IMG/VR virus record: IMGVR_UViG_3300044641_005364
Span: 1 to 47,693 of that record
DNA length: 47,693 nt
Direction: 5' to 3' (one strand)
From: a virus
Numbering within the stretch: position 1 is the first letter of the stretch; each line of letters begins with the position of its first letter. The position numbers and the translations under genes were made by a program. This document shows, piece by piece, positions 1 through 47,693 of the stretch. Under the pieces are notes generated by a model that was not told where the DNA came from, made no database searches, and saw only the letters and a program-made list of their open reading frames with translations.

Positions 1-29
1 TATTATTCATTAAACATTAACGCCAACCT

Positions 30-935
30 ATGAAACTCGGATATGCCTGCATCAACATGACTTTATCAAAAGATAAAATCACTACCAACCGTTCCATGAT
101 TAAAAAAACATTTCTACAAAAAGGTTTAGACTACTGTTCTGAACTTGCATATATGAATGTTGTTGATATGGAAAAAATTATCAAATGGAATGTTCAAAAC
201 GGTATTTACTTATTCCGCACATCTTCTAATGTATTTCCTTGGGGTTCTGAATATGACTTGGAACAACTCAAAGATATTGATAAAATCAAGATTGTTCTCA
301 AACGAATTGGTGATTATGCAAAAGAACATGGTGTTCGTCTATCATGTCATCCTGGACCCTTCAATGTTTTATGTTCACCAAATCCTAATGTTGTCAAGAA
401 TACTATAATTGACTTAGAATTGCACGGTAAAGTATTTGACATGATGGGACTATCACATACACCATACAACAAAATCAATATACATTGTAACGGTGTCTAT
501 GGTGACAAGACCACATCACTTGATCGTTGGTGTCAAAACTTTCAATTACTATCCCACAGTGTTCGTTCAAGACTTACTATTGAGAATGATGATAAAGCAA
601 GTATGTATTCTGTTAAAGACCTTATGAAAATTCACGAATGTTGTGGTATTCCTATTGTATTTGATTATCACCATCACCAATTCTGCACCGGCGATTTGAC
701 TGAACAACAGGCACTTGAACTTGCCATATCAACATGGCCACAAGGTATTACACCTGCAGTTCATTATTCTTCATCAAGACTTAAAGAGACTGGTAATCCA
801 AAAGAAAAACCACAAGCTCATGCAGACTACATATTAGAAAAAATCAACACTTATGGACATGATATTGATATTATGTTAGAATGTAAAGCCAAAGAATTAG
901 CTCTCAAACGATACCTAACAGAATACGGAATCTAA
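30..935 (+). CDS. uvsE: UV-damage endonuclease, UvsE/UVDE family
   Basis: This is a TIM-barrel, metal-dependent endonuclease that nicks DNA 5' of UV photoproducts and so starts alternative excision repair. The 301-residue protein covers the whole family. It begins with GYACIN at residues 4-9 and has RTSSNVFPW (63-71) and HPGPF (107-111). The expected metal and active-site residues are visible: H107, H152, E185 in ENDD, D212 with HHH 214-216, H245 in HYS, H264 in AHADYI and E284 in MLECK. No strong ribosome binding site precedes the ATG. It is the first gene in the window and lies 61 bases before a membrane-protein gene. Phages probably carry it to repair their own genomes after sunlight exposure. 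Nothing in it looks broken. The family call rests on motif recognition without a database search. Confidence 0.93.
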   Translation: MKLGYACINMTLSKDKITTNRSMIKKTFLQKGLDYCSELAYMNVVDMEKIIKWNVQNGIYLFRTSSNVFPWGSEYDLEQLKDIDKIKIVLKRIGDYAKEHGVRLSCHPGPFNVLCSPNPNVVKNTIIDLELHGKVFDMMGLSHTPYNKINIHCNGVYGDKTTSLDRWCQNFQLLSHSVRSRLTIENDDKASMYSVKDLMKIHECCGIPIVFDYHHHQFCTGDLTEQQALELAISTWPQGITPAVHYSSSRLKETGNPKEKPQAHADYILEKINTYGHDIDIMLECKAKELALKRYLTEYGI

Positions 936-954
936 CCCAAAATCCCAAAAGTTC

Positions 955-963
955 ATATTTATC
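955..963 (+). promoter_or_regulatory. Candidate late-promoter element ATATTTATC
   Basis: The sequence ATATTTATC ends 33 bases before the ATG at 997. A second near-copy, TATTTATG, lies at 970-977. The same core, AT(A/T)TTTAT, recurs 33-45 bases before the starts at 22987, 23719, 34025 and 42630. The positional regularity suggests a phage promoter -10 element, but AT-rich DNA produces such words by chance and copies also occur inside genes. Confidence 0.35.
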
Positions 964-996
964 TGTATGTATTTATGAACAATAATTGGGATATAA

Positions 997-2052
997 ATGT
1001 CATACAAATTATTCTCTCTGAAAAATCTAATCTGGTTTTGTGCTATCGGATTGGCAGTATTTTCAGGTTACTACTCTGTTTACGGTATATCTAAATTATT
1101 TTCTGGTGGTTCTTGGTCAATCGTGGGGATGGCCGGAATGTTAGAATTTTCAAAATTAGTGGTTATCACATTCCTACATGACCACTACAAAACTCTCAAA
1201 ACTGCTTTCAAAGTATATCTGATGTCTTCCGCTGTTATTCTTATGATATTAACATCGGTTGGTGTTTATGGGTATCTAACCAATTCTTATCAAGAAACTG
1301 CAAAAGAAATATACGAAACACAAAATAAAATTGCATTGATTGATAAAAAGAAAGAAATCTTCCTTGAACAAAAATCACAAATAGATACTCTTGTAAAACA
1401 AAAGGGAGAGAGAATATCATCTTATGATCAATTAAGATTATCACAAGAAAATTCTCTTAATAACCAACTGACACAGAAGAAGGGAACGAAGGGATTACAA
1501 AAAAATATCCAATCTGTTGATAATTCTACTCAAACTCTAAATACTGAAATATCGGAACTAAATCAAAAATCTATTGGTTTATCTGATAGTGTTGCTAAAT
1601 TAGAACAAGAAAAGTTGGTTCTTGAAAATTCAACATTTACATCAGAGATAGGACCATTACTTTATTTGAGTAGATTAACCGGTGCCCCTATGGACATAAT
1701 TGTTAATTGGTTCATACTCATATTAGTTTCAGTATTTGATCCACTTGCAGTTAGTTTAGTTATTGCAGCAAATCATTTGAGACACAAAGAATTGGAACAA
1801 AAAATTCCACCTGAAAATGATAACACACAACCACCACCAGAGAAAAAAGTTGTAGAAGATGTTGCAGATGTTTCAGTTCAACACGAAGAAATAAAAATAC
1901 AAGATGTTGTTGCTACAAAAAAGAAAAAAGAAAAAAAACCTTTGGAAGTTATAGAAGAAAATGTTATATTAGAACAAAATGAAATTGAAAAGGCATTCTA
2001 TGAAGAACAACCTAAACCCAATTTTGGATATAGGAGAGGAATAACTTTATAG
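997..2052 (+). CDS. Membrane protein with central coiled coil, function unknown
   Basis: I do not recognise a named family. The 351-residue protein has three hydrophobic segments near the N-terminus (about residues 11-33, 39-60 and 72-94). A long Gln/Lys/Glu-rich heptad-like region follows (about 98-218), and then another hydrophobic segment (about 234-258). The C-terminal tail (260-351) is highly charged, with a proline-rich patch and a KKKKEKK run near residue 308. This looks like an inner-membrane protein with an extended coiled-coil loop and a cytoplasmic basic tail. It ends in TAG and is followed 36 bases later by the ClpP-like protease gene. Possible roles include modifying the host membrane or lysis timing, but nothing in the sequence decides this. 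Confidence 0.85.
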   Translation: MSYKLFSLKNLIWFCAIGLAVFSGYYSVYGISKLFSGGSWSIVGMAGMLEFSKLVVITFLHDHYKTLKTAFKVYLMSSAVILMILTSVGVYGYLTNSYQETAKEIYETQNKIALIDKKKEIFLEQKSQIDTLVKQKGERISSYDQLRLSQENSLNNQLTQKKGTKGLQKNIQSVDNSTQTLNTEISELNQKSIGLSDSVAKLEQEKLVLENSTFTSEIGPLLYLSRLTGAPMDIIVNWFILILVSVFDPLAVSLVIAANHLRHKELEQKIPPENDNTQPPPEKKVVEDVADVSVQHEEIKIQDVVATKKKKEKKPLEVIEENVILEQNEIEKAFYEEQPKPNFGYRRGITL

Positions 2053-2088
2053 TAATGTCATTATTGTATTTTAACCAGGAGTTCTGTT

Positions 2089-2748
2089 ATGAACGATTTT
2101 TATGATGGTGAAGAAGTTGTTGAAAAAGAAACAACTAATAATAAATCAAAAGAAAATGAGAATGACATTCCAGTTAGATGGAAAGAAGCAACAACACAAA
2201 TGGATTATGGAATTGATGTTGAGGCATCTTCTGTTTTGTTATTTGGTGAAATAATGGATGGTTCATTGTATGATATTATTACTCGTATACGAGCAATTCT
2301 TCATATGAGAAAAGATGAAAATAAAAATGATCCAATCAATCTAATTATCAATTCTGATGGTGGTTCTGTTTATGAGGCACTTGGTATCATTGACTATATG
2401 CAAAGTCTCGATGTGAAGGTAAATACAATTTGTAGAGGTAGGGCAATGTCTGCTGCTGCTTTAATTCTATGTGCTGGAACAGGTACTCGTTTGGCTTCCC
2501 AACACTCTACTATTATGTTCCATGAGATTAGTTCTGATATTTACGGAAAATCTTCTGATATGAAGGCAAATGTGCAACACATGGAAAAATTAGAAGAAAT
2601 TCTTTTGGGAATACTTAAATCAAATTCAAACAAAGATATAGAATTTTGGAAAAATGTTACTATAAAAGATTATTATATTACTCCGTCTGATGCATTGAAT
2701 CTTGGTGTTATTGATGTAATAATTCCACCTAAACATAATAGAGGTTAA
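2089..2748 (+). CDS. ClpP-like serine protease (S14 family)
   Basis: This 219-residue protein has the ClpP/crotonase-type protease fold. The catalytic triad is recognisable: nucleophile S121 in AMSAAA, H145 in MFHE and D194 in IKDYYITPSDAL. The conserved segment INSDGGSVYEALGI (residues 87-100) and the closing ALNLGVID segment also fit ClpP. The first 40 residues are a charged extension absent from bacterial ClpP. A good ribosome binding site (AGGAG at 2077-2081) precedes the ATG. Phage ClpP-like proteins can act as regulatory proteases, and in some phages S14 enzymes are the prohead maturation protease. No capsid gene is visible here, so the substrate stays open. It is 1 base from the next gene and lies two genes before the late sigma factor, which suggests a shared transcript. 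Confidence 0.9.
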   Translation: MNDFYDGEEVVEKETTNNKSKENENDIPVRWKEATTQMDYGIDVEASSVLLFGEIMDGSLYDIITRIRAILHMRKDENKNDPINLIINSDGGSVYEALGIIDYMQSLDVKVNTICRGRAMSAAALILCAGTGTRLASQHSTIMFHEISSDIYGKSSDMKANVQHMEKLEEILLGILKSNSNKDIEFWKNVTIKDYYITPSDALNLGVIDVIIPPKHNRG

Positions 2749-2749
2749 T

Positions 2750-3121
2750 ATGATGCTAACGATAATTGTATTAACTATATGTCTCGGTATTTCAATTTTT
2801 GTTAATATAAATTTGACAAGAAAGTTTGACCATTTAGACGAAATGGCACAAGATAGTGTTGATACACTATTAGAGAATGAGAAATTTTTAACAGAATTGC
2901 GAAACAGAATACGATCACAACAATCCTATTTAAGACAATTAGATAGAATTGGTTCATTTGAAGCAGACGATGAAACTGGATATTTTTTCAAAGAAATGAA
3001 AGATATTATGAATGATATTGCTGTTTATTTTGGTGAGGAACCAATAGACGATGAAAAAAGAAGTATTCTCGAAAACCAAAGGCAACCAGATGTTTCATTT
3101 CAAAAGGATTATTATTTATGA
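2750..3121 (+). CDS. Small membrane-anchored protein, function unknown
   Basis: I do not recognise a family. The 123-residue protein starts with one hydrophobic segment (about residues 3-22). A charged, helical, coiled-coil-like region follows (about 25-70), with an acidic C-terminal part. It most likely sits in the inner membrane with its body in the cytoplasm. The start lies 1 base after the protease stop, and its TGA overlaps the ATG of the sigma factor gene (ATGA at 3118-3121). The gene is therefore translationally coupled to both neighbours. The pairing with a protease upstream and a sigma factor downstream is suggestive, but no function can be assigned. Confidence 0.82.
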   Translation: MMLTIIVLTICLGISIFVNINLTRKFDHLDEMAQDSVDTLLENEKFLTELRNRIRSQQSYLRQLDRIGSFEADDETGYFFKEMKDIMNDIAVYFGEEPIDDEKRSILENQRQPDVSFQKDYYL

Positions 3122-3852
3122 AACAAAAACGTAGTCCAAAGAAACCAAACATTTATTTTACGCAAGAAACAGAAGATGCGATAGTATTGTATAACAAATC
3201 AGAAGATGATATTCAAAGAAATTTGATATACACAAAAAAAATACACCCTGCATTTTACAAACTTGCTGAAATTATGATACATAGATTTAAGTTCTATAAT
3301 TTTGATGTATCACATGAAGATGTCAAACATGAAGTTGTTTCATTTTTACATGAAAAAATTACAAAATATAAAGCTGAAAACGGTAAGGCATTTTCGTATT
3401 TTTCTATTGTTGCTAAAAATTATCTTATTGCTGAGAACAACAAGAACTATTATCATTTCAAACGTAGTCAAGATATTGGTGCAATAGATTTGGAACGTAA
3501 CATTGTAAACGAAAAACTTAGATTTGATTTGATAGAAGAAAGACGTGATTTCATAGATTTATTTGTTAATGTTATTGAAAAACATTTACCATTGTTCTTT
3601 TCAAAACAAAGAGATATACAAGTTGCAGACACCATATTGTATCTATTCAGAACTCGTGAAAACATAGAAAATTACAATAAAAAGGCAATATACATACTTG
3701 TAAGAGAAAGAACGGGAGTTAGCTCACAGTATATTACAAGTGTGATAAATAAAATAAAAGTATTATACAATAATTTATACCGAGAATATAAAGACGGAAA
3801 AAATATAGAAAAAATGTCTTGGTATGACATCCAACATATTATTAACAACTGA
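3118..3852 (+). CDS. 55: Late-transcription sigma factor, T4 gp55-like
   Basis: In T4, gp55 is a minimal sigma factor that binds host RNA polymerase core and directs it to late promoters. This 244-residue protein has a helical sigma region-2-like core at about residues 45-115. It includes SHEDVKHEV (65-73), a KYKAENGKAFSYFS segment (83-96) and a following NYLIAENN helix (101-108), the usual arrangement in gp55 relatives. There is no evident region 4, as expected for this family. The protein is longer than T4 gp55, which has 185 residues. It overlaps the upstream gene by four bases (ATGA). A candidate late-promoter word lies just after its stop. The family call is by pattern, and I am fairly sure of it. 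Confidence 0.83.
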   Translation: MKQKRSPKKPNIYFTQETEDAIVLYNKSEDDIQRNLIYTKKIHPAFYKLAEIMIHRFKFYNFDVSHEDVKHEVVSFLHEKITKYKAENGKAFSYFSIVAKNYLIAENNKNYYHFKRSQDIGAIDLERNIVNEKLRFDLIEERRDFIDLFVNVIEKHLPLFFSKQRDIQVADTILYLFRTRENIENYNKKAIYILVRERTGVSSQYITSVINKIKVLYNNLYREYKDGKNIEKMSWYDIQHIINN

Positions 3853-3861
3853 TATTTATAG
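3852..3861 (+). promoter_or_regulatory. Possible promoter element ATATTTATAG
   Basis: The motif ATATTTATAG matches the core found ahead of several gene blocks in this window. It starts within the stop codon of the sigma factor gene and ends 2 bases before the ATG at 3864. That is too close to serve that start with a normal leader. If it is real, it could serve the baseplate block that begins at 4207. This is the weakest of the candidate sites. Confidence 0.2.
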
Positions 3862-3863
3862 TT

Positions 3864-4226
3864 ATGAAATTTGATGAAGAAATCTTTGGAAGTAAAAAAT
3901 TCTCTGATTTATTGAAAGATATTTACGATAATCAGAAGAAAAAGGATCGTCAGATAAATCTTTTGATTGCTGACTTAAAGCCCATGTTAAACAACATAAG
4001 TGATGCGGCAATACTAGTTCCTGCAATAAAAGATTTTATGGAGGTTTCGGTAAAAAATGATGAACATTTAGTAAAACTAGCCGCAGTAATACAACGGGCA
4101 ATGGGTGATAAAGGTGAAGAATCCTCCTCATTTTTGACTGATGAAGAAAAAGAAGCTCTATTAAAGGGCATACAAGAAATTCAAAACGATCAAGAGGAGA
4201 ATGATAGTGAGCGGCCTACCGTTTAA
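3864..4226 (+). CDS. Small helical protein of unknown function
   Basis: The 120-residue protein is predicted from composition to be helical, with a basic N-terminal third (KKKDRQ near residues 26-31) and an acidic C-terminus. I do not recognise it. No ribosome binding site is visible before the ATG. Its 3' end overlaps the next gene by 20 bases if that gene starts at the GTG at 4207, which points to translational coupling. It sits between the late sigma factor and the baseplate hub gene, so it could be a small virion component or assembly factor. That is position-based inference only. Confidence 0.8.
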   Translation: MKFDEEIFGSKKFSDLLKDIYDNQKKKDRQINLLIADLKPMLNNISDAAILVPAIKDFMEVSVKNDEHLVKLAAVIQRAMGDKGEESSSFLTDEEKEALLKGIQEIQNDQEENDSERPTV

Positions 4227-5703
4227 TCCGCAAGTAACAATAATTGATGGGTTTCCTCGTGAGTGGTTTCCTGCGGAAGTATTGGATGTAGATTACGAAG
4301 GCCGTGATAAAACTGCACTATACACGGTATTATGTAGATTATTGGGTGCAATGGGACAAGGACATAAAGATGTTATACGTGCTCGTGCATTTGATGCTAA
4401 TATAAAAAATATGCCAATTAGGGGAGAGGTTGTTATGCTTACAAAGGCACCGTCTCCTTATGCTAGTGCAGGTGGTGTTTCACAAGAATACTACTATACA
4501 AATCCTGTTTCTGTTCAATCATCAATTCATCATAACGGCATTCCTGGAGTAACTTACTGGGTAGAAAGAACTTCACCTGGTAATCGTGCAAAAAGAAATG
4601 ATGCAGAAGATGGTATTCCACACGAAACCAATACAAAATTTGATACCCATACAACTATTGATCCAATTTTTGTAGAAAGAAAAGACATTTATCCTATACA
4701 ACCATATTCTGGCGATATACTACTCGAAGGTAGATGGGGACAATCTATAAGATTTGGATCAACATTGGATGAAAGAAGAAAATATCCACAAGTTCCAACT
4801 TGGAAAAAAGGTTTAGGTCAAATAGGTAATCCAATTTTAATAATTTCTAACGGAACAAATCCAGAATTAAAACCAAGAAATGAATTTATCTTAGAAAATA
4901 TAGATGAAGACGATTCATCTATTTGGATGACATCTGGACAATATGTAAAATTTGAACCCGCATCCACATATACACCATCAATAACAGATAAAAGTATAAA
5001 TCTTTTTACTAAAAATGAGTTTGGTGGAAATGCTGTAATGATTGCGTCTGATAGAATAATTTTTAATTCTCGTAAGCAAGAATTGATTGGTTTTAGTAAA
5101 GAAGGTATTGGTTTTTCTTCTGAAAAGGGTATATCTCTTGACGGAAAACAAGTAGTTGAAATTGAATCAACACAAAAAATATCGTTAGGTATAAATGCAA
5201 TAGAACCGATATTGTTAGGCAAAAGAACAATGACGTGGTTAAATGATTTATGTCAAATACTATTGAATGTTACACGAGCAATTACACAACAAACTCATCC
5301 AACTGGAACAGGTCCATCCGGTGTTCCTATAAACATTTCTGATTTTTCAACAGCACATTCTGATTTATCAGAGTTACAAAGTCAAATAGAAAAATTACCA
5401 AGCCAATTAGCATTTGTTAATGAAAAGTCTGGTGGTCCATCAGAAAAAGAAGTTCAACAATCCAACGAAAAAATTCTACAAAGTCAATTCATCAAAGAAG
5501 GCGATAATTCTAATTTGTTGGTAGATACCGGTGAGGGAGCGTTGGAAAATGAGGATCCATTAACACTTGTTGCAGATATTGCTGATATTGAACAAGAAAA
5601 AATAAAACTAATAGATCAAATTTTAGGTGATATTGATCCAACATTTGATTATGGAACATCACTAGTCGGTGACGATGCCGGTAATCCTGGAGGACCAGTG
5701 TAA
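4207..5703 (+). CDS. Baseplate hub / spike protein, gp5- or VgrG-like
   Basis: This is probably the central baseplate component that carries the membrane-puncturing spike. The N-terminal part (about residues 1-130) fits an OB-fold-like baseplate domain. A GDILLEGRWGQSIRFGS segment lies at about residues 173-189. Short alternating hydrophobic repeats from about 270 to 335 (IIF..., IGF..., ISL..., VEI...) suggest a beta-helical or beta-prism shaft. The C-terminal half is polar with helical heptads. The start deserves care: ATG at 4201 lies only 1 base after AGGAG (4195-4199), whereas GTG at 4207 is 7 bases away. I therefore prefer GTG, giving 498 residues. No lysozyme domain like that of T4 gp5 is visible. 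A cell-wall hydrolase is encoded three genes downstream instead. The exact family is uncertain. Confidence 0.75.
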   Translation: MSGLPFNPQVTIIDGFPREWFPAEVLDVDYEGRDKTALYTVLCRLLGAMGQGHKDVIRARAFDANIKNMPIRGEVVMLTKAPSPYASAGGVSQEYYYTNPVSVQSSIHHNGIPGVTYWVERTSPGNRAKRNDAEDGIPHETNTKFDTHTTIDPIFVERKDIYPIQPYSGDILLEGRWGQSIRFGSTLDERRKYPQVPTWKKGLGQIGNPILIISNGTNPELKPRNEFILENIDEDDSSIWMTSGQYVKFEPASTYTPSITDKSINLFTKNEFGGNAVMIASDRIIFNSRKQELIGFSKEGIGFSSEKGISLDGKQVVEIESTQKISLGINAIEPILLGKRTMTWLNDLCQILLNVTRAITQQTHPTGTGPSGVPINISDFSTAHSDLSELQSQIEKLPSQLAFVNEKSGGPSEKEVQQSNEKILQSQFIKEGDNSNLLVDTGEGALENEDPLTLVADIADIEQEKIKLIDQILGDIDPTFDYGTSLVGDDAGNPGGPV

Positions 5704-5705
5704 TT

Positions 5706-8700
5706 ATGGGTATATCGTGGAATAAAAATTTAGTAAAACTTATACCAGGTTCTGCAACAGAACCTGATAAATACGAAATTGAAATTTTTCAAGGAGATAC
5801 TATAAATCTTCTTGACTATGTTGTATTTGAACCAGGTGGAACAAAAAATGCTCTTAATACATGGAAATTAACTCTTGTTAATGCGGCACACTTTACAGAT
5901 AACGGACCAACAGATCCTGGAGATTTATCACAATTTAGCGATTCTTTTTATGATGATTCAGAAGTAACACAATATGCTTCAAAGTATGCTTTAGATTGGA
6001 ATGCAGAAATAAAACCAATACCATTATCTATTCCATCAATTATTATAGATAAATTTGGAATACTGGAAACATCAAGTGCTGTATTTAGAGTTGCAAGTGA
6101 AATTGAAGTTTGGGTAAATTTTGGAAAAAAAGTACCAGGAGATTTAATTTTAGATCCACCAGCGGGTAAACCAACCGATGAAATAAAAAAATTAACAATT
6201 AAAATAAAATCAAATTCATTTTTAGGTGAAGGTGGTTTATTAAATGGTGTAACAGGATCAATTGATGCATTTGTTACAGATTCACTAAAATATGTAACAA
6301 GTGCTCTTACCGGTGTTGTTGGATTCTTAGGAGAGGGAGTTGCTTGGGGTATAAGTCAAGTTGAAGGTTTATATCCATCTGGATCTAAAGGTTACAATGA
6401 AGAAGATGCTAAACAAAAATTAGAAGAAGAAAAAGATAGAGAAGCAAGTCTTTTTTCAACAGTAATTGGTTATCCATTTACTGCATTAGATTTTTTAACT
6501 AAAAAACAAAATGCTTCATTGATTAAATCCGGATTAAAGGCATTATCTACTTCCGCAAAAATATATCAATTATATGCTCAAGGAAAATCTACAATAGCAA
6601 CTACTAGACTTCTTGCAAATTTAAGAACATTACTTGATTACGAAAAATTATCACCAGGATTACAAATAAAAGTTGCTAATTTTTTAGGAACTAACCCAAA
6701 AACTATTAAGCGAATAATATGGGTTGTTAATAAGATATTAGAAATAGAACAAATGGTAAGTGATGGTAACTATGACGCTTTACAAGATTATGTATTAAGA
6801 GAGGCAGAGAATGTAAAATCATTAGATGATTTACCCAAAGAATTGAGAGAATTTGCAACCGGTGAAGCATTTTCAGAATTGTCTCCAGGATCGGTTGTAA
6901 ATAAAAAATTACAAATCGTTGATAAAGACAATCTAAAACTTATAGTAGAAAATCCATCATATAGAAAAACAGAAGGTAATAATATAGTTTTGAATCAAAT
7001 TATTATTAAATCTATAAATAAAGAAGGAGATTTTATACCGATAAAGTCAATCTCTATTGGAAAAATAACATCTCCTGGATTTGTAGACGGATTTACCGCA
7101 AATGAATTATTTTATGACTATAACACGACTAGAGATATTTGCACCATAACGATACCAAATACTTATGGATCAGAAACTGGTGCGGATCCAATATCCTCAG
7201 GATTGTTTCCAAATGGTAGTATGGAACTTAAAATAAATGTAGATAACACAAAATATCAACAACAATACGAAGGAACTAACCCTATACGATCTGGTGTAAT
7301 TCCATTTCAAATAGATTACAAATTTATCGGAAACAGCATACCAAGATTGGTTTATAGAAAATTCAATGCCGCTACAAAAGTTTATGAAGAAGTCAATGAA
7401 GATTTACCACATATTTTAGACAGAGGCGAAGAAGTAACTGAAACGATTTCATACGATAATGTAATTCCTGGTTCTTGGGCAGAACAAAATTTTGGTCAAA
7501 ATCCAATTACATTAGAACAAGGTTTTGATATTGCAAAAAATGGATTGGCAGTTTACAACTTATACAAAAAGAAACAATTTTTATCTATATTCGATGCTGT
7601 AGATTTCAAAAATTTACCAGCACCCGTTCAAACATTTATTTTTAGCACGGCTGCACTTATTGGAATTGATGAATCCGAAATAATCAGATACTATGAAGTT
7701 TTAAGTGGTGCAAAAAATTTGTATGAATTATCAACAAAGGGATTTCAACATTACAATTCTTTACCACCAGAATTAAAGGCAAAAATCTCAAAACAATTAG
7801 GTGTTAGTGAAGAAGTATTGGGTGATGTGATTCCGATTGCAGGCGATATAACTGATTTAATATCTGGAAAAAGATTTAATGGACCTGGTGAGAAAGAAAA
7901 ATTTGCCGAAGGTTTATTTGATAAGGTTGGACAAAGTTTATTAAACAAATGGGGTCCAAATGCAGAAGTTTGGGAAAACTATAATGCATATGACAAAAAA
8001 ACTGGAAAAGTAACTCCAGGTGGTGGAACCCTTGATCCAAAAATGAAGCAAACTATTGCACTTTCATTAGGATTTACCAACATAAAAGAGGCACCAAAAC
8101 CGCATAAAGATGATCCAGTTTCTGGAAAACCAATAACACACACAGAAGTAAATGGTCTTGCTATAATAAAATGTGGAATTGCTATAGATAAAGCGTTAAA
8201 ATTCAAAAATTCTCTTGCAAAAGGTATAAGTGTTAAAAACCGATTATTGCAAAAGTATGAACAAGTAAAAAATTCACCGAATTTAATTGAAGATGAGGCA
8301 CTTTTAACAGGCGTTTACGATGAATTGGTAGATACTAGAGAAGACTTTGAAAAAGAAGATTTCTTCAATGACATATACGATTCTGCAAAAGAATTGACAG
8401 AGGATCCTTATGCTGATTTATTAGATTCTGCCGGTTCATTGCCTCCGGGAGTTCCTGGTGCTGGTGATCCAAATTGGAGACAAAAATACAATGTTGAAGA
8501 CCGATATGTAGTTGAAGATTCAACAGGAGCGCCTCCAAGTGGTGTGAAGGGTGTATTGCAATATGGTACATACATAATATACACTCATCCATGGATTGAA
8601 GATATTGGACAGAATCCTGAAACAGGCTTGCCTGTATTTACGGGAACGCCTCCATCTGGATTTTTATTCAAACAATCTGATATAAATTGGGTAGTTGATG

Positions 8701-9260
8701 GTGATCCAAATGTAAGTGAATCACAAAGAAAAACTCTTGGATTGACAAAAGAATTGAAATACAGATATGCTTTTTCCAGCGGTGATTTTAATTTATTAGA
8801 ACCGTTTAGGGTAACAAAATATCTTCGTGGATTGGCAAGACTTGGTGTATACAATTCAAGTGGTGGAAGTTTCAATGAAAAATACTTCACACCAGCATCT
8901 ATATTGATTCAAAAAATTAAGACAGGTAATCCAAACTATCCAACAAAACAACAAAGACCTATTTATATCGGTGATGAATTAGTTCCACTTGAAGTTACGA
9001 ATAAAACAACAATTCCTGGCGGAGCAACATTTGATGAAAACGGAAAACAAATAAATAATGCAGATGCTGTAGAAGTTAAAGTTGTTAGAAAGGCTGAAAC
9101 ACGAATAACACCGGCAGGTACACCACTCGGTCTTGAAGGTTCAAAAACTGATAGTGCAACTACATCAACTACAAAGACACCATTAAAATTTGGCGAAGGT
9201 GGTATAGCATACACTCCTTTACCAGTCCCAACAATTAAAATATCATTGGAGATAGGTTAA
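5706..9260 (+). CDS. Large virion structural protein, baseplate-associated, function unknown
   Basis: I do not recognise this 1184-residue protein. The N-terminal 170 residues look beta-rich, and a Gly/Ala-containing amphipathic stretch lies at about 170-235. Helical segments at about 285-350, 610-680 and 685-720 share a pattern: Leu-Pro/Ser, two residues, a hydrophobic, a short helix, then LG or IG, then an Ile-rich helix. This suggests a repeated helical module. Between them lies a beta-rich domain (about 400-600). The C-terminal region (about 910-1184) is rich in Pro, Gly and Thr. The ATG follows the upstream stop by 2 bases, and the next ATG directly follows its own stop. Its place between the hub and the tail enzymes makes it a likely baseplate or central-fibre component. 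Confidence 0.85.
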   Translation: MGISWNKNLVKLIPGSATEPDKYEIEIFQGDTINLLDYVVFEPGGTKNALNTWKLTLVNAAHFTDNGPTDPGDLSQFSDSFYDDSEVTQYASKYALDWNAEIKPIPLSIPSIIIDKFGILETSSAVFRVASEIEVWVNFGKKVPGDLILDPPAGKPTDEIKKLTIKIKSNSFLGEGGLLNGVTGSIDAFVTDSLKYVTSALTGVVGFLGEGVAWGISQVEGLYPSGSKGYNEEDAKQKLEEEKDREASLFSTVIGYPFTALDFLTKKQNASLIKSGLKALSTSAKIYQLYAQGKSTIATTRLLANLRTLLDYEKLSPGLQIKVANFLGTNPKTIKRIIWVVNKILEIEQMVSDGNYDALQDYVLREAENVKSLDDLPKELREFATGEAFSELSPGSVVNKKLQIVDKDNLKLIVENPSYRKTEGNNIVLNQIIIKSINKEGDFIPIKSISIGKITSPGFVDGFTANELFYDYNTTRDICTITIPNTYGSETGADPISSGLFPNGSMELKINVDNTKYQQQYEGTNPIRSGVIPFQIDYKFIGNSIPRLVYRKFNAATKVYEEVNEDLPHILDRGEEVTETISYDNVIPGSWAEQNFGQNPITLEQGFDIAKNGLAVYNLYKKKQFLSIFDAVDFKNLPAPVQTFIFSTAALIGIDESEIIRYYEVLSGAKNLYELSTKGFQHYNSLPPELKAKISKQLGVSEEVLGDVIPIAGDITDLISGKRFNGPGEKEKFAEGLFDKVGQSLLNKWGPNAEVWENYNAYDKKTGKVTPGGGTLDPKMKQTIALSLGFTNIKEAPKPHKDDPVSGKPITHTEVNGLAIIKCGIAIDKALKFKNSLAKGISVKNRLLQKYEQVKNSPNLIEDEALLTGVYDELVDTREDFEKEDFFNDIYDSAKELTEDPYADLLDSAGSLPPGVPGAGDPNWRQKYNVEDRYVVEDSTGAPPSGVKGVLQYGTYIIYTHPWIEDIGQNPETGLPVFTGTPPSGFLFKQSDINWVVDGDPNVSESQRKTLGLTKELKYRYAFSSGDFNLLEPFRVTKYLRGLARLGVYNSSGGSFNEKYFTPASILIQKIKTGNPNYPTKQQRPIYIGDELVPLEVTNKTTIPGGATFDENGKQINNADAVEVKVVRKAETRITPAGTPLGLEGSKTDSATTSTTKTPLKFGEGGIAYTPLPVPTIKISLEIG

Positions 9261-11459
9261 ATGGCAAAGGTTACATTTGAATTTGATAATGAAGGGTATA
9301 TCAATGTTCGTGGTGAAAAATACTCTGCACTTGAAATAGTAAATGATGCAGGTGATACTGCATTGGATTGGATGTTAGCATCTGATAATGCTGAATTAGT
9401 TGCACTTGCAAGTACATGGGGATTGACTCCAGATAAAGATGATAAAACTGGATCGGTAGAAGAAAAACCTGCAGATGATCCTGAAAATGAAGGAAATGTA
9501 GATGAGGCAGTTGATAAGTCTGATACAGGTAGTGGTGGATTATCCAATGAAGAAATTACAAGTTTAACTGATAAACTTAATATATTGTTTGGGTATAAAG
9601 TTGTTAAAGGTGTTGTTCAAAAAGATAAAAATGGAAAACCAGTTATAGCAAACCAAAAGGCCGCCATTAAAATTACAGGTGGTGCTGAACCAAAAATACA
9701 AGCAGACGGAACCATTGATATTGCAGGTGATGTTACCATAAATTTAGTTTCAGGGAATAAATCATTACCGTCTGTAAAAGATGGTAAATTTACTGTAAAA
9801 TTTGGAATTATTGGTGGTAATTTTATATGTAGAAGTGTAAAACTTTCATCACTCGAAGGTGGTCCTAAAAAAGTCAATGGTCAATTTGATATTTCAAAAA
9901 ATGAATTAACTTCATTAGTTGGTTCTCCAAATGAAGTTGGTAGTTTTTTTGCTACTGATAATAAAAAATTAACATCATTGGCAGGTGGACCAAAAATAAT
10001 AAAGGGAATAACTGATACAAATAAAAGTCAAAAAGAATATATCTATGATGTATCTGGTTGTGGATTAACAACATTAGAAGGAAATGGAATAACTTCTTTT
10101 GGTCCAGGCGGATTTAATTGTGGTGGTAATAAGATTACAAGTTTAGCAGGTTTGGGTGTTGTTACTTCAACTGGTGTAACACGATTTGATTGTTCTAACA
10201 ATCAATTAACATCATTGAATGGAATACCAAAACCTATAAAAGATGTAAAAACCGGTAGACCTGGTAACTATTGGATAAGCAATAACATTCAAATAACAGT
10301 ATTTCCTGTTAATATGGCAGATTTTGAAGTTGATGGCTTTGTTGCAAGTGGGTTATCATTAACATCACTTTCTTTTGCACCAAAACAAATATATGGAGAT
10401 TTTGACTGTTCTGGCAATAAAGGTGCAAAAAAACTTACAAATCAAAGTATTGGTAAGGACAGGTTTGTATCTGGCGGTGGATTTGAAGCTGATGCTGGAA
10501 ATCGTATTGTAAAAATAGATGGTGAATTTATTACAAGTGAAGGATCATGGAAAGATAAAACTTATGATGTTAATACAACATTTAAGAAATCCGAAACACA
10601 AACACAATCAGGACTTGCAGGGCTAGCTCCATTAGGTTCTGGATCAATAGGTGGTGTTGAATATATTGAAAATCCAACTAAAAAATTAAGTTCTGGTAAA
10701 CCATCTAGACTTTGGTTACAAAAATTCAATCCATCCAATTTGAGAGCTGGTTATACTGCACCAAAAGCAGTTGGCAAAAATCAAATTGGAGAAAACAAAT
10801 ATCCATTTGGTTCAAAAAACACAGGTGGTTGGGTTGCAGCCGGATTCAAAAATTTCATAAATGCAGGACCATTTGAAGGATCTACTAATCCAACGTGGGG
10901 TTCGGGACAACCAAATGGTTTATTTATAGTTGATGGGAAAAATTATGGATCAAAATTGGCAGAGGCAAAAAATCTAAATAGTAACAATTCTGATATGCGA
11001 TTTTTACCAATGGTTGTTGTTAAACCAAATCCTAACATAATATCAGATGGGTATGCAACAGAGGTAAGACCAGGTTCAACTGATGGCATACTTAAAAAAG
11101 GATGGGGTAATATACAAGTTGGAATACCGATGTATAACATTTGTATACGAAATAATGCAGTAAAAGATGTTCATGCATCATTCAAAAAGCATTCTGGATG
11201 GCCGTTTATTGGAATACTTGGATCTGGAATGTGGTTTGCTGGTGCAACAGATATGGATGGTCCAAGAACATCAACTACTAGTTGGAATATACCAGAAATT
11301 TCAAATGCAGTTTTGAATCATTTTAATAAAAAAGGTGATACTGTAACAATTATGTCAGGCGGTGATGGCGGAGGATCAACAAAACTTGTTGTCAATGGAC
11401 AACTAGTTGGAGGATCTTTGGCAGAAAATAGAGCAGTTCCAACTATTTTAGCGTGGTAA
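9261..11459 (+). CDS. Tail protein: leucine-rich repeats plus phosphodiester-glycosidase-like (NAGPA/DUF2233) domain
   Basis: The 732-residue protein has three parts. Residues about 10-58 form a small module that is also found in the next protein. Residues about 190-410 contain leucine-rich repeats with units such as LSSLEGGPK, LTSLVGSP, LTSLAGGPK and LTSLNGIPK, separated by Asn-containing turns (CSNNQ). The C-terminus (about 520-732) resembles the NAGPA/DUF2233 phosphodiester glycosidase family: AAGF...INAGPF near 525-535, GDGGGSTKLVVNG near 700-713 and a final R-A-V-P-T-I-L. Such domains cleave sugar-phosphodiester links. LRRs often bind surfaces. On a baseplate this suggests degradation of a phosphodiester-linked surface glycan. 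The ATG abuts the upstream stop, so it is co-translated with the large structural protein. Confidence 0.85.
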   Translation: MAKVTFEFDNEGYINVRGEKYSALEIVNDAGDTALDWMLASDNAELVALASTWGLTPDKDDKTGSVEEKPADDPENEGNVDEAVDKSDTGSGGLSNEEITSLTDKLNILFGYKVVKGVVQKDKNGKPVIANQKAAIKITGGAEPKIQADGTIDIAGDVTINLVSGNKSLPSVKDGKFTVKFGIIGGNFICRSVKLSSLEGGPKKVNGQFDISKNELTSLVGSPNEVGSFFATDNKKLTSLAGGPKIIKGITDTNKSQKEYIYDVSGCGLTTLEGNGITSFGPGGFNCGGNKITSLAGLGVVTSTGVTRFDCSNNQLTSLNGIPKPIKDVKTGRPGNYWISNNIQITVFPVNMADFEVDGFVASGLSLTSLSFAPKQIYGDFDCSGNKGAKKLTNQSIGKDRFVSGGGFEADAGNRIVKIDGEFITSEGSWKDKTYDVNTTFKKSETQTQSGLAGLAPLGSGSIGGVEYIENPTKKLSSGKPSRLWLQKFNPSNLRAGYTAPKAVGKNQIGENKYPFGSKNTGGWVAAGFKNFINAGPFEGSTNPTWGSGQPNGLFIVDGKNYGSKLAEAKNLNSNNSDMRFLPMVVVKPNPNIISDGYATEVRPGSTDGILKKGWGNIQVGIPMYNICIRNNAVKDVHASFKKHSGWPFIGILGSGMWFAGATDMDGPRTSTTSWNIPEISNAVLNHFNKKGDTVTIMSGGDGGGSTKLVVNGQLVGGSLAENRAVPTILAW

Positions 11460-11483
11460 TTAAAATAATAACAGAGAAATCAT

Positions 11484-14033
11484 ATGCCAAGAACAGTAAA
11501 TGATATAGAACAAGATAGTGCTCCTGATATTAGGGTTGCTAGACGTGCACTGAATAGCAATTTACAGGATAACACTAAAATTGATAGAGTTTCTGATGAA
11601 GTAAAAGATGATCAATCTAATAAAAGAACTGATGATGATGGTGGTCAAGATAAATCAAAAAATCCAGATAGTGTTTTCTATAAAGGAGACGATAATACAT
11701 CTGAAGGTAATGACAGTTCTGGTGGAAATGATGATAGTTCTGATGATGAAAACTTAGGTAATTTTGTCAGAGATTTATTCGGAGATAAAAAAGATGATGA
11801 TGAGGAAATTGAAAAACCCGCTGATAGGGGACCAACAAATGAAGAACTTGATAACGAAGAACCCGGTGGCAACGAACAATCAGGCGAAGAAGCCAATGAA
11901 GAAAGAACAGGACAATTTGGTTCAAATGTCAATTCCGGTGATGACAATACAAACGATCCACAAAAACAAGATGAAAAAGTTAGTATAAATTTCTCCCGAA
12001 GAAATAGAAGTAAAGGTGTTACAGTAACATATAATGGTGTAACATATCAGGTAGATACAAAGGGAACCGAATCTGATGTTGATATGGGTGGTTTACAAGA
12101 ATGGTTAGATGATACATTTACTATTGGATCAACTGTAATAAATCTTTCTGAATTTTCAAGTAAGTCTGATTCTGAAAAATTAGAAATTGTTAAAAATGCT
12201 TTGGGTGAATCTGGTACACCAACAACTCCACCATCTGGAAAAAAATACAATGCTAATGGACTAGCTTGGTTTGTAAAAAGAGATTCTAAATATGGTGCCC
12301 GTGTTAGTATAGCCGATCCAGATGACACGAAAAAAAGTATATTTTTTGATGATACCGGCAATATAACGGTGAAAGATGTAACGTATACGGCAAAAGAAGT
12401 ATTTTATGAAAACGAATCTGCAGTTGCTTGGTTAAAAAAACAAGTTGATGATACAAAATCAGAGGAATTGGCAGCACTTTATGCAGGATGGGGCTTTACA
12501 CCAGATGCACCGCCGGCTGATATACCGAAAGATGAAAACCCAGCAACAAATCCTGATGATCCTGAGAAAAAATTTGAACCAAAATTAAAAGAAAATACAA
12601 CACCAGAAGGTGCACCAACAAATGTAGAAAATAGTGCTGCACTTACAACTGGAAAATTAAGAGAACTTAATGGTAAAATTGTTGCTCCTGGTGCAAGTAT
12701 CAATATGTGGGCATCACATATAGATTACAAAGTGCCAAAATATCCAACATCAACTGGATATTATGGTATTCGTGATCAAAAAGCAAAAACAGATGGATTG
12801 GGATTCGCAAAAGACGAATACAATATCGAAACAAAACTTGTTGGTGCTGTAAAAGTTTATTTTAATGCTCAATGGGAAAAGTTAATATCCGGTACTCCAA
12901 TTCCTGTTGCAAAAAAATCTGAAGATCTAAATTTAATAGATTATCCAATAATAATGAATTTTACAGAAGTTGGTGTTTGGAATAAAAAAGTTCCTTATGT
13001 TGCTGATACACAAACAGAACAACATAGAATGTTATACAAAGGTTATAGTGGTGGGAGGTATAATATGGATAAATGGGGGATAGGATCTTACGGTGCCGGT
13101 GAAAATAAAGGTGGATTTGCCAATTGGTCTGAACAACCACACTGGTGTGGTATATTTACACAACATTGTATAAGTCATGGTGGATATACTTTTCCAGGAG
13201 AACCTGTTGGTTTAGCTGCTGCTAATAAAATTAACGATGTATATTTTAATTCTTCACTTAAAAAATTAAAAGAAGTAGGATTAGAAGAAGCAAGTGAATG
13301 TTTTGCCAATGTTCCAACTTATTTGGATTCTGCTGGCAAAAGTATTCCAGTTAAAAAGTTTTTGGATAAAAAGGGATTTGGTGTAAAAGGTGGAAAAAGT
13401 GATTATTTTACAGATGTATATGGTATTCTTTTAGAAAGTGCAACTTATTCAGAGACAACTGAAACAGAAGTTGTTATGATTCCAGATGGTAATAAATTAA
13501 AACCAAAAAAGAAAACAAAAGTAAATAGAGAAAAAATACCTGTTGCAGTTCGAGAATCATTATTACCAAATCCAATAATGGTATACTTTATAGGTGGTAT
13601 TCATTTTACAAAAGATGGATTAACTTCACAAGGAAAAAAATTATTAGAACATTTTTTATCACAAAGAGGGTGGGAAGTTTCTATAATAAGTCGTGGTGGA
13701 CACATTGAAGTTTGTCCTTATATTAACCCTGATGGCACTATCGCTCGTTTTGGAGGAAACACTGGTGCAAGTTCATTTGTTAGTAGAGACGGTGGAAAAT
13801 TTGCTGCAAAAGGTAGTTCAATATGGGCTTTTAGTGGTGGTGCAAAAGCTGGAACATTTGTTGTATTTACAAAAGTTGTTCCAAAGGCTGGATCTCAAAA
13901 AGTTGAACCAACAATGAACGGACAATTCAGAAGAACGCCGATTGTTGATAGTTATTATAGAAGCATAGATAACAAAACCATATTACCAACATTAAAAAAC
14001 GTTTTATATGATCAAATTGTTGAAAAAGAATAA
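11484..14033 (+). CDS. Tail-associated cell-wall hydrolase with CHAP-like cysteine domain
   Basis: The 849-residue protein begins with about 150 residues of acidic, Asp/Asn/Ser-rich, probably disordered sequence. Two copies of a small module follow (about 178-245 and 292-345); the second closely resembles the N-terminus of the preceding protein. The catalytic part lies at about 420-785. HWCGIFTQHC places a candidate nucleophile at C555, GGHIEV places H740, and the following GGNTG places N759. This is the usual Cys...His...Asn/Asp order and spacing style of CHAP/NlpC-P60-like peptidoglycan amidases and endopeptidases. It would open the cell wall during infection. The Cys-to-His distance is long, so an insertion is likely. 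The CHAP assignment is by motif and is less sure than the coding call. Confidence 0.82.
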   Translation: MPRTVNDIEQDSAPDIRVARRALNSNLQDNTKIDRVSDEVKDDQSNKRTDDDGGQDKSKNPDSVFYKGDDNTSEGNDSSGGNDDSSDDENLGNFVRDLFGDKKDDDEEIEKPADRGPTNEELDNEEPGGNEQSGEEANEERTGQFGSNVNSGDDNTNDPQKQDEKVSINFSRRNRSKGVTVTYNGVTYQVDTKGTESDVDMGGLQEWLDDTFTIGSTVINLSEFSSKSDSEKLEIVKNALGESGTPTTPPSGKKYNANGLAWFVKRDSKYGARVSIADPDDTKKSIFFDDTGNITVKDVTYTAKEVFYENESAVAWLKKQVDDTKSEELAALYAGWGFTPDAPPADIPKDENPATNPDDPEKKFEPKLKENTTPEGAPTNVENSAALTTGKLRELNGKIVAPGASINMWASHIDYKVPKYPTSTGYYGIRDQKAKTDGLGFAKDEYNIETKLVGAVKVYFNAQWEKLISGTPIPVAKKSEDLNLIDYPIIMNFTEVGVWNKKVPYVADTQTEQHRMLYKGYSGGRYNMDKWGIGSYGAGENKGGFANWSEQPHWCGIFTQHCISHGGYTFPGEPVGLAAANKINDVYFNSSLKKLKEVGLEEASECFANVPTYLDSAGKSIPVKKFLDKKGFGVKGGKSDYFTDVYGILLESATYSETTETEVVMIPDGNKLKPKKKTKVNREKIPVAVRESLLPNPIMVYFIGGIHFTKDGLTSQGKKLLEHFLSQRGWEVSIISRGGHIEVCPYINPDGTIARFGGNTGASSFVSRDGGKFAAKGSSIWAFSGGAKAGTFVVFTKVVPKAGSQKVEPTMNGQFRRTPIVDSYYRSIDNKTILPTLKNVLYDQIVEKE

Positions 14034-14045
14034 GGAGTTTTTAGT

Positions 14046-14474
14046 ATGAACACGAAGAATTTTTTTACTAAAATAAGAGAAATAATTAGAGAAGAAATTG
14101 AATATGCTCTTGAAAAGAAAATATCTCAAAAGCAAACAAAAAAAGATGATATTTCTGCATTAAAACATGGTCTATCTATGTATAATGAATCACAATCAAC
14201 GAAAAAAGTAGTAAAACCAAAACAACAAAAAAGTGAATTTGGTTCTATAAAAGAATTGTTAGCAGAAACAAAAAGAAGTCTTCAAGACAGTTATGAAATG
14301 GAAGATGAATTTAGCTTTACTGCAGATATGGCAGAAGGATTTGGAAATGAAAGAGTAGGATCGGCTATTCCAAATGGCTACAATAAAACAGAAATACCTA
14401 ACGAAGTAATGAGTGCACTTACAAGAGATTATTCTGAACTTATGAAAAAAATTGATGAAAAAAAAGGGAGATAA
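14046..14474 (+). CDS. Small helical structural protein, function unknown
   Basis: The 142-residue protein starts with an amphipathic helix rich in Ile, Arg and Glu (IREIIREEIE at residues 10-19). It continues with a basic, Gln/Lys-rich linker and ends with an acidic segment and a KKIDEKKGR tail. I do not recognise a function. A strong ribosome binding site (AAGGAG at 14033-14038) precedes the ATG. It lies 3 bases before gp25 and is embedded in the baseplate module, so a virion or assembly role is likely. Confidence 0.82.
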   Translation: MNTKNFFTKIREIIREEIEYALEKKISQKQTKKDDISALKHGLSMYNESQSTKKVVKPKQQKSEFGSIKELLAETKRSLQDSYEMEDEFSFTADMAEGFGNERVGSAIPNGYNKTEIPNEVMSALTRDYSELMKKIDEKKGR

Positions 14475-14477
14475 TAA

Positions 14478-14987
14478 TTGAGACCACTTTCAAGATCTGA
14501 AAATAGAATAAATTATTTTCAAAAACCTATAAACGAAGGAAACGCCACACAAGGTAACAAATTTGTTGGTGTAACATTGCCTTTTAATAATCCAAAGGGT
14601 ATTTTCTTTCAAAGTAGAACAAATGTAAAACAGTTGTTTTCAAATGTGAGAAACTTGTTATTAACAACAAGAGGTGAGAGATATATGATTCCTGATTTTG
14701 GAACAAATCTAAAAAATATATTGTTTGAAAACATAACAAGCGAAGATCAATTTTTAGAAAGTATAAAATCAGATATTGTAGAGGCATTAAATACATGGAT
14801 GCCTTTTTTAACAATAGAAAAATTAACAGTTAATATAAATCCAGATACATCAAATTTAGCCGAAAATGATCATGCGATACAAATAGATTTAACTCTAAAA
14901 CTTCGAGAAACAACAATATATTTACCAATAAGACTATTTATATCTACAATAGGTAGAATTGAAATTGCGGCAATAGAGCCGCGGTGA
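14478..14987 (+). CDS. 25: Baseplate wedge subunit gp25 (GPW/gp25 family)
   Basis: gp25 is the conserved wedge protein that nucleates sheath assembly in contractile tails. The 169-residue protein shows the family signature TTRGERYMIPDFGT at residues 63-76. A helix with LFENIT follows, and then a beta-rich C-terminus. Translation most likely starts at TTG 14478, 7 bases after AAGGGAG (14464-14470). No in-frame ATG lies upstream. Its size is slightly larger than T4 gp25 (132 residues). It directly precedes gp6, its structural partner in T4 and in simpler contractile tails. Confidence 0.92.
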   Translation: MRPLSRSENRINYFQKPINEGNATQGNKFVGVTLPFNNPKGIFFQSRTNVKQLFSNVRNLLLTTRGERYMIPDFGTNLKNILFENITSEDQFLESIKSDIVEALNTWMPFLTIEKLTVNINPDTSNLAENDHAIQIDLTLKLRETTIYLPIRLFISTIGRIEIAAIEPR

Positions 14988-15004
14988 AAATATAGGTGAT
15001 AAAA

Positions 15005-16894
15005 ATGGCTTTAATCCAAAAAGATATTCGTTATTCAAATAGAGATTTCAATTCATTAAAAAAATCTTTGATAGATTTTTCCAAAAATTATTTTCCAGAT
15101 ACATACCAAGATTTCAATGAAACCTCACCGGGAATGTTATTTTTGGAAATGGCAGCTTATGTTGGGGATGTTTTGTCATTTTATACAGATGTTACACTAC
15201 AAGAATCAATGATTCTGTTTGCTAATGAACGTCAAAATATACTTAACATTGCACATTCTCTCGGTTATGCACCAAAAAATAGGGTTGCAGCAAATACCGT
15301 ATTAGATGTTTTTCAAGTTGTTCCTGCAAAAAAAGTAGGTCTTGAAATAGTTCCAGATTATGATTATGCAATGGCAATAGAACCTGGAATGCGTGTATCA
15401 CCAACAACCGATGGAACAATTACATTCAGAACAATAGATTATATTGATTTTAAGTCTAGTAGTAGTTTTGATTCAACAGAAGTAACTCCATATGAAATAG
15501 ATAATACAACGGGAGAAGTTACATTTTGGCTTCTGAGAAAACAAGCGAAAGCTATTTCCGGAACAATTAGATCTTCAACATTTAGTGCGGGTGATCCAAA
15601 ACCATACGATAAATTTACAATAGAAGAAACGGATATAATAGAAATACTCTATGCAATAGATACAGAAGGAAACAAATGGGAACACGTTCCTAATTTGGCA
15701 CAAGATACTGTATTTGAACCGGTGTTAAACATACCAAGAAATGATTCACAATTAAGTAAATATAGATCAGAAACACCATACTTACTTAAATTGAGAAGAG
15801 TTCCTAGACGATTTACTTCAAGACAGATGGCAAATGGAAATGTGGAAATACAGTTTGGTGCGGGAATCAGTGATGTAGATGATGAATTGTTAATTCCAAA
15901 TCCAGATTTAGTCGGTGGTGCTTTGCCTATGACAAATCCAAATTTATCGATAAACATAGATCCTTCAAACTTTTTGTATACAAAAACATATGGTCTTGCA
16001 CCAAACAATACAACATTGACATTCTTCTATACAATCGGTGGTGGAACCGAAGACAATGTTCCAAGTGAAGTATTAAATAATGTTTTGAATAGAATAGTAA
16101 TTTTAGATTCAACTGGATTGGATCCAGTGTTATATGGTCAAATTGTATCCAGTTTGGCTGTAACAAACCCAAGACCTGCAACAGGTGGTAAATTTCAAGA
16201 AGATATACAAGAGATTAGACAAAATGCCGTTGCTTCTTTTGCTGCACAAAATCGTGCAGTTACAAAAGAAGATTACATAATCCGTGCTTATAGTCTACCA
16301 TCAAAGTATGGTTCTATTGCAAAGGCATATATTACGAAAGATACTCAATTAACGAAGGATTCTATATTCAATAGTGATAGAGTTCAAAACGATTTAGCTC
16401 TAAACTTTTATGTTCTTGGTTATGACGTAAACGGTAAACTTACAACAGTAAACAATGCTACAAAGGAAAATCTAAAAAATTATTTGAATTGGTATAGAAT
16501 ACTAACAGATGCAATTAACATTAGAGATGCTTATATTATCAATGTAGGCGTAAATTTTGACATAATAACTTTACCTGATCAAAATTCAAACCAAGTTGTT
16601 CTTCGTTGTATTGAAAGATTGAAACAATACTTTGATGTAAACAAATGGCAAATAAATCAACCGATTGCAATAAGCAACATATACACAGAATTAGATAGGG
16701 TTCCTGGTGTTCAAACTGTTGTAAATGTTAAAATTAGAAATTTATCTGATACGAACTTGGGTTACTCTCCTCATGCCTATAACATAGAACAAGCAACAAA
16801 AGATGGTGTTTTGTTCCCGTCATTAGATCCATCTATTTTTGAAATAAAATATCCAAACAATGATATTGTTGGTAGAGCGAGGTCATTCGGATGA
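15005..16894 (+). CDS. 6: Baseplate wedge subunit gp6 (baseplate J-like)
   Basis: gp6 forms the wedge core and the inner ring of T4-type baseplates. The protein starts MALIQKDIRYSNRDF, and the segment SPGMLFLEMAAYVGDVLSFYTD (near residues 42-63) is typical of the gp6/gpJ N-terminus. The NRAVTKEDYI region (about 413-422) is the hallmark of the baseplate-J C-terminal half. I chose ATG 15005 over the upstream in-frame GTG at 14996 because AGGTGA (14994-14999) is well spaced for the ATG. The product is then 629 residues, close to T4 gp6 (660). The stop overlaps the next ATG (ATGA), so the genes are coupled. Confidence 0.93.
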   Translation: MALIQKDIRYSNRDFNSLKKSLIDFSKNYFPDTYQDFNETSPGMLFLEMAAYVGDVLSFYTDVTLQESMILFANERQNILNIAHSLGYAPKNRVAANTVLDVFQVVPAKKVGLEIVPDYDYAMAIEPGMRVSPTTDGTITFRTIDYIDFKSSSSFDSTEVTPYEIDNTTGEVTFWLLRKQAKAISGTIRSSTFSAGDPKPYDKFTIEETDIIEILYAIDTEGNKWEHVPNLAQDTVFEPVLNIPRNDSQLSKYRSETPYLLKLRRVPRRFTSRQMANGNVEIQFGAGISDVDDELLIPNPDLVGGALPMTNPNLSINIDPSNFLYTKTYGLAPNNTTLTFFYTIGGGTEDNVPSEVLNNVLNRIVILDSTGLDPVLYGQIVSSLAVTNPRPATGGKFQEDIQEIRQNAVASFAAQNRAVTKEDYIIRAYSLPSKYGSIAKAYITKDTQLTKDSIFNSDRVQNDLALNFYVLGYDVNGKLTTVNNATKENLKNYLNWYRILTDAINIRDAYIINVGVNFDIITLPDQNSNQVVLRCIERLKQYFDVNKWQINQPIAISNIYTELDRVPGVQTVVNVKIRNLSDTNLGYSPHAYNIEQATKDGVLFPSLDPSIFEIKYPNNDIVGRARSFG

Positions 16895-18069
16895 TATATT
16901 CTATTTTTGCACAGCGAGATGCTACAATTTATGAAAGACAATATACCATGAATACTGGTATAGATCCTTTATTGGAATTATCCCATGAAACACCAGGTTC
17001 AGGATCTTCAATTTACAATAGTAGAATACTTGTAAAGTTTGATATGTCAGATGTTGAAAATAGAATTAACTCTGGTAAAATATCTGAAAATGCAAAATAC
17101 TATCTATCTCTTATTACTGCAGATATTAGAGAAATTCCACAAGAATATGTTGTATATGCATACCCATTGAGTTCATCTTGGACTAACGGAACTGGTAAAT
17201 TTGTAAATTTACCATATACAACAGATGGAGTTTCTTGGAGATACCGAACATCAAAAACAGTTGGAACCGAATGGGATATACCACCAACAGTTGATAGTTT
17301 AGAATGGGATGAAGTGTCACAGACATGGATTCAAGATGACGGGATATGGGGAAACAATACACCTACTGCAACAGTTACATCATCGTATTTTACACATGAA
17401 GGCGGTGGAACATGGTGGGATTATGATAATTTGGAATGCACTCAATCATTTTCATTCCAATCGTCAGATATTTATATGGATGTCACAAATCTTGCAAGAA
17501 GATGGGTAACTGGATCAGGAAGATTTGAAAATGACGGAATGATTCTAAAATTCAGCAATGAAATGGAATCATCTCCTAATAATCTATTGAATAGTCTTAA
17601 ATTTTTTGGAACGGATAGTAATACGATATATGTTCCAAGATTGAACATAGTTTGGGATGATTCTGAATTTATTACTGGAAGTTTAGAATCAGTTGCTGAA
17701 GATAGCATAAATTTGAATGTTAAACTTAAAAAGTTTTATGCAGAAAAAGAAAGGGCAAAAATAAGAATATATGCAAATTCTCGTTATCCACAAAAAAATT
17801 ACACAACAACTGCATATCAAACTGTAAATTATTATTTACCATCATCTTCTTATTATGAAATCCGTGATGCTCATAGTGATGAAATAATTCTTCCTTTTGA
17901 TTACACTGGTTCAAAAATTAGTTGTGATGGAACAAGTAGTTATTTTAATCTGTGGATGGATTCATTTCAACCAGAAAGATTTTATAGAGTGGTAATAAAA
18001 ATAGAAAGAGAAGATGGAGATAATGTTCAAATTTTTGACAACAATCATTACTTCAAGGTTGTAAGATGA
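16891..18069 (+). CDS. Virion structural protein with DNRLRE-like beta domain
   Basis: The 392-residue protein starts with IFAQRDATIYER and contains SRILVKFDMSDVENRI at about residues 44-59. A YYLSLI strand and a YAYPLSSSWTNGTG segment follow. This order (DATI, then R-x-L-V-K-F-D, then the S-W-x-x-G-x-G motif) is that of DNRLRE-type beta-sandwich domains, which occur in surface and carbohydrate-associated proteins. The C-terminal half is also beta-rich. It overlaps gp6 by four bases and the next gene by four bases. It is probably a baseplate periphery or fibre-connecting protein. The domain call is moderate, and the role comes from context. Confidence 0.83.
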   Translation: MIYSIFAQRDATIYERQYTMNTGIDPLLELSHETPGSGSSIYNSRILVKFDMSDVENRINSGKISENAKYYLSLITADIREIPQEYVVYAYPLSSSWTNGTGKFVNLPYTTDGVSWRYRTSKTVGTEWDIPPTVDSLEWDEVSQTWIQDDGIWGNNTPTATVTSSYFTHEGGGTWWDYDNLECTQSFSFQSSDIYMDVTNLARRWVTGSGRFENDGMILKFSNEMESSPNNLLNSLKFFGTDSNTIYVPRLNIVWDDSEFITGSLESVAEDSINLNVKLKKFYAEKERAKIRIYANSRYPQKNYTTTAYQTVNYYLPSSSYYEIRDAHSDEIILPFDYTGSKISCDGTSSYFNLWMDSFQPERFYRVVIKIEREDGDNVQIFDNNHYFKVVR

Positions 18070-18851
18070 GTGATTTACAAAGAGATTCTGCAACAAACAG
18101 AATAATAAGTTACATCGATGAACGTTCTGTTCAAAACAAAGGAAATATAGAAATACCGGTAGTTGATCAAAGATTTTTAGCTGAAAGTTTTGATTTTGTT
18201 GTTAAATCAAATTTTACTTCTTTATCTGACGCTGTAAATGCAGAACAAAATTTGTTTAACCAATTAAAAAACATAGAAAATGGAATTTTTTCTGGAGTTC
18301 CATTGGGCAATCTTTCTGCAACTGATATTCAAAATGTTCAAGATATTGCTAAAAACGAATTGCTTCAAAATTTACAAAACATTGTAGAAAGTAATCCTAA
18401 TAGTATTGCTAATTTAGAAAGAAGAATTGCCGAATTAGAGGCAATCGTAGATAGTCAAAGAGATCAATTAGTAGATTGGCAAAATGCATCAGAAAGATGG
18501 CAAGAAACTGTTAGTCTTTGGGCACGTGAAAATGAAAATCAATCTGTTCGCGCTGATTCATTTGAGAGATTGAGTAATCAACTTTCTGCACAAAATGAAC
18601 AAATTATTACAGAACTTAAAACTGAAATGGATCTACAAAACATAATTGCATCTGGATCAATATCTTCTCTTGCACAAAGAACCGATAAAACACTTAATAC
18701 ATTATTGACGGAAGTTGATACTATAAGAACTGTTGGTGGTATGTTTACTGATCCAGCAACAGGATATGTAGGAAAATTATCGGAAAAAATCAATGTTGAT
18801 TTTTTGAATGAATCTCCACCAGAAGAAAATGGTGATGATGAAGGTGGTTAA
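18066..18851 (+). CDS. Coiled-coil virion structural protein
   Basis: The 261-residue protein has a short N-terminal region (1-60). A long helical, Gln/Asn/Glu-rich heptad region follows (about 60-215), including ERRIAELEAIVDSQRDQL near residues 120-137. The tail is acidic and Gly-rich (ending DDEGG). I do not recognise a named family. It overlaps the upstream gene by four bases and lies 21 bases before the very large wedge-like protein. A trimeric or dimeric coiled-coil connector in the baseplate would fit its place in the T4-like gene order, but that is inference. Confidence 0.82.
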   Translation: MSDLQRDSATNRIISYIDERSVQNKGNIEIPVVDQRFLAESFDFVVKSNFTSLSDAVNAEQNLFNQLKNIENGIFSGVPLGNLSATDIQNVQDIAKNELLQNLQNIVESNPNSIANLERRIAELEAIVDSQRDQLVDWQNASERWQETVSLWARENENQSVRADSFERLSNQLSAQNEQIITELKTEMDLQNIIASGSISSLAQRTDKTLNTLLTEVDTIRTVGGMFTDPATGYVGKLSEKINVDFLNESPPEENGDDEGG

Positions 18852-18872
18852 TAAATAAGGTGATTTAATTTT

Positions 18873-21800
18873 ATGCCAAGTTTTTTATACAAAAATTTAC
18901 TTGATATAGTAAGAACAAATCGTCCTATTAGGGGCGATAGGTATGACTATTCAAATTTTGCTAACAGCATTATTGTTCCAAAATTTTCTACATTAAATAA
19001 TCCCGAAGATCCTTCTTCTCCGGGAACAAATGTAGAACTTCATATATTTTTGCCTAATTTTTCTTATGTAGATACATTACATAATGCAAATTATGAAATA
19101 GATCCTCGTATAACAGAATCCGGTGATCCGTTACGGTATGTTGTATTACCTATACATAACCATATAAAACAATTAAATTTAGTTCCTGGACCATATAAGT
19201 TTGTTTACAACTTTTTTAGAGATTTAATTGGTTCTGCTGAAAATGAAAATAGATTGTTTGTTTCAGACATTTCACAAGACAGACGAGAATTAAGATTAAC
19301 TTTAACAAATCCAACTGATATAGAATCTTTGGAAAATTTAAGTAGTTTTGTTCTTGAATATATGAGGGGATCAAAATATAAACTACCAATAGTTCTAAAT
19401 TTTGGCGAGAATAATTTAGTTGATGTGATAAATGTTACATCCGATGGAAACCCTACATATTTTTATGTTCGTATTGCAGAACCGTTAGATACTGATGTTG
19501 ATTTGTATTATCAATGTTGGCTTTCAAGTCAAATAATGAAGCCGTATATTGATTCAGTTCAAGTGGAAAAAGAGTTTGAAACACTATCACCAAAATTTAT
19601 TAAAGGTCCAAATTACGAAGTTGAATATGAAAATTTCATTTCTGCAACAACAGAATATAAAAATTGGAATGATATTTTATCAACAAATTTACAAACATCA
19701 CAACAAATACTTGATAAATACTTAACATCTTCTGGATCAAAAGTAGAATTAAACTATAATTTTACAGATTTTTCAAATTTTGTATTCTATTCATCAGCAG
19801 AAGAAAGAGTTGAAAATTTTTACTATAAAATGCGTTTAATTCAGCATTACAACAATCAACTTGCTGATTTAGAATCATACACGGGTTCATTGGATTTGAA
19901 CAAAACAAAAGTAAAAATGTTAAGAGAATCGGTTGTTTCTGGTTTTGATGAATTTGAAAAGTGGTTATACTATGAAACAACTGCAAGTTTAAGATATACA
20001 AGTGAACTTACTGCATCAATACAACCATTTCCAAAATACGAAGTAACTGGAAGCACTTATCATATATTAACAAGACAAGGTAAATTTAATTTATATTCAA
20101 GTTCAAGTATTCAAGTAGAAGAATGGTATAACACTGTTTTAGATGTAGCAACCGATTTTGATATGGTAAATGATTCTGCGTTGATTAAATCACTACCGGA
20201 ACATATATTTGATAATCCCGATAATGAACAAATACTTACATTTGTAAACATGATTGGTCAGCACTTTGACATTTTATATTTTTATACTGACCACATATTA
20301 AAAAAGAATTTAAGAGAAGAACACCCAAAAGACGGGTTATCACAAGACCTTATTTATGAAGCAACACGAAATTTAGGTTGGACTCTTTCTAGTGGAACAA
20401 GAACAAAAGATTTATGGGAATATGCATTAGGTGTAAGTGGTAGTGGTGAACCAATTTGGGCAGGAAGAAATACGGTAGGCAAAGAACATTCAAAAAGTGA
20501 AGAAGAAAGAACAAAAGAAGTTTGGCGTAGAGTATTGAACAATTTGCCTTACATTTACAAATCAAAGGGAACTGCTAGAGGTGTTAAGGCACTATTATCT
20601 GCTTATGGTATTCCACAAACACTATTAACTATTAGAGAATTTGGTGGACCGGATAATGCGGATTTGGGTGTTGTTCCTAGAGCAGAATGGGAAAAACATA
20701 CATATTATTTGAATTTAGTTGGTAGTTTACAACAACCACCTACATCTAGTTATGTCAGATTGCCTTGGGAAAGAATTAACAATGAAAATAATCAGTGGCA
20801 ATATCCAGATACACTAACTTTTAGATGGAAAATGAATCCATCACAGTTGTATCGTTATGAAAATAACGAATTACAAACTGTTTTACAAAAAGAAACAACT
20901 GGTAGTAGATTGGATTGGTATGTTACTGTTCATAGAACTGGATCTGCAGAAAAAGGTGATTTGACTTTTTATTTGGGAGATGGGACAAGTTACAAATCTG
21001 CATCTATAAAAGACGAATATCTATATGATGATGTTCCATTGAACATAATGATTCGTAGAAATGAATCAACTGATACACTTTCGTCTGATAATACATACGA
21101 TTTTATATTAAAAACTTCAAAGTATGGAAAAATTGTAGTTGAGAGAAGTGCAAGTATTTCAATAACGGGATCAATAGAATCAAATTACAACAATGCTTGG
21201 TCATCTGATGGATATTTATACATAGGTTCGGGATCAAATCCTCAAACTAATAAAATGTTATCGGGATCTATTTTTGAATTGAGATATTGGGCAAAACCTT
21301 TAATAGAATCTTCTTTCAATAATCATGTAATGGGTGCCCGTGCATATAACGGTAACACATCAACATCATCATTTTATGATTTACAAGCACAATGGAAATT
21401 TTGGCAACCTTTTAATGCTGAATTAACTTCCAGTATAAAAAGTATGCATCCCGATCAAACAAAATTTAATTTCTTCACTTCACCAAAGAATGCTTACTTC
21501 AATGGATTTAGTAGAGATTTGTTTGAATCAACCGTTGAAGTTTACAATATGGAAGTTGCAACTGTTGCAAATAATACACCATTCTCCGAAAAAATTAGGA
21601 TAGATTCTGCATCACTTCAAGGATCTTTAACAAAAGATAGATCATCAACAGTAACTGCATTTGATAATTTTTCAATAGATTCAAATAAGTTAATGGTTGC
21701 ATTTTCGCCACAACACATAATAAATGAAGACATATATGAATCAATAGGTAATGCTGTAATAGATGATTATTTTGGTGAATACGAAAATACAAAAAGAGAC

Positions 21801-22907
21801 GAATATCCAAGATTAAAACAATTTGCAAGAGAGTATTGGAAAAAATATACAAATAGAAATGATTTTAGTTCGTATTTAAGATTGGTTTCTATATTTGATT
21901 TTAGTTTATTTGATCAAATACGCCAAACACTTCCTGTTCGTGCAAACGAAATACTTGGATTGGTTATAGAACCAAACATACTTGAAAGATCAAAAGTAAA
22001 AACATCAAAAGATTTTGGTGGTTTGGGTTCGGATAGATATGTTAGAGATACATCTGAAATATCTGCTTCAGCTGTTATTATCGGTGATGTAAATAATTCA
22101 AAATCAACAACTGTTTTTGTTGGTTTCGATGAGGATATACCAAGTGAATTTACAAACATTGCCGGTGAATTTGATATAGAAGAAACATTTGAGGCGGAAA
22201 CAGAAAACCTAGAAGATGATGTTGATGTTAATGCAAATTTAATAATTGATGCATCACTTACAGATGGAACTATTTCATCAAGACAACGAGAAATAATTGC
22301 AGAATCTTATGATCAAAGGGGAACTATAAACAAAGAACCTGCTAGATTTATCGATAATACTATAACCAATATGACCGGACTTATTAAAGTTATAGGAAAA
22401 AATTCTTTGATTGGTAAGAACAATACAATACTTGATGTATTTGGCAGTTTGGATTTAGGGTTTTCAAACACATTTGATAGAACAAATGTAATACATGGAA
22501 GCACAACAGGATTGGGAACTGGATGGTATACTGTAAATAATTCCTTTAATAAAAGAACTTCTTTATTTCAAATGATTAGTTCATCCCGCGATGAAAATTT
22601 TTACAAAACATTTAAGTTTTACTATACATCATCTTTGAATCCAGAAGGAACAAATTGGAGTTCTTTTGAGTATTTACCGGCAGGACAAATGAATCAAGGT
22701 AACTATACAACTTCTGTTCGTAATGCACGATTTGATGGATGTAAATTACCAGACAACGATGTTACAAACAAAATATCTTTTCCAATGTATACGCCAAACT
22801 ATACATATTTGGATGCAAATGAAGATCCAAGTGCTTTAATTATTTTGGTTTTGCCTTTTGAAGTTTTACCAGAATGGTTACAAAGAATAAGATCACAAAG
22901 AAGATAA
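18873..22907 (+). CDS. Giant baseplate wedge-like protein with tail-protein-I segment and LamG-like domain (gp7 analogue?)
   Basis: The 1344-residue protein follows gp25, gp6 and two structural genes. Residues about 545-595 contain VWRRVLNNLPYIYKSKGT followed by a GVKALLSAYGIP helix and a REFGG turn. This arrangement is seen in P2 gpI-type tail proteins, the counterparts of T4 gp7 in wedge heterotrimers. Residues about 630-830 have the strand pattern of a LamG/concanavalin-like fold (FRWKMNP, DWYVTVHRTG, YLYIGSG, GSIFELRYWAKPL). The C-terminal third is mixed. AAGGTGAT (18856-18863) serves as ribosome binding site. I infer that it completes the gp6-gp7 wedge, with a carbohydrate-binding-like insertion. 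T4 gp7 is 1032 residues. The identity is inferred from order and motif, not from overall similarity. Confidence 0.85.
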   Translation: MPSFLYKNLLDIVRTNRPIRGDRYDYSNFANSIIVPKFSTLNNPEDPSSPGTNVELHIFLPNFSYVDTLHNANYEIDPRITESGDPLRYVVLPIHNHIKQLNLVPGPYKFVYNFFRDLIGSAENENRLFVSDISQDRRELRLTLTNPTDIESLENLSSFVLEYMRGSKYKLPIVLNFGENNLVDVINVTSDGNPTYFYVRIAEPLDTDVDLYYQCWLSSQIMKPYIDSVQVEKEFETLSPKFIKGPNYEVEYENFISATTEYKNWNDILSTNLQTSQQILDKYLTSSGSKVELNYNFTDFSNFVFYSSAEERVENFYYKMRLIQHYNNQLADLESYTGSLDLNKTKVKMLRESVVSGFDEFEKWLYYETTASLRYTSELTASIQPFPKYEVTGSTYHILTRQGKFNLYSSSSIQVEEWYNTVLDVATDFDMVNDSALIKSLPEHIFDNPDNEQILTFVNMIGQHFDILYFYTDHILKKNLREEHPKDGLSQDLIYEATRNLGWTLSSGTRTKDLWEYALGVSGSGEPIWAGRNTVGKEHSKSEEERTKEVWRRVLNNLPYIYKSKGTARGVKALLSAYGIPQTLLTIREFGGPDNADLGVVPRAEWEKHTYYLNLVGSLQQPPTSSYVRLPWERINNENNQWQYPDTLTFRWKMNPSQLYRYENNELQTVLQKETTGSRLDWYVTVHRTGSAEKGDLTFYLGDGTSYKSASIKDEYLYDDVPLNIMIRRNESTDTLSSDNTYDFILKTSKYGKIVVERSASISITGSIESNYNNAWSSDGYLYIGSGSNPQTNKMLSGSIFELRYWAKPLIESSFNNHVMGARAYNGNTSTSSFYDLQAQWKFWQPFNAELTSSIKSMHPDQTKFNFFTSPKNAYFNGFSRDLFESTVEVYNMEVATVANNTPFSEKIRIDSASLQGSLTKDRSSTVTAFDNFSIDSNKLMVAFSPQHIINEDIYESIGNAVIDDYFGEYENTKRDEYPRLKQFAREYWKKYTNRNDFSSYLRLVSIFDFSLFDQIRQTLPVRANEILGLVIEPNILERSKVKTSKDFGGLGSDRYVRDTSEISASAVIIGDVNNSKSTTVFVGFDEDIPSEFTNIAGEFDIEETFEAETENLEDDVDVNANLIIDASLTDGTISSRQREIIAESYDQRGTINKEPARFIDNTITNMTGLIKVIGKNSLIGKNNTILDVFGSLDLGFSNTFDRTNVIHGSTTGLGTGWYTVNNSFNKRTSLFQMISSSRDENFYKTFKFYYTSSLNPEGTNWSSFEYLPAGQMNQGNYTTSVRNARFDGCKLPDNDVTNKISFPMYTPNYTYLDANEDPSALIILVLPFEVLPEWLQRIRSQRR

Positions 22908-22940
22908 TCCAAAATAATTTGATATTTTTGAATAATTGTT

Positions 22941-22950
22941 ATATTTATAG
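22941..22950 (+). promoter_or_regulatory. Candidate late-promoter element ATATTTATAG
   Basis: ATATTTATAG lies in the 79-base gap between two structural genes and ends 36 bases before the ATG at 22987. The remaining gap holds AT-rich sequence and a strong ribosome binding site (AAGGAG at 22974-22979). Together with the near-identical site at 42579-42588, this is the best example of the repeated promoter-like motif. Confidence 0.45.
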
Positions 22951-22986
22951 AAGTATACGAATAATTTTCTAACAAGGAGTTTTACA

Positions 22987-23679
22987 ATGGGTTACTTAAA
23001 CAATAATGTAGTTACAGTAGACGCAATCCTCACAAAAAAAGGTAGAGAACTTTTAGCAAGGGGAGCATCATCTTTTAACATTACGCAATTTGCTCTTGCT
23101 GATGATGAGATTGATTATGATTTATGGAATCAAAGTCATCCATTGGGTGATGATAAAATGGGCATAGTTATTGAGAATTTGCCTATCACAGAAGCTGTTC
23201 CTGATGAAACACAATCAATGAAATACAAATTGATTACATTGAGTGAAGGAACAAAATCAATACCTTATATTGAAGCTACACCAAGTTCATTAAACCTAAC
23301 TTTTAATGGTGGTGCATTAGATTTGACACCGGATGATATAGATACCCCAAATCTTAAATTTTTGGTCAAACAATGGAATGAAACCGGTGGTGGAGGATCA
23401 GCGCTTAAAACTAATGCAGGTGGGTATACATTTACAATTTTAGATACAACATACTTCACAGTATTGGCTGTAAATGAAGGTGTACAACAACTTCCCATGT
23501 CTGGTAAATCAATCACATGGAATACTACCTCTGATAATGTTCCAGTATTGGATTTTGTAATTGGTATAAATGGCCGTTGGCTGCCGGATACTCTTGATGG
23601 AAAATCCACAAAAATGATTGTTACAAATACAAGATATGGTTCAAGAATTGTAGTTCCTATTTCATTTAGTAATGTTTAA
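22987..23679 (+). CDS. Virion structural protein, function unknown
   Basis: The 230-residue protein starts MGYLNNNVVTVDAILTKKGRE, then has a FNITQFALADDEIDY segment (about residues 26-40). I associate this N-terminus with structural proteins of uncultured T4-like phages, but I cannot name a function. The rest is beta-rich with a Gly/Ser turn (GGGGS) near residue 137. A strong ribosome binding site (AAGGAG) and a promoter-like ATATTTATAG precede it, so it may be highly expressed late. It opens the structural paralog cassette that follows. Confidence 0.87.
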   Translation: MGYLNNNVVTVDAILTKKGRELLARGASSFNITQFALADDEIDYDLWNQSHPLGDDKMGIVIENLPITEAVPDETQSMKYKLITLSEGTKSIPYIEATPSSLNLTFNGGALDLTPDDIDTPNLKFLVKQWNETGGGGSALKTNAGGYTFTILDTTYFTVLAVNEGVQQLPMSGKSITWNTTSDNVPVLDFVIGINGRWLPDTLDGKSTKMIVTNTRYGSRIVVPISFSNV

Positions 23680-23686
23680 TTTATAG
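23677..23686 (+). promoter_or_regulatory. Candidate late-promoter element TAATTTATAG
   Basis: TAATTTATAG overlaps the stop codon of the upstream gene and ends 32 bases before ATG 23719. The flanking sequence (TATAGAATTATT) resembles that at 42585-42597 (ATAGTAGAATTAT), so the similarity extends beyond the core. Confidence 0.35.
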
Positions 23687-23718
23687 TATAGAATTATTTA
23701 AGTTATAGAGGTTTAATT

Positions 23719-24864
23719 ATGGCCGTACAAGAACCAACATTTGCACAGATTTACAAGTTTTTCCCTCCAAATCAGGCAAAACCAACAACTACTGGAACTG
23801 CAAGAGGATTGTGGAATACTGGAACAGCAGAACTACTTACATTTTTTACAAGTTCTACTCAAACAGATACTTCCAAAAATTATTATTATGAAATTTGGGG
23901 ATCAGCTTCACTATCATGTGACGAAGAAAGAATGTTTTCTGTTGCATATGGTCACATCAGTGGTTCTGGATCTTTGAACGAAGGTGGTGAGGCAGATGAT
24001 ACACCATCTCGTGCAATTTATTCTCAATATAAATCAATGTGTCTTGACGGAGATGAAGGTGGATTTTATCTTTCTGGATCAAACGCTGATACAATAGATC
24101 CAAATCTTCCACTAGCCATTGAAGATTTTTATGTGATAAATATAAACAGAGATAAATTTGGCGATAAACTTGATCCTGGCAATTTTGAAATAAGTTTTGC
24201 TGAATTAAGTGGAAGTGGCAAGGCAAACAATGTTCATACTGGAAGTAATGTCCAAGTTTCAGGTTCAACACCGAAAATAATTACACTAATAGATGATTCA
24301 GGAGATGGTTTGGATCAACTTGAAACTCTTTCTCAAACGTCATATGTAAGAAACCTTGTTAGTGGAAGTTTGCAAAATGGAATTTATTCAGATTCAAGTA
24401 GACATTATTATGGAAAAGTTTATCCAAGTCAGGGTATCATTTTAATTTCCGCAAAGGCGTTAAATCATTCTGCATCATTCAATAGTGTTACCGGTAGTAA
24501 TATAAATGGTGATAATTCATATAAATTGTTTACATCTATATCAGGTGCTGCTTCAATTTATCAGGAAGGATTTACCGCTCGTGCAATATCTGTAAAACAT
24601 TGTTCTTATTATTATTGTAGAGTCACAAACAGTGATTTTAACTATACAAGTAATCCAACATATGTTTATCAAGCTGGAAATGATAAAGGTTTAATAAAAA
24701 ATAACAGATTCCATGATAATCCAGTAACATACATAACTTCTATTGGTTTGTATGGACCCGATATAAATGGAAATGTGAGTTTGCTTGCCATTGCTAAAAT
24801 GAGTAAACCAATTAAGAAAACTTATACAAATGAATTATCCGTTACTATAAAATTGGAGTATTGA
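23719..24864 (+). CDS. Structural paralog family member 1
   Basis: This 381-residue protein is the simplest member of a family represented five times between 23719 and 33544. The family blocks occur in order: SVAYGHISGSGS, then DDTPSRAIYSQYK, then a YVININRD strand, LDPGNFEISFAELSGSG, LIDDSGDG, VSGSLQNGIYS, KVYPSQGIILIS, INGDNSYKLFTSISGAA, FNYTSNPTYVYQ and a C-terminal TSIGLY...AIAKMSKPIKK. The repeated beta strands and Ser/Gly-rich loops suggest a virion surface or tail component. I know no function for the family. The TTG/ATG region of the next gene overlaps or abuts its stop. Confidence 0.87.
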   Translation: MAVQEPTFAQIYKFFPPNQAKPTTTGTARGLWNTGTAELLTFFTSSTQTDTSKNYYYEIWGSASLSCDEERMFSVAYGHISGSGSLNEGGEADDTPSRAIYSQYKSMCLDGDEGGFYLSGSNADTIDPNLPLAIEDFYVININRDKFGDKLDPGNFEISFAELSGSGKANNVHTGSNVQVSGSTPKIITLIDDSGDGLDQLETLSQTSYVRNLVSGSLQNGIYSDSSRHYYGKVYPSQGIILISAKALNHSASFNSVTGSNINGDNSYKLFTSISGAASIYQEGFTARAISVKHCSYYYCRVTNSDFNYTSNPTYVYQAGNDKGLIKNNRFHDNPVTYITSIGLYGPDINGNVSLLAIAKMSKPIKKTYTNELSVTIKLEY

Positions 24865-24869
24865 TTGTT

Positions 24870-25961
24870 ATGGCTGTTACACCTTTTGTATTAAAACGTT
24901 TTTCTAATGATGCTGTTGGTAGAAATCGTAGAGAATTGATTACTGCTCCATTGTGGACAGGAAACAACACAGACCTGTATACTGTATTTACATCATCTGA
25001 TCAGTCCGATGCAACAAAAAGATACTTTTATGAGGTATACAACAGCCAATCTAATTTTCCAAATGCTGAAGTTCAATTTAGTGTTGCGTTTGGTCATGCA
25101 AGGGGTAGTGGTTCATCTACTGGATCATATGGTGCTCAAGATTATGATTATCCAACACAAGCAATATATTCACAATATAAACAAATGTTGCTTCCACCTG
25201 GAATAAATCAGTTTACATTTACAAATGGAACCGTTTCTGAAATATCAGAATACATATATGTTCTTAATGTAAATAGATCTAGATATAAAGATAGAATGGA
25301 CACTAATACATGGGAACTTTCACTTTCTCAATTAAAACCAGATGGAACAGTTGATGGTGCAAAAGATGTAATCACATTGATTGATGATTCCGGCACAACA
25401 ACAACTGAACTATCGGTTCAAGGTGGCAGAATATACAATGTTGTTAGTGGATCACTTACAACAGGAAAAGTAACATCAGATTCTACTCCTTGGGGTTTAT
25501 ATTATCCTGACCATGGCATGATTATCTTAAATGGTAAGGCAGCTGATGCATCTGCATCATTCATTACATCTGCAAGTAGAGTTCCACTTTCAAGTGAAAA
25601 TTACACAGGAAGTTTATTCGGTGACAACAATGCCATCAGATTGTTCACTTCTATAAGTGGTGCGATGTCAATAGATAGTGCATCTTTTTCTTTCAAGGGA
25701 AGAACCAGTGAGGTTGTTGCTTCAACTTATTATTTTGTAAGAGTTTATTCCGATGAATACAATTATACTAATAATCCAAGTTTTTTCAATCAAAATAATG
25801 TGTTGAAATATGAAAGTATGATTATGGATCCAAAAGTCTATATCACAAGTATTGGTTTGTATGATGATGCAAACAATTTAGTTGCTGTTGCTAAGCTAAG
25901 TAAACCAATACAAAAATCGTTTGACCGAGAAGTAGTTATTAAAGTAAAACTTGATTATTAA
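24870..25961 (+). CDS. Structural paralog family member 2
   Basis: This protein has the same block order as the preceding one: SVAFGHARGSGS, ATQ/PTQAIYSQYK, YVLNVNRS, LIDDSGTT, VSGSLTTGK, YYPDHGMIILNGKA, LFTSISGAM, YNYTNNPS and a final ITSIGLYDD...AVAKLSKPI. I place the start at ATG 24870 (364 residues) rather than the upstream in-frame TTG 24861. GGAG at 24855-24858 is too close to the TTG, and the sister protein also begins M-A-V. It has diverged from member 1 in the middle third, where it carries a longer Ser-rich insertion. A structural role is inferred from context. Confidence 0.85.
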   Translation: MAVTPFVLKRFSNDAVGRNRRELITAPLWTGNNTDLYTVFTSSDQSDATKRYFYEVYNSQSNFPNAEVQFSVAFGHARGSGSSTGSYGAQDYDYPTQAIYSQYKQMLLPPGINQFTFTNGTVSEISEYIYVLNVNRSRYKDRMDTNTWELSLSQLKPDGTVDGAKDVITLIDDSGTTTTELSVQGGRIYNVVSGSLTTGKVTSDSTPWGLYYPDHGMIILNGKAADASASFITSASRVPLSSENYTGSLFGDNNAIRLFTSISGAMSIDSASFSFKGRTSEVVASTYYFVRVYSDEYNYTNNPSFFNQNNVLKYESMIMDPKVYITSIGLYDDANNLVAVAKLSKPIQKSFDREVVIKVKLDY

Positions 25962-25972
25962 GGAAAATACGC

Positions 25973-28900
25973 ATGGATGTTCTATTAAATGACACCCTTA
26001 GATCTCTTCTAAACAATGGTATAAATGGTATACGGAATAATGATCTAAACTCAATTATTGCAGCAATAGATTATCTGGATACTTTAATTGTAAATGCAAA
26101 TTTTGCTATGAGTGATCCGTATTTATCTCAAAATGATACAATGGCGGTAACTAATACTAGATTAAGAGAAATTTATCTTCAATATCGTTTGTTGTTGGAT
26201 GTATACCGAGTCTATCTTCAACAGACAGGAGGAAATGTAGTATACACTACTTGGTTAGCAACAAGGAACAGTTCTTCTCCATTTAATAATGAAACACCCG
26301 CAAATTATGTAAATAGACAACAACCTATTTGGTATGTTGCAATGGACACAAATGGAGATGGGGTTCTCGATGAAGTTGTACCAGAAATTGATGGATCAAA
26401 TAGAACTAAAAATTGGACAGATTCTACCACAATGAGTGCAGGTTTATACAGATTATTGAGAGACACAGTAGAACCAACCGGTGGAGGATTGTCTGGAAGA
26501 ACTGTTAGAAAGAAAAAAGTCAAATTGGGTGGAACAAAAGTCGGTGTAAAAACGAGTGAAATGGGTAGTCTTGAATTTATAGATGGAACATATTTTGATC
26601 CAATAGGAGTTGATGATCCTGGATCGGATTTTGTAAGTGGCGGTGGTATTCGATGGGAAGGTGAAGGTCTGCGTGATCCAAGAACAGGCGAACTTATACC
26701 TGAAGAAGGCGAAAATCTTGGTGGCGGAAGACCAACCGAAGATGCTATCCGTAGAGAAAGATTGAGAAGGGAATATATTAGAACTCGTGGACGAATACTA
26801 ACAGATACAAATTTAGGGCTAACCACATCAGGTGACCAAGTTGGAAGACCGGGTGCTAGACTTGGTGTTGGTAACAATATACCGATTGTCCCATTGGGAT
26901 TTAATTTTGGAACACCTTTATCCAATGCCATAGCTGTTGCTCCTATGATGGCTCCAATGGGTGCAGCTGGTGCAGCTGGTGCAGCTGGTGCAGCTGGTGC
27001 AGCTGGTGCACCACTTTACTCAACATCGGCAACACCGGCATTATTTGCATCTGCTCCTGGATTGAGTCCTTCTACTTTTGGATTAACTGCCGGTGTACCA
27101 CCACCTTTGACTGCTGGTGGAGCTGGTAATGCTGCAGCTCTTGTAAATTTAGGATCATGTGTTCCACTTTATAGTTTCAAAATAAGACAAAAAAATTCTA
27201 GCAATAATCCAAGAAGGTTTTATGGGTTTAATATAAAACCTACACCACTACTTGATATATCAATGGTTGCTGCTTGTCCTGGCGGAACTGCAACAACATT
27301 ATTTACTGTAACAATTGATCCAAACATTTATTACAATTTTGTTGAAAATTCTCGTGGTGATATTCAGATAGTAAACGGACAAAATTCTACCCAAAATTCT
27401 GTTGGTAAGATAAAATACAATTACTATTATGATTTCATAAGTATTTTACAAAAAATATATGAAAAGATAACTGAAATAGAAGTTCTTCCTGGTGAAATAG
27501 TTTATGATAATATAACGGAACAATTATTAAATGGCTTTCTTCCATTTGTATCTGGAAATACTGGTGTTTTATCAAACTTTTCAAGATTACCAAAAGAAGA
27601 AACCTTTTTCAAATCTGGACCTATATTAACTGGCTTTGCAACAACATTACCAAAAATAGTCCAAGATTACGATTATGCTGGTATAAATTGGTATCAGGAT
27701 ACAGCAGAACGTTCTGCTTCTGGAATGGGAATAATAGAAAACTTTTTCTATATGGCAAGAACTGAATATGGTGGAATATCATATCAAGATGTTGTAACCA
27801 ATACAACGTTAGTTGTAAAATACCCAACAAACGATAGACTTAATAATACTATAACATCATTGATTGATTCAAAAGTTACAGGAGAAGTAGAAAATCTTTC
27901 AACCGGAAACGGAAACGGAAATCAAAATGGGACAATAGATGATGAGTTTGGAACAATAGATGAAAATGGTGACATAGTCATAACATCTGATAAATTCAGA
28001 GGACAATATGTTGATAGATTTTATGGAAGATTGACTTGGGCTTTTGATATTGCATCATCAGTAGACTGTACATCTCCGTATTATAGATCAAGTGCATCAG
28101 TTCAAGGACAGATGTGGAATATAGTATTAGATGATCAATTTGGTACATCTGATTATGAATATCCATCTGCTTTAACAAGTCAAAATTTATTGAACTTGAA
28201 TAGTATAAATCCAACAACAGGAGAAGTAACCGGACCAATAGTAGATATTTTAAGATCAAATGTAGATGTTAAAACTTTACAAACAAATTATGGTCTTATA
28301 CCATCGCTGTCAGTTCGAGGAACTACTTTTGAAACAATTCCTAACAATCCATGTTTAGAGGGTATTCCCGTTACATATAATTGGGGTGTAAGACGAATTA
28401 AAAAGGTTCCATTCAAAATTTTCTGTCAGCAACCTGGATTGGGTAGGGTAGAAATAAATTATAGAACAAAGGGCAGTGATATTTGGAATTGGGTTGTTTC
28501 AGAACTGAAAAAATCTTCTGCATTTGGAGCAAGACAAAATTCAAATGGCGAATTGCTTACAACAAAAGATGGATATTTCTATTCAGAGGCAACCGAAACT
28601 GTGCTAATTACCGGTAGATTTCCGGGTGAACCTGGCACATCATGGAAACAATATGATTCGATTCAGTTAAATAGATCTAATCAAAATTGTCTTCCTGTGG
28701 AAACTGTTGAATCATCATGGCAAGTTGATTTAGATAATCCTTGTGGTTGTGATGAAGTTGAGATATTAACCCATTATCTAACTTATCCAGAAATATCATT
28801 CAAAAATCCTTTGGATGATAACCCAACCGTTTATGCATCACGGAAAGAGTTGAACCAAAGATTTTTAGCTCCTGAACCAGGATCAAAAGCCGCTTCATAT

Positions 28901-30079
28901 CGTTTAACGGTAGGTCAGAGTTTAACAGATAATAGACGCCAAAAACCGGATTGTTTTGAAGGAACTGGAATTGGAAGATTACATCATCCTTTCTTATATG
29001 GAACTGACATACTTCCTGGAATGCGTAAAAAATCTATAAAGGGTTTATTTAATTTATCACAATCACTTGACTGTTATCATACATCTTCTACAAAAACTGT
29101 TACACAAAAAGAATACTACTATGAAGTAACTGATTGTGACGACTGTGGTAGAACTGCTTATTTTGCAGTTGCATACGGTAATTACAAAGGTTCTGGTTCA
29201 ATATCAAGTGGTTATGAAAAAGATGATAGTCCAAGTAAAGCTATTTACTCACAATATAGACTATTGACACTTGATCCACATGAGAAGAATTTTACATTCT
29301 ATGATGGCGGAGAATTAAAAACTCCTGACGATATTTATGTGATAAACTATTATCGAAATGGTTTAAGTGACAAACTTGATATTGGAAATTTTGAAATAAA
29401 CATTGCAGAATTGAGTGGTAGTGGTATAGAAAATAGTGTTCATACTGGCAGTAATGTTCAAGTTAGTTCATCGAATAAAATACTTTCTCTGATTGACAAT
29501 TCTGCAATTTTTGAAAATGAAGATACTTGTGCAAATGATGATCCAAATTATTATTATGACATTGTTAGTGGTTCACTTTCTAATGGAATACATTCCAGTG
29601 GAGAAGGAACTATACAAACAAACGAAGATTTAACAACTTATGGTAAAGTATATCCAAATTTGGGCGTTATAGTTTTAGACGGACATAAATTGAATGTTTC
29701 TGCATCATTTAATTCTGTTAGTGGAAGTGGTATCAATGGTGATAATTCATTCAAACTATTTACTGCAATAAGTGGTGCCGCGGCTGTTGGAAAACCAATG
29801 CGTGCTAGAAATGTAAAATTCAAAACAACAAATCATTATTTTGTCAGAATACCATCCGGTGAGGCAAACTACAGCACAAATCCAACTTATGTTTATGATT
29901 CAGGTGAAAATAAAGGAAAAATAAAAAATGCCTGCTTTATTGATAACCCAATGACTTACATAACAACCGTTGGTTTGTATAATAGTAAACGAGATTTGAT
30001 TGCAGTTGCTAAATTGAGCAGACCAATAAAGAAAACAAAAGAAAATGATGTTTTAATAAAAATAAGATTGAATTGGTAA
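25973..30079 (+). CDS. Large structural protein with C-terminal paralog-family domain (member 3)
   Basis: The 1368-residue protein carries the shared family domain only at its C-terminus (about residues 1015-1368). That part has AVAYGNYKGSGS, KAIYSQYR, DIYVINYYRNG, FEINIAELSGSG, VSGSLSNGI and a final YITTVGLYN...AVAKLSRPIKK. The first thousand residues are unique. They include a helical N-terminus (1-90), a Gly/Arg/Glu-rich linker, an Ala-Gly repeat (residues 330-346) and a long beta-rich region. Paired cysteines stand out (NPCGCDE and TDCDDCGR, before and within the family domain), which suggests metal binding or disulfides. GGAA precedes the ATG. It is probably a large tail or fibre-attachment protein. 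No known fold was recognised in the N-terminal part. Confidence 0.87.
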   Translation: MDVLLNDTLRSLLNNGINGIRNNDLNSIIAAIDYLDTLIVNANFAMSDPYLSQNDTMAVTNTRLREIYLQYRLLLDVYRVYLQQTGGNVVYTTWLATRNSSSPFNNETPANYVNRQQPIWYVAMDTNGDGVLDEVVPEIDGSNRTKNWTDSTTMSAGLYRLLRDTVEPTGGGLSGRTVRKKKVKLGGTKVGVKTSEMGSLEFIDGTYFDPIGVDDPGSDFVSGGGIRWEGEGLRDPRTGELIPEEGENLGGGRPTEDAIRRERLRREYIRTRGRILTDTNLGLTTSGDQVGRPGARLGVGNNIPIVPLGFNFGTPLSNAIAVAPMMAPMGAAGAAGAAGAAGAAGAPLYSTSATPALFASAPGLSPSTFGLTAGVPPPLTAGGAGNAAALVNLGSCVPLYSFKIRQKNSSNNPRRFYGFNIKPTPLLDISMVAACPGGTATTLFTVTIDPNIYYNFVENSRGDIQIVNGQNSTQNSVGKIKYNYYYDFISILQKIYEKITEIEVLPGEIVYDNITEQLLNGFLPFVSGNTGVLSNFSRLPKEETFFKSGPILTGFATTLPKIVQDYDYAGINWYQDTAERSASGMGIIENFFYMARTEYGGISYQDVVTNTTLVVKYPTNDRLNNTITSLIDSKVTGEVENLSTGNGNGNQNGTIDDEFGTIDENGDIVITSDKFRGQYVDRFYGRLTWAFDIASSVDCTSPYYRSSASVQGQMWNIVLDDQFGTSDYEYPSALTSQNLLNLNSINPTTGEVTGPIVDILRSNVDVKTLQTNYGLIPSLSVRGTTFETIPNNPCLEGIPVTYNWGVRRIKKVPFKIFCQQPGLGRVEINYRTKGSDIWNWVVSELKKSSAFGARQNSNGELLTTKDGYFYSEATETVLITGRFPGEPGTSWKQYDSIQLNRSNQNCLPVETVESSWQVDLDNPCGCDEVEILTHYLTYPEISFKNPLDDNPTVYASRKELNQRFLAPEPGSKAASYRLTVGQSLTDNRRQKPDCFEGTGIGRLHHPFLYGTDILPGMRKKSIKGLFNLSQSLDCYHTSSTKTVTQKEYYYEVTDCDDCGRTAYFAVAYGNYKGSGSISSGYEKDDSPSKAIYSQYRLLTLDPHEKNFTFYDGGELKTPDDIYVINYYRNGLSDKLDIGNFEINIAELSGSGIENSVHTGSNVQVSSSNKILSLIDNSAIFENEDTCANDDPNYYYDIVSGSLSNGIHSSGEGTIQTNEDLTTYGKVYPNLGVIVLDGHKLNVSASFNSVSGSGINGDNSFKLFTAISGAAAVGKPMRARNVKFKTTNHYFVRIPSGEANYSTNPTYVYDSGENKGKIKNACFIDNPMTYITTVGLYNSKRDLIAVAKLSRPIKKTKENDVLIKIRLNW
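26960..27010 (+). repeat. In-frame 9-bp tandem repeat (Gly-Ala-Ala)
   Basis: Five perfect copies of GGTGCAGCT (26960-27004) are followed by a partial copy, GGTGCA. Each unit encodes Gly-Ala-Ala, so length changes by slippage would keep the reading frame. The repeat joins the linker and main body of the large structural protein. Confidence 0.95.
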
Positions 30080-30080
30080 T

Positions 30081-30521
30081 ATGATAACTGAATCCGAAAT
30101 AATAACAACCTTATCTGGATCATTTTTAGGAGACTACCCATCCGTTTTACCAGATATGGATGCGAGAACTATTGCTTTGAATCTTTTTAGAAAAATTTTC
30201 AACATAAATATAAATGGATCAGTAGATTCAATTTTATTTTATGAGGCAATAAATACAAATCCAAGTGCATTATCTTCTATACATTTAACTAGATTGGATA
30301 AGGCAATTTCAAATTTGGAAGATTTAGTAGATACATTACCACGAACCGTTCAAAAATTACCTTTCATAATAGATGCTGAAAATTTAGAAAAATCTCCTAT
30401 CGGTGTTACTATTACTGATGAAGTAAGGGCAGCTCTTATTCAAGAAAGAAATAGATTGGGTGAGATATTTAGAACTTTAGCAAATGTTCCAACTGTTTTA
30501 TCAACAACTTTAATAAATTGA
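30081..30521 (+). CDS. Small helical protein within the structural cassette
   Basis: The 146-residue protein is helical by composition and has no membrane segment. Residues 70-95 (LDKAISNLEDLVDTLPRTVQ) and 120-140 look amphipathic. I do not recognise a family. Its ATG follows the upstream stop by 1 base, and the next ATG follows its own stop by 1 base, so it is tightly embedded between two members of the structural paralog family. It does not share the family blocks. A chaperone or small connector for those proteins is possible but unsupported. Confidence 0.8.
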   Translation: MITESEIITTLSGSFLGDYPSVLPDMDARTIALNLFRKIFNININGSVDSILFYEAINTNPSALSSIHLTRLDKAISNLEDLVDTLPRTVQKLPFIIDAENLEKSPIGVTITDEVRAALIQERNRLGEIFRTLANVPTVLSTTLIN

Positions 30522-30522
30522 T

Positions 30523-31803
30523 ATGAATGTATTAAGTTTTCAAATAAACAAGTATCTTCTTGAAATGGTACGTTCATATGTTAAGTTTCAAGTTGATAAT
30601 GGTTTCCCAACAAAAGATTCATATAGAGCGGTAATAAACAATGATGTTGTTACGTTTTTATTAGAATCACCTCAATCTGCACCTGCTCCTCCAGAAGTTC
30701 CTTTGTTTACTCTAAAATCAAGAGTATTCAAAAAATTTAGATCACCAAGAGATTATTCAATAGTTCAACAAAAATATAGAAAATATGGTTTATTCAAATT
30801 TAGAGGAGAACGAGTAAACACATTTCACACATCTTCTACGTTTGGGGATTCAAGATATTTTTTAAGAATGTTGTCTTCTCCTGAAAATGAACAAAATTGT
30901 GAGACTCTTTGTGATATAACATACGGTCATATAAATGGATCTGGATCTGGTTATTATGCCGATGAATTTACAAAAGTTTATCCATCAAAAATAATTTTCA
31001 AAAATTATTTGATGGAGTATTTTCATACAACAGAAGGAAAAGTGCCATTTAAGAATGGAAAGAATGGTGATTATTTTTATGCTATAAATTTTAATAGAAA
31101 TCTTTTTCCAGAGATGATAGATCCTGGAAATATACAAATAACTCTTGCACCACTTTCATCTAGTGTGAATCAGTTATACAACACTGGAAGTAATTTTTAT
31201 CCTCATCCAACATCAGATAAAATATACACATTGATTGATGATTCAGAAGATTTGGCAGATGTAAATACATTAAGAAAGGAATTACGAGAGTATTATTATT
31301 TGGTGTCTGGATCATTAAATGATGGTATTTATGGTAATAAAGAAGATGATGCTTGGGGTATATTTTTTCCTAGAAAAGGCATAATTGTATTAGACGGTGC
31401 AGTTTTAGATCAATCTTGCTCATTGAATACAGTTACCGGTTCTTTTGACGGTGACAACATAAGAAAATTTTTCATGTCAATTAGTGCATCGTGTAACACA
31501 ACAACAAATAGACCTATAACAGGATCTTGGTATGCTAGAGCATCCGAAGAAGTAAAAACACAAACATACTTTTGTAGATTGCGAGAATACGAATTTAATT
31601 ATAGCAACAATTATACATATTTATCTGGTAGTTATGGTGAATTTAGACATAAACAATTTATGGACAGTCCTATCTCATACATTACATCCGTTGGTTTGTA
31701 TAACGATGATCGTGAATTGATTGCAGTTGGTAAATTACCAAAACCATTATTGAAAAAACCAAATGAAGAACACGTTATTCAAGTAAAATTAAGGTTAAAC
31801 TGA
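30523..31803 (+). CDS. Structural paralog family member 4
   Basis: The 426-residue protein has a unique N-terminus of about 100 residues. The family blocks follow: ITYGHINGSGSG, KVYPSKIIFKNY, YAINFNRN, DPGNIQITLAPLSSS, LIDDSED, LVSGSLNDGIYG, FPRKGIIVLDGA, DGDNIRKFFMSISAS, FNYSNNYTY and a C-terminal YITSVGLYNDD...AVGKLPKPL. The AIYSQYK block of the others is replaced by a KIIFKNY variant. Conservation is strongest in the last 60 residues, as in all members. A virion structural role is inferred from context. Confidence 0.85.
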   Translation: MNVLSFQINKYLLEMVRSYVKFQVDNGFPTKDSYRAVINNDVVTFLLESPQSAPAPPEVPLFTLKSRVFKKFRSPRDYSIVQQKYRKYGLFKFRGERVNTFHTSSTFGDSRYFLRMLSSPENEQNCETLCDITYGHINGSGSGYYADEFTKVYPSKIIFKNYLMEYFHTTEGKVPFKNGKNGDYFYAINFNRNLFPEMIDPGNIQITLAPLSSSVNQLYNTGSNFYPHPTSDKIYTLIDDSEDLADVNTLRKELREYYYLVSGSLNDGIYGNKEDDAWGIFFPRKGIIVLDGAVLDQSCSLNTVTGSFDGDNIRKFFMSISASCNTTTNRPITGSWYARASEEVKTQTYFCRLREYEFNYSNNYTYLSGSYGEFRHKQFMDSPISYITSVGLYNDDRELIAVGKLPKPLLKKPNEEHVIQVKLRLN

Positions 31804-31804
31804 T

Positions 31805-33544
31805 ATGTCATTTCAAGGTCAAAATAGTAATTTAACTTTTACACATAAACGGTTAAAAGCTGGCGATTTTACAATACGCCCATTTGAAGTTAATAAATTA
31901 TGGAAAATATCATCTATTCATCCGGAAGTAGAACATTATCAAAAATTTGGAATACAAGTATATCGTGCGTTCTATCCTGAAAATCACAAGTATTTTGGTA
32001 ATGTTGCAAATATATCGTCTTCTTTATATGAAAGAATTTTTACAACACAAAGTTTAGATCCAAAAATTTTATGGTATTATTTGGATCATAATTACTATAC
32101 AGAATATGATAATATAAAACAACCAACTTTTTTAACGGATGATAGTCAGATAACATATATGGCAGAATCCGCATCTTTATTTGTAATTCCAGTTGGTGTA
32201 TTTGGTGAGGGTATAAAAAAGAAATCAGTTAGTTTAGTAAACTACAATTCGGCTTCTTCTTACGAATATACATTAGTTGATGATGGATTTGGTAATTTAA
32301 GAGACACATCTTTCGATGAAACAAAGATAGTAAATGCTGGTAATTGTATGATGTATGTTGGATTTAACGAAAAATATCGTGAATACAATATGTCAAATAA
32401 TAAATTGGATTTTGTATTAGACATGACACCACATCGTAATACAATAAATGTTTACAATAAAAAAAATATAACATATACTCCTGGTATAGTATTAAATTCA
32501 ACAAATACTCCAACTGGAGTTGCTGCTCGTATTAGTGGTTCTTATTTTAGAGTTGATCCAAAATTAGATTTTAATTTTAATAAAAATAATAATTTTGCTT
32601 TTAGTTTTTGGATGAAAAAAGACAGTAATCAACCCGATGGAATAAACGGTAAAAATTATCTTTTCAACAAAAATTTAGTAAAAAAAGTATACAATGTGAA
32701 TGAAACAACATTGCAACATACTTACGAGGAAGTTGAAAAAGAATCAAGTCAATATCCATTTGATATATCATATAACAATCACTTATCAACTAATAATGGA
32801 AGATTATCATTTAGACAGGGTTCTATAACCAAAATGATTGAAGTAACATCTAGCGTTTTATCAAGTGATACTTGGTATCATGTCTTGTGTCAAAAATCCG
32901 GAAGCAAATATCAAATATGGTTAGATGGACAACTCAATAGTGAAGTTATTGATAATATGAATGATAATGTTGGTAATGAAAATGTATTTTTTATAGGCGG
33001 TAGCACAAACACATCAAGTCTTTTTTACGGAAGTTTAGATGAAATCAGAGTGTATAATTCTGCAATTTCCGATGAACAAATTCCATATTTGGCAGATAAT
33101 TCTCTAGAAACTGGTTATGCTTATCAAACATCTCGTGTTGGTAATGTTTTTTACAATACTGGATTTGCTGTCATTTCTGATCCAAGACCAAAGTATGCTA
33201 ATGCATTTTTGGGTTCAAGTGGAAATTTTGATTACGATGGAATAACTAATGGGTTTAGAGGACAATTTCGTTCAACTACTACTTTTTATGAATACGAAAT
33301 TATTTGTAAAATAAGAAGAAAAGAATTTAATTTTACACAAAATCCATCGATTCGTGTAGATGAGGCATCTACACGATCAAATGAAATTGAAAATTATGTA
33401 ACATCTTCATATTTTAATCCATACATAACATCTATTGGTTTATATGATGATAGTGATAATTTGCTTGTCATTGCTAAATTAGCAAATCCAATAGAAAAAA
33501 GAGACGATGTTGATATGAATGTCATCATAAGGTTTGATATGTAA
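31805..33544 (+). CDS. LamG-domain structural protein with divergent paralog-family ends (member 5)
   Basis: The 579-residue protein combines diverged family sequence at both ends with a LamG/concanavalin-like insertion at about residues 250-425. The insertion shows the usual pattern: FAFSFWMKKD, then WYHVLCQKSGSKYQIWLDGQ, then FIGGSTN, then GSLDEIRVYNSAISDEQI. The C-terminus keeps YITSIGLYDDSDNL and IAKLANPIEK. LamG-like domains commonly bind glycans, so this member may take part in host-surface contact. The stop codon overlaps the next ATG by one base (TAATG). Confidence 0.86.
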   Translation: MSFQGQNSNLTFTHKRLKAGDFTIRPFEVNKLWKISSIHPEVEHYQKFGIQVYRAFYPENHKYFGNVANISSSLYERIFTTQSLDPKILWYYLDHNYYTEYDNIKQPTFLTDDSQITYMAESASLFVIPVGVFGEGIKKKSVSLVNYNSASSYEYTLVDDGFGNLRDTSFDETKIVNAGNCMMYVGFNEKYREYNMSNNKLDFVLDMTPHRNTINVYNKKNITYTPGIVLNSTNTPTGVAARISGSYFRVDPKLDFNFNKNNNFAFSFWMKKDSNQPDGINGKNYLFNKNLVKKVYNVNETTLQHTYEEVEKESSQYPFDISYNNHLSTNNGRLSFRQGSITKMIEVTSSVLSSDTWYHVLCQKSGSKYQIWLDGQLNSEVIDNMNDNVGNENVFFIGGSTNTSSLFYGSLDEIRVYNSAISDEQIPYLADNSLETGYAYQTSRVGNVFYNTGFAVISDPRPKYANAFLGSSGNFDYDGITNGFRGQFRSTTTFYEYEIICKIRRKEFNFTQNPSIRVDEASTRSNEIENYVTSSYFNPYITSIGLYDDSDNLLVIAKLANPIEKRDDVDMNVIIRFDM

Positions 33545-33957
33545 TGCGTAGAAATCAAGTTGCAATAAAACATGGGTTTCGTAGTGGATTAGAAGATACC
33601 GTAAATGATTTGTTGAAAGAAAGTAAAAAATCATTTAGTTATGAAACTGAAAAAATATCTTACATACAACCAGAAACTAAACACAATTATACGCCAGATT
33701 TTGTTCTAACAAAACAATCTGGTCAAAAGATGTATGTTGAAACAAAAGGTAGATGGGTAAAGACAGACAGACTAAAATTCGATTTACTATTTGAACAATA
33801 TCCCCAAATAGATATTCGTTTTGTATTCCAAAATCCTAATGCAAAACTATACAAAGGAAGTAAAACAACCTATGCTCAATACTGTGACAAGAAGGGTTGG
33901 TTATGGGCGAAAAAAGAAATACCTAGAGAATGGTTAGATGAATGTTTGGATTTGTAA
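33544..33957 (+). CDS. Endonuclease I, T7 gp3-like Holliday junction resolvase
   Basis: This enzyme cuts four-way DNA junctions and branched DNA during recombination and before packaging. The 137-residue protein is close to T7 endonuclease I (149 residues). Its catalytic residues are all visible: E17 in SGLED, D52 in YTPDFVL, and E66 and K68 in VETKGR, the PD-(D/E)XK arrangement of the family. The C-terminus KKGWLWAKKEIPREWLDE also fits. T4 itself uses the unrelated endonuclease VII for this job, so here the T7-type enzyme may replace it. It starts one base inside the stop of the structural gene and opens the nucleic-acid gene group. Confidence 0.92.
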   Translation: MRRNQVAIKHGFRSGLEDTVNDLLKESKKSFSYETEKISYIQPETKHNYTPDFVLTKQSGQKMYVETKGRWVKTDRLKFDLLFEQYPQIDIRFVFQNPNAKLYKGSKTTYAQYCDKKGWLWAKKEIPREWLDECLDL

Positions 33958-33962
33958 AAAAA

Positions 33963-33980
33963 AATAAATGTATATTTATT
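33963..33980 (+). promoter_or_regulatory. Palindromic AT-rich site containing candidate promoter ATATTTATT
   Basis: The arms AATAAAT (33963-33969) and ATTTATT (33974-33980) are perfect inverted repeats with a 4-base spacer. The right arm overlaps the ATATTTATT word (33972-33980), which ends 44 bases before ATG 34025, like the other candidate late-promoter motifs. An A-run precedes it. It could be a promoter, a weak hairpin after endonuclease I, or both. Confidence 0.3.
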
Positions 33981-34024
33981 GTAAACTGAAATGATTTTTC
34001 TAAATTAAAGTGAGAGAAAAAAAT

Positions 34025-34519
34025 ATGTTGAAGCTTAAAGACATATTAACAGAAGCCGTAGAAGGAGAAATAAAATGGGAAACCGATCCAATGGTAGACG
34101 GCTTCAACGGATTATTTCTTGGTCCAGATGGCAAAAATTTTAGAATAAAGATTGGAAATATCCCATTAGACTATATTACACCTGCAGACAAACAATTACT
34201 TGATACTTTATGGAAAGATAAAACATCTGAATCCAAATTTGATGATTATGGTTACATATGTCTATGTTATGATACAAAAACAAAGGGGCGTGGAAAATTG
34301 GATTCATCTACACTATCAAAAGTTTCAAATATGTTTGTAGATATTCTTTCTGCTAAACTTAAAGCAGATAGAGTAGAATATGTATATTTTCAATCATCTA
34401 ATCGTCCGGTATCAAGGGAACTCCATTCACTAATAGCACCTAGGATTGCATCAAAAATGGGATTTCAAGTTAAACAGATTAAAAGTGGTTGGATGGTAGG
34501 AAAAGATATATTTAAGTAA
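34025..34519 (+). CDS. Small protein of unknown function with capsid-targeting-like N-terminus
   Basis: I chose ATG 34025 (164 residues) over the in-frame GTG at 34010 because the purine-rich GAGAG at 34012-34016 fits the ATG. The protein then begins MLKLKDILTEA. This resembles T4 capsid-targeting sequences: about ten residues ending in hydrophobic-x-Glu before Ala, the gp21 prohead-protease cleavage pattern. If so, it would be packaged with the DNA. The body is mixed alpha/beta (GYICLCYD near 80; VEYVYFQSSNRPVSREL near 116-132), and I do not recognise it. It sits between endonuclease I and primase. Its position among DNA enzymes would suit either an internal head protein or a DNA-metabolism accessory. 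Confidence 0.82.
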   Translation: MLKLKDILTEAVEGEIKWETDPMVDGFNGLFLGPDGKNFRIKIGNIPLDYITPADKQLLDTLWKDKTSESKFDDYGYICLCYDTKTKGRGKLDSSTLSKVSNMFVDILSAKLKADRVEYVYFQSSNRPVSRELHSLIAPRIASKMGFQVKQIKSGWMVGKDIFK

Positions 34520-34526
34520 TAAAATG

Positions 34527-34558
34527 CTTGTAATTGTCACAAATTTTTACTATATTTG
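34527..34558 (+). promoter_or_regulatory. Possible Bacteroidota-type promoter (CTTG-N20-TATATTTG)
   Basis: TATATTTG at 34551-34558 matches the Bacteroidota -7 consensus TAnnTTTG, with CTTG (34527-34530) 20 bases upstream in place of TTTG. It overlaps the 14-bp palindrome, so binding to the palindrome would block it. It lies 32 bases before the primase ATG. A similar pair with the same 20-base spacing occurs at 45468-45499. Confidence 0.3.
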
Positions 34559-34567
34559 TGACAATTA
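34531..34567. promoter_or_regulatory. 14-bp perfect inverted repeat before the primase gene
   Basis: The left arm TAATTGTCACAAAT (34531-34544) and right arm ATTTGTGACAATTA (34554-34567) are perfectly complementary around a 9-base spacer. The site starts 11 bases after the stop at 34519 and ends 23 bases before ATG 34591. It could be an operator for a dimeric repressor or a terminator-like hairpin for the upstream gene. No long T-run follows it, which favours the operator reading. Confidence 0.6.
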
Positions 34568-34590
34568 TTATTTTACATAAAGTGCGTTTT

Positions 34591-35544
34591 ATGATTAACT
34601 ACGATTTGTTATCTCTTGTAGAAAAAGTTCTCGGTAAAGGTAGACGAACATCTGGCAACAATTATTCTTTCTTCTCACCATTCATCAGTCATTACAAACC
34701 AAAACTTGAAATAGATTTATCAGTAAACAACAATTCAGAAAACCCATGGCATTGTTGGGTTAGTAATGCTAAAGGTAGAAGTATTGTTTCACTTTTCAAG
34801 AAATTAAAAGTCGGTAGACAATTTCAAGAAGACCTCAATAAAATTCTCAAAACAAAAAACCTATACATTCAGAATAAAAAAGTAGAACAAGAACAACTGA
34901 CTTTACCAAAAGAATTTATCAGTTTATATCAGTTTCCAAAGATAAAAGATATTCAGATAAAAATGCAGATGAAACAAGCATTGAATTATTTGAAATCAAG
35001 AGGAATTGGTAGAACAGATATTTTGAGATATGGTATTGGTTATTGTCCGAGTGGAAATTATTCCGGCAGAATTATTGTTCCATCTTACGATGATAATTTC
35101 AATCTAAACTTTTTTGTTTCTCGTTCTATATTTGAAGAAGATGTATTGAAATATAAAAATCCAAAATGGAGTAAAGATGTTATTGGGTTTGAAAGTTTCA
35201 TAAATTGGGAAGAACCTATTACACTCGTTGAGGGTGTATTTGATGCTATTACTGCCAGATACAATGCAATTCCACTATTTGGCAAAATAATTCAACCAAG
35301 ACTTATGGAAAAGATATTATTACGTAAACCACCAAAAGTAATTGTTGCACTTGATAATGATGCAATGAATGATGCAATAAAAATTTCATCTAAACTACTA
35401 TGTGAAGGTATCGAAGTATCAATGGTCAAGATGGAACAAAAGGATATAAATGAAATGGGTTTCAAAGATTTTGTTGGTGTTAAACAAGAAACAAAACCCA
35501 CAGACAGTTATGACATAATTAAACAGAGGATATTATATGCGTAA
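34591..35544 (+). CDS. 61: DNA primase, T4 gp61-like, with degenerate zinc ribbon
   Basis: This enzyme would synthesise RNA primers for lagging-strand DNA replication, with a replicative helicase not seen here. I place the start at ATG 34591 (318 residues). An upstream in-frame TTG would translate through the palindrome. The N-terminus has the DnaG/gp61 zinc-ribbon layout, but three of four cysteines are missing: S29-P-F-I32 and C55-W-V-S58 stand where CxxC and CxxC are expected. The TOPRIM catalytic domain looks intact: E214 in LVEGVFDA and D255/D257 in ALDNDA. A RIIVPSYDD strand precedes it. The stop overlaps the ATG of the next gene by eight bases. The zinc-ribbon loss is odd and may alter template recognition. 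Confidence 0.9.
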   Translation: MINYDLLSLVEKVLGKGRRTSGNNYSFFSPFISHYKPKLEIDLSVNNNSENPWHCWVSNAKGRSIVSLFKKLKVGRQFQEDLNKILKTKNLYIQNKKVEQEQLTLPKEFISLYQFPKIKDIQIKMQMKQALNYLKSRGIGRTDILRYGIGYCPSGNYSGRIIVPSYDDNFNLNFFVSRSIFEEDVLKYKNPKWSKDVIGFESFINWEEPITLVEGVFDAITARYNAIPLFGKIIQPRLMEKILLRKPPKVIVALDNDAMNDAIKISSKLLCEGIEVSMVKMEQKDINEMGFKDFVGVKQETKPTDSYDIIKQRILYA

Positions 35545-38500
35545 AGAAACATTGTGGGTTGGATCACTTGCTAAAGTAGATACAATTATTCATATTGCAG
35601 ATGTTCATATTCGTAATCTTAAAAGACACGAGGAATATCGTAGTGTATTCCAAAAAGTATATGATGTTTGTAGAAAAAAAGTTGAAGAAAACAAAAATAC
35701 AATAATCTATCTTGCAGGTGATATTGTTCATGCAAAAACAGATATGACACCTGAATTGGTTGCAATGGTAACTGAATTTCTTGATACACTTTCAAGAATT
35801 GCTCCAACGATTTTGATTGCAGGTAATCACGACTGTAACTTGAACAACATGAGTAGGATGGATGCACTTTCACCGATAGTTTCTCTTATTAACGATGACT
35901 TCAATAATCTTTTTTATCTGAAAGAAACTGGTGTGTATGAACTTGAAAATGTTGATTTCGTTGTAAACTCTGTTTATGAGAATCCTGAAAATTTCATTTT
36001 GGCAAAAGATGTTAATAGTGGTAGCAAAACTAAAATAGTTTTATATCATGGTCCTGTTGATAGAGCTGCAACTGATGCCGGTGTTCTTATGAAACATAAT
36101 CAAGTAAAGGTTGAAATGTTTGACGGATTTGATTATGGTTTATTCGGTGATATACACAAGTTTCAATATCTTGATGTGGATGGAAAGTTTGCTTATGCAG
36201 GTTCACTCATTCAACAAAATTACGGTGAAGGATTAACTCATGGAATAATTGAATGGGACATTAAAAACAAGAAATCAAAGTTTATTGAAATTGAAAATGA
36301 TTGGTCATACCATACTATTGATGTTGAAAATGGTAAGATAAAAAAATTACCAACAAAGTTTACCAAATACAATTCTATTCGTTTGAGAATAACAAACACA
36401 CCACATTCAGAAGTTAATCAGATAATGACAGAATTGAAATCTATGACAAATGTTATAGACATCAGAACACAACATCTTGTTGGCTCTAGCAATGGTAATA
36501 TACAAACAAAAGTAAATCCAATCGGTAAAATTCGTGATGTTGAATATCAAAACAAATTGATTACGGACTATGTAAGTGATAAGTTTTCAGTATCAGATGA
36601 AATACTTGAAAAGATAAGAAATATAAATCGTAATGTAAACACAAAAATATCAGAGAGTGATGTTGTTCGTAATCTTGTATGGACGCCAATATCATTTGAA
36701 TTTGATAATATGTTTTCTTATGGCAAAGGAAATCGTATTGATTTTTCAAATATGAATGGTGTGTATGGCTTGTTTGCACCTAATGCTAGTGGTAAGTCCT
36801 CATTGCTAGATGCTATCATGTTCTGTCTATTCGATAAGTGTTCCAGAACATTTAAGGCTGCACAAGTTCTTAACAATAAGAAAGAAAACTTCCAATGTAA
36901 ATTACATTTTATGATTGGTGATAAAAATTATTACATTAAGAGAGTTGCAACAAAAGAAAAGAAAGGAAATGTAAAAGTAAATGTAGATTTTTGGTATGAA
37001 GAAAATGGTGATTTGATTTCTTTGAACGGTGAGGACAGAGATACAACAAATTATGCAATCAGAAAATACATTGGAACATACGATGATTTTGTTCTAACTG
37101 CAATGTCATTGCAGGGTAATAATACAAACTTTGTTGATAAGGCGCAAAAGGATAGAAAGGATTTATTGGCACAATTCTTTGACTTAAATTTATTTGAAGA
37201 ACTAAATACTATTGCAACTGATGAAGTAAAGGGATTGCAGGCATTGGTAAAGGAATTTAAGAAACATGATTACTCAACCAAACTTGCCGATGCGAATGGT
37301 ATTCATCAATCAAATACCGTTTTGTTAGAAGAAACGGTAGACCAGAAAGGGTATATCGAAAAGAAAATAGAAAAATTAACAGAAGAAATATCCGAATTAA
37401 ACAAGAAACTTATCCCTACTGATGAAAAATTTTCTTCAAAATCTGTCCAATCATTATTAGATAAGAGATATTTATTAGATAGAAAGATGACTGATTTGGC
37501 AAAGGAATTAACTGTATTAGAAGGTGAATTATCCGATGCAAACTCATCATATGACAAATACAATGGTTTATCAAAAGAGTTTGACAAAGAAACTCTTATG
37601 AAGAATAAAGAAATAGTTGATGATGTTAGAAACAAACTTACACAATTTGAAGCTGATTTGAGAAGTGTGAAGTTGAAAGTCCAACATTGTCAAGATAAAA
37701 TTGATAATTTGAAAGACCATGAGTATGATCCTAATTGTCAATTCTGTGTAAATAACGTATTTGTAAAGGATGCAGAAAAGGCAAAATCTCTTATTTGGGG
37801 ATATGAACAAGATCGTGATGAATTGATATTTGAGATAAAACATCTCGAAGGAGAATTTTCAAAAAGTTCATCTGTATATGCAGAGTTAGAAAAATTACAC
37901 AGTCTTGAAAATAGTGCTTTCAAATATGAAAAACAAATTTACTCAATAGAAAAGAGTATATTTTCTGTAAAAGAAGAACTATCAAAGATTGGTGAAGAAC
38001 TATCATCGGTTGATAGTCAAATTGAAAAATTAAAAGAGAATGAAGATACTATAAATCAAAATGCAAAAATTCAATTAGAAATTGCTGAATTGGAAATGGA
38101 AAAACATAGAAGTTTGAAGATTGAATTAAAAGAGATTGATGAAAACATTTTAGAATATAGTGGAAATGTAAAGGTTAGTGAAAAAATAATAAACGAATGT
38201 GAAGTTTCAATTCAAAAGTTGAAAGACCTTGAAAACGAATATGAGGCATATGATTATTATTTGAAGGCGGTAAATAGAAACGGTGTTCCGTATGAATTGA
38301 TTAGTAATGCTTTGCCAAACATTCAAGAAGAAACGAATAATATATTGGCAAACATTGTTGATTTTCAAGTTCTTTTCGATACGGATGGCAAGAGTATAAA
38401 CACTTACATAGTTTATGACAATGACCGTTTTTGGAATTTAGAATTGTCAAGTGGAATGGAAAAATTTATTTCATCACTTGCAATCAGAACAGCATTGATC

Positions 38501-38719
38501 CAAGTTTCGTCTTTACCAAGACCAAACTTTATTGCCATAGACGAGGGATTGGGTGTCATGGATCCAACAATAATGGCAAACTTCTCTCTGTTCATGGAGT
38601 ATTTGAAAACACAATTCGAGTTTGTTATACTTATATCACACATAGACAGTGTTCGTGATATGGTAGATAATCATATTGAAATTAAAAAGGAAAACGGATT
38701 TTCTAAAATAGAGAGCTAG
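35537..38719 (+). CDS. Fused Mre11/SbcD (gp47) nuclease and Rad50/SbcC (gp46) ATPase
   Basis: This 1060-residue protein contains both halves of the recombination nuclease that T4 encodes as separate gp47 and gp46. Residues 1-340 are the Mre11-type metallophosphoesterase: D22/H24 in ADVHI, D62/H65 in GDIVH, N97-H98-D99 in GNHD, H171 in YHGPVD and GDIH at 204-207. Residues about 385-1060 are Rad50-type: Walker A APNASGKSS (414-422), long coiled coils, a zinc hook C734-Q-F-C737, signature LSSGMEK near 972-978, Walker B IDEGLG with D1002/E1003, and a SHIDS H-loop near 1032. All key residues are present, so it should be active. AGAGGA (35525-35530) is a good ribosome binding site. It would resect double-strand ends for recombination-dependent replication. 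Confidence 0.93.
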   Translation: MRKETLWVGSLAKVDTIIHIADVHIRNLKRHEEYRSVFQKVYDVCRKKVEENKNTIIYLAGDIVHAKTDMTPELVAMVTEFLDTLSRIAPTILIAGNHDCNLNNMSRMDALSPIVSLINDDFNNLFYLKETGVYELENVDFVVNSVYENPENFILAKDVNSGSKTKIVLYHGPVDRAATDAGVLMKHNQVKVEMFDGFDYGLFGDIHKFQYLDVDGKFAYAGSLIQQNYGEGLTHGIIEWDIKNKKSKFIEIENDWSYHTIDVENGKIKKLPTKFTKYNSIRLRITNTPHSEVNQIMTELKSMTNVIDIRTQHLVGSSNGNIQTKVNPIGKIRDVEYQNKLITDYVSDKFSVSDEILEKIRNINRNVNTKISESDVVRNLVWTPISFEFDNMFSYGKGNRIDFSNMNGVYGLFAPNASGKSSLLDAIMFCLFDKCSRTFKAAQVLNNKKENFQCKLHFMIGDKNYYIKRVATKEKKGNVKVNVDFWYEENGDLISLNGEDRDTTNYAIRKYIGTYDDFVLTAMSLQGNNTNFVDKAQKDRKDLLAQFFDLNLFEELNTIATDEVKGLQALVKEFKKHDYSTKLADANGIHQSNTVLLEETVDQKGYIEKKIEKLTEEISELNKKLIPTDEKFSSKSVQSLLDKRYLLDRKMTDLAKELTVLEGELSDANSSYDKYNGLSKEFDKETLMKNKEIVDDVRNKLTQFEADLRSVKLKVQHCQDKIDNLKDHEYDPNCQFCVNNVFVKDAEKAKSLIWGYEQDRDELIFEIKHLEGEFSKSSSVYAELEKLHSLENSAFKYEKQIYSIEKSIFSVKEELSKIGEELSSVDSQIEKLKENEDTINQNAKIQLEIAELEMEKHRSLKIELKEIDENILEYSGNVKVSEKIINECEVSIQKLKDLENEYEAYDYYLKAVNRNGVPYELISNALPNIQEETNNILANIVDFQVLFDTDGKSINTYIVYDNDRFWNLELSSGMEKFISSLAIRTALIQVSSLPRPNFIAIDEGLGVMDPTIMANFSLFMEYLKTQFEFVILISHIDSVRDMVDNHIEIKKENGFSKIES

Positions 38720-38720
38720 G

Positions 38721-41700
38721 ATGGTAGAATATAAAAGACTTAAACGGGATTTATTAAATACTAATACACGGTTTCTAGATACCTCACCGTTATCTACTAA
38801 CTTTTTTAATATAACATCTATTCCAAGTTATTTTTCTGCCGGAAAAAATGGTTTCAAAATAAAACCAAATTTCAATAATCTTTCACAAAATTATCCAATA
38901 TACATTGAAGTTCTTGATAGAAACGGTTATAGTATATTTAGTCATGTAACAACTGCTGAAGAAAATGATGGAACACAGATAATTGCTGTTTATGTTTACT
39001 CATCCGCTGCTCTCGGTCCATCTACAATAACTTTTGTTGGAACGTCAAATGTTGATTTAGCATTAAACAGATTAACACCAAATGATGTAAACCAAAATAA
39101 TATAAAATTTGTTTACAACATTACATTGGATAAGTTCAAACCAAATGATAATGATATTCTTTTTGAAAAAACTCCAAATGTAAATATAACAGAGCGTAAG
39201 TATTCTCTGGTAGAAGACAAATTTACAACTCAAAATAAAAAAACAACAACATCAATTTTTGGTAGATATGAATTAGATAACGGAACACCAAAGATAATAT
39301 CTACTGGTCAAACATTTGAATCAAGTTATTTGAATGGTGAAATAACTACTTCAACATTATCCCCTATAATTCAACCAATAATCGGCTATCAAACTCAATC
39401 TCTATCCTACACATCGTCTATATCTTTTGTTGATAGAAAGGTAATTACATTAAATGATAGATTGAGAGTGATAGGAAATGATGGTCAGAATACTGATATA
39501 CTTTATGCTGAAAATCAAAGTTTCACTTTGTCATATAATCAATCTCCTTCTGCTAAAAACATTACCCAAAATGTTAAAAATTATGCAAAAATAGAATTAA
39601 ATGAAATAGATCCAACAGTTGGTGAAGTTACTCGTATAAAAGTATTGGCAAAGAGCAAACAAGATCCTTCTGCCGATTTCAAAACTATTTATGATGGAAA
39701 AATAGAAACTAAAAATATATTAGTAGATGAAAATTCTATTGATATTGATACCGAAATTGGAAAATTTTCATATAGTATTCCGTATAAAAGTGCTGGAACA
39801 AACACAACACGCATAATATCTTCTGTAAATTATTGGGATGTAACTCCTATAAATGTAACAGTTGATCCAACTGCAAGTTTGTTTAATTCACCAAAATTTA
39901 CAGGTATAGATGTTTTTCTTAATCCTGGAGAAGAAATAACAAATCAAATCGGTGCTATAAAAATATCACAATCAACTGATGTTCAAACATACTATTACAA
40001 AGATACTGTTTACGAATTGTCTTTTGATGGATTCACATATTTTAGCAGATTCGATAAAAGACAACCGTCTTTGAATGTTTATATCTCTGGAAGTTCTTTC
40101 GTACCGGATAGTGAACATGGAAAATTTTTGAAAACTGTATCAGTTCCTTCCACCAAAGAAATCAGTTTTAAGGAAAAAATTCCAATAGTAGTTGATAATA
40201 ATGGTTATGGAAATCTTGCGTTTGTAACCAACCCAGGTGTTGTTTTACAAAATATAAAAGTAACAGAACTTGTTGAATCTGGATTTACCCCAAAGAGAAC
40301 AAAACTTTATGTTCCGATAGAACAAAATCATAAATTAGAACATTTGGATATAAAATTTCAGTATTTCAATGATACTTTACGGGAATCAAATGTTGAAACG
40401 GTAAGTGAAGATGTATTTTTTGTTGGTGGTAATCATTACATATATGGTGATGATAATATGATAACAGGATCTGCATTTTTATCCCAAACAACTTCAAGTG
40501 GTATGCAACTTTATGCAAATTTTCAACAAGGTGTTGGACAAACAACATCTGGTTCGGCAATAAACCCATACCAATATCAAGGCATTCAAAATGCTATAAA
40601 TAATCCAAATAATTCATCAAGTTTTGGTTGGGGATTAACAACCGGAAATCCATATAATTTGAATCCAGGAACATTTTCACAAAATAGTATAAATATGATA
40701 AATGAATGTGGTTCAACATTTAATTTTGGATCAACACCGTCTAGTTTTGATTTATACATATTAGGTTCAAGTTCTGAATTTCTTTTGGGTTGGAGTGGAT
40801 CATATAATCCAATTTTTGGCAGTGGTGGAACTTCTGGAGGTGGTGGTTGTAGTAATGGAACTTGTGGTGAATCATATATTAAATGGGATGGGTGTCAGGT
40901 AACTATACAAAATGCTGTAATCAATGGAGGAACAGGCGGCGGCGGAGGAGGAAGTGCTGGAACTAACGGAACATCTGGAACATCTGGTAACAATGGTTCA
41001 TCTGGAACATCTGGTGCAAATGGTGCTACTGGTACATCTGGTGCAACTGGATCTGGTGGAACATCTGGAACATCTGGACAAACATATGGAACCAGTGGAA
41101 CAAGCGGAACTAATGGTGCAACCGGAACAGCCGGAACATCTGGAACATCTGGTGCAAATGGTGATAAGTATTCAACAACTTCTACTACTTCAAATTCAAT
41201 AGGAACAGGAACAAAAACATTTACAGTAGATACAGGTCTAGCTTTTATTACTGCACAATCTATAATTGCGGCCTACGATTTAACCAACTATATGTCAGGT
41301 GTTGTAACTTCGTATACATCAGGAACTGGTGAATTGATTATCAACGTTACATCTGTATTTGGTAGTGGAACATATGCAGTTTGGAAAATCGGTCTATCTG
41401 GAGATGATGGAGCAGACGGAACATCTGGAACATCTGGAAATTCTGGAACATCTGGAACATCTGGAACTGCAGGTACAAGTGGAACTGCTGGAACATCTGG
41501 ACAAAACGGTTCGTCCGGAAGTGCTGGAACCAGTGGAGAGACATATGGAACATCTGGAACATCTGGAAATACTGGTTCATCTGGAACATCTGGAAATACT
41601 GGTTCATCTGGAACATCTGGAAATACTGGTTCATCTGGAACATCTGGAATATCTGGTACATCTGGAACTTCTGGTACATCTGGAAATACTGGTTCATCTG

Positions 41701-42566
41701 GAACATCTGGAACTTCTGGTGCAAGTGGAGATAGATATTCAACATCATCAACAACCTCAAATTCAATAGGAACTGGATCTAAAACATTTACAGTTGAAAC
41801 TAATCTTGCTTATATCACTGGTCAAGATGTTGTTATTGTATATGATATTTCTAATAAAATGTATGGGGTAATTACATCATATACCACCGGAACTGGAGAG
41901 TTAATAATAAATGTTAGTGATGTAGAAGGTAGTGGAACATATAGTATATGGAAAATTTCATTATCATCAATAGCTGGTAGTTCGGGTACGTCTGGAACAT
42001 CCGGACAAAATGGATCGTCAGGAACCTCCGGAACATCTGGAACAACAGGTACAAGTGGAACATCTGGTACATCTGGAACTTCTGGTACGTCTGGTACATC
42101 TGGTACATCTGGAACTTCTGGAATAAATGGAGATGCTGGATCTTCAGGAACATCCGGAAATACTGGTTCATCTGGAACATCTGGAACTTCTGGAATAAAC
42201 GGTGCAGCTGGATCATCAGGAACATCCGGAGAAAATGGTTCATCTGGAACTTCTGGACAAACATACGGAACAAGTGGAACGAGTGGAAATAATGGAACAG
42301 CCGGAACGAGTGGAACAAGTGTTGGTAAATACACATCTTCATTCGGGGACGGACTTAATAATACTTTTACTTTTACTCACAATCTTGGAACTAAAAATGT
42401 AATGGTATTCATCAGAGAAAATGCATCAGACCAACTATTTGCTCCAAATGCAGCAACAAATAATAATCAACTGTATACTGCAGAAGCTGATACTAATAAT
42501 GATGTTATTCTTGTATTTGCTGCAATTCCAACAATCTTACAACATACTGTAATTATTATGTCATAA
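38721..42566 (+). CDS. Collagen-like tail fibre protein
   Basis: The 1281-residue protein has a beta-rich N-terminal region (1-700), probably for virion attachment. A Gly-rich segment with nearby cysteines follows (CSNGTCGE near 709-716). Three collagen-like runs of Gly-Thr-Ser and Gly-x-y triplets then lie at about 746-814, 893-1003 and 1082-1202. They are separated by two homologous modules of about 80 residues, and the protein ends in a globular cap (1203-1281) with FGDGLNNTFTFTHNLGT. This design suits a trimeric fibre whose tip contacts the host. The cap and modules may bind receptors or act as trimerisation foldons. The start is 1 base after the stop of the recombination nuclease. The receptor cannot be guessed. 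Confidence 0.88.
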   Translation: MVEYKRLKRDLLNTNTRFLDTSPLSTNFFNITSIPSYFSAGKNGFKIKPNFNNLSQNYPIYIEVLDRNGYSIFSHVTTAEENDGTQIIAVYVYSSAALGPSTITFVGTSNVDLALNRLTPNDVNQNNIKFVYNITLDKFKPNDNDILFEKTPNVNITERKYSLVEDKFTTQNKKTTTSIFGRYELDNGTPKIISTGQTFESSYLNGEITTSTLSPIIQPIIGYQTQSLSYTSSISFVDRKVITLNDRLRVIGNDGQNTDILYAENQSFTLSYNQSPSAKNITQNVKNYAKIELNEIDPTVGEVTRIKVLAKSKQDPSADFKTIYDGKIETKNILVDENSIDIDTEIGKFSYSIPYKSAGTNTTRIISSVNYWDVTPINVTVDPTASLFNSPKFTGIDVFLNPGEEITNQIGAIKISQSTDVQTYYYKDTVYELSFDGFTYFSRFDKRQPSLNVYISGSSFVPDSEHGKFLKTVSVPSTKEISFKEKIPIVVDNNGYGNLAFVTNPGVVLQNIKVTELVESGFTPKRTKLYVPIEQNHKLEHLDIKFQYFNDTLRESNVETVSEDVFFVGGNHYIYGDDNMITGSAFLSQTTSSGMQLYANFQQGVGQTTSGSAINPYQYQGIQNAINNPNNSSSFGWGLTTGNPYNLNPGTFSQNSINMINECGSTFNFGSTPSSFDLYILGSSSEFLLGWSGSYNPIFGSGGTSGGGGCSNGTCGESYIKWDGCQVTIQNAVINGGTGGGGGGSAGTNGTSGTSGNNGSSGTSGANGATGTSGATGSGGTSGTSGQTYGTSGTSGTNGATGTAGTSGTSGANGDKYSTTSTTSNSIGTGTKTFTVDTGLAFITAQSIIAAYDLTNYMSGVVTSYTSGTGELIINVTSVFGSGTYAVWKIGLSGDDGADGTSGTSGNSGTSGTSGTAGTSGTAGTSGQNGSSGSAGTSGETYGTSGTSGNTGSSGTSGNTGSSGTSGNTGSSGTSGISGTSGTSGTSGNTGSSGTSGTSGASGDRYSTSSTTSNSIGTGSKTFTVETNLAYITGQDVVIVYDISNKMYGVITSYTTGTGELIINVSDVEGSGTYSIWKISLSSIAGSSGTSGTSGQNGSSGTSGTSGTTGTSGTSGTSGTSGTSGTSGTSGTSGINGDAGSSGTSGNTGSSGTSGTSGINGAAGSSGTSGENGSSGTSGQTYGTSGTSGNNGTAGTSGTSVGKYTSSFGDGLNNTFTFTHNLGTKNVMVFIRENASDQLFAPNAATNNNQLYTAEADTNNDVILVFAAIPTILQHTVIIMS
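40960..42325 (+). repeat. Collagen-like Gly-Thr-Ser coding repeats in three blocks
   Basis: Three blocks (about 40960-41162, 41399-41730 and 41968-42325) consist of 9-bp units close to GGAACATCT, with related triplets such as GGTTCATCT. They encode G-x-y collagen-like sequence. Near-identical 24-27-bp units occur in series (for example AATACTGGTTCATCTGGAAC, repeated at 41566-41690). Such arrays invite in-frame length variation. Confidence 0.95.
41160..41968 (+). repeat. Duplicated ~80-residue module within the collagen-like fibre
   Basis: The segments 41160-41400 and 41728-41968 encode two clearly homologous modules. Shared landmarks in order are YST-STTSNSIGTG, KTFTV, a hydrophobic YD strand, TGTGELIINV and GSGTY-WKI-LS. 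Each interrupts the collagen-like sequence. They look like small globular domains, perhaps trimerisation or glycan-binding units. Confidence 0.9.
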
Positions 42567-42578
42567 AAAATCTTTTCC

Positions 42579-42588
42579 ATATTTATAG
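42579..42588 (+). promoter_or_regulatory. Candidate late-promoter element ATATTTATAG
   Basis: ATATTTATAG lies in the 63-base gap after the collagen-like gene and ends 41 bases before the TTG start at 42630. It is identical over ten bases to the site at 22941-22950. The rest of the gap holds AT-rich sequence and the ribosome binding site GAGAGAG (42618-42624). Confidence 0.45.
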
Positions 42589-42629
42589 TAGAATTATCGT
42601 ATTTAATTCTATCTAATGAGAGAGAATAA

Positions 42630-44189
42630 TTGCCAAGTACACAAAGAGACTTAACCAATCTATTTGTTTCTGAATCCTATTATAGATTGCTTCAAACCGA
42701 TCCTGTTGATGATTCAACACTTCTTGATGGAACTGGATCTCTTGTTACATTATTGGCCGTATCTGGAACCGTAGACGCTTATTATTTCAAAGGGGATGGT
42801 TCGCAATTAACAAATCTTTCTGCGGCGTCAATGCCATCGGGAACAGTATCATCTTCTACACAGACACTTTCACATTTGTCTGGAACAAACATAATATCAG
42901 GATCTGCACAAAGGGGTGTATTAGGACTTGCAATCACAGACTCACCAACATTTAACAACCTTACTCTGACTGGTGATTTAACTGCGAGGCAGTTGATAAT
43001 ATCGTCATCGGTGATAAATGTAACCCAATCATTTAGTAGTGGATCAAATATATTCGGTAACGATATATTAGACACACATCAATTCACAGGTTCAGTTTAT
43101 GTATCTGGATCAGTATATGGGACATTTGTTGGTGATGGTAGTGGTCTTACCAATCTTGTTGCTGCGGGAACTATATCATCATCACAACAGATACAGAATT
43201 TTGGATTCATTACTTCTTCCGATTGGAATAACATTGTAAATAAGCCAAGTGGTATTGTATCTAGTTCGGTTCAAGTATTGGGTGGAACTGGAATAATATC
43301 TTCATCCAATCAAAGAAGTTCTATTGGATTGGGAACAACAGACAATGTTGTTTTCGGTAACATATCTGGTAGCAACTTAACAATAGATGGTAATGCTTTT
43401 ATAGATGGAACACTAACTGCTAGAACTTATGTAGTATCGTCATCTATTGTTGATATACAGTCAATAAAGGCATCCGGTTCAACTCAATTTGGTGATACCA
43501 TAGATGATACACACCAATTTACTGGTTCATTATTTTTAAGTGGTTCATTATCATCACAAGGAACAATAACTGCTCCACTTTTTAGTGGTACATTTTCTGG
43601 TGTAATATCATCATCTCAACAAATTCAAGATTTAGGATTTGTTACCGATGGTGAATTGAGTGGTAGTGTATATTGGGATAACATTTTAAGTAAACCAAGT
43701 GGTATAGTATCTTCTTCAACTCAAACCCTTTCACATTTATTTGGAACAAACATTGTATCTGGTTCTGGTCAAAGAAGTGTATTGGGTTTAGGGGAAAACG
43801 ATTCACCAAGATTTAGCACTCTGTATGCAACTAATGCAAATTTTGACGGAAATCTTTTAGTTGGTGGAACTATAACTGCAAGAACTTATGTAGTATCTTC
43901 ATCGGTAGTTAATTATCAGACAATACTTGTATCTGGATCCAGTAAGTTTGGCGATACTTTAGATGACACACATCAGTTTACTGGATCAGTTGTTGTAACT
44001 GGAAGTGCAACTATAAATGGTGATACCACTTTAAGTGGTGACTTATTAGTATTTACCGGATCTGCTTACATGAGTGGTAGTCTAAATGTTGAAGGTAGAT
44101 TTGTACTACCAAGTATAAATCAGTTACCAGCATTGGATTCAACCGGTAGTTTAGTAATTTCGGGAAGTAATCTATATTTATTCATATAA
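42630..44189 (+). CDS. Fibre protein with repeated SGS-rich beta units
   Basis: The 519-residue protein probably starts at TTG 42630, 5 bases after GAGAGAG, because no suitable ATG is nearby. It contains repeated units in which a segment like GIVSSSVQVLGG or GTVSSSTQTLSHL alternates with TARTYVVSSS-V and a F-GDT-DDTHQFTGS unit. The last occurs three or more times (near residues 140, 290 and 450). GDGSGLTNL and GDGSQLTNL also recur. This Ser/Gly-rich, beta-strand pattern is common in phage fibre proteins that form trimeric beta helices. It shares GDGSQLTN and the overall style with the next gene, so the two probably form one fibre system. Confidence 0.86.
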   Translation: MPSTQRDLTNLFVSESYYRLLQTDPVDDSTLLDGTGSLVTLLAVSGTVDAYYFKGDGSQLTNLSAASMPSGTVSSSTQTLSHLSGTNIISGSAQRGVLGLAITDSPTFNNLTLTGDLTARQLIISSSVINVTQSFSSGSNIFGNDILDTHQFTGSVYVSGSVYGTFVGDGSGLTNLVAAGTISSSQQIQNFGFITSSDWNNIVNKPSGIVSSSVQVLGGTGIISSSNQRSSIGLGTTDNVVFGNISGSNLTIDGNAFIDGTLTARTYVVSSSIVDIQSIKASGSTQFGDTIDDTHQFTGSLFLSGSLSSQGTITAPLFSGTFSGVISSSQQIQDLGFVTDGELSGSVYWDNILSKPSGIVSSSTQTLSHLFGTNIVSGSGQRSVLGLGENDSPRFSTLYATNANFDGNLLVGGTITARTYVVSSSVVNYQTILVSGSSKFGDTLDDTHQFTGSVVVTGSATINGDTTLSGDLLVFTGSAYMSGSLNVEGRFVLPSINQLPALDSTGSLVISGSNLYLFI

Positions 44190-44212
44190 ACAACTCAATT
44201 TTGGAGAATTAA

Positions 44213-45484
44213 ATGGCAACGTGGAAAAAACTTATAGTATCGGGTAGTGTAGCCGAACTCGCATCGGTGAGTGCTTCGGTTGGAGTATTAGTCGGTACTA
44301 ACCAACAAATTCAACCAACTTCAGCAGATACCAGACTATCGGGTTCTTTTTCTGGTTCATTTGCAGGTGATGGTAGTCAATTAACAAATGTAACTGCAAC
44401 TGCAACATTTCCAACTAATGAAATTACAAATTTATCATCAAGTGATAAATTTTTCACAAGTAATGGTAGTAATTCATTTACAACCTATGGAAATCTTTTA
44501 ACAGACCTTGCAGGTAGTGGTTTATCCGTAGAAGCAACAGACAGTCTTTCGGTTAATTCTGGTTCATTGCAAACATTTTTTAATTCATCATCTTATGCTG
44601 GTGTAAGTGGTGATATTCTTATCAATGCATCAACCGGTGTTGCTAGTATACAACCTGATTCAGTTGTTCTCGGAACTGACACAACTGGTAACTATGTTGC
44701 TACTGTTTCCGGATCTGGTGCTATTGTATCAAGTGCAACAAGTGGTGAGGGTAGTACACCAAACATTACACTTAATACTGCATCAACAACATTCACAAGT
44801 GGTGTTGTTTCTGCACTTCCTGCTGGAACAGTTAGTGGTTCATCATTAACAACGGGCGGTCAAGGTAGTGTGACGCTTACAACAAATGGTGTTGCTCAAG
44901 TAGTTGATTTAGGATTAGAAACAGGTGATAGTCCTCAATTTGCTAATTTAACTCTGACGAGTGATATTGCTGTAAATGGTGGTGATATTACAACAACTGC
45001 AGCAACGTTCAATGTTGCAACAACACAGGCATCAACTGTAAACATTGGTACTGCTGATGCTACGGCAGTTAATCTTGGTAAAGCCGGTACATCAACCGTT
45101 ACAGTAAATAACAAACTTGTTGTTACCGGTGATTTGGTTGTAAATGGTACAACAACAACTGTTGATACTACAAACATTACTATCGAAGATAAATTTGCTC
45201 TTTTTGCATCTGGTTCAGATACTAACACCGATGGTGGTATTTTAGTTCAACAGAGTGCAACAACAGCGTATGCTCTTGCAGTTGATGCAAGTGCTGACAG
45301 ATGGGCACTTCAAAACAATGCAGACATTGCAAATATAACATCAATCACCAAAGATGCTTACATGGGTGTAGTTCAAGACGGAACTGCAAATCCATCTGCT
45401 GATCCTGTTTACGGTGGTGCTTCCAATGGATTTGGAACCGTTTTTGTAAATACAAATAACGGTGAAATTTGGATATATTCTTAA
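44213..45484 (+). CDS. Fibre protein, related to the preceding one
   Basis: The 423-residue protein starts MATWKKLIVSGSVAELASVSAS. It carries GDGSQLTNV near residue 55, as in the preceding fibre protein. The middle is Ser/Thr/Gly-rich, then TTTVDTTNITIEDKFALFASGS (near 315-336), a segment that leads into the beta-rich C-terminal domain. This last part resembles long tail-fibre tips in marine-type phages, by memory of style only. A good ribosome binding site (TTGGAG at 44200-44205) is present. The protein is a likely partner of the 42630 product at the host-contact end of the tail. Confidence 0.86.
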   Translation: MATWKKLIVSGSVAELASVSASVGVLVGTNQQIQPTSADTRLSGSFSGSFAGDGSQLTNVTATATFPTNEITNLSSSDKFFTSNGSNSFTTYGNLLTDLAGSGLSVEATDSLSVNSGSLQTFFNSSSYAGVSGDILINASTGVASIQPDSVVLGTDTTGNYVATVSGSGAIVSSATSGEGSTPNITLNTASTTFTSGVVSALPAGTVSGSSLTTGGQGSVTLTTNGVAQVVDLGLETGDSPQFANLTLTSDIAVNGGDITTTAATFNVATTQASTVNIGTADATAVNLGKAGTSTVTVNNKLVVTGDLVVNGTTTTVDTTNITIEDKFALFASGSDTNTDGGILVQQSATTAYALAVDASADRWALQNNADIANITSITKDAYMGVVQDGTANPSADPVYGGASNGFGTVFVNTNNGEIWIYS

Positions 45485-45499
45485 AATTTTGTATATTTG
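45468..45499 (+). promoter_or_regulatory. Possible Bacteroidota-type promoter (TTTG-N20-TATATTTG)
   Basis: TTTG at 45468-45471 and TATATTTG at 45492-45499 match both Bacteroidota promoter boxes with a 20-base spacer, the same spacing as the pair before the primase gene. The box ends only 2 bases before ATG 45502. A transcript from it would start inside or after that codon, so the next ATG (45526) might be used. Confidence 0.3.
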
Positions 45500-45501
45500 T
45501 T

Positions 45502-45702
45502 ATGAAAAAAATAATAGGTTTTATCATGGGTTTAGTTAAAAAAGAAAATAATGAAAATAGTCCGATACCTCCAATTCCTCCTTTTTCCAAGGAGGAGTTG
45601 GAGTTTTTATTGAAATTAGTATCTGATTGCACATTTAAGGGCAAAGAAGTTCAAGTTGTATATGATCTGGTTTACAAACTTCAACAGTTATATCTAAAAT
45701 GA
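45502..45702 (+). CDS. Short conserved-looking protein, function unknown
   Basis: The start at ATG 45502 gives 66 residues. A later in-frame ATG at 45526 would give 58. The protein has a short hydrophobic N-terminus (KKIIGFIMGLV), a Pro-rich turn (PIPPIPPF) and a helical C-terminus (FSKEELEFLLKLVSDC and VVYDLVYKLQQLYLK). I do not know its function. No ribosome binding site is evident. The stop overlaps the ATG of the next gene (ATGA), which suggests coupling to the LamG-like protein. Inside the gene a 7-bp stem (CCTCCTT/AAGGAGG at 45577-45595) encloses an internal Shine-Dalgarno-like sequence. Confidence 0.75.
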   Translation: MKKIIGFIMGLVKKENNENSPIPPIPPFSKEELEFLLKLVSDCTFKGKEVQVVYDLVYKLQQLYLK

Positions 45703-46442
45703 GTTTGAAAATTATCAATACTGGTGGTAATGGTGGTTTAACTATTTCCAATACCGGTGGTGTTGGTTCATTTAATTTAACCAAAACAACTGAAATTTCA
45801 GAACAATTAGTAATGGATGGATTAACATTAAGATTAGATGCTAGTAATGTGTCTTCATATAACGGTAGTGGTGATACTTGGTATGATTTGGCAGGATCTG
45901 AACAAAGCGTTACACTGGCAAACTCACCAACTTTTATATCAGGAACACCATCATATTTCACATTCAATGGTTCAAACCAATTTGGTACTAGTAATGGTGA
46001 TGTTCTAACACAAACTACATACACTAAATCTGTTTGGTTTTATCTAAATGGATATGCCGATAATAACCTTGTAAGTAGTGATACTGGCGGACATTTTATG
46101 TATATGTATAGTAGTAATAAAATATACTCTGGTCATGCAAATTGGCCTAATTACATTGCATATCCATCCACGGGCACAATTAGTCTTAACATTTGGTATA
46201 ATGTTACTTTAACATTCAATACAACAGATGGGATGACACTATACATTAACGGTGTGCAAGATAGCACATATACTGCGAATAAAACCGCTCATAGTGGTGA
46301 TAGTTCAACTAACATCGCTACTTTTGGTGGTGGAAATCTACTAAACGGTAGGATTTCAAAAGTGTATTGTTACAATAGAAGTTTAACGGCTGCAGAAGTT
46401 CTGCAAAATTACAATGTTGATAAATCACAGTTTGGTCTATAA
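45699..46442 (+). CDS. LamG/concanavalin-like structural protein
   Basis: The 247-residue protein starts with a Gly/Asn-rich beta segment (1-40). The rest is a LamG-like jelly-roll: LTLRLDASNVSSY (about 49-61), TWYDLAG, YFTFNGSNQF, SVWFYLN, IWYNVTLTFNTTDGMTLYINGVQD (near 166-189), FGGGNLLNGRISKVYCYNRSLTAAEVLQNY. The closing RISKVYCYNR-LTAAEV segment is a strong hallmark of the fold. It would bind glycans or decorate the virion surface. It overlaps the short upstream gene by four bases and lies after the fibre genes, so a role at the fibre tip or as an adhesin is likely. Confidence 0.9.
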   Translation: MSLKIINTGGNGGLTISNTGGVGSFNLTKTTEISEQLVMDGLTLRLDASNVSSYNGSGDTWYDLAGSEQSVTLANSPTFISGTPSYFTFNGSNQFGTSNGDVLTQTTYTKSVWFYLNGYADNNLVSSDTGGHFMYMYSSNKIYSGHANWPNYIAYPSTGTISLNIWYNVTLTFNTTDGMTLYINGVQDSTYTANKTAHSGDSSTNIATFGGGNLLNGRISKVYCYNRSLTAAEVLQNYNVDKSQFGL

Positions 46443-46468
46443 ATTTTAAGTTTCGATAAAGGTGTTTT

Positions 46469-47693
46469 GTGAAAAAAGTTTTGTTTATTGTGCCACATCT
46501 TTCAACTGGTGGTTTACCCCAATATACACTATCACTAATAAAAAAGATAATGAATGATATTGATGTTTATTGTATAGAATACAGAATGATAGCCGATATT
46601 TTTGTTGTTCAAAGAAAACAAATTGTAAACCTTTTAGGTGATAAATTTTATTCTTTGAAAAATGGGGATATTGAATTACAACCAATCATAGATAACATTA
46701 AACCAGACATAATACATTTACAAGAAATTCCAGAATTGTTTATGGATTACAATGATACTATTAAATTGTATGATATTGACAGAAAATATGTAATAATTGA
46801 AACTTCACATGATTCATCATTTAAGGCATCTAGTAAAGAATTTTTTCCTGATAAGTTTGCTTTGATTTCAGAATATCAAAGACAAGAATTTTCAAAGTTG
46901 AAATTACCAATATCTATAATAGAATCTGATATAGAATATAAAGAAAGACAAAACAGAGAAGATGGTTTAATACAACTTGGATTGGATCCAAATATAAAAC
47001 ACATTCTTAATGTTGGACTTTTTACTCCAAGAAAAAATCAATCAGAAATTTTTGATTATGCAAAATCTATGATTGGCTATCCAATTCAATTTCATTTCAT
47101 TGGGAATCAAGCCGGTAATTTTCAAAATTATTGGAAACCTTTACTTGAAAATTGTCCATCTAATGTAAAAGTTTGGGGCGAAAGAAGTGATGTTGATTCT
47201 TTTTATTCGTGTATGGATTTGTTTTTGTTTACATCAAGAGGCAATTCAAATGACAAAGAAACTAGTCCACTTGTTATACGAGAGGCAATAGGTTATAGTA
47301 TATCGTCATTGATATACAATCTTCCAGTTTATATGAATATGTATGACAAATACAATACAATAAAATATCTAAATTTTGAAGATTTGGAATTTAATAAAAA
47401 ATTGATATGTTCAGAACTTGGTCTTAAATATGAACGAAAATATATTCACGAAAAAATGTTCAAATTAAAATTCATAGATGATGACAATAAAATAGAAATA
47501 TCATATGATAAAGAAAAACGATTTGATGCAAAAATATCAATAAAGGATATTGATTCAAATGTTCCGATATATTGGTTTGAGGCAGTTTTCCATGATAAAA
47601 ATACATATTGGACAATACCAACTCCAAAACACGTTTATGATTTTATGCAAGATGATACATTTAGAGGATTTAATGTTGAGATATATTCTTCTG
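46469..47693 (+). CDS. Glycosyltransferase, GT-B (GT4-like), truncated by window end
   Basis: An open frame runs from GTG 46469 to the window edge without a stop (408 residues seen). AAAGGTG (46458-46464) lies 4 bases upstream. The N-terminus KKVLFIVPHLSTGGLPQYT is a typical GT-B start. The second domain has LNVGLFTPRKNQ, FHFIGNQ, VKVWGERSDV and a DLFLFTSRG strand. The E-x7-E motif follows (E264 in KETSPLVIREA to E272), a nucleotide-sugar site feature. An additional C-terminal domain begins near residue 330. It would transfer sugar to a virion protein, host glycan or modified DNA base; its place after the fibres hints at fibre or surface glycosylation. Confidence 0.87.
   Translation, partial: MKKVLFIVPHLSTGGLPQYTLSLIKKIMNDIDVYCIEYRMIADIFVVQRKQIVNLLGDKFYSLKNGDIELQPIIDNIKPDIIHLQEIPELFMDYNDTIKLYDIDRKYVIIETSHDSSFKASSKEFFPDKFALISEYQRQEFSKLKLPISIIESDIEYKERQNREDGLIQLGLDPNIKHILNVGLFTPRKNQSEIFDYAKSMIGYPIQFHFIGNQAGNFQNYWKPLLENCPSNVKVWGERSDVDSFYSCMDLFLFTSRGNSNDKETSPLVIREAIGYSISSLIYNLPVYMNMYDKYNTIKYLNFEDLEFNKKLICSELGLKYERKYIHEKMFKLKFIDDDNKIEISYDKEKRFDAKISIKDIDSNVPIYWFEAVFHDKNTYWTIPTPKHVYDFMQDDTFRGFNVEIYSS

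Follow-up and report, generated by a model that had tools for sequence, protein, structure and literature searches.

A single-chain Mre11-Rad50 fusion conserved in a large family of tailed phages

Described fusions and the phage clades

Fusions of Mre11 to Rad50 were described by Yoshida, Claverie and Ogata in 2011 in Mimivirus R555, Bacillus phage 0305phi8-36, clostridial plasmids, Deferribacter and several eukaryotes (PMC3175470). From the 28-Å gap in the Thermotoga complex a linker of 9-12 residues was estimated, and the fusion fits the geometry of the complex (PMC3175470). R555-like genes were abundant in the viral fractions of aquatic metagenomes, some adjoining phage primases and gp3-type/T7-type endonucleases, and the authors suspected phages as carriers, few full-length cases being confirmed (PMC3175470).

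Here we describe such a fusion on a 47,693-nt stretch of viral DNA from an aquatic phage (the window; Table 1). Its 12-residue linker lies within the 9-12 range and its upstream neighbours are a primase and a T7-type endonuclease, as described for the metagenomic genes (PMC3175470). The window fusion agrees with the 2011 description at each testable point and so belongs to a kind of protein already known. The sequence-only reading had suggested that the fusion is unusual, which does not hold, since similar fusions, including one in a phage, were reported in 2011 and recur here in many phage genomes. A literature search found no biochemistry of any Mre11-Rad50 fusion.

The giant-virus fusions share with the window protein the order Mre11 then Rad50 and a helix-loop-helix (HLH) followed by a short linker, but are mostly longer (R555 has 1351 aa and a cell-like coiled coil, compared with 1060 aa in the tailed phage of the window). 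The best viral fold matches were proteins of Tupanvirus, Harvfovirus and Yasminevirus at 20-26% identity (Tupanvirus 26%), with a Klosneuvirus fragment at 29%, and giant-virus proteins outranked all split phage proteins in this search. The window fusion is apparently akin to them, in the sense of a ranked resemblance at 20-29% identity and not of proof of descent, the tree described below being one without giant-virus sequences. The protein of phage Mel-JY01 (WWT39521.1) is the same fusion, 49% identical end to end and preceded by the same primase; it differs in belonging to another phage and in having a small separate ORF between primase and fusion. The annotation of WWT39521.1 reads only 'AAA domain containing protein'. 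T4 gp47/gp46 and their cyanophage homologues are the same two enzymes, with a short coiled coil and a CxxC hook, but they are encoded by two genes with small ORFs between them and carry GHxH at motif V; cyanophage gp46 is only 20-23% identical to the Rad50 part of the window protein.

Tenacibaculum phages PTm1/pT24 and the huge-phage genome LR756501 branch with the window clade, and a second fusion clade comprises Rhizobium, Vibrio, Thermus, Escherichia, Cobetia, Yersinia and Xanthomonas phages. The second-clade proteins (Rhizobium RHph_TM, Vibrio 1.031.O, Thermus phiLo, Escherichia IME392, Cobetia Carin-5, Xanthomonas phiXF1) are likewise single-chain Mre11-Rad50 with a hook and a full ATPase, but unlike the window protein, to which they are ~21% identical, they have the signature SGGQ/SGGE and form a separate deep clade. 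In the concatenated tree the window clade plus the Tenacibaculum group is supported at 100/99 and the second clade at 99/98; the split types (T4, T5, SPO1, cellular) fall on the side of the latter. Although the two fusion clades are kept apart in trees of the Mre11 half, the Rad50 half and the concatenation, a single fused clade is not rejected by the AU test (p 0.41 for the Rad50 heads, 0.61 for Mre11), and 'two independent fusions' was therefore dropped as a firm claim. The phage fusions fall into two deep clades, with one or two origins both compatible with the trees. Scans that used one protein as query, either the Vibrio 1.031.O fusion or T5-type D12, gave no matches or only near-copies.

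Table 1. Features of the fusion gene and its upstream neighbours; coordinates are positions in the window.
Feature	Position	Strand	Basis and remarks
T7 endonuclease I-like (gp3-type) junction endonuclease gene	33544..33957	+	upstream of fusion; Pfam Phage_endo_I 2.2e-42
DnaG-type primase gene	34534..35544	+	directly upstream, overlaps fusion start by 8 nt; PHROG DNA primase 6.2e-30
AGAGGA ribosome-binding-like site	35525..35530	+	6 nt 5' of fusion start; sequence inspection
Mre11-Rad50 (gp47-gp46 / SbcD-SbcC) fusion gene, 1060 aa	35537..38719	+	ORF, family matches; one frame in 112 fetched loci, 93 distinct sequences
Mre11 phosphoesterase domain, ~residues 1-240; motifs DVH, GDIVH, GNHD, H171, GDIH	35537..36256	+	Pfam Metallophos; motif conservation, 94 sequences
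Asp205 codon, replacing metal-ligand His (P. furiosus Mre11 His206) in motif V	36149..36151	+	Asp in 94/94; His in T4/SPO1-type split phage proteins and cellular SbcD
Mre11 capping domain, ~residues 241-330 (boundaries approximate)	36257..36526	+	predicted strands and helix; profile match to Thermotoga Mre11 3qg5_C
Mre11 Rad50-binding helix-loop-helix, residues 335-349 and 354-368	36539..36640	+	two model helices; profile match to 3qg5_C residues 203-376
Linker of ~12 residues (369-380), Mre11 to first Rad50 strand	36641..36676	+	model; N368-W382 spacing
Rad50 N-lobe: first strand, Walker A, Q-loop	36677..37246	+	Pfam AAA_23; model
Antiparallel coiled coil, helices 551-726 and 741-912	37187..38272	+	model helices
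CxxC zinc hook, residues 734-737	37736-37747	+	both Cys invariant 94/94; at turn between coil helices in model
Rad50 C-lobe: SSGME signature, Walker B FIAIDEG, D-loop, H-loop	38273..38716	+	conservation; PDB matches to SbcC, Rad50

Domain anatomy and the metal site of motif V

Pfam places Metallophos at residues 16-208 and AAA_23 at residues 390-625, and PHROGs gives an SbcD-like match over residues 14-375 (2.4e-29) and an SbcC-like match over residues 246-1059 (2.3e-47), both sources having Mre11 first and Rad50 second within a single frame. A family profile matched E. coli SbcC (5.9e-37), archaeal Rad50 (2.7e-18) and Thermotoga Mre11 (1.6e-13), the last with the capping/HLH part covered. The AlphaFold2 model built from 36 sequences (mean pLDDT 81) has a pTM of 0.49 and gives the folds of the separate parts, their mutual placement not being fixed: an Mre11 fold, the capping domain, the HLH at 335-368, about 12 residues, the first Rad50 strand at 381 (381-390), and two coil arms of ~175 residues that meet in a turn bearing the CxxC hook at the tip. 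In a fold search of the PDB the model matched MRN, SbcCD, Rad50 and other SMC-type chains.

All five phosphoesterase motifs with their metal ligands are present (D22/H24, D62, N97-H98-D99, H171 and G204-D205-I-H207), the motif V ligand being Asp and not His. The bipartite ABC head is complete, with Walker A (414-421) and the Q-loop (Q526) before the hook (C734-x-x-C737), and the signature (S972-G-M-E), Walker B (D1002-E1003), D-loop and H-loop (H1035) after it. The claim that one uninterrupted frame of 1060 residues holds the Mre11 motifs followed by those of Rad50, zinc hook and ABC signature included, is borne out by the ORF, Pfam and PHROGs, and every motif was found, with the refinements that motif V is GDIH in place of the usual GHxH and the signature SSGME in place of LSGGE. 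The catalytic residues checked vary little or not at all among 94 aligned sequences; both hook cysteines, the Walker A Lys, the Walker B Asp-Glu and Asp205 are each found in all 94. The dN/dS of the whole gene against nine close relatives is 0.04-0.15, low in both halves, and that of the junction (residues 336-385) is 0.03-0.18 where computable; both halves and the junction are under strong purifying selection.

Motif V is GHxH in cellular SbcD and in split proteins of the T4 and SPO1 types, and GDxH in members of the window clade and Tenacibaculum group and in most second-clade fusions. Mimivirus R555 likewise has Asp for the first His of motif V and also His for the last Asp of motif II (PMC3175470), and this R555-like signature, GDIVH together with GDIH, is present in the window protein. 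The T5-type D12/D13 proteins (Proteus PM135, Vibrio Athena) share GDxH, but they are unfused, their two genes overlapping end to start, and the fused Carin-5 and YerA41 proteins have GHIH, which rules out a strict rule that fusion goes with Asp. As judged from the aligned motifs, Asp, present in most phage fusions tested, is an imperfect tendency that accompanies fusion.

With Asp as a metal ligand, the enzyme might use metals differently or prefer another strand. One may go further and suppose that the protein has changed its job, acting chiefly as a DNA tether or an SMC-like structural protein, or else as a nuclease whose metal and strand chemistry differs, as Asp205 is fixed, Asp is reported at the same place in R555 and the T4/SPO1-type split proteins have His. 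We consider this unlikely, as the remaining ligands are all kept, Asp is able to bind metal, the nuclease half has a low dN/dS, and Asp and fusion are separable, occurring apart in the split T5-type D12 (GDxH) and the fused Carin-5 and YerA41 (GHIH).

Integrity of the frame and of the junction

The frame starts at an ATG and is free of stops; a frame of 1060 codons has a chance of ~5e-37 at the base composition of the window, and the longest frame among the remaining five over the same stretch is at most 127 codons. The loci fetched with a single frame across both domains are viral contigs from many metagenomes together with cultured phage Mel-JY01, some contigs having been fetched twice, hence the smaller number of distinct sequences; their identity to the window protein is at least 39%, except for one Rhizobium-phage fusion at ~22%. 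At least 590 related stretches were found in one scan. Every complete window-clade relative down to 39% identity keeps one frame with the sole exception of LR756508, whose fusion gene carries a 1-kb insert for which an Rfam search gave no fitting family, and the shorter or partial matches of this clade all end at contig ends. A stop or frameshift near the junction, which the sequence-only reading had named as telling against a fusion, is not seen in relatives down to 39% identity other than LR756508, and close homologues encoded as an ordinary two-gene pair, its second such case, were not found among them.

The spacing N368-W382, from the HLH to the Rad50 start, is 11-14 (median 14) in the 94 sequences. 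A nearly invariant Met392 lies close to the Rad50 start, where it might serve a precursor that is cut or internally re-initiated into separate Mre11 and Rad50. This is very improbable, as sequence inspection finds no ribosome-binding-like site before start codons in codons 355-430, a start at Met392 would lose the first Rad50 strand of the model (381-390), and the linker is short and near-constant.

That an assembly or sequencing artefact merged two adjacent genes, as might be imagined for a metagenomic contig and for genes adjacent in many phages, is ruled out because 93 distinct sequences, mostly from separate metagenome assemblies, and Mel-JY01 with its named host share the single frame, while stretches of at least six A or T are absent around the junction, linker length is conserved and purifying selection extends across it. 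The fusion is real, and the earlier proposal of a covalent gp47-gp46 (Mre11-Rad50) fusion is backed by sequence, profile, predicted structure and conservation.

Carriers, proposed role and meaning

The primase adjoins the fusion upstream in 111 of 121 related loci, and a T7 endonuclease I-like gene lies upstream in 96 of the 108 with enough flank. The window also encodes a head maturation protease and baseplate wedge genes and therefore comes from a tailed phage with a contractile tail; the carriers of the fusion are tailed phages. Among 84,980 bacterial genomes the fusion was found on only three MAG contigs, which are probably stray phage sequence, and the plasmids searched gave only remote partial matches, so that a bacterial source of the fusion was rejected. 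The complete 190-kb genome of Mel-JY01, whose host is Microcystis, matches AAA_23 once and Metallophos once, each time inside the fusion, and has no second Mre11 or Rad50 match; it also encodes RecA, a gp41-type helicase, PolB and a clamp loader. No recombinase gene was seen in the window, as this is a 47.7-kb fragment.

We propose that the fusion is, very probably, a phage Mre11-Rad50 (gp47-gp46 type) DNA-end nuclease in a single chain, likely for end resection in recombination-dependent replication. The N-terminal two-metal phosphoesterase has its own Rad50-binding HLH, tied by the linker to the Rad50 N-lobe. By analogy, the working unit would be a dimer (M2R2) like that of the two-gene enzymes, its two chains paired through the zinc hook and through heads that sandwich ATP, with the fusion matching the partners 1:1. 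The fusion would probably resect or open double-strand ends of phage DNA to yield ssDNA for a RecA/UvsX-type recombinase, and this ssDNA would feed recombination-dependent replication and repair beside the co-encoded primase and T7-type junction endonuclease. We infer the ATP-driven nuclease activity, dimer architecture and replication role from the family: T4 gp46/gp47 act in resection (PMC3016280), and an ATP-dependent end nuclease held as a dimer by heads and hook is expected from T4 gp46/gp47 and SbcCD (PMC3016280, PMC6265447). The covalent link may provide an equal supply of the partners and one transferable gene. The fixed 1:1 ratio and the 'minimal resection machine' suggested from the sequence are reasonable as plausible proposals, with 'self-contained' meaning one gene and not one molecule, as the zinc hook and ATP-sandwich dimer point to a machine with two or more chains.

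The 2011 paper had no firm carrier for the aquatic R555-like fusions and confirmed fusion in few long sequences (PMC3175470). To this the present contigs add contractile-tail phages as carriers, a fixed primase-fusion setting and, in Mel-JY01, a named host, as well as two deep phage clades, giant-virus fusions as closest fold matches and the motif V Asp in most fusions tested. Phage annotation easily misses such fusions, 'AAA domain' and 'coil containing protein' being frequent labels for the protein. An enzyme in one chain is readily expressed, and with it one could probe directly what the Mre11-Rad50 link, stoichiometry and the Asp ligand each contribute.

The phage fusions are a large, conserved tailed-phage family. 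That this is a large aquatic family whose single-chain Mre11-Rad50 shares its lineage with the giant-virus R555 enzyme, by transfer from phage to giant virus or the reverse, and in which fusion brought along a His-to-Asp change of the metal site that alters nuclease chemistry, is a tentative thought that we hold to be possible yet rather doubtful.

Interrupted fusion genes

The gene for the single-chain Mre11-Rad50 fusion is broken in LR756508.1, a 484-kb phage genome, by a ~1 kb insert lying directly past the Mre11 metal-ligand motif V (GDIHKRQ), and the reading frame upstream of the insert differs from that downstream. In the protein encoded by the insert, Pfam recognises a TnsA-like endonuclease N-domain (5.8e-6), and an Rfam search of the insert matched no intron family; possibly the insert is a homing-type intron, or the fusion gene is split in two. 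In Yersinia phage YerA41, a member of the second, separate fusion clade, the break falls at a different place and the coding sequence is divided over two genes, which may represent a real split or a sequencing frameshift.

Coordinates of interrupted fusions and repeat-bearing genes
Feature	Position	Description
LR756508.1 insert	4580-5590	
YerA41 first gene	1402-3885	Mre11 and most of Rad50
YerA41 second gene	3882-4439	Rad50 C-lobe; 4-nt overlap with first gene
Window gene immediately downstream of fusion	38721-42566	1281-aa product with long SGTSG repeats
Repeat arrays within that gene	40968-42321	units of 9, 18, 27 and 72 bp
Window ORF	25973-30079	1368 aa
Tandem repeat of GGTGCAGCT within that ORF	26960-27010	perfect, 5.7 copies

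Actual and possible fusions under other labels

A 1009-aa BFVD entry of Listeria phage LMTA-57 (A0A068CB47), labelled 'recombination exonuclease', matches the fusion fold. SPO1-type relatives carry two genes instead; the single protein may mark one more instance of gene fusion, or it may come from a join made in annotation or assembly. The fusion also occurs, at 40-45% identity, on three MAG contigs (L133, L134 and L135) filed under Nitrosopelagicus, Chloroflexi and Gammaproteobacteria; most likely these contigs come from phages and were placed among cellular genomes during binning.

Repeat-bearing neighbour

The protein encoded next to the window fusion contains GTSG 31 times and is perhaps a virion fibre.
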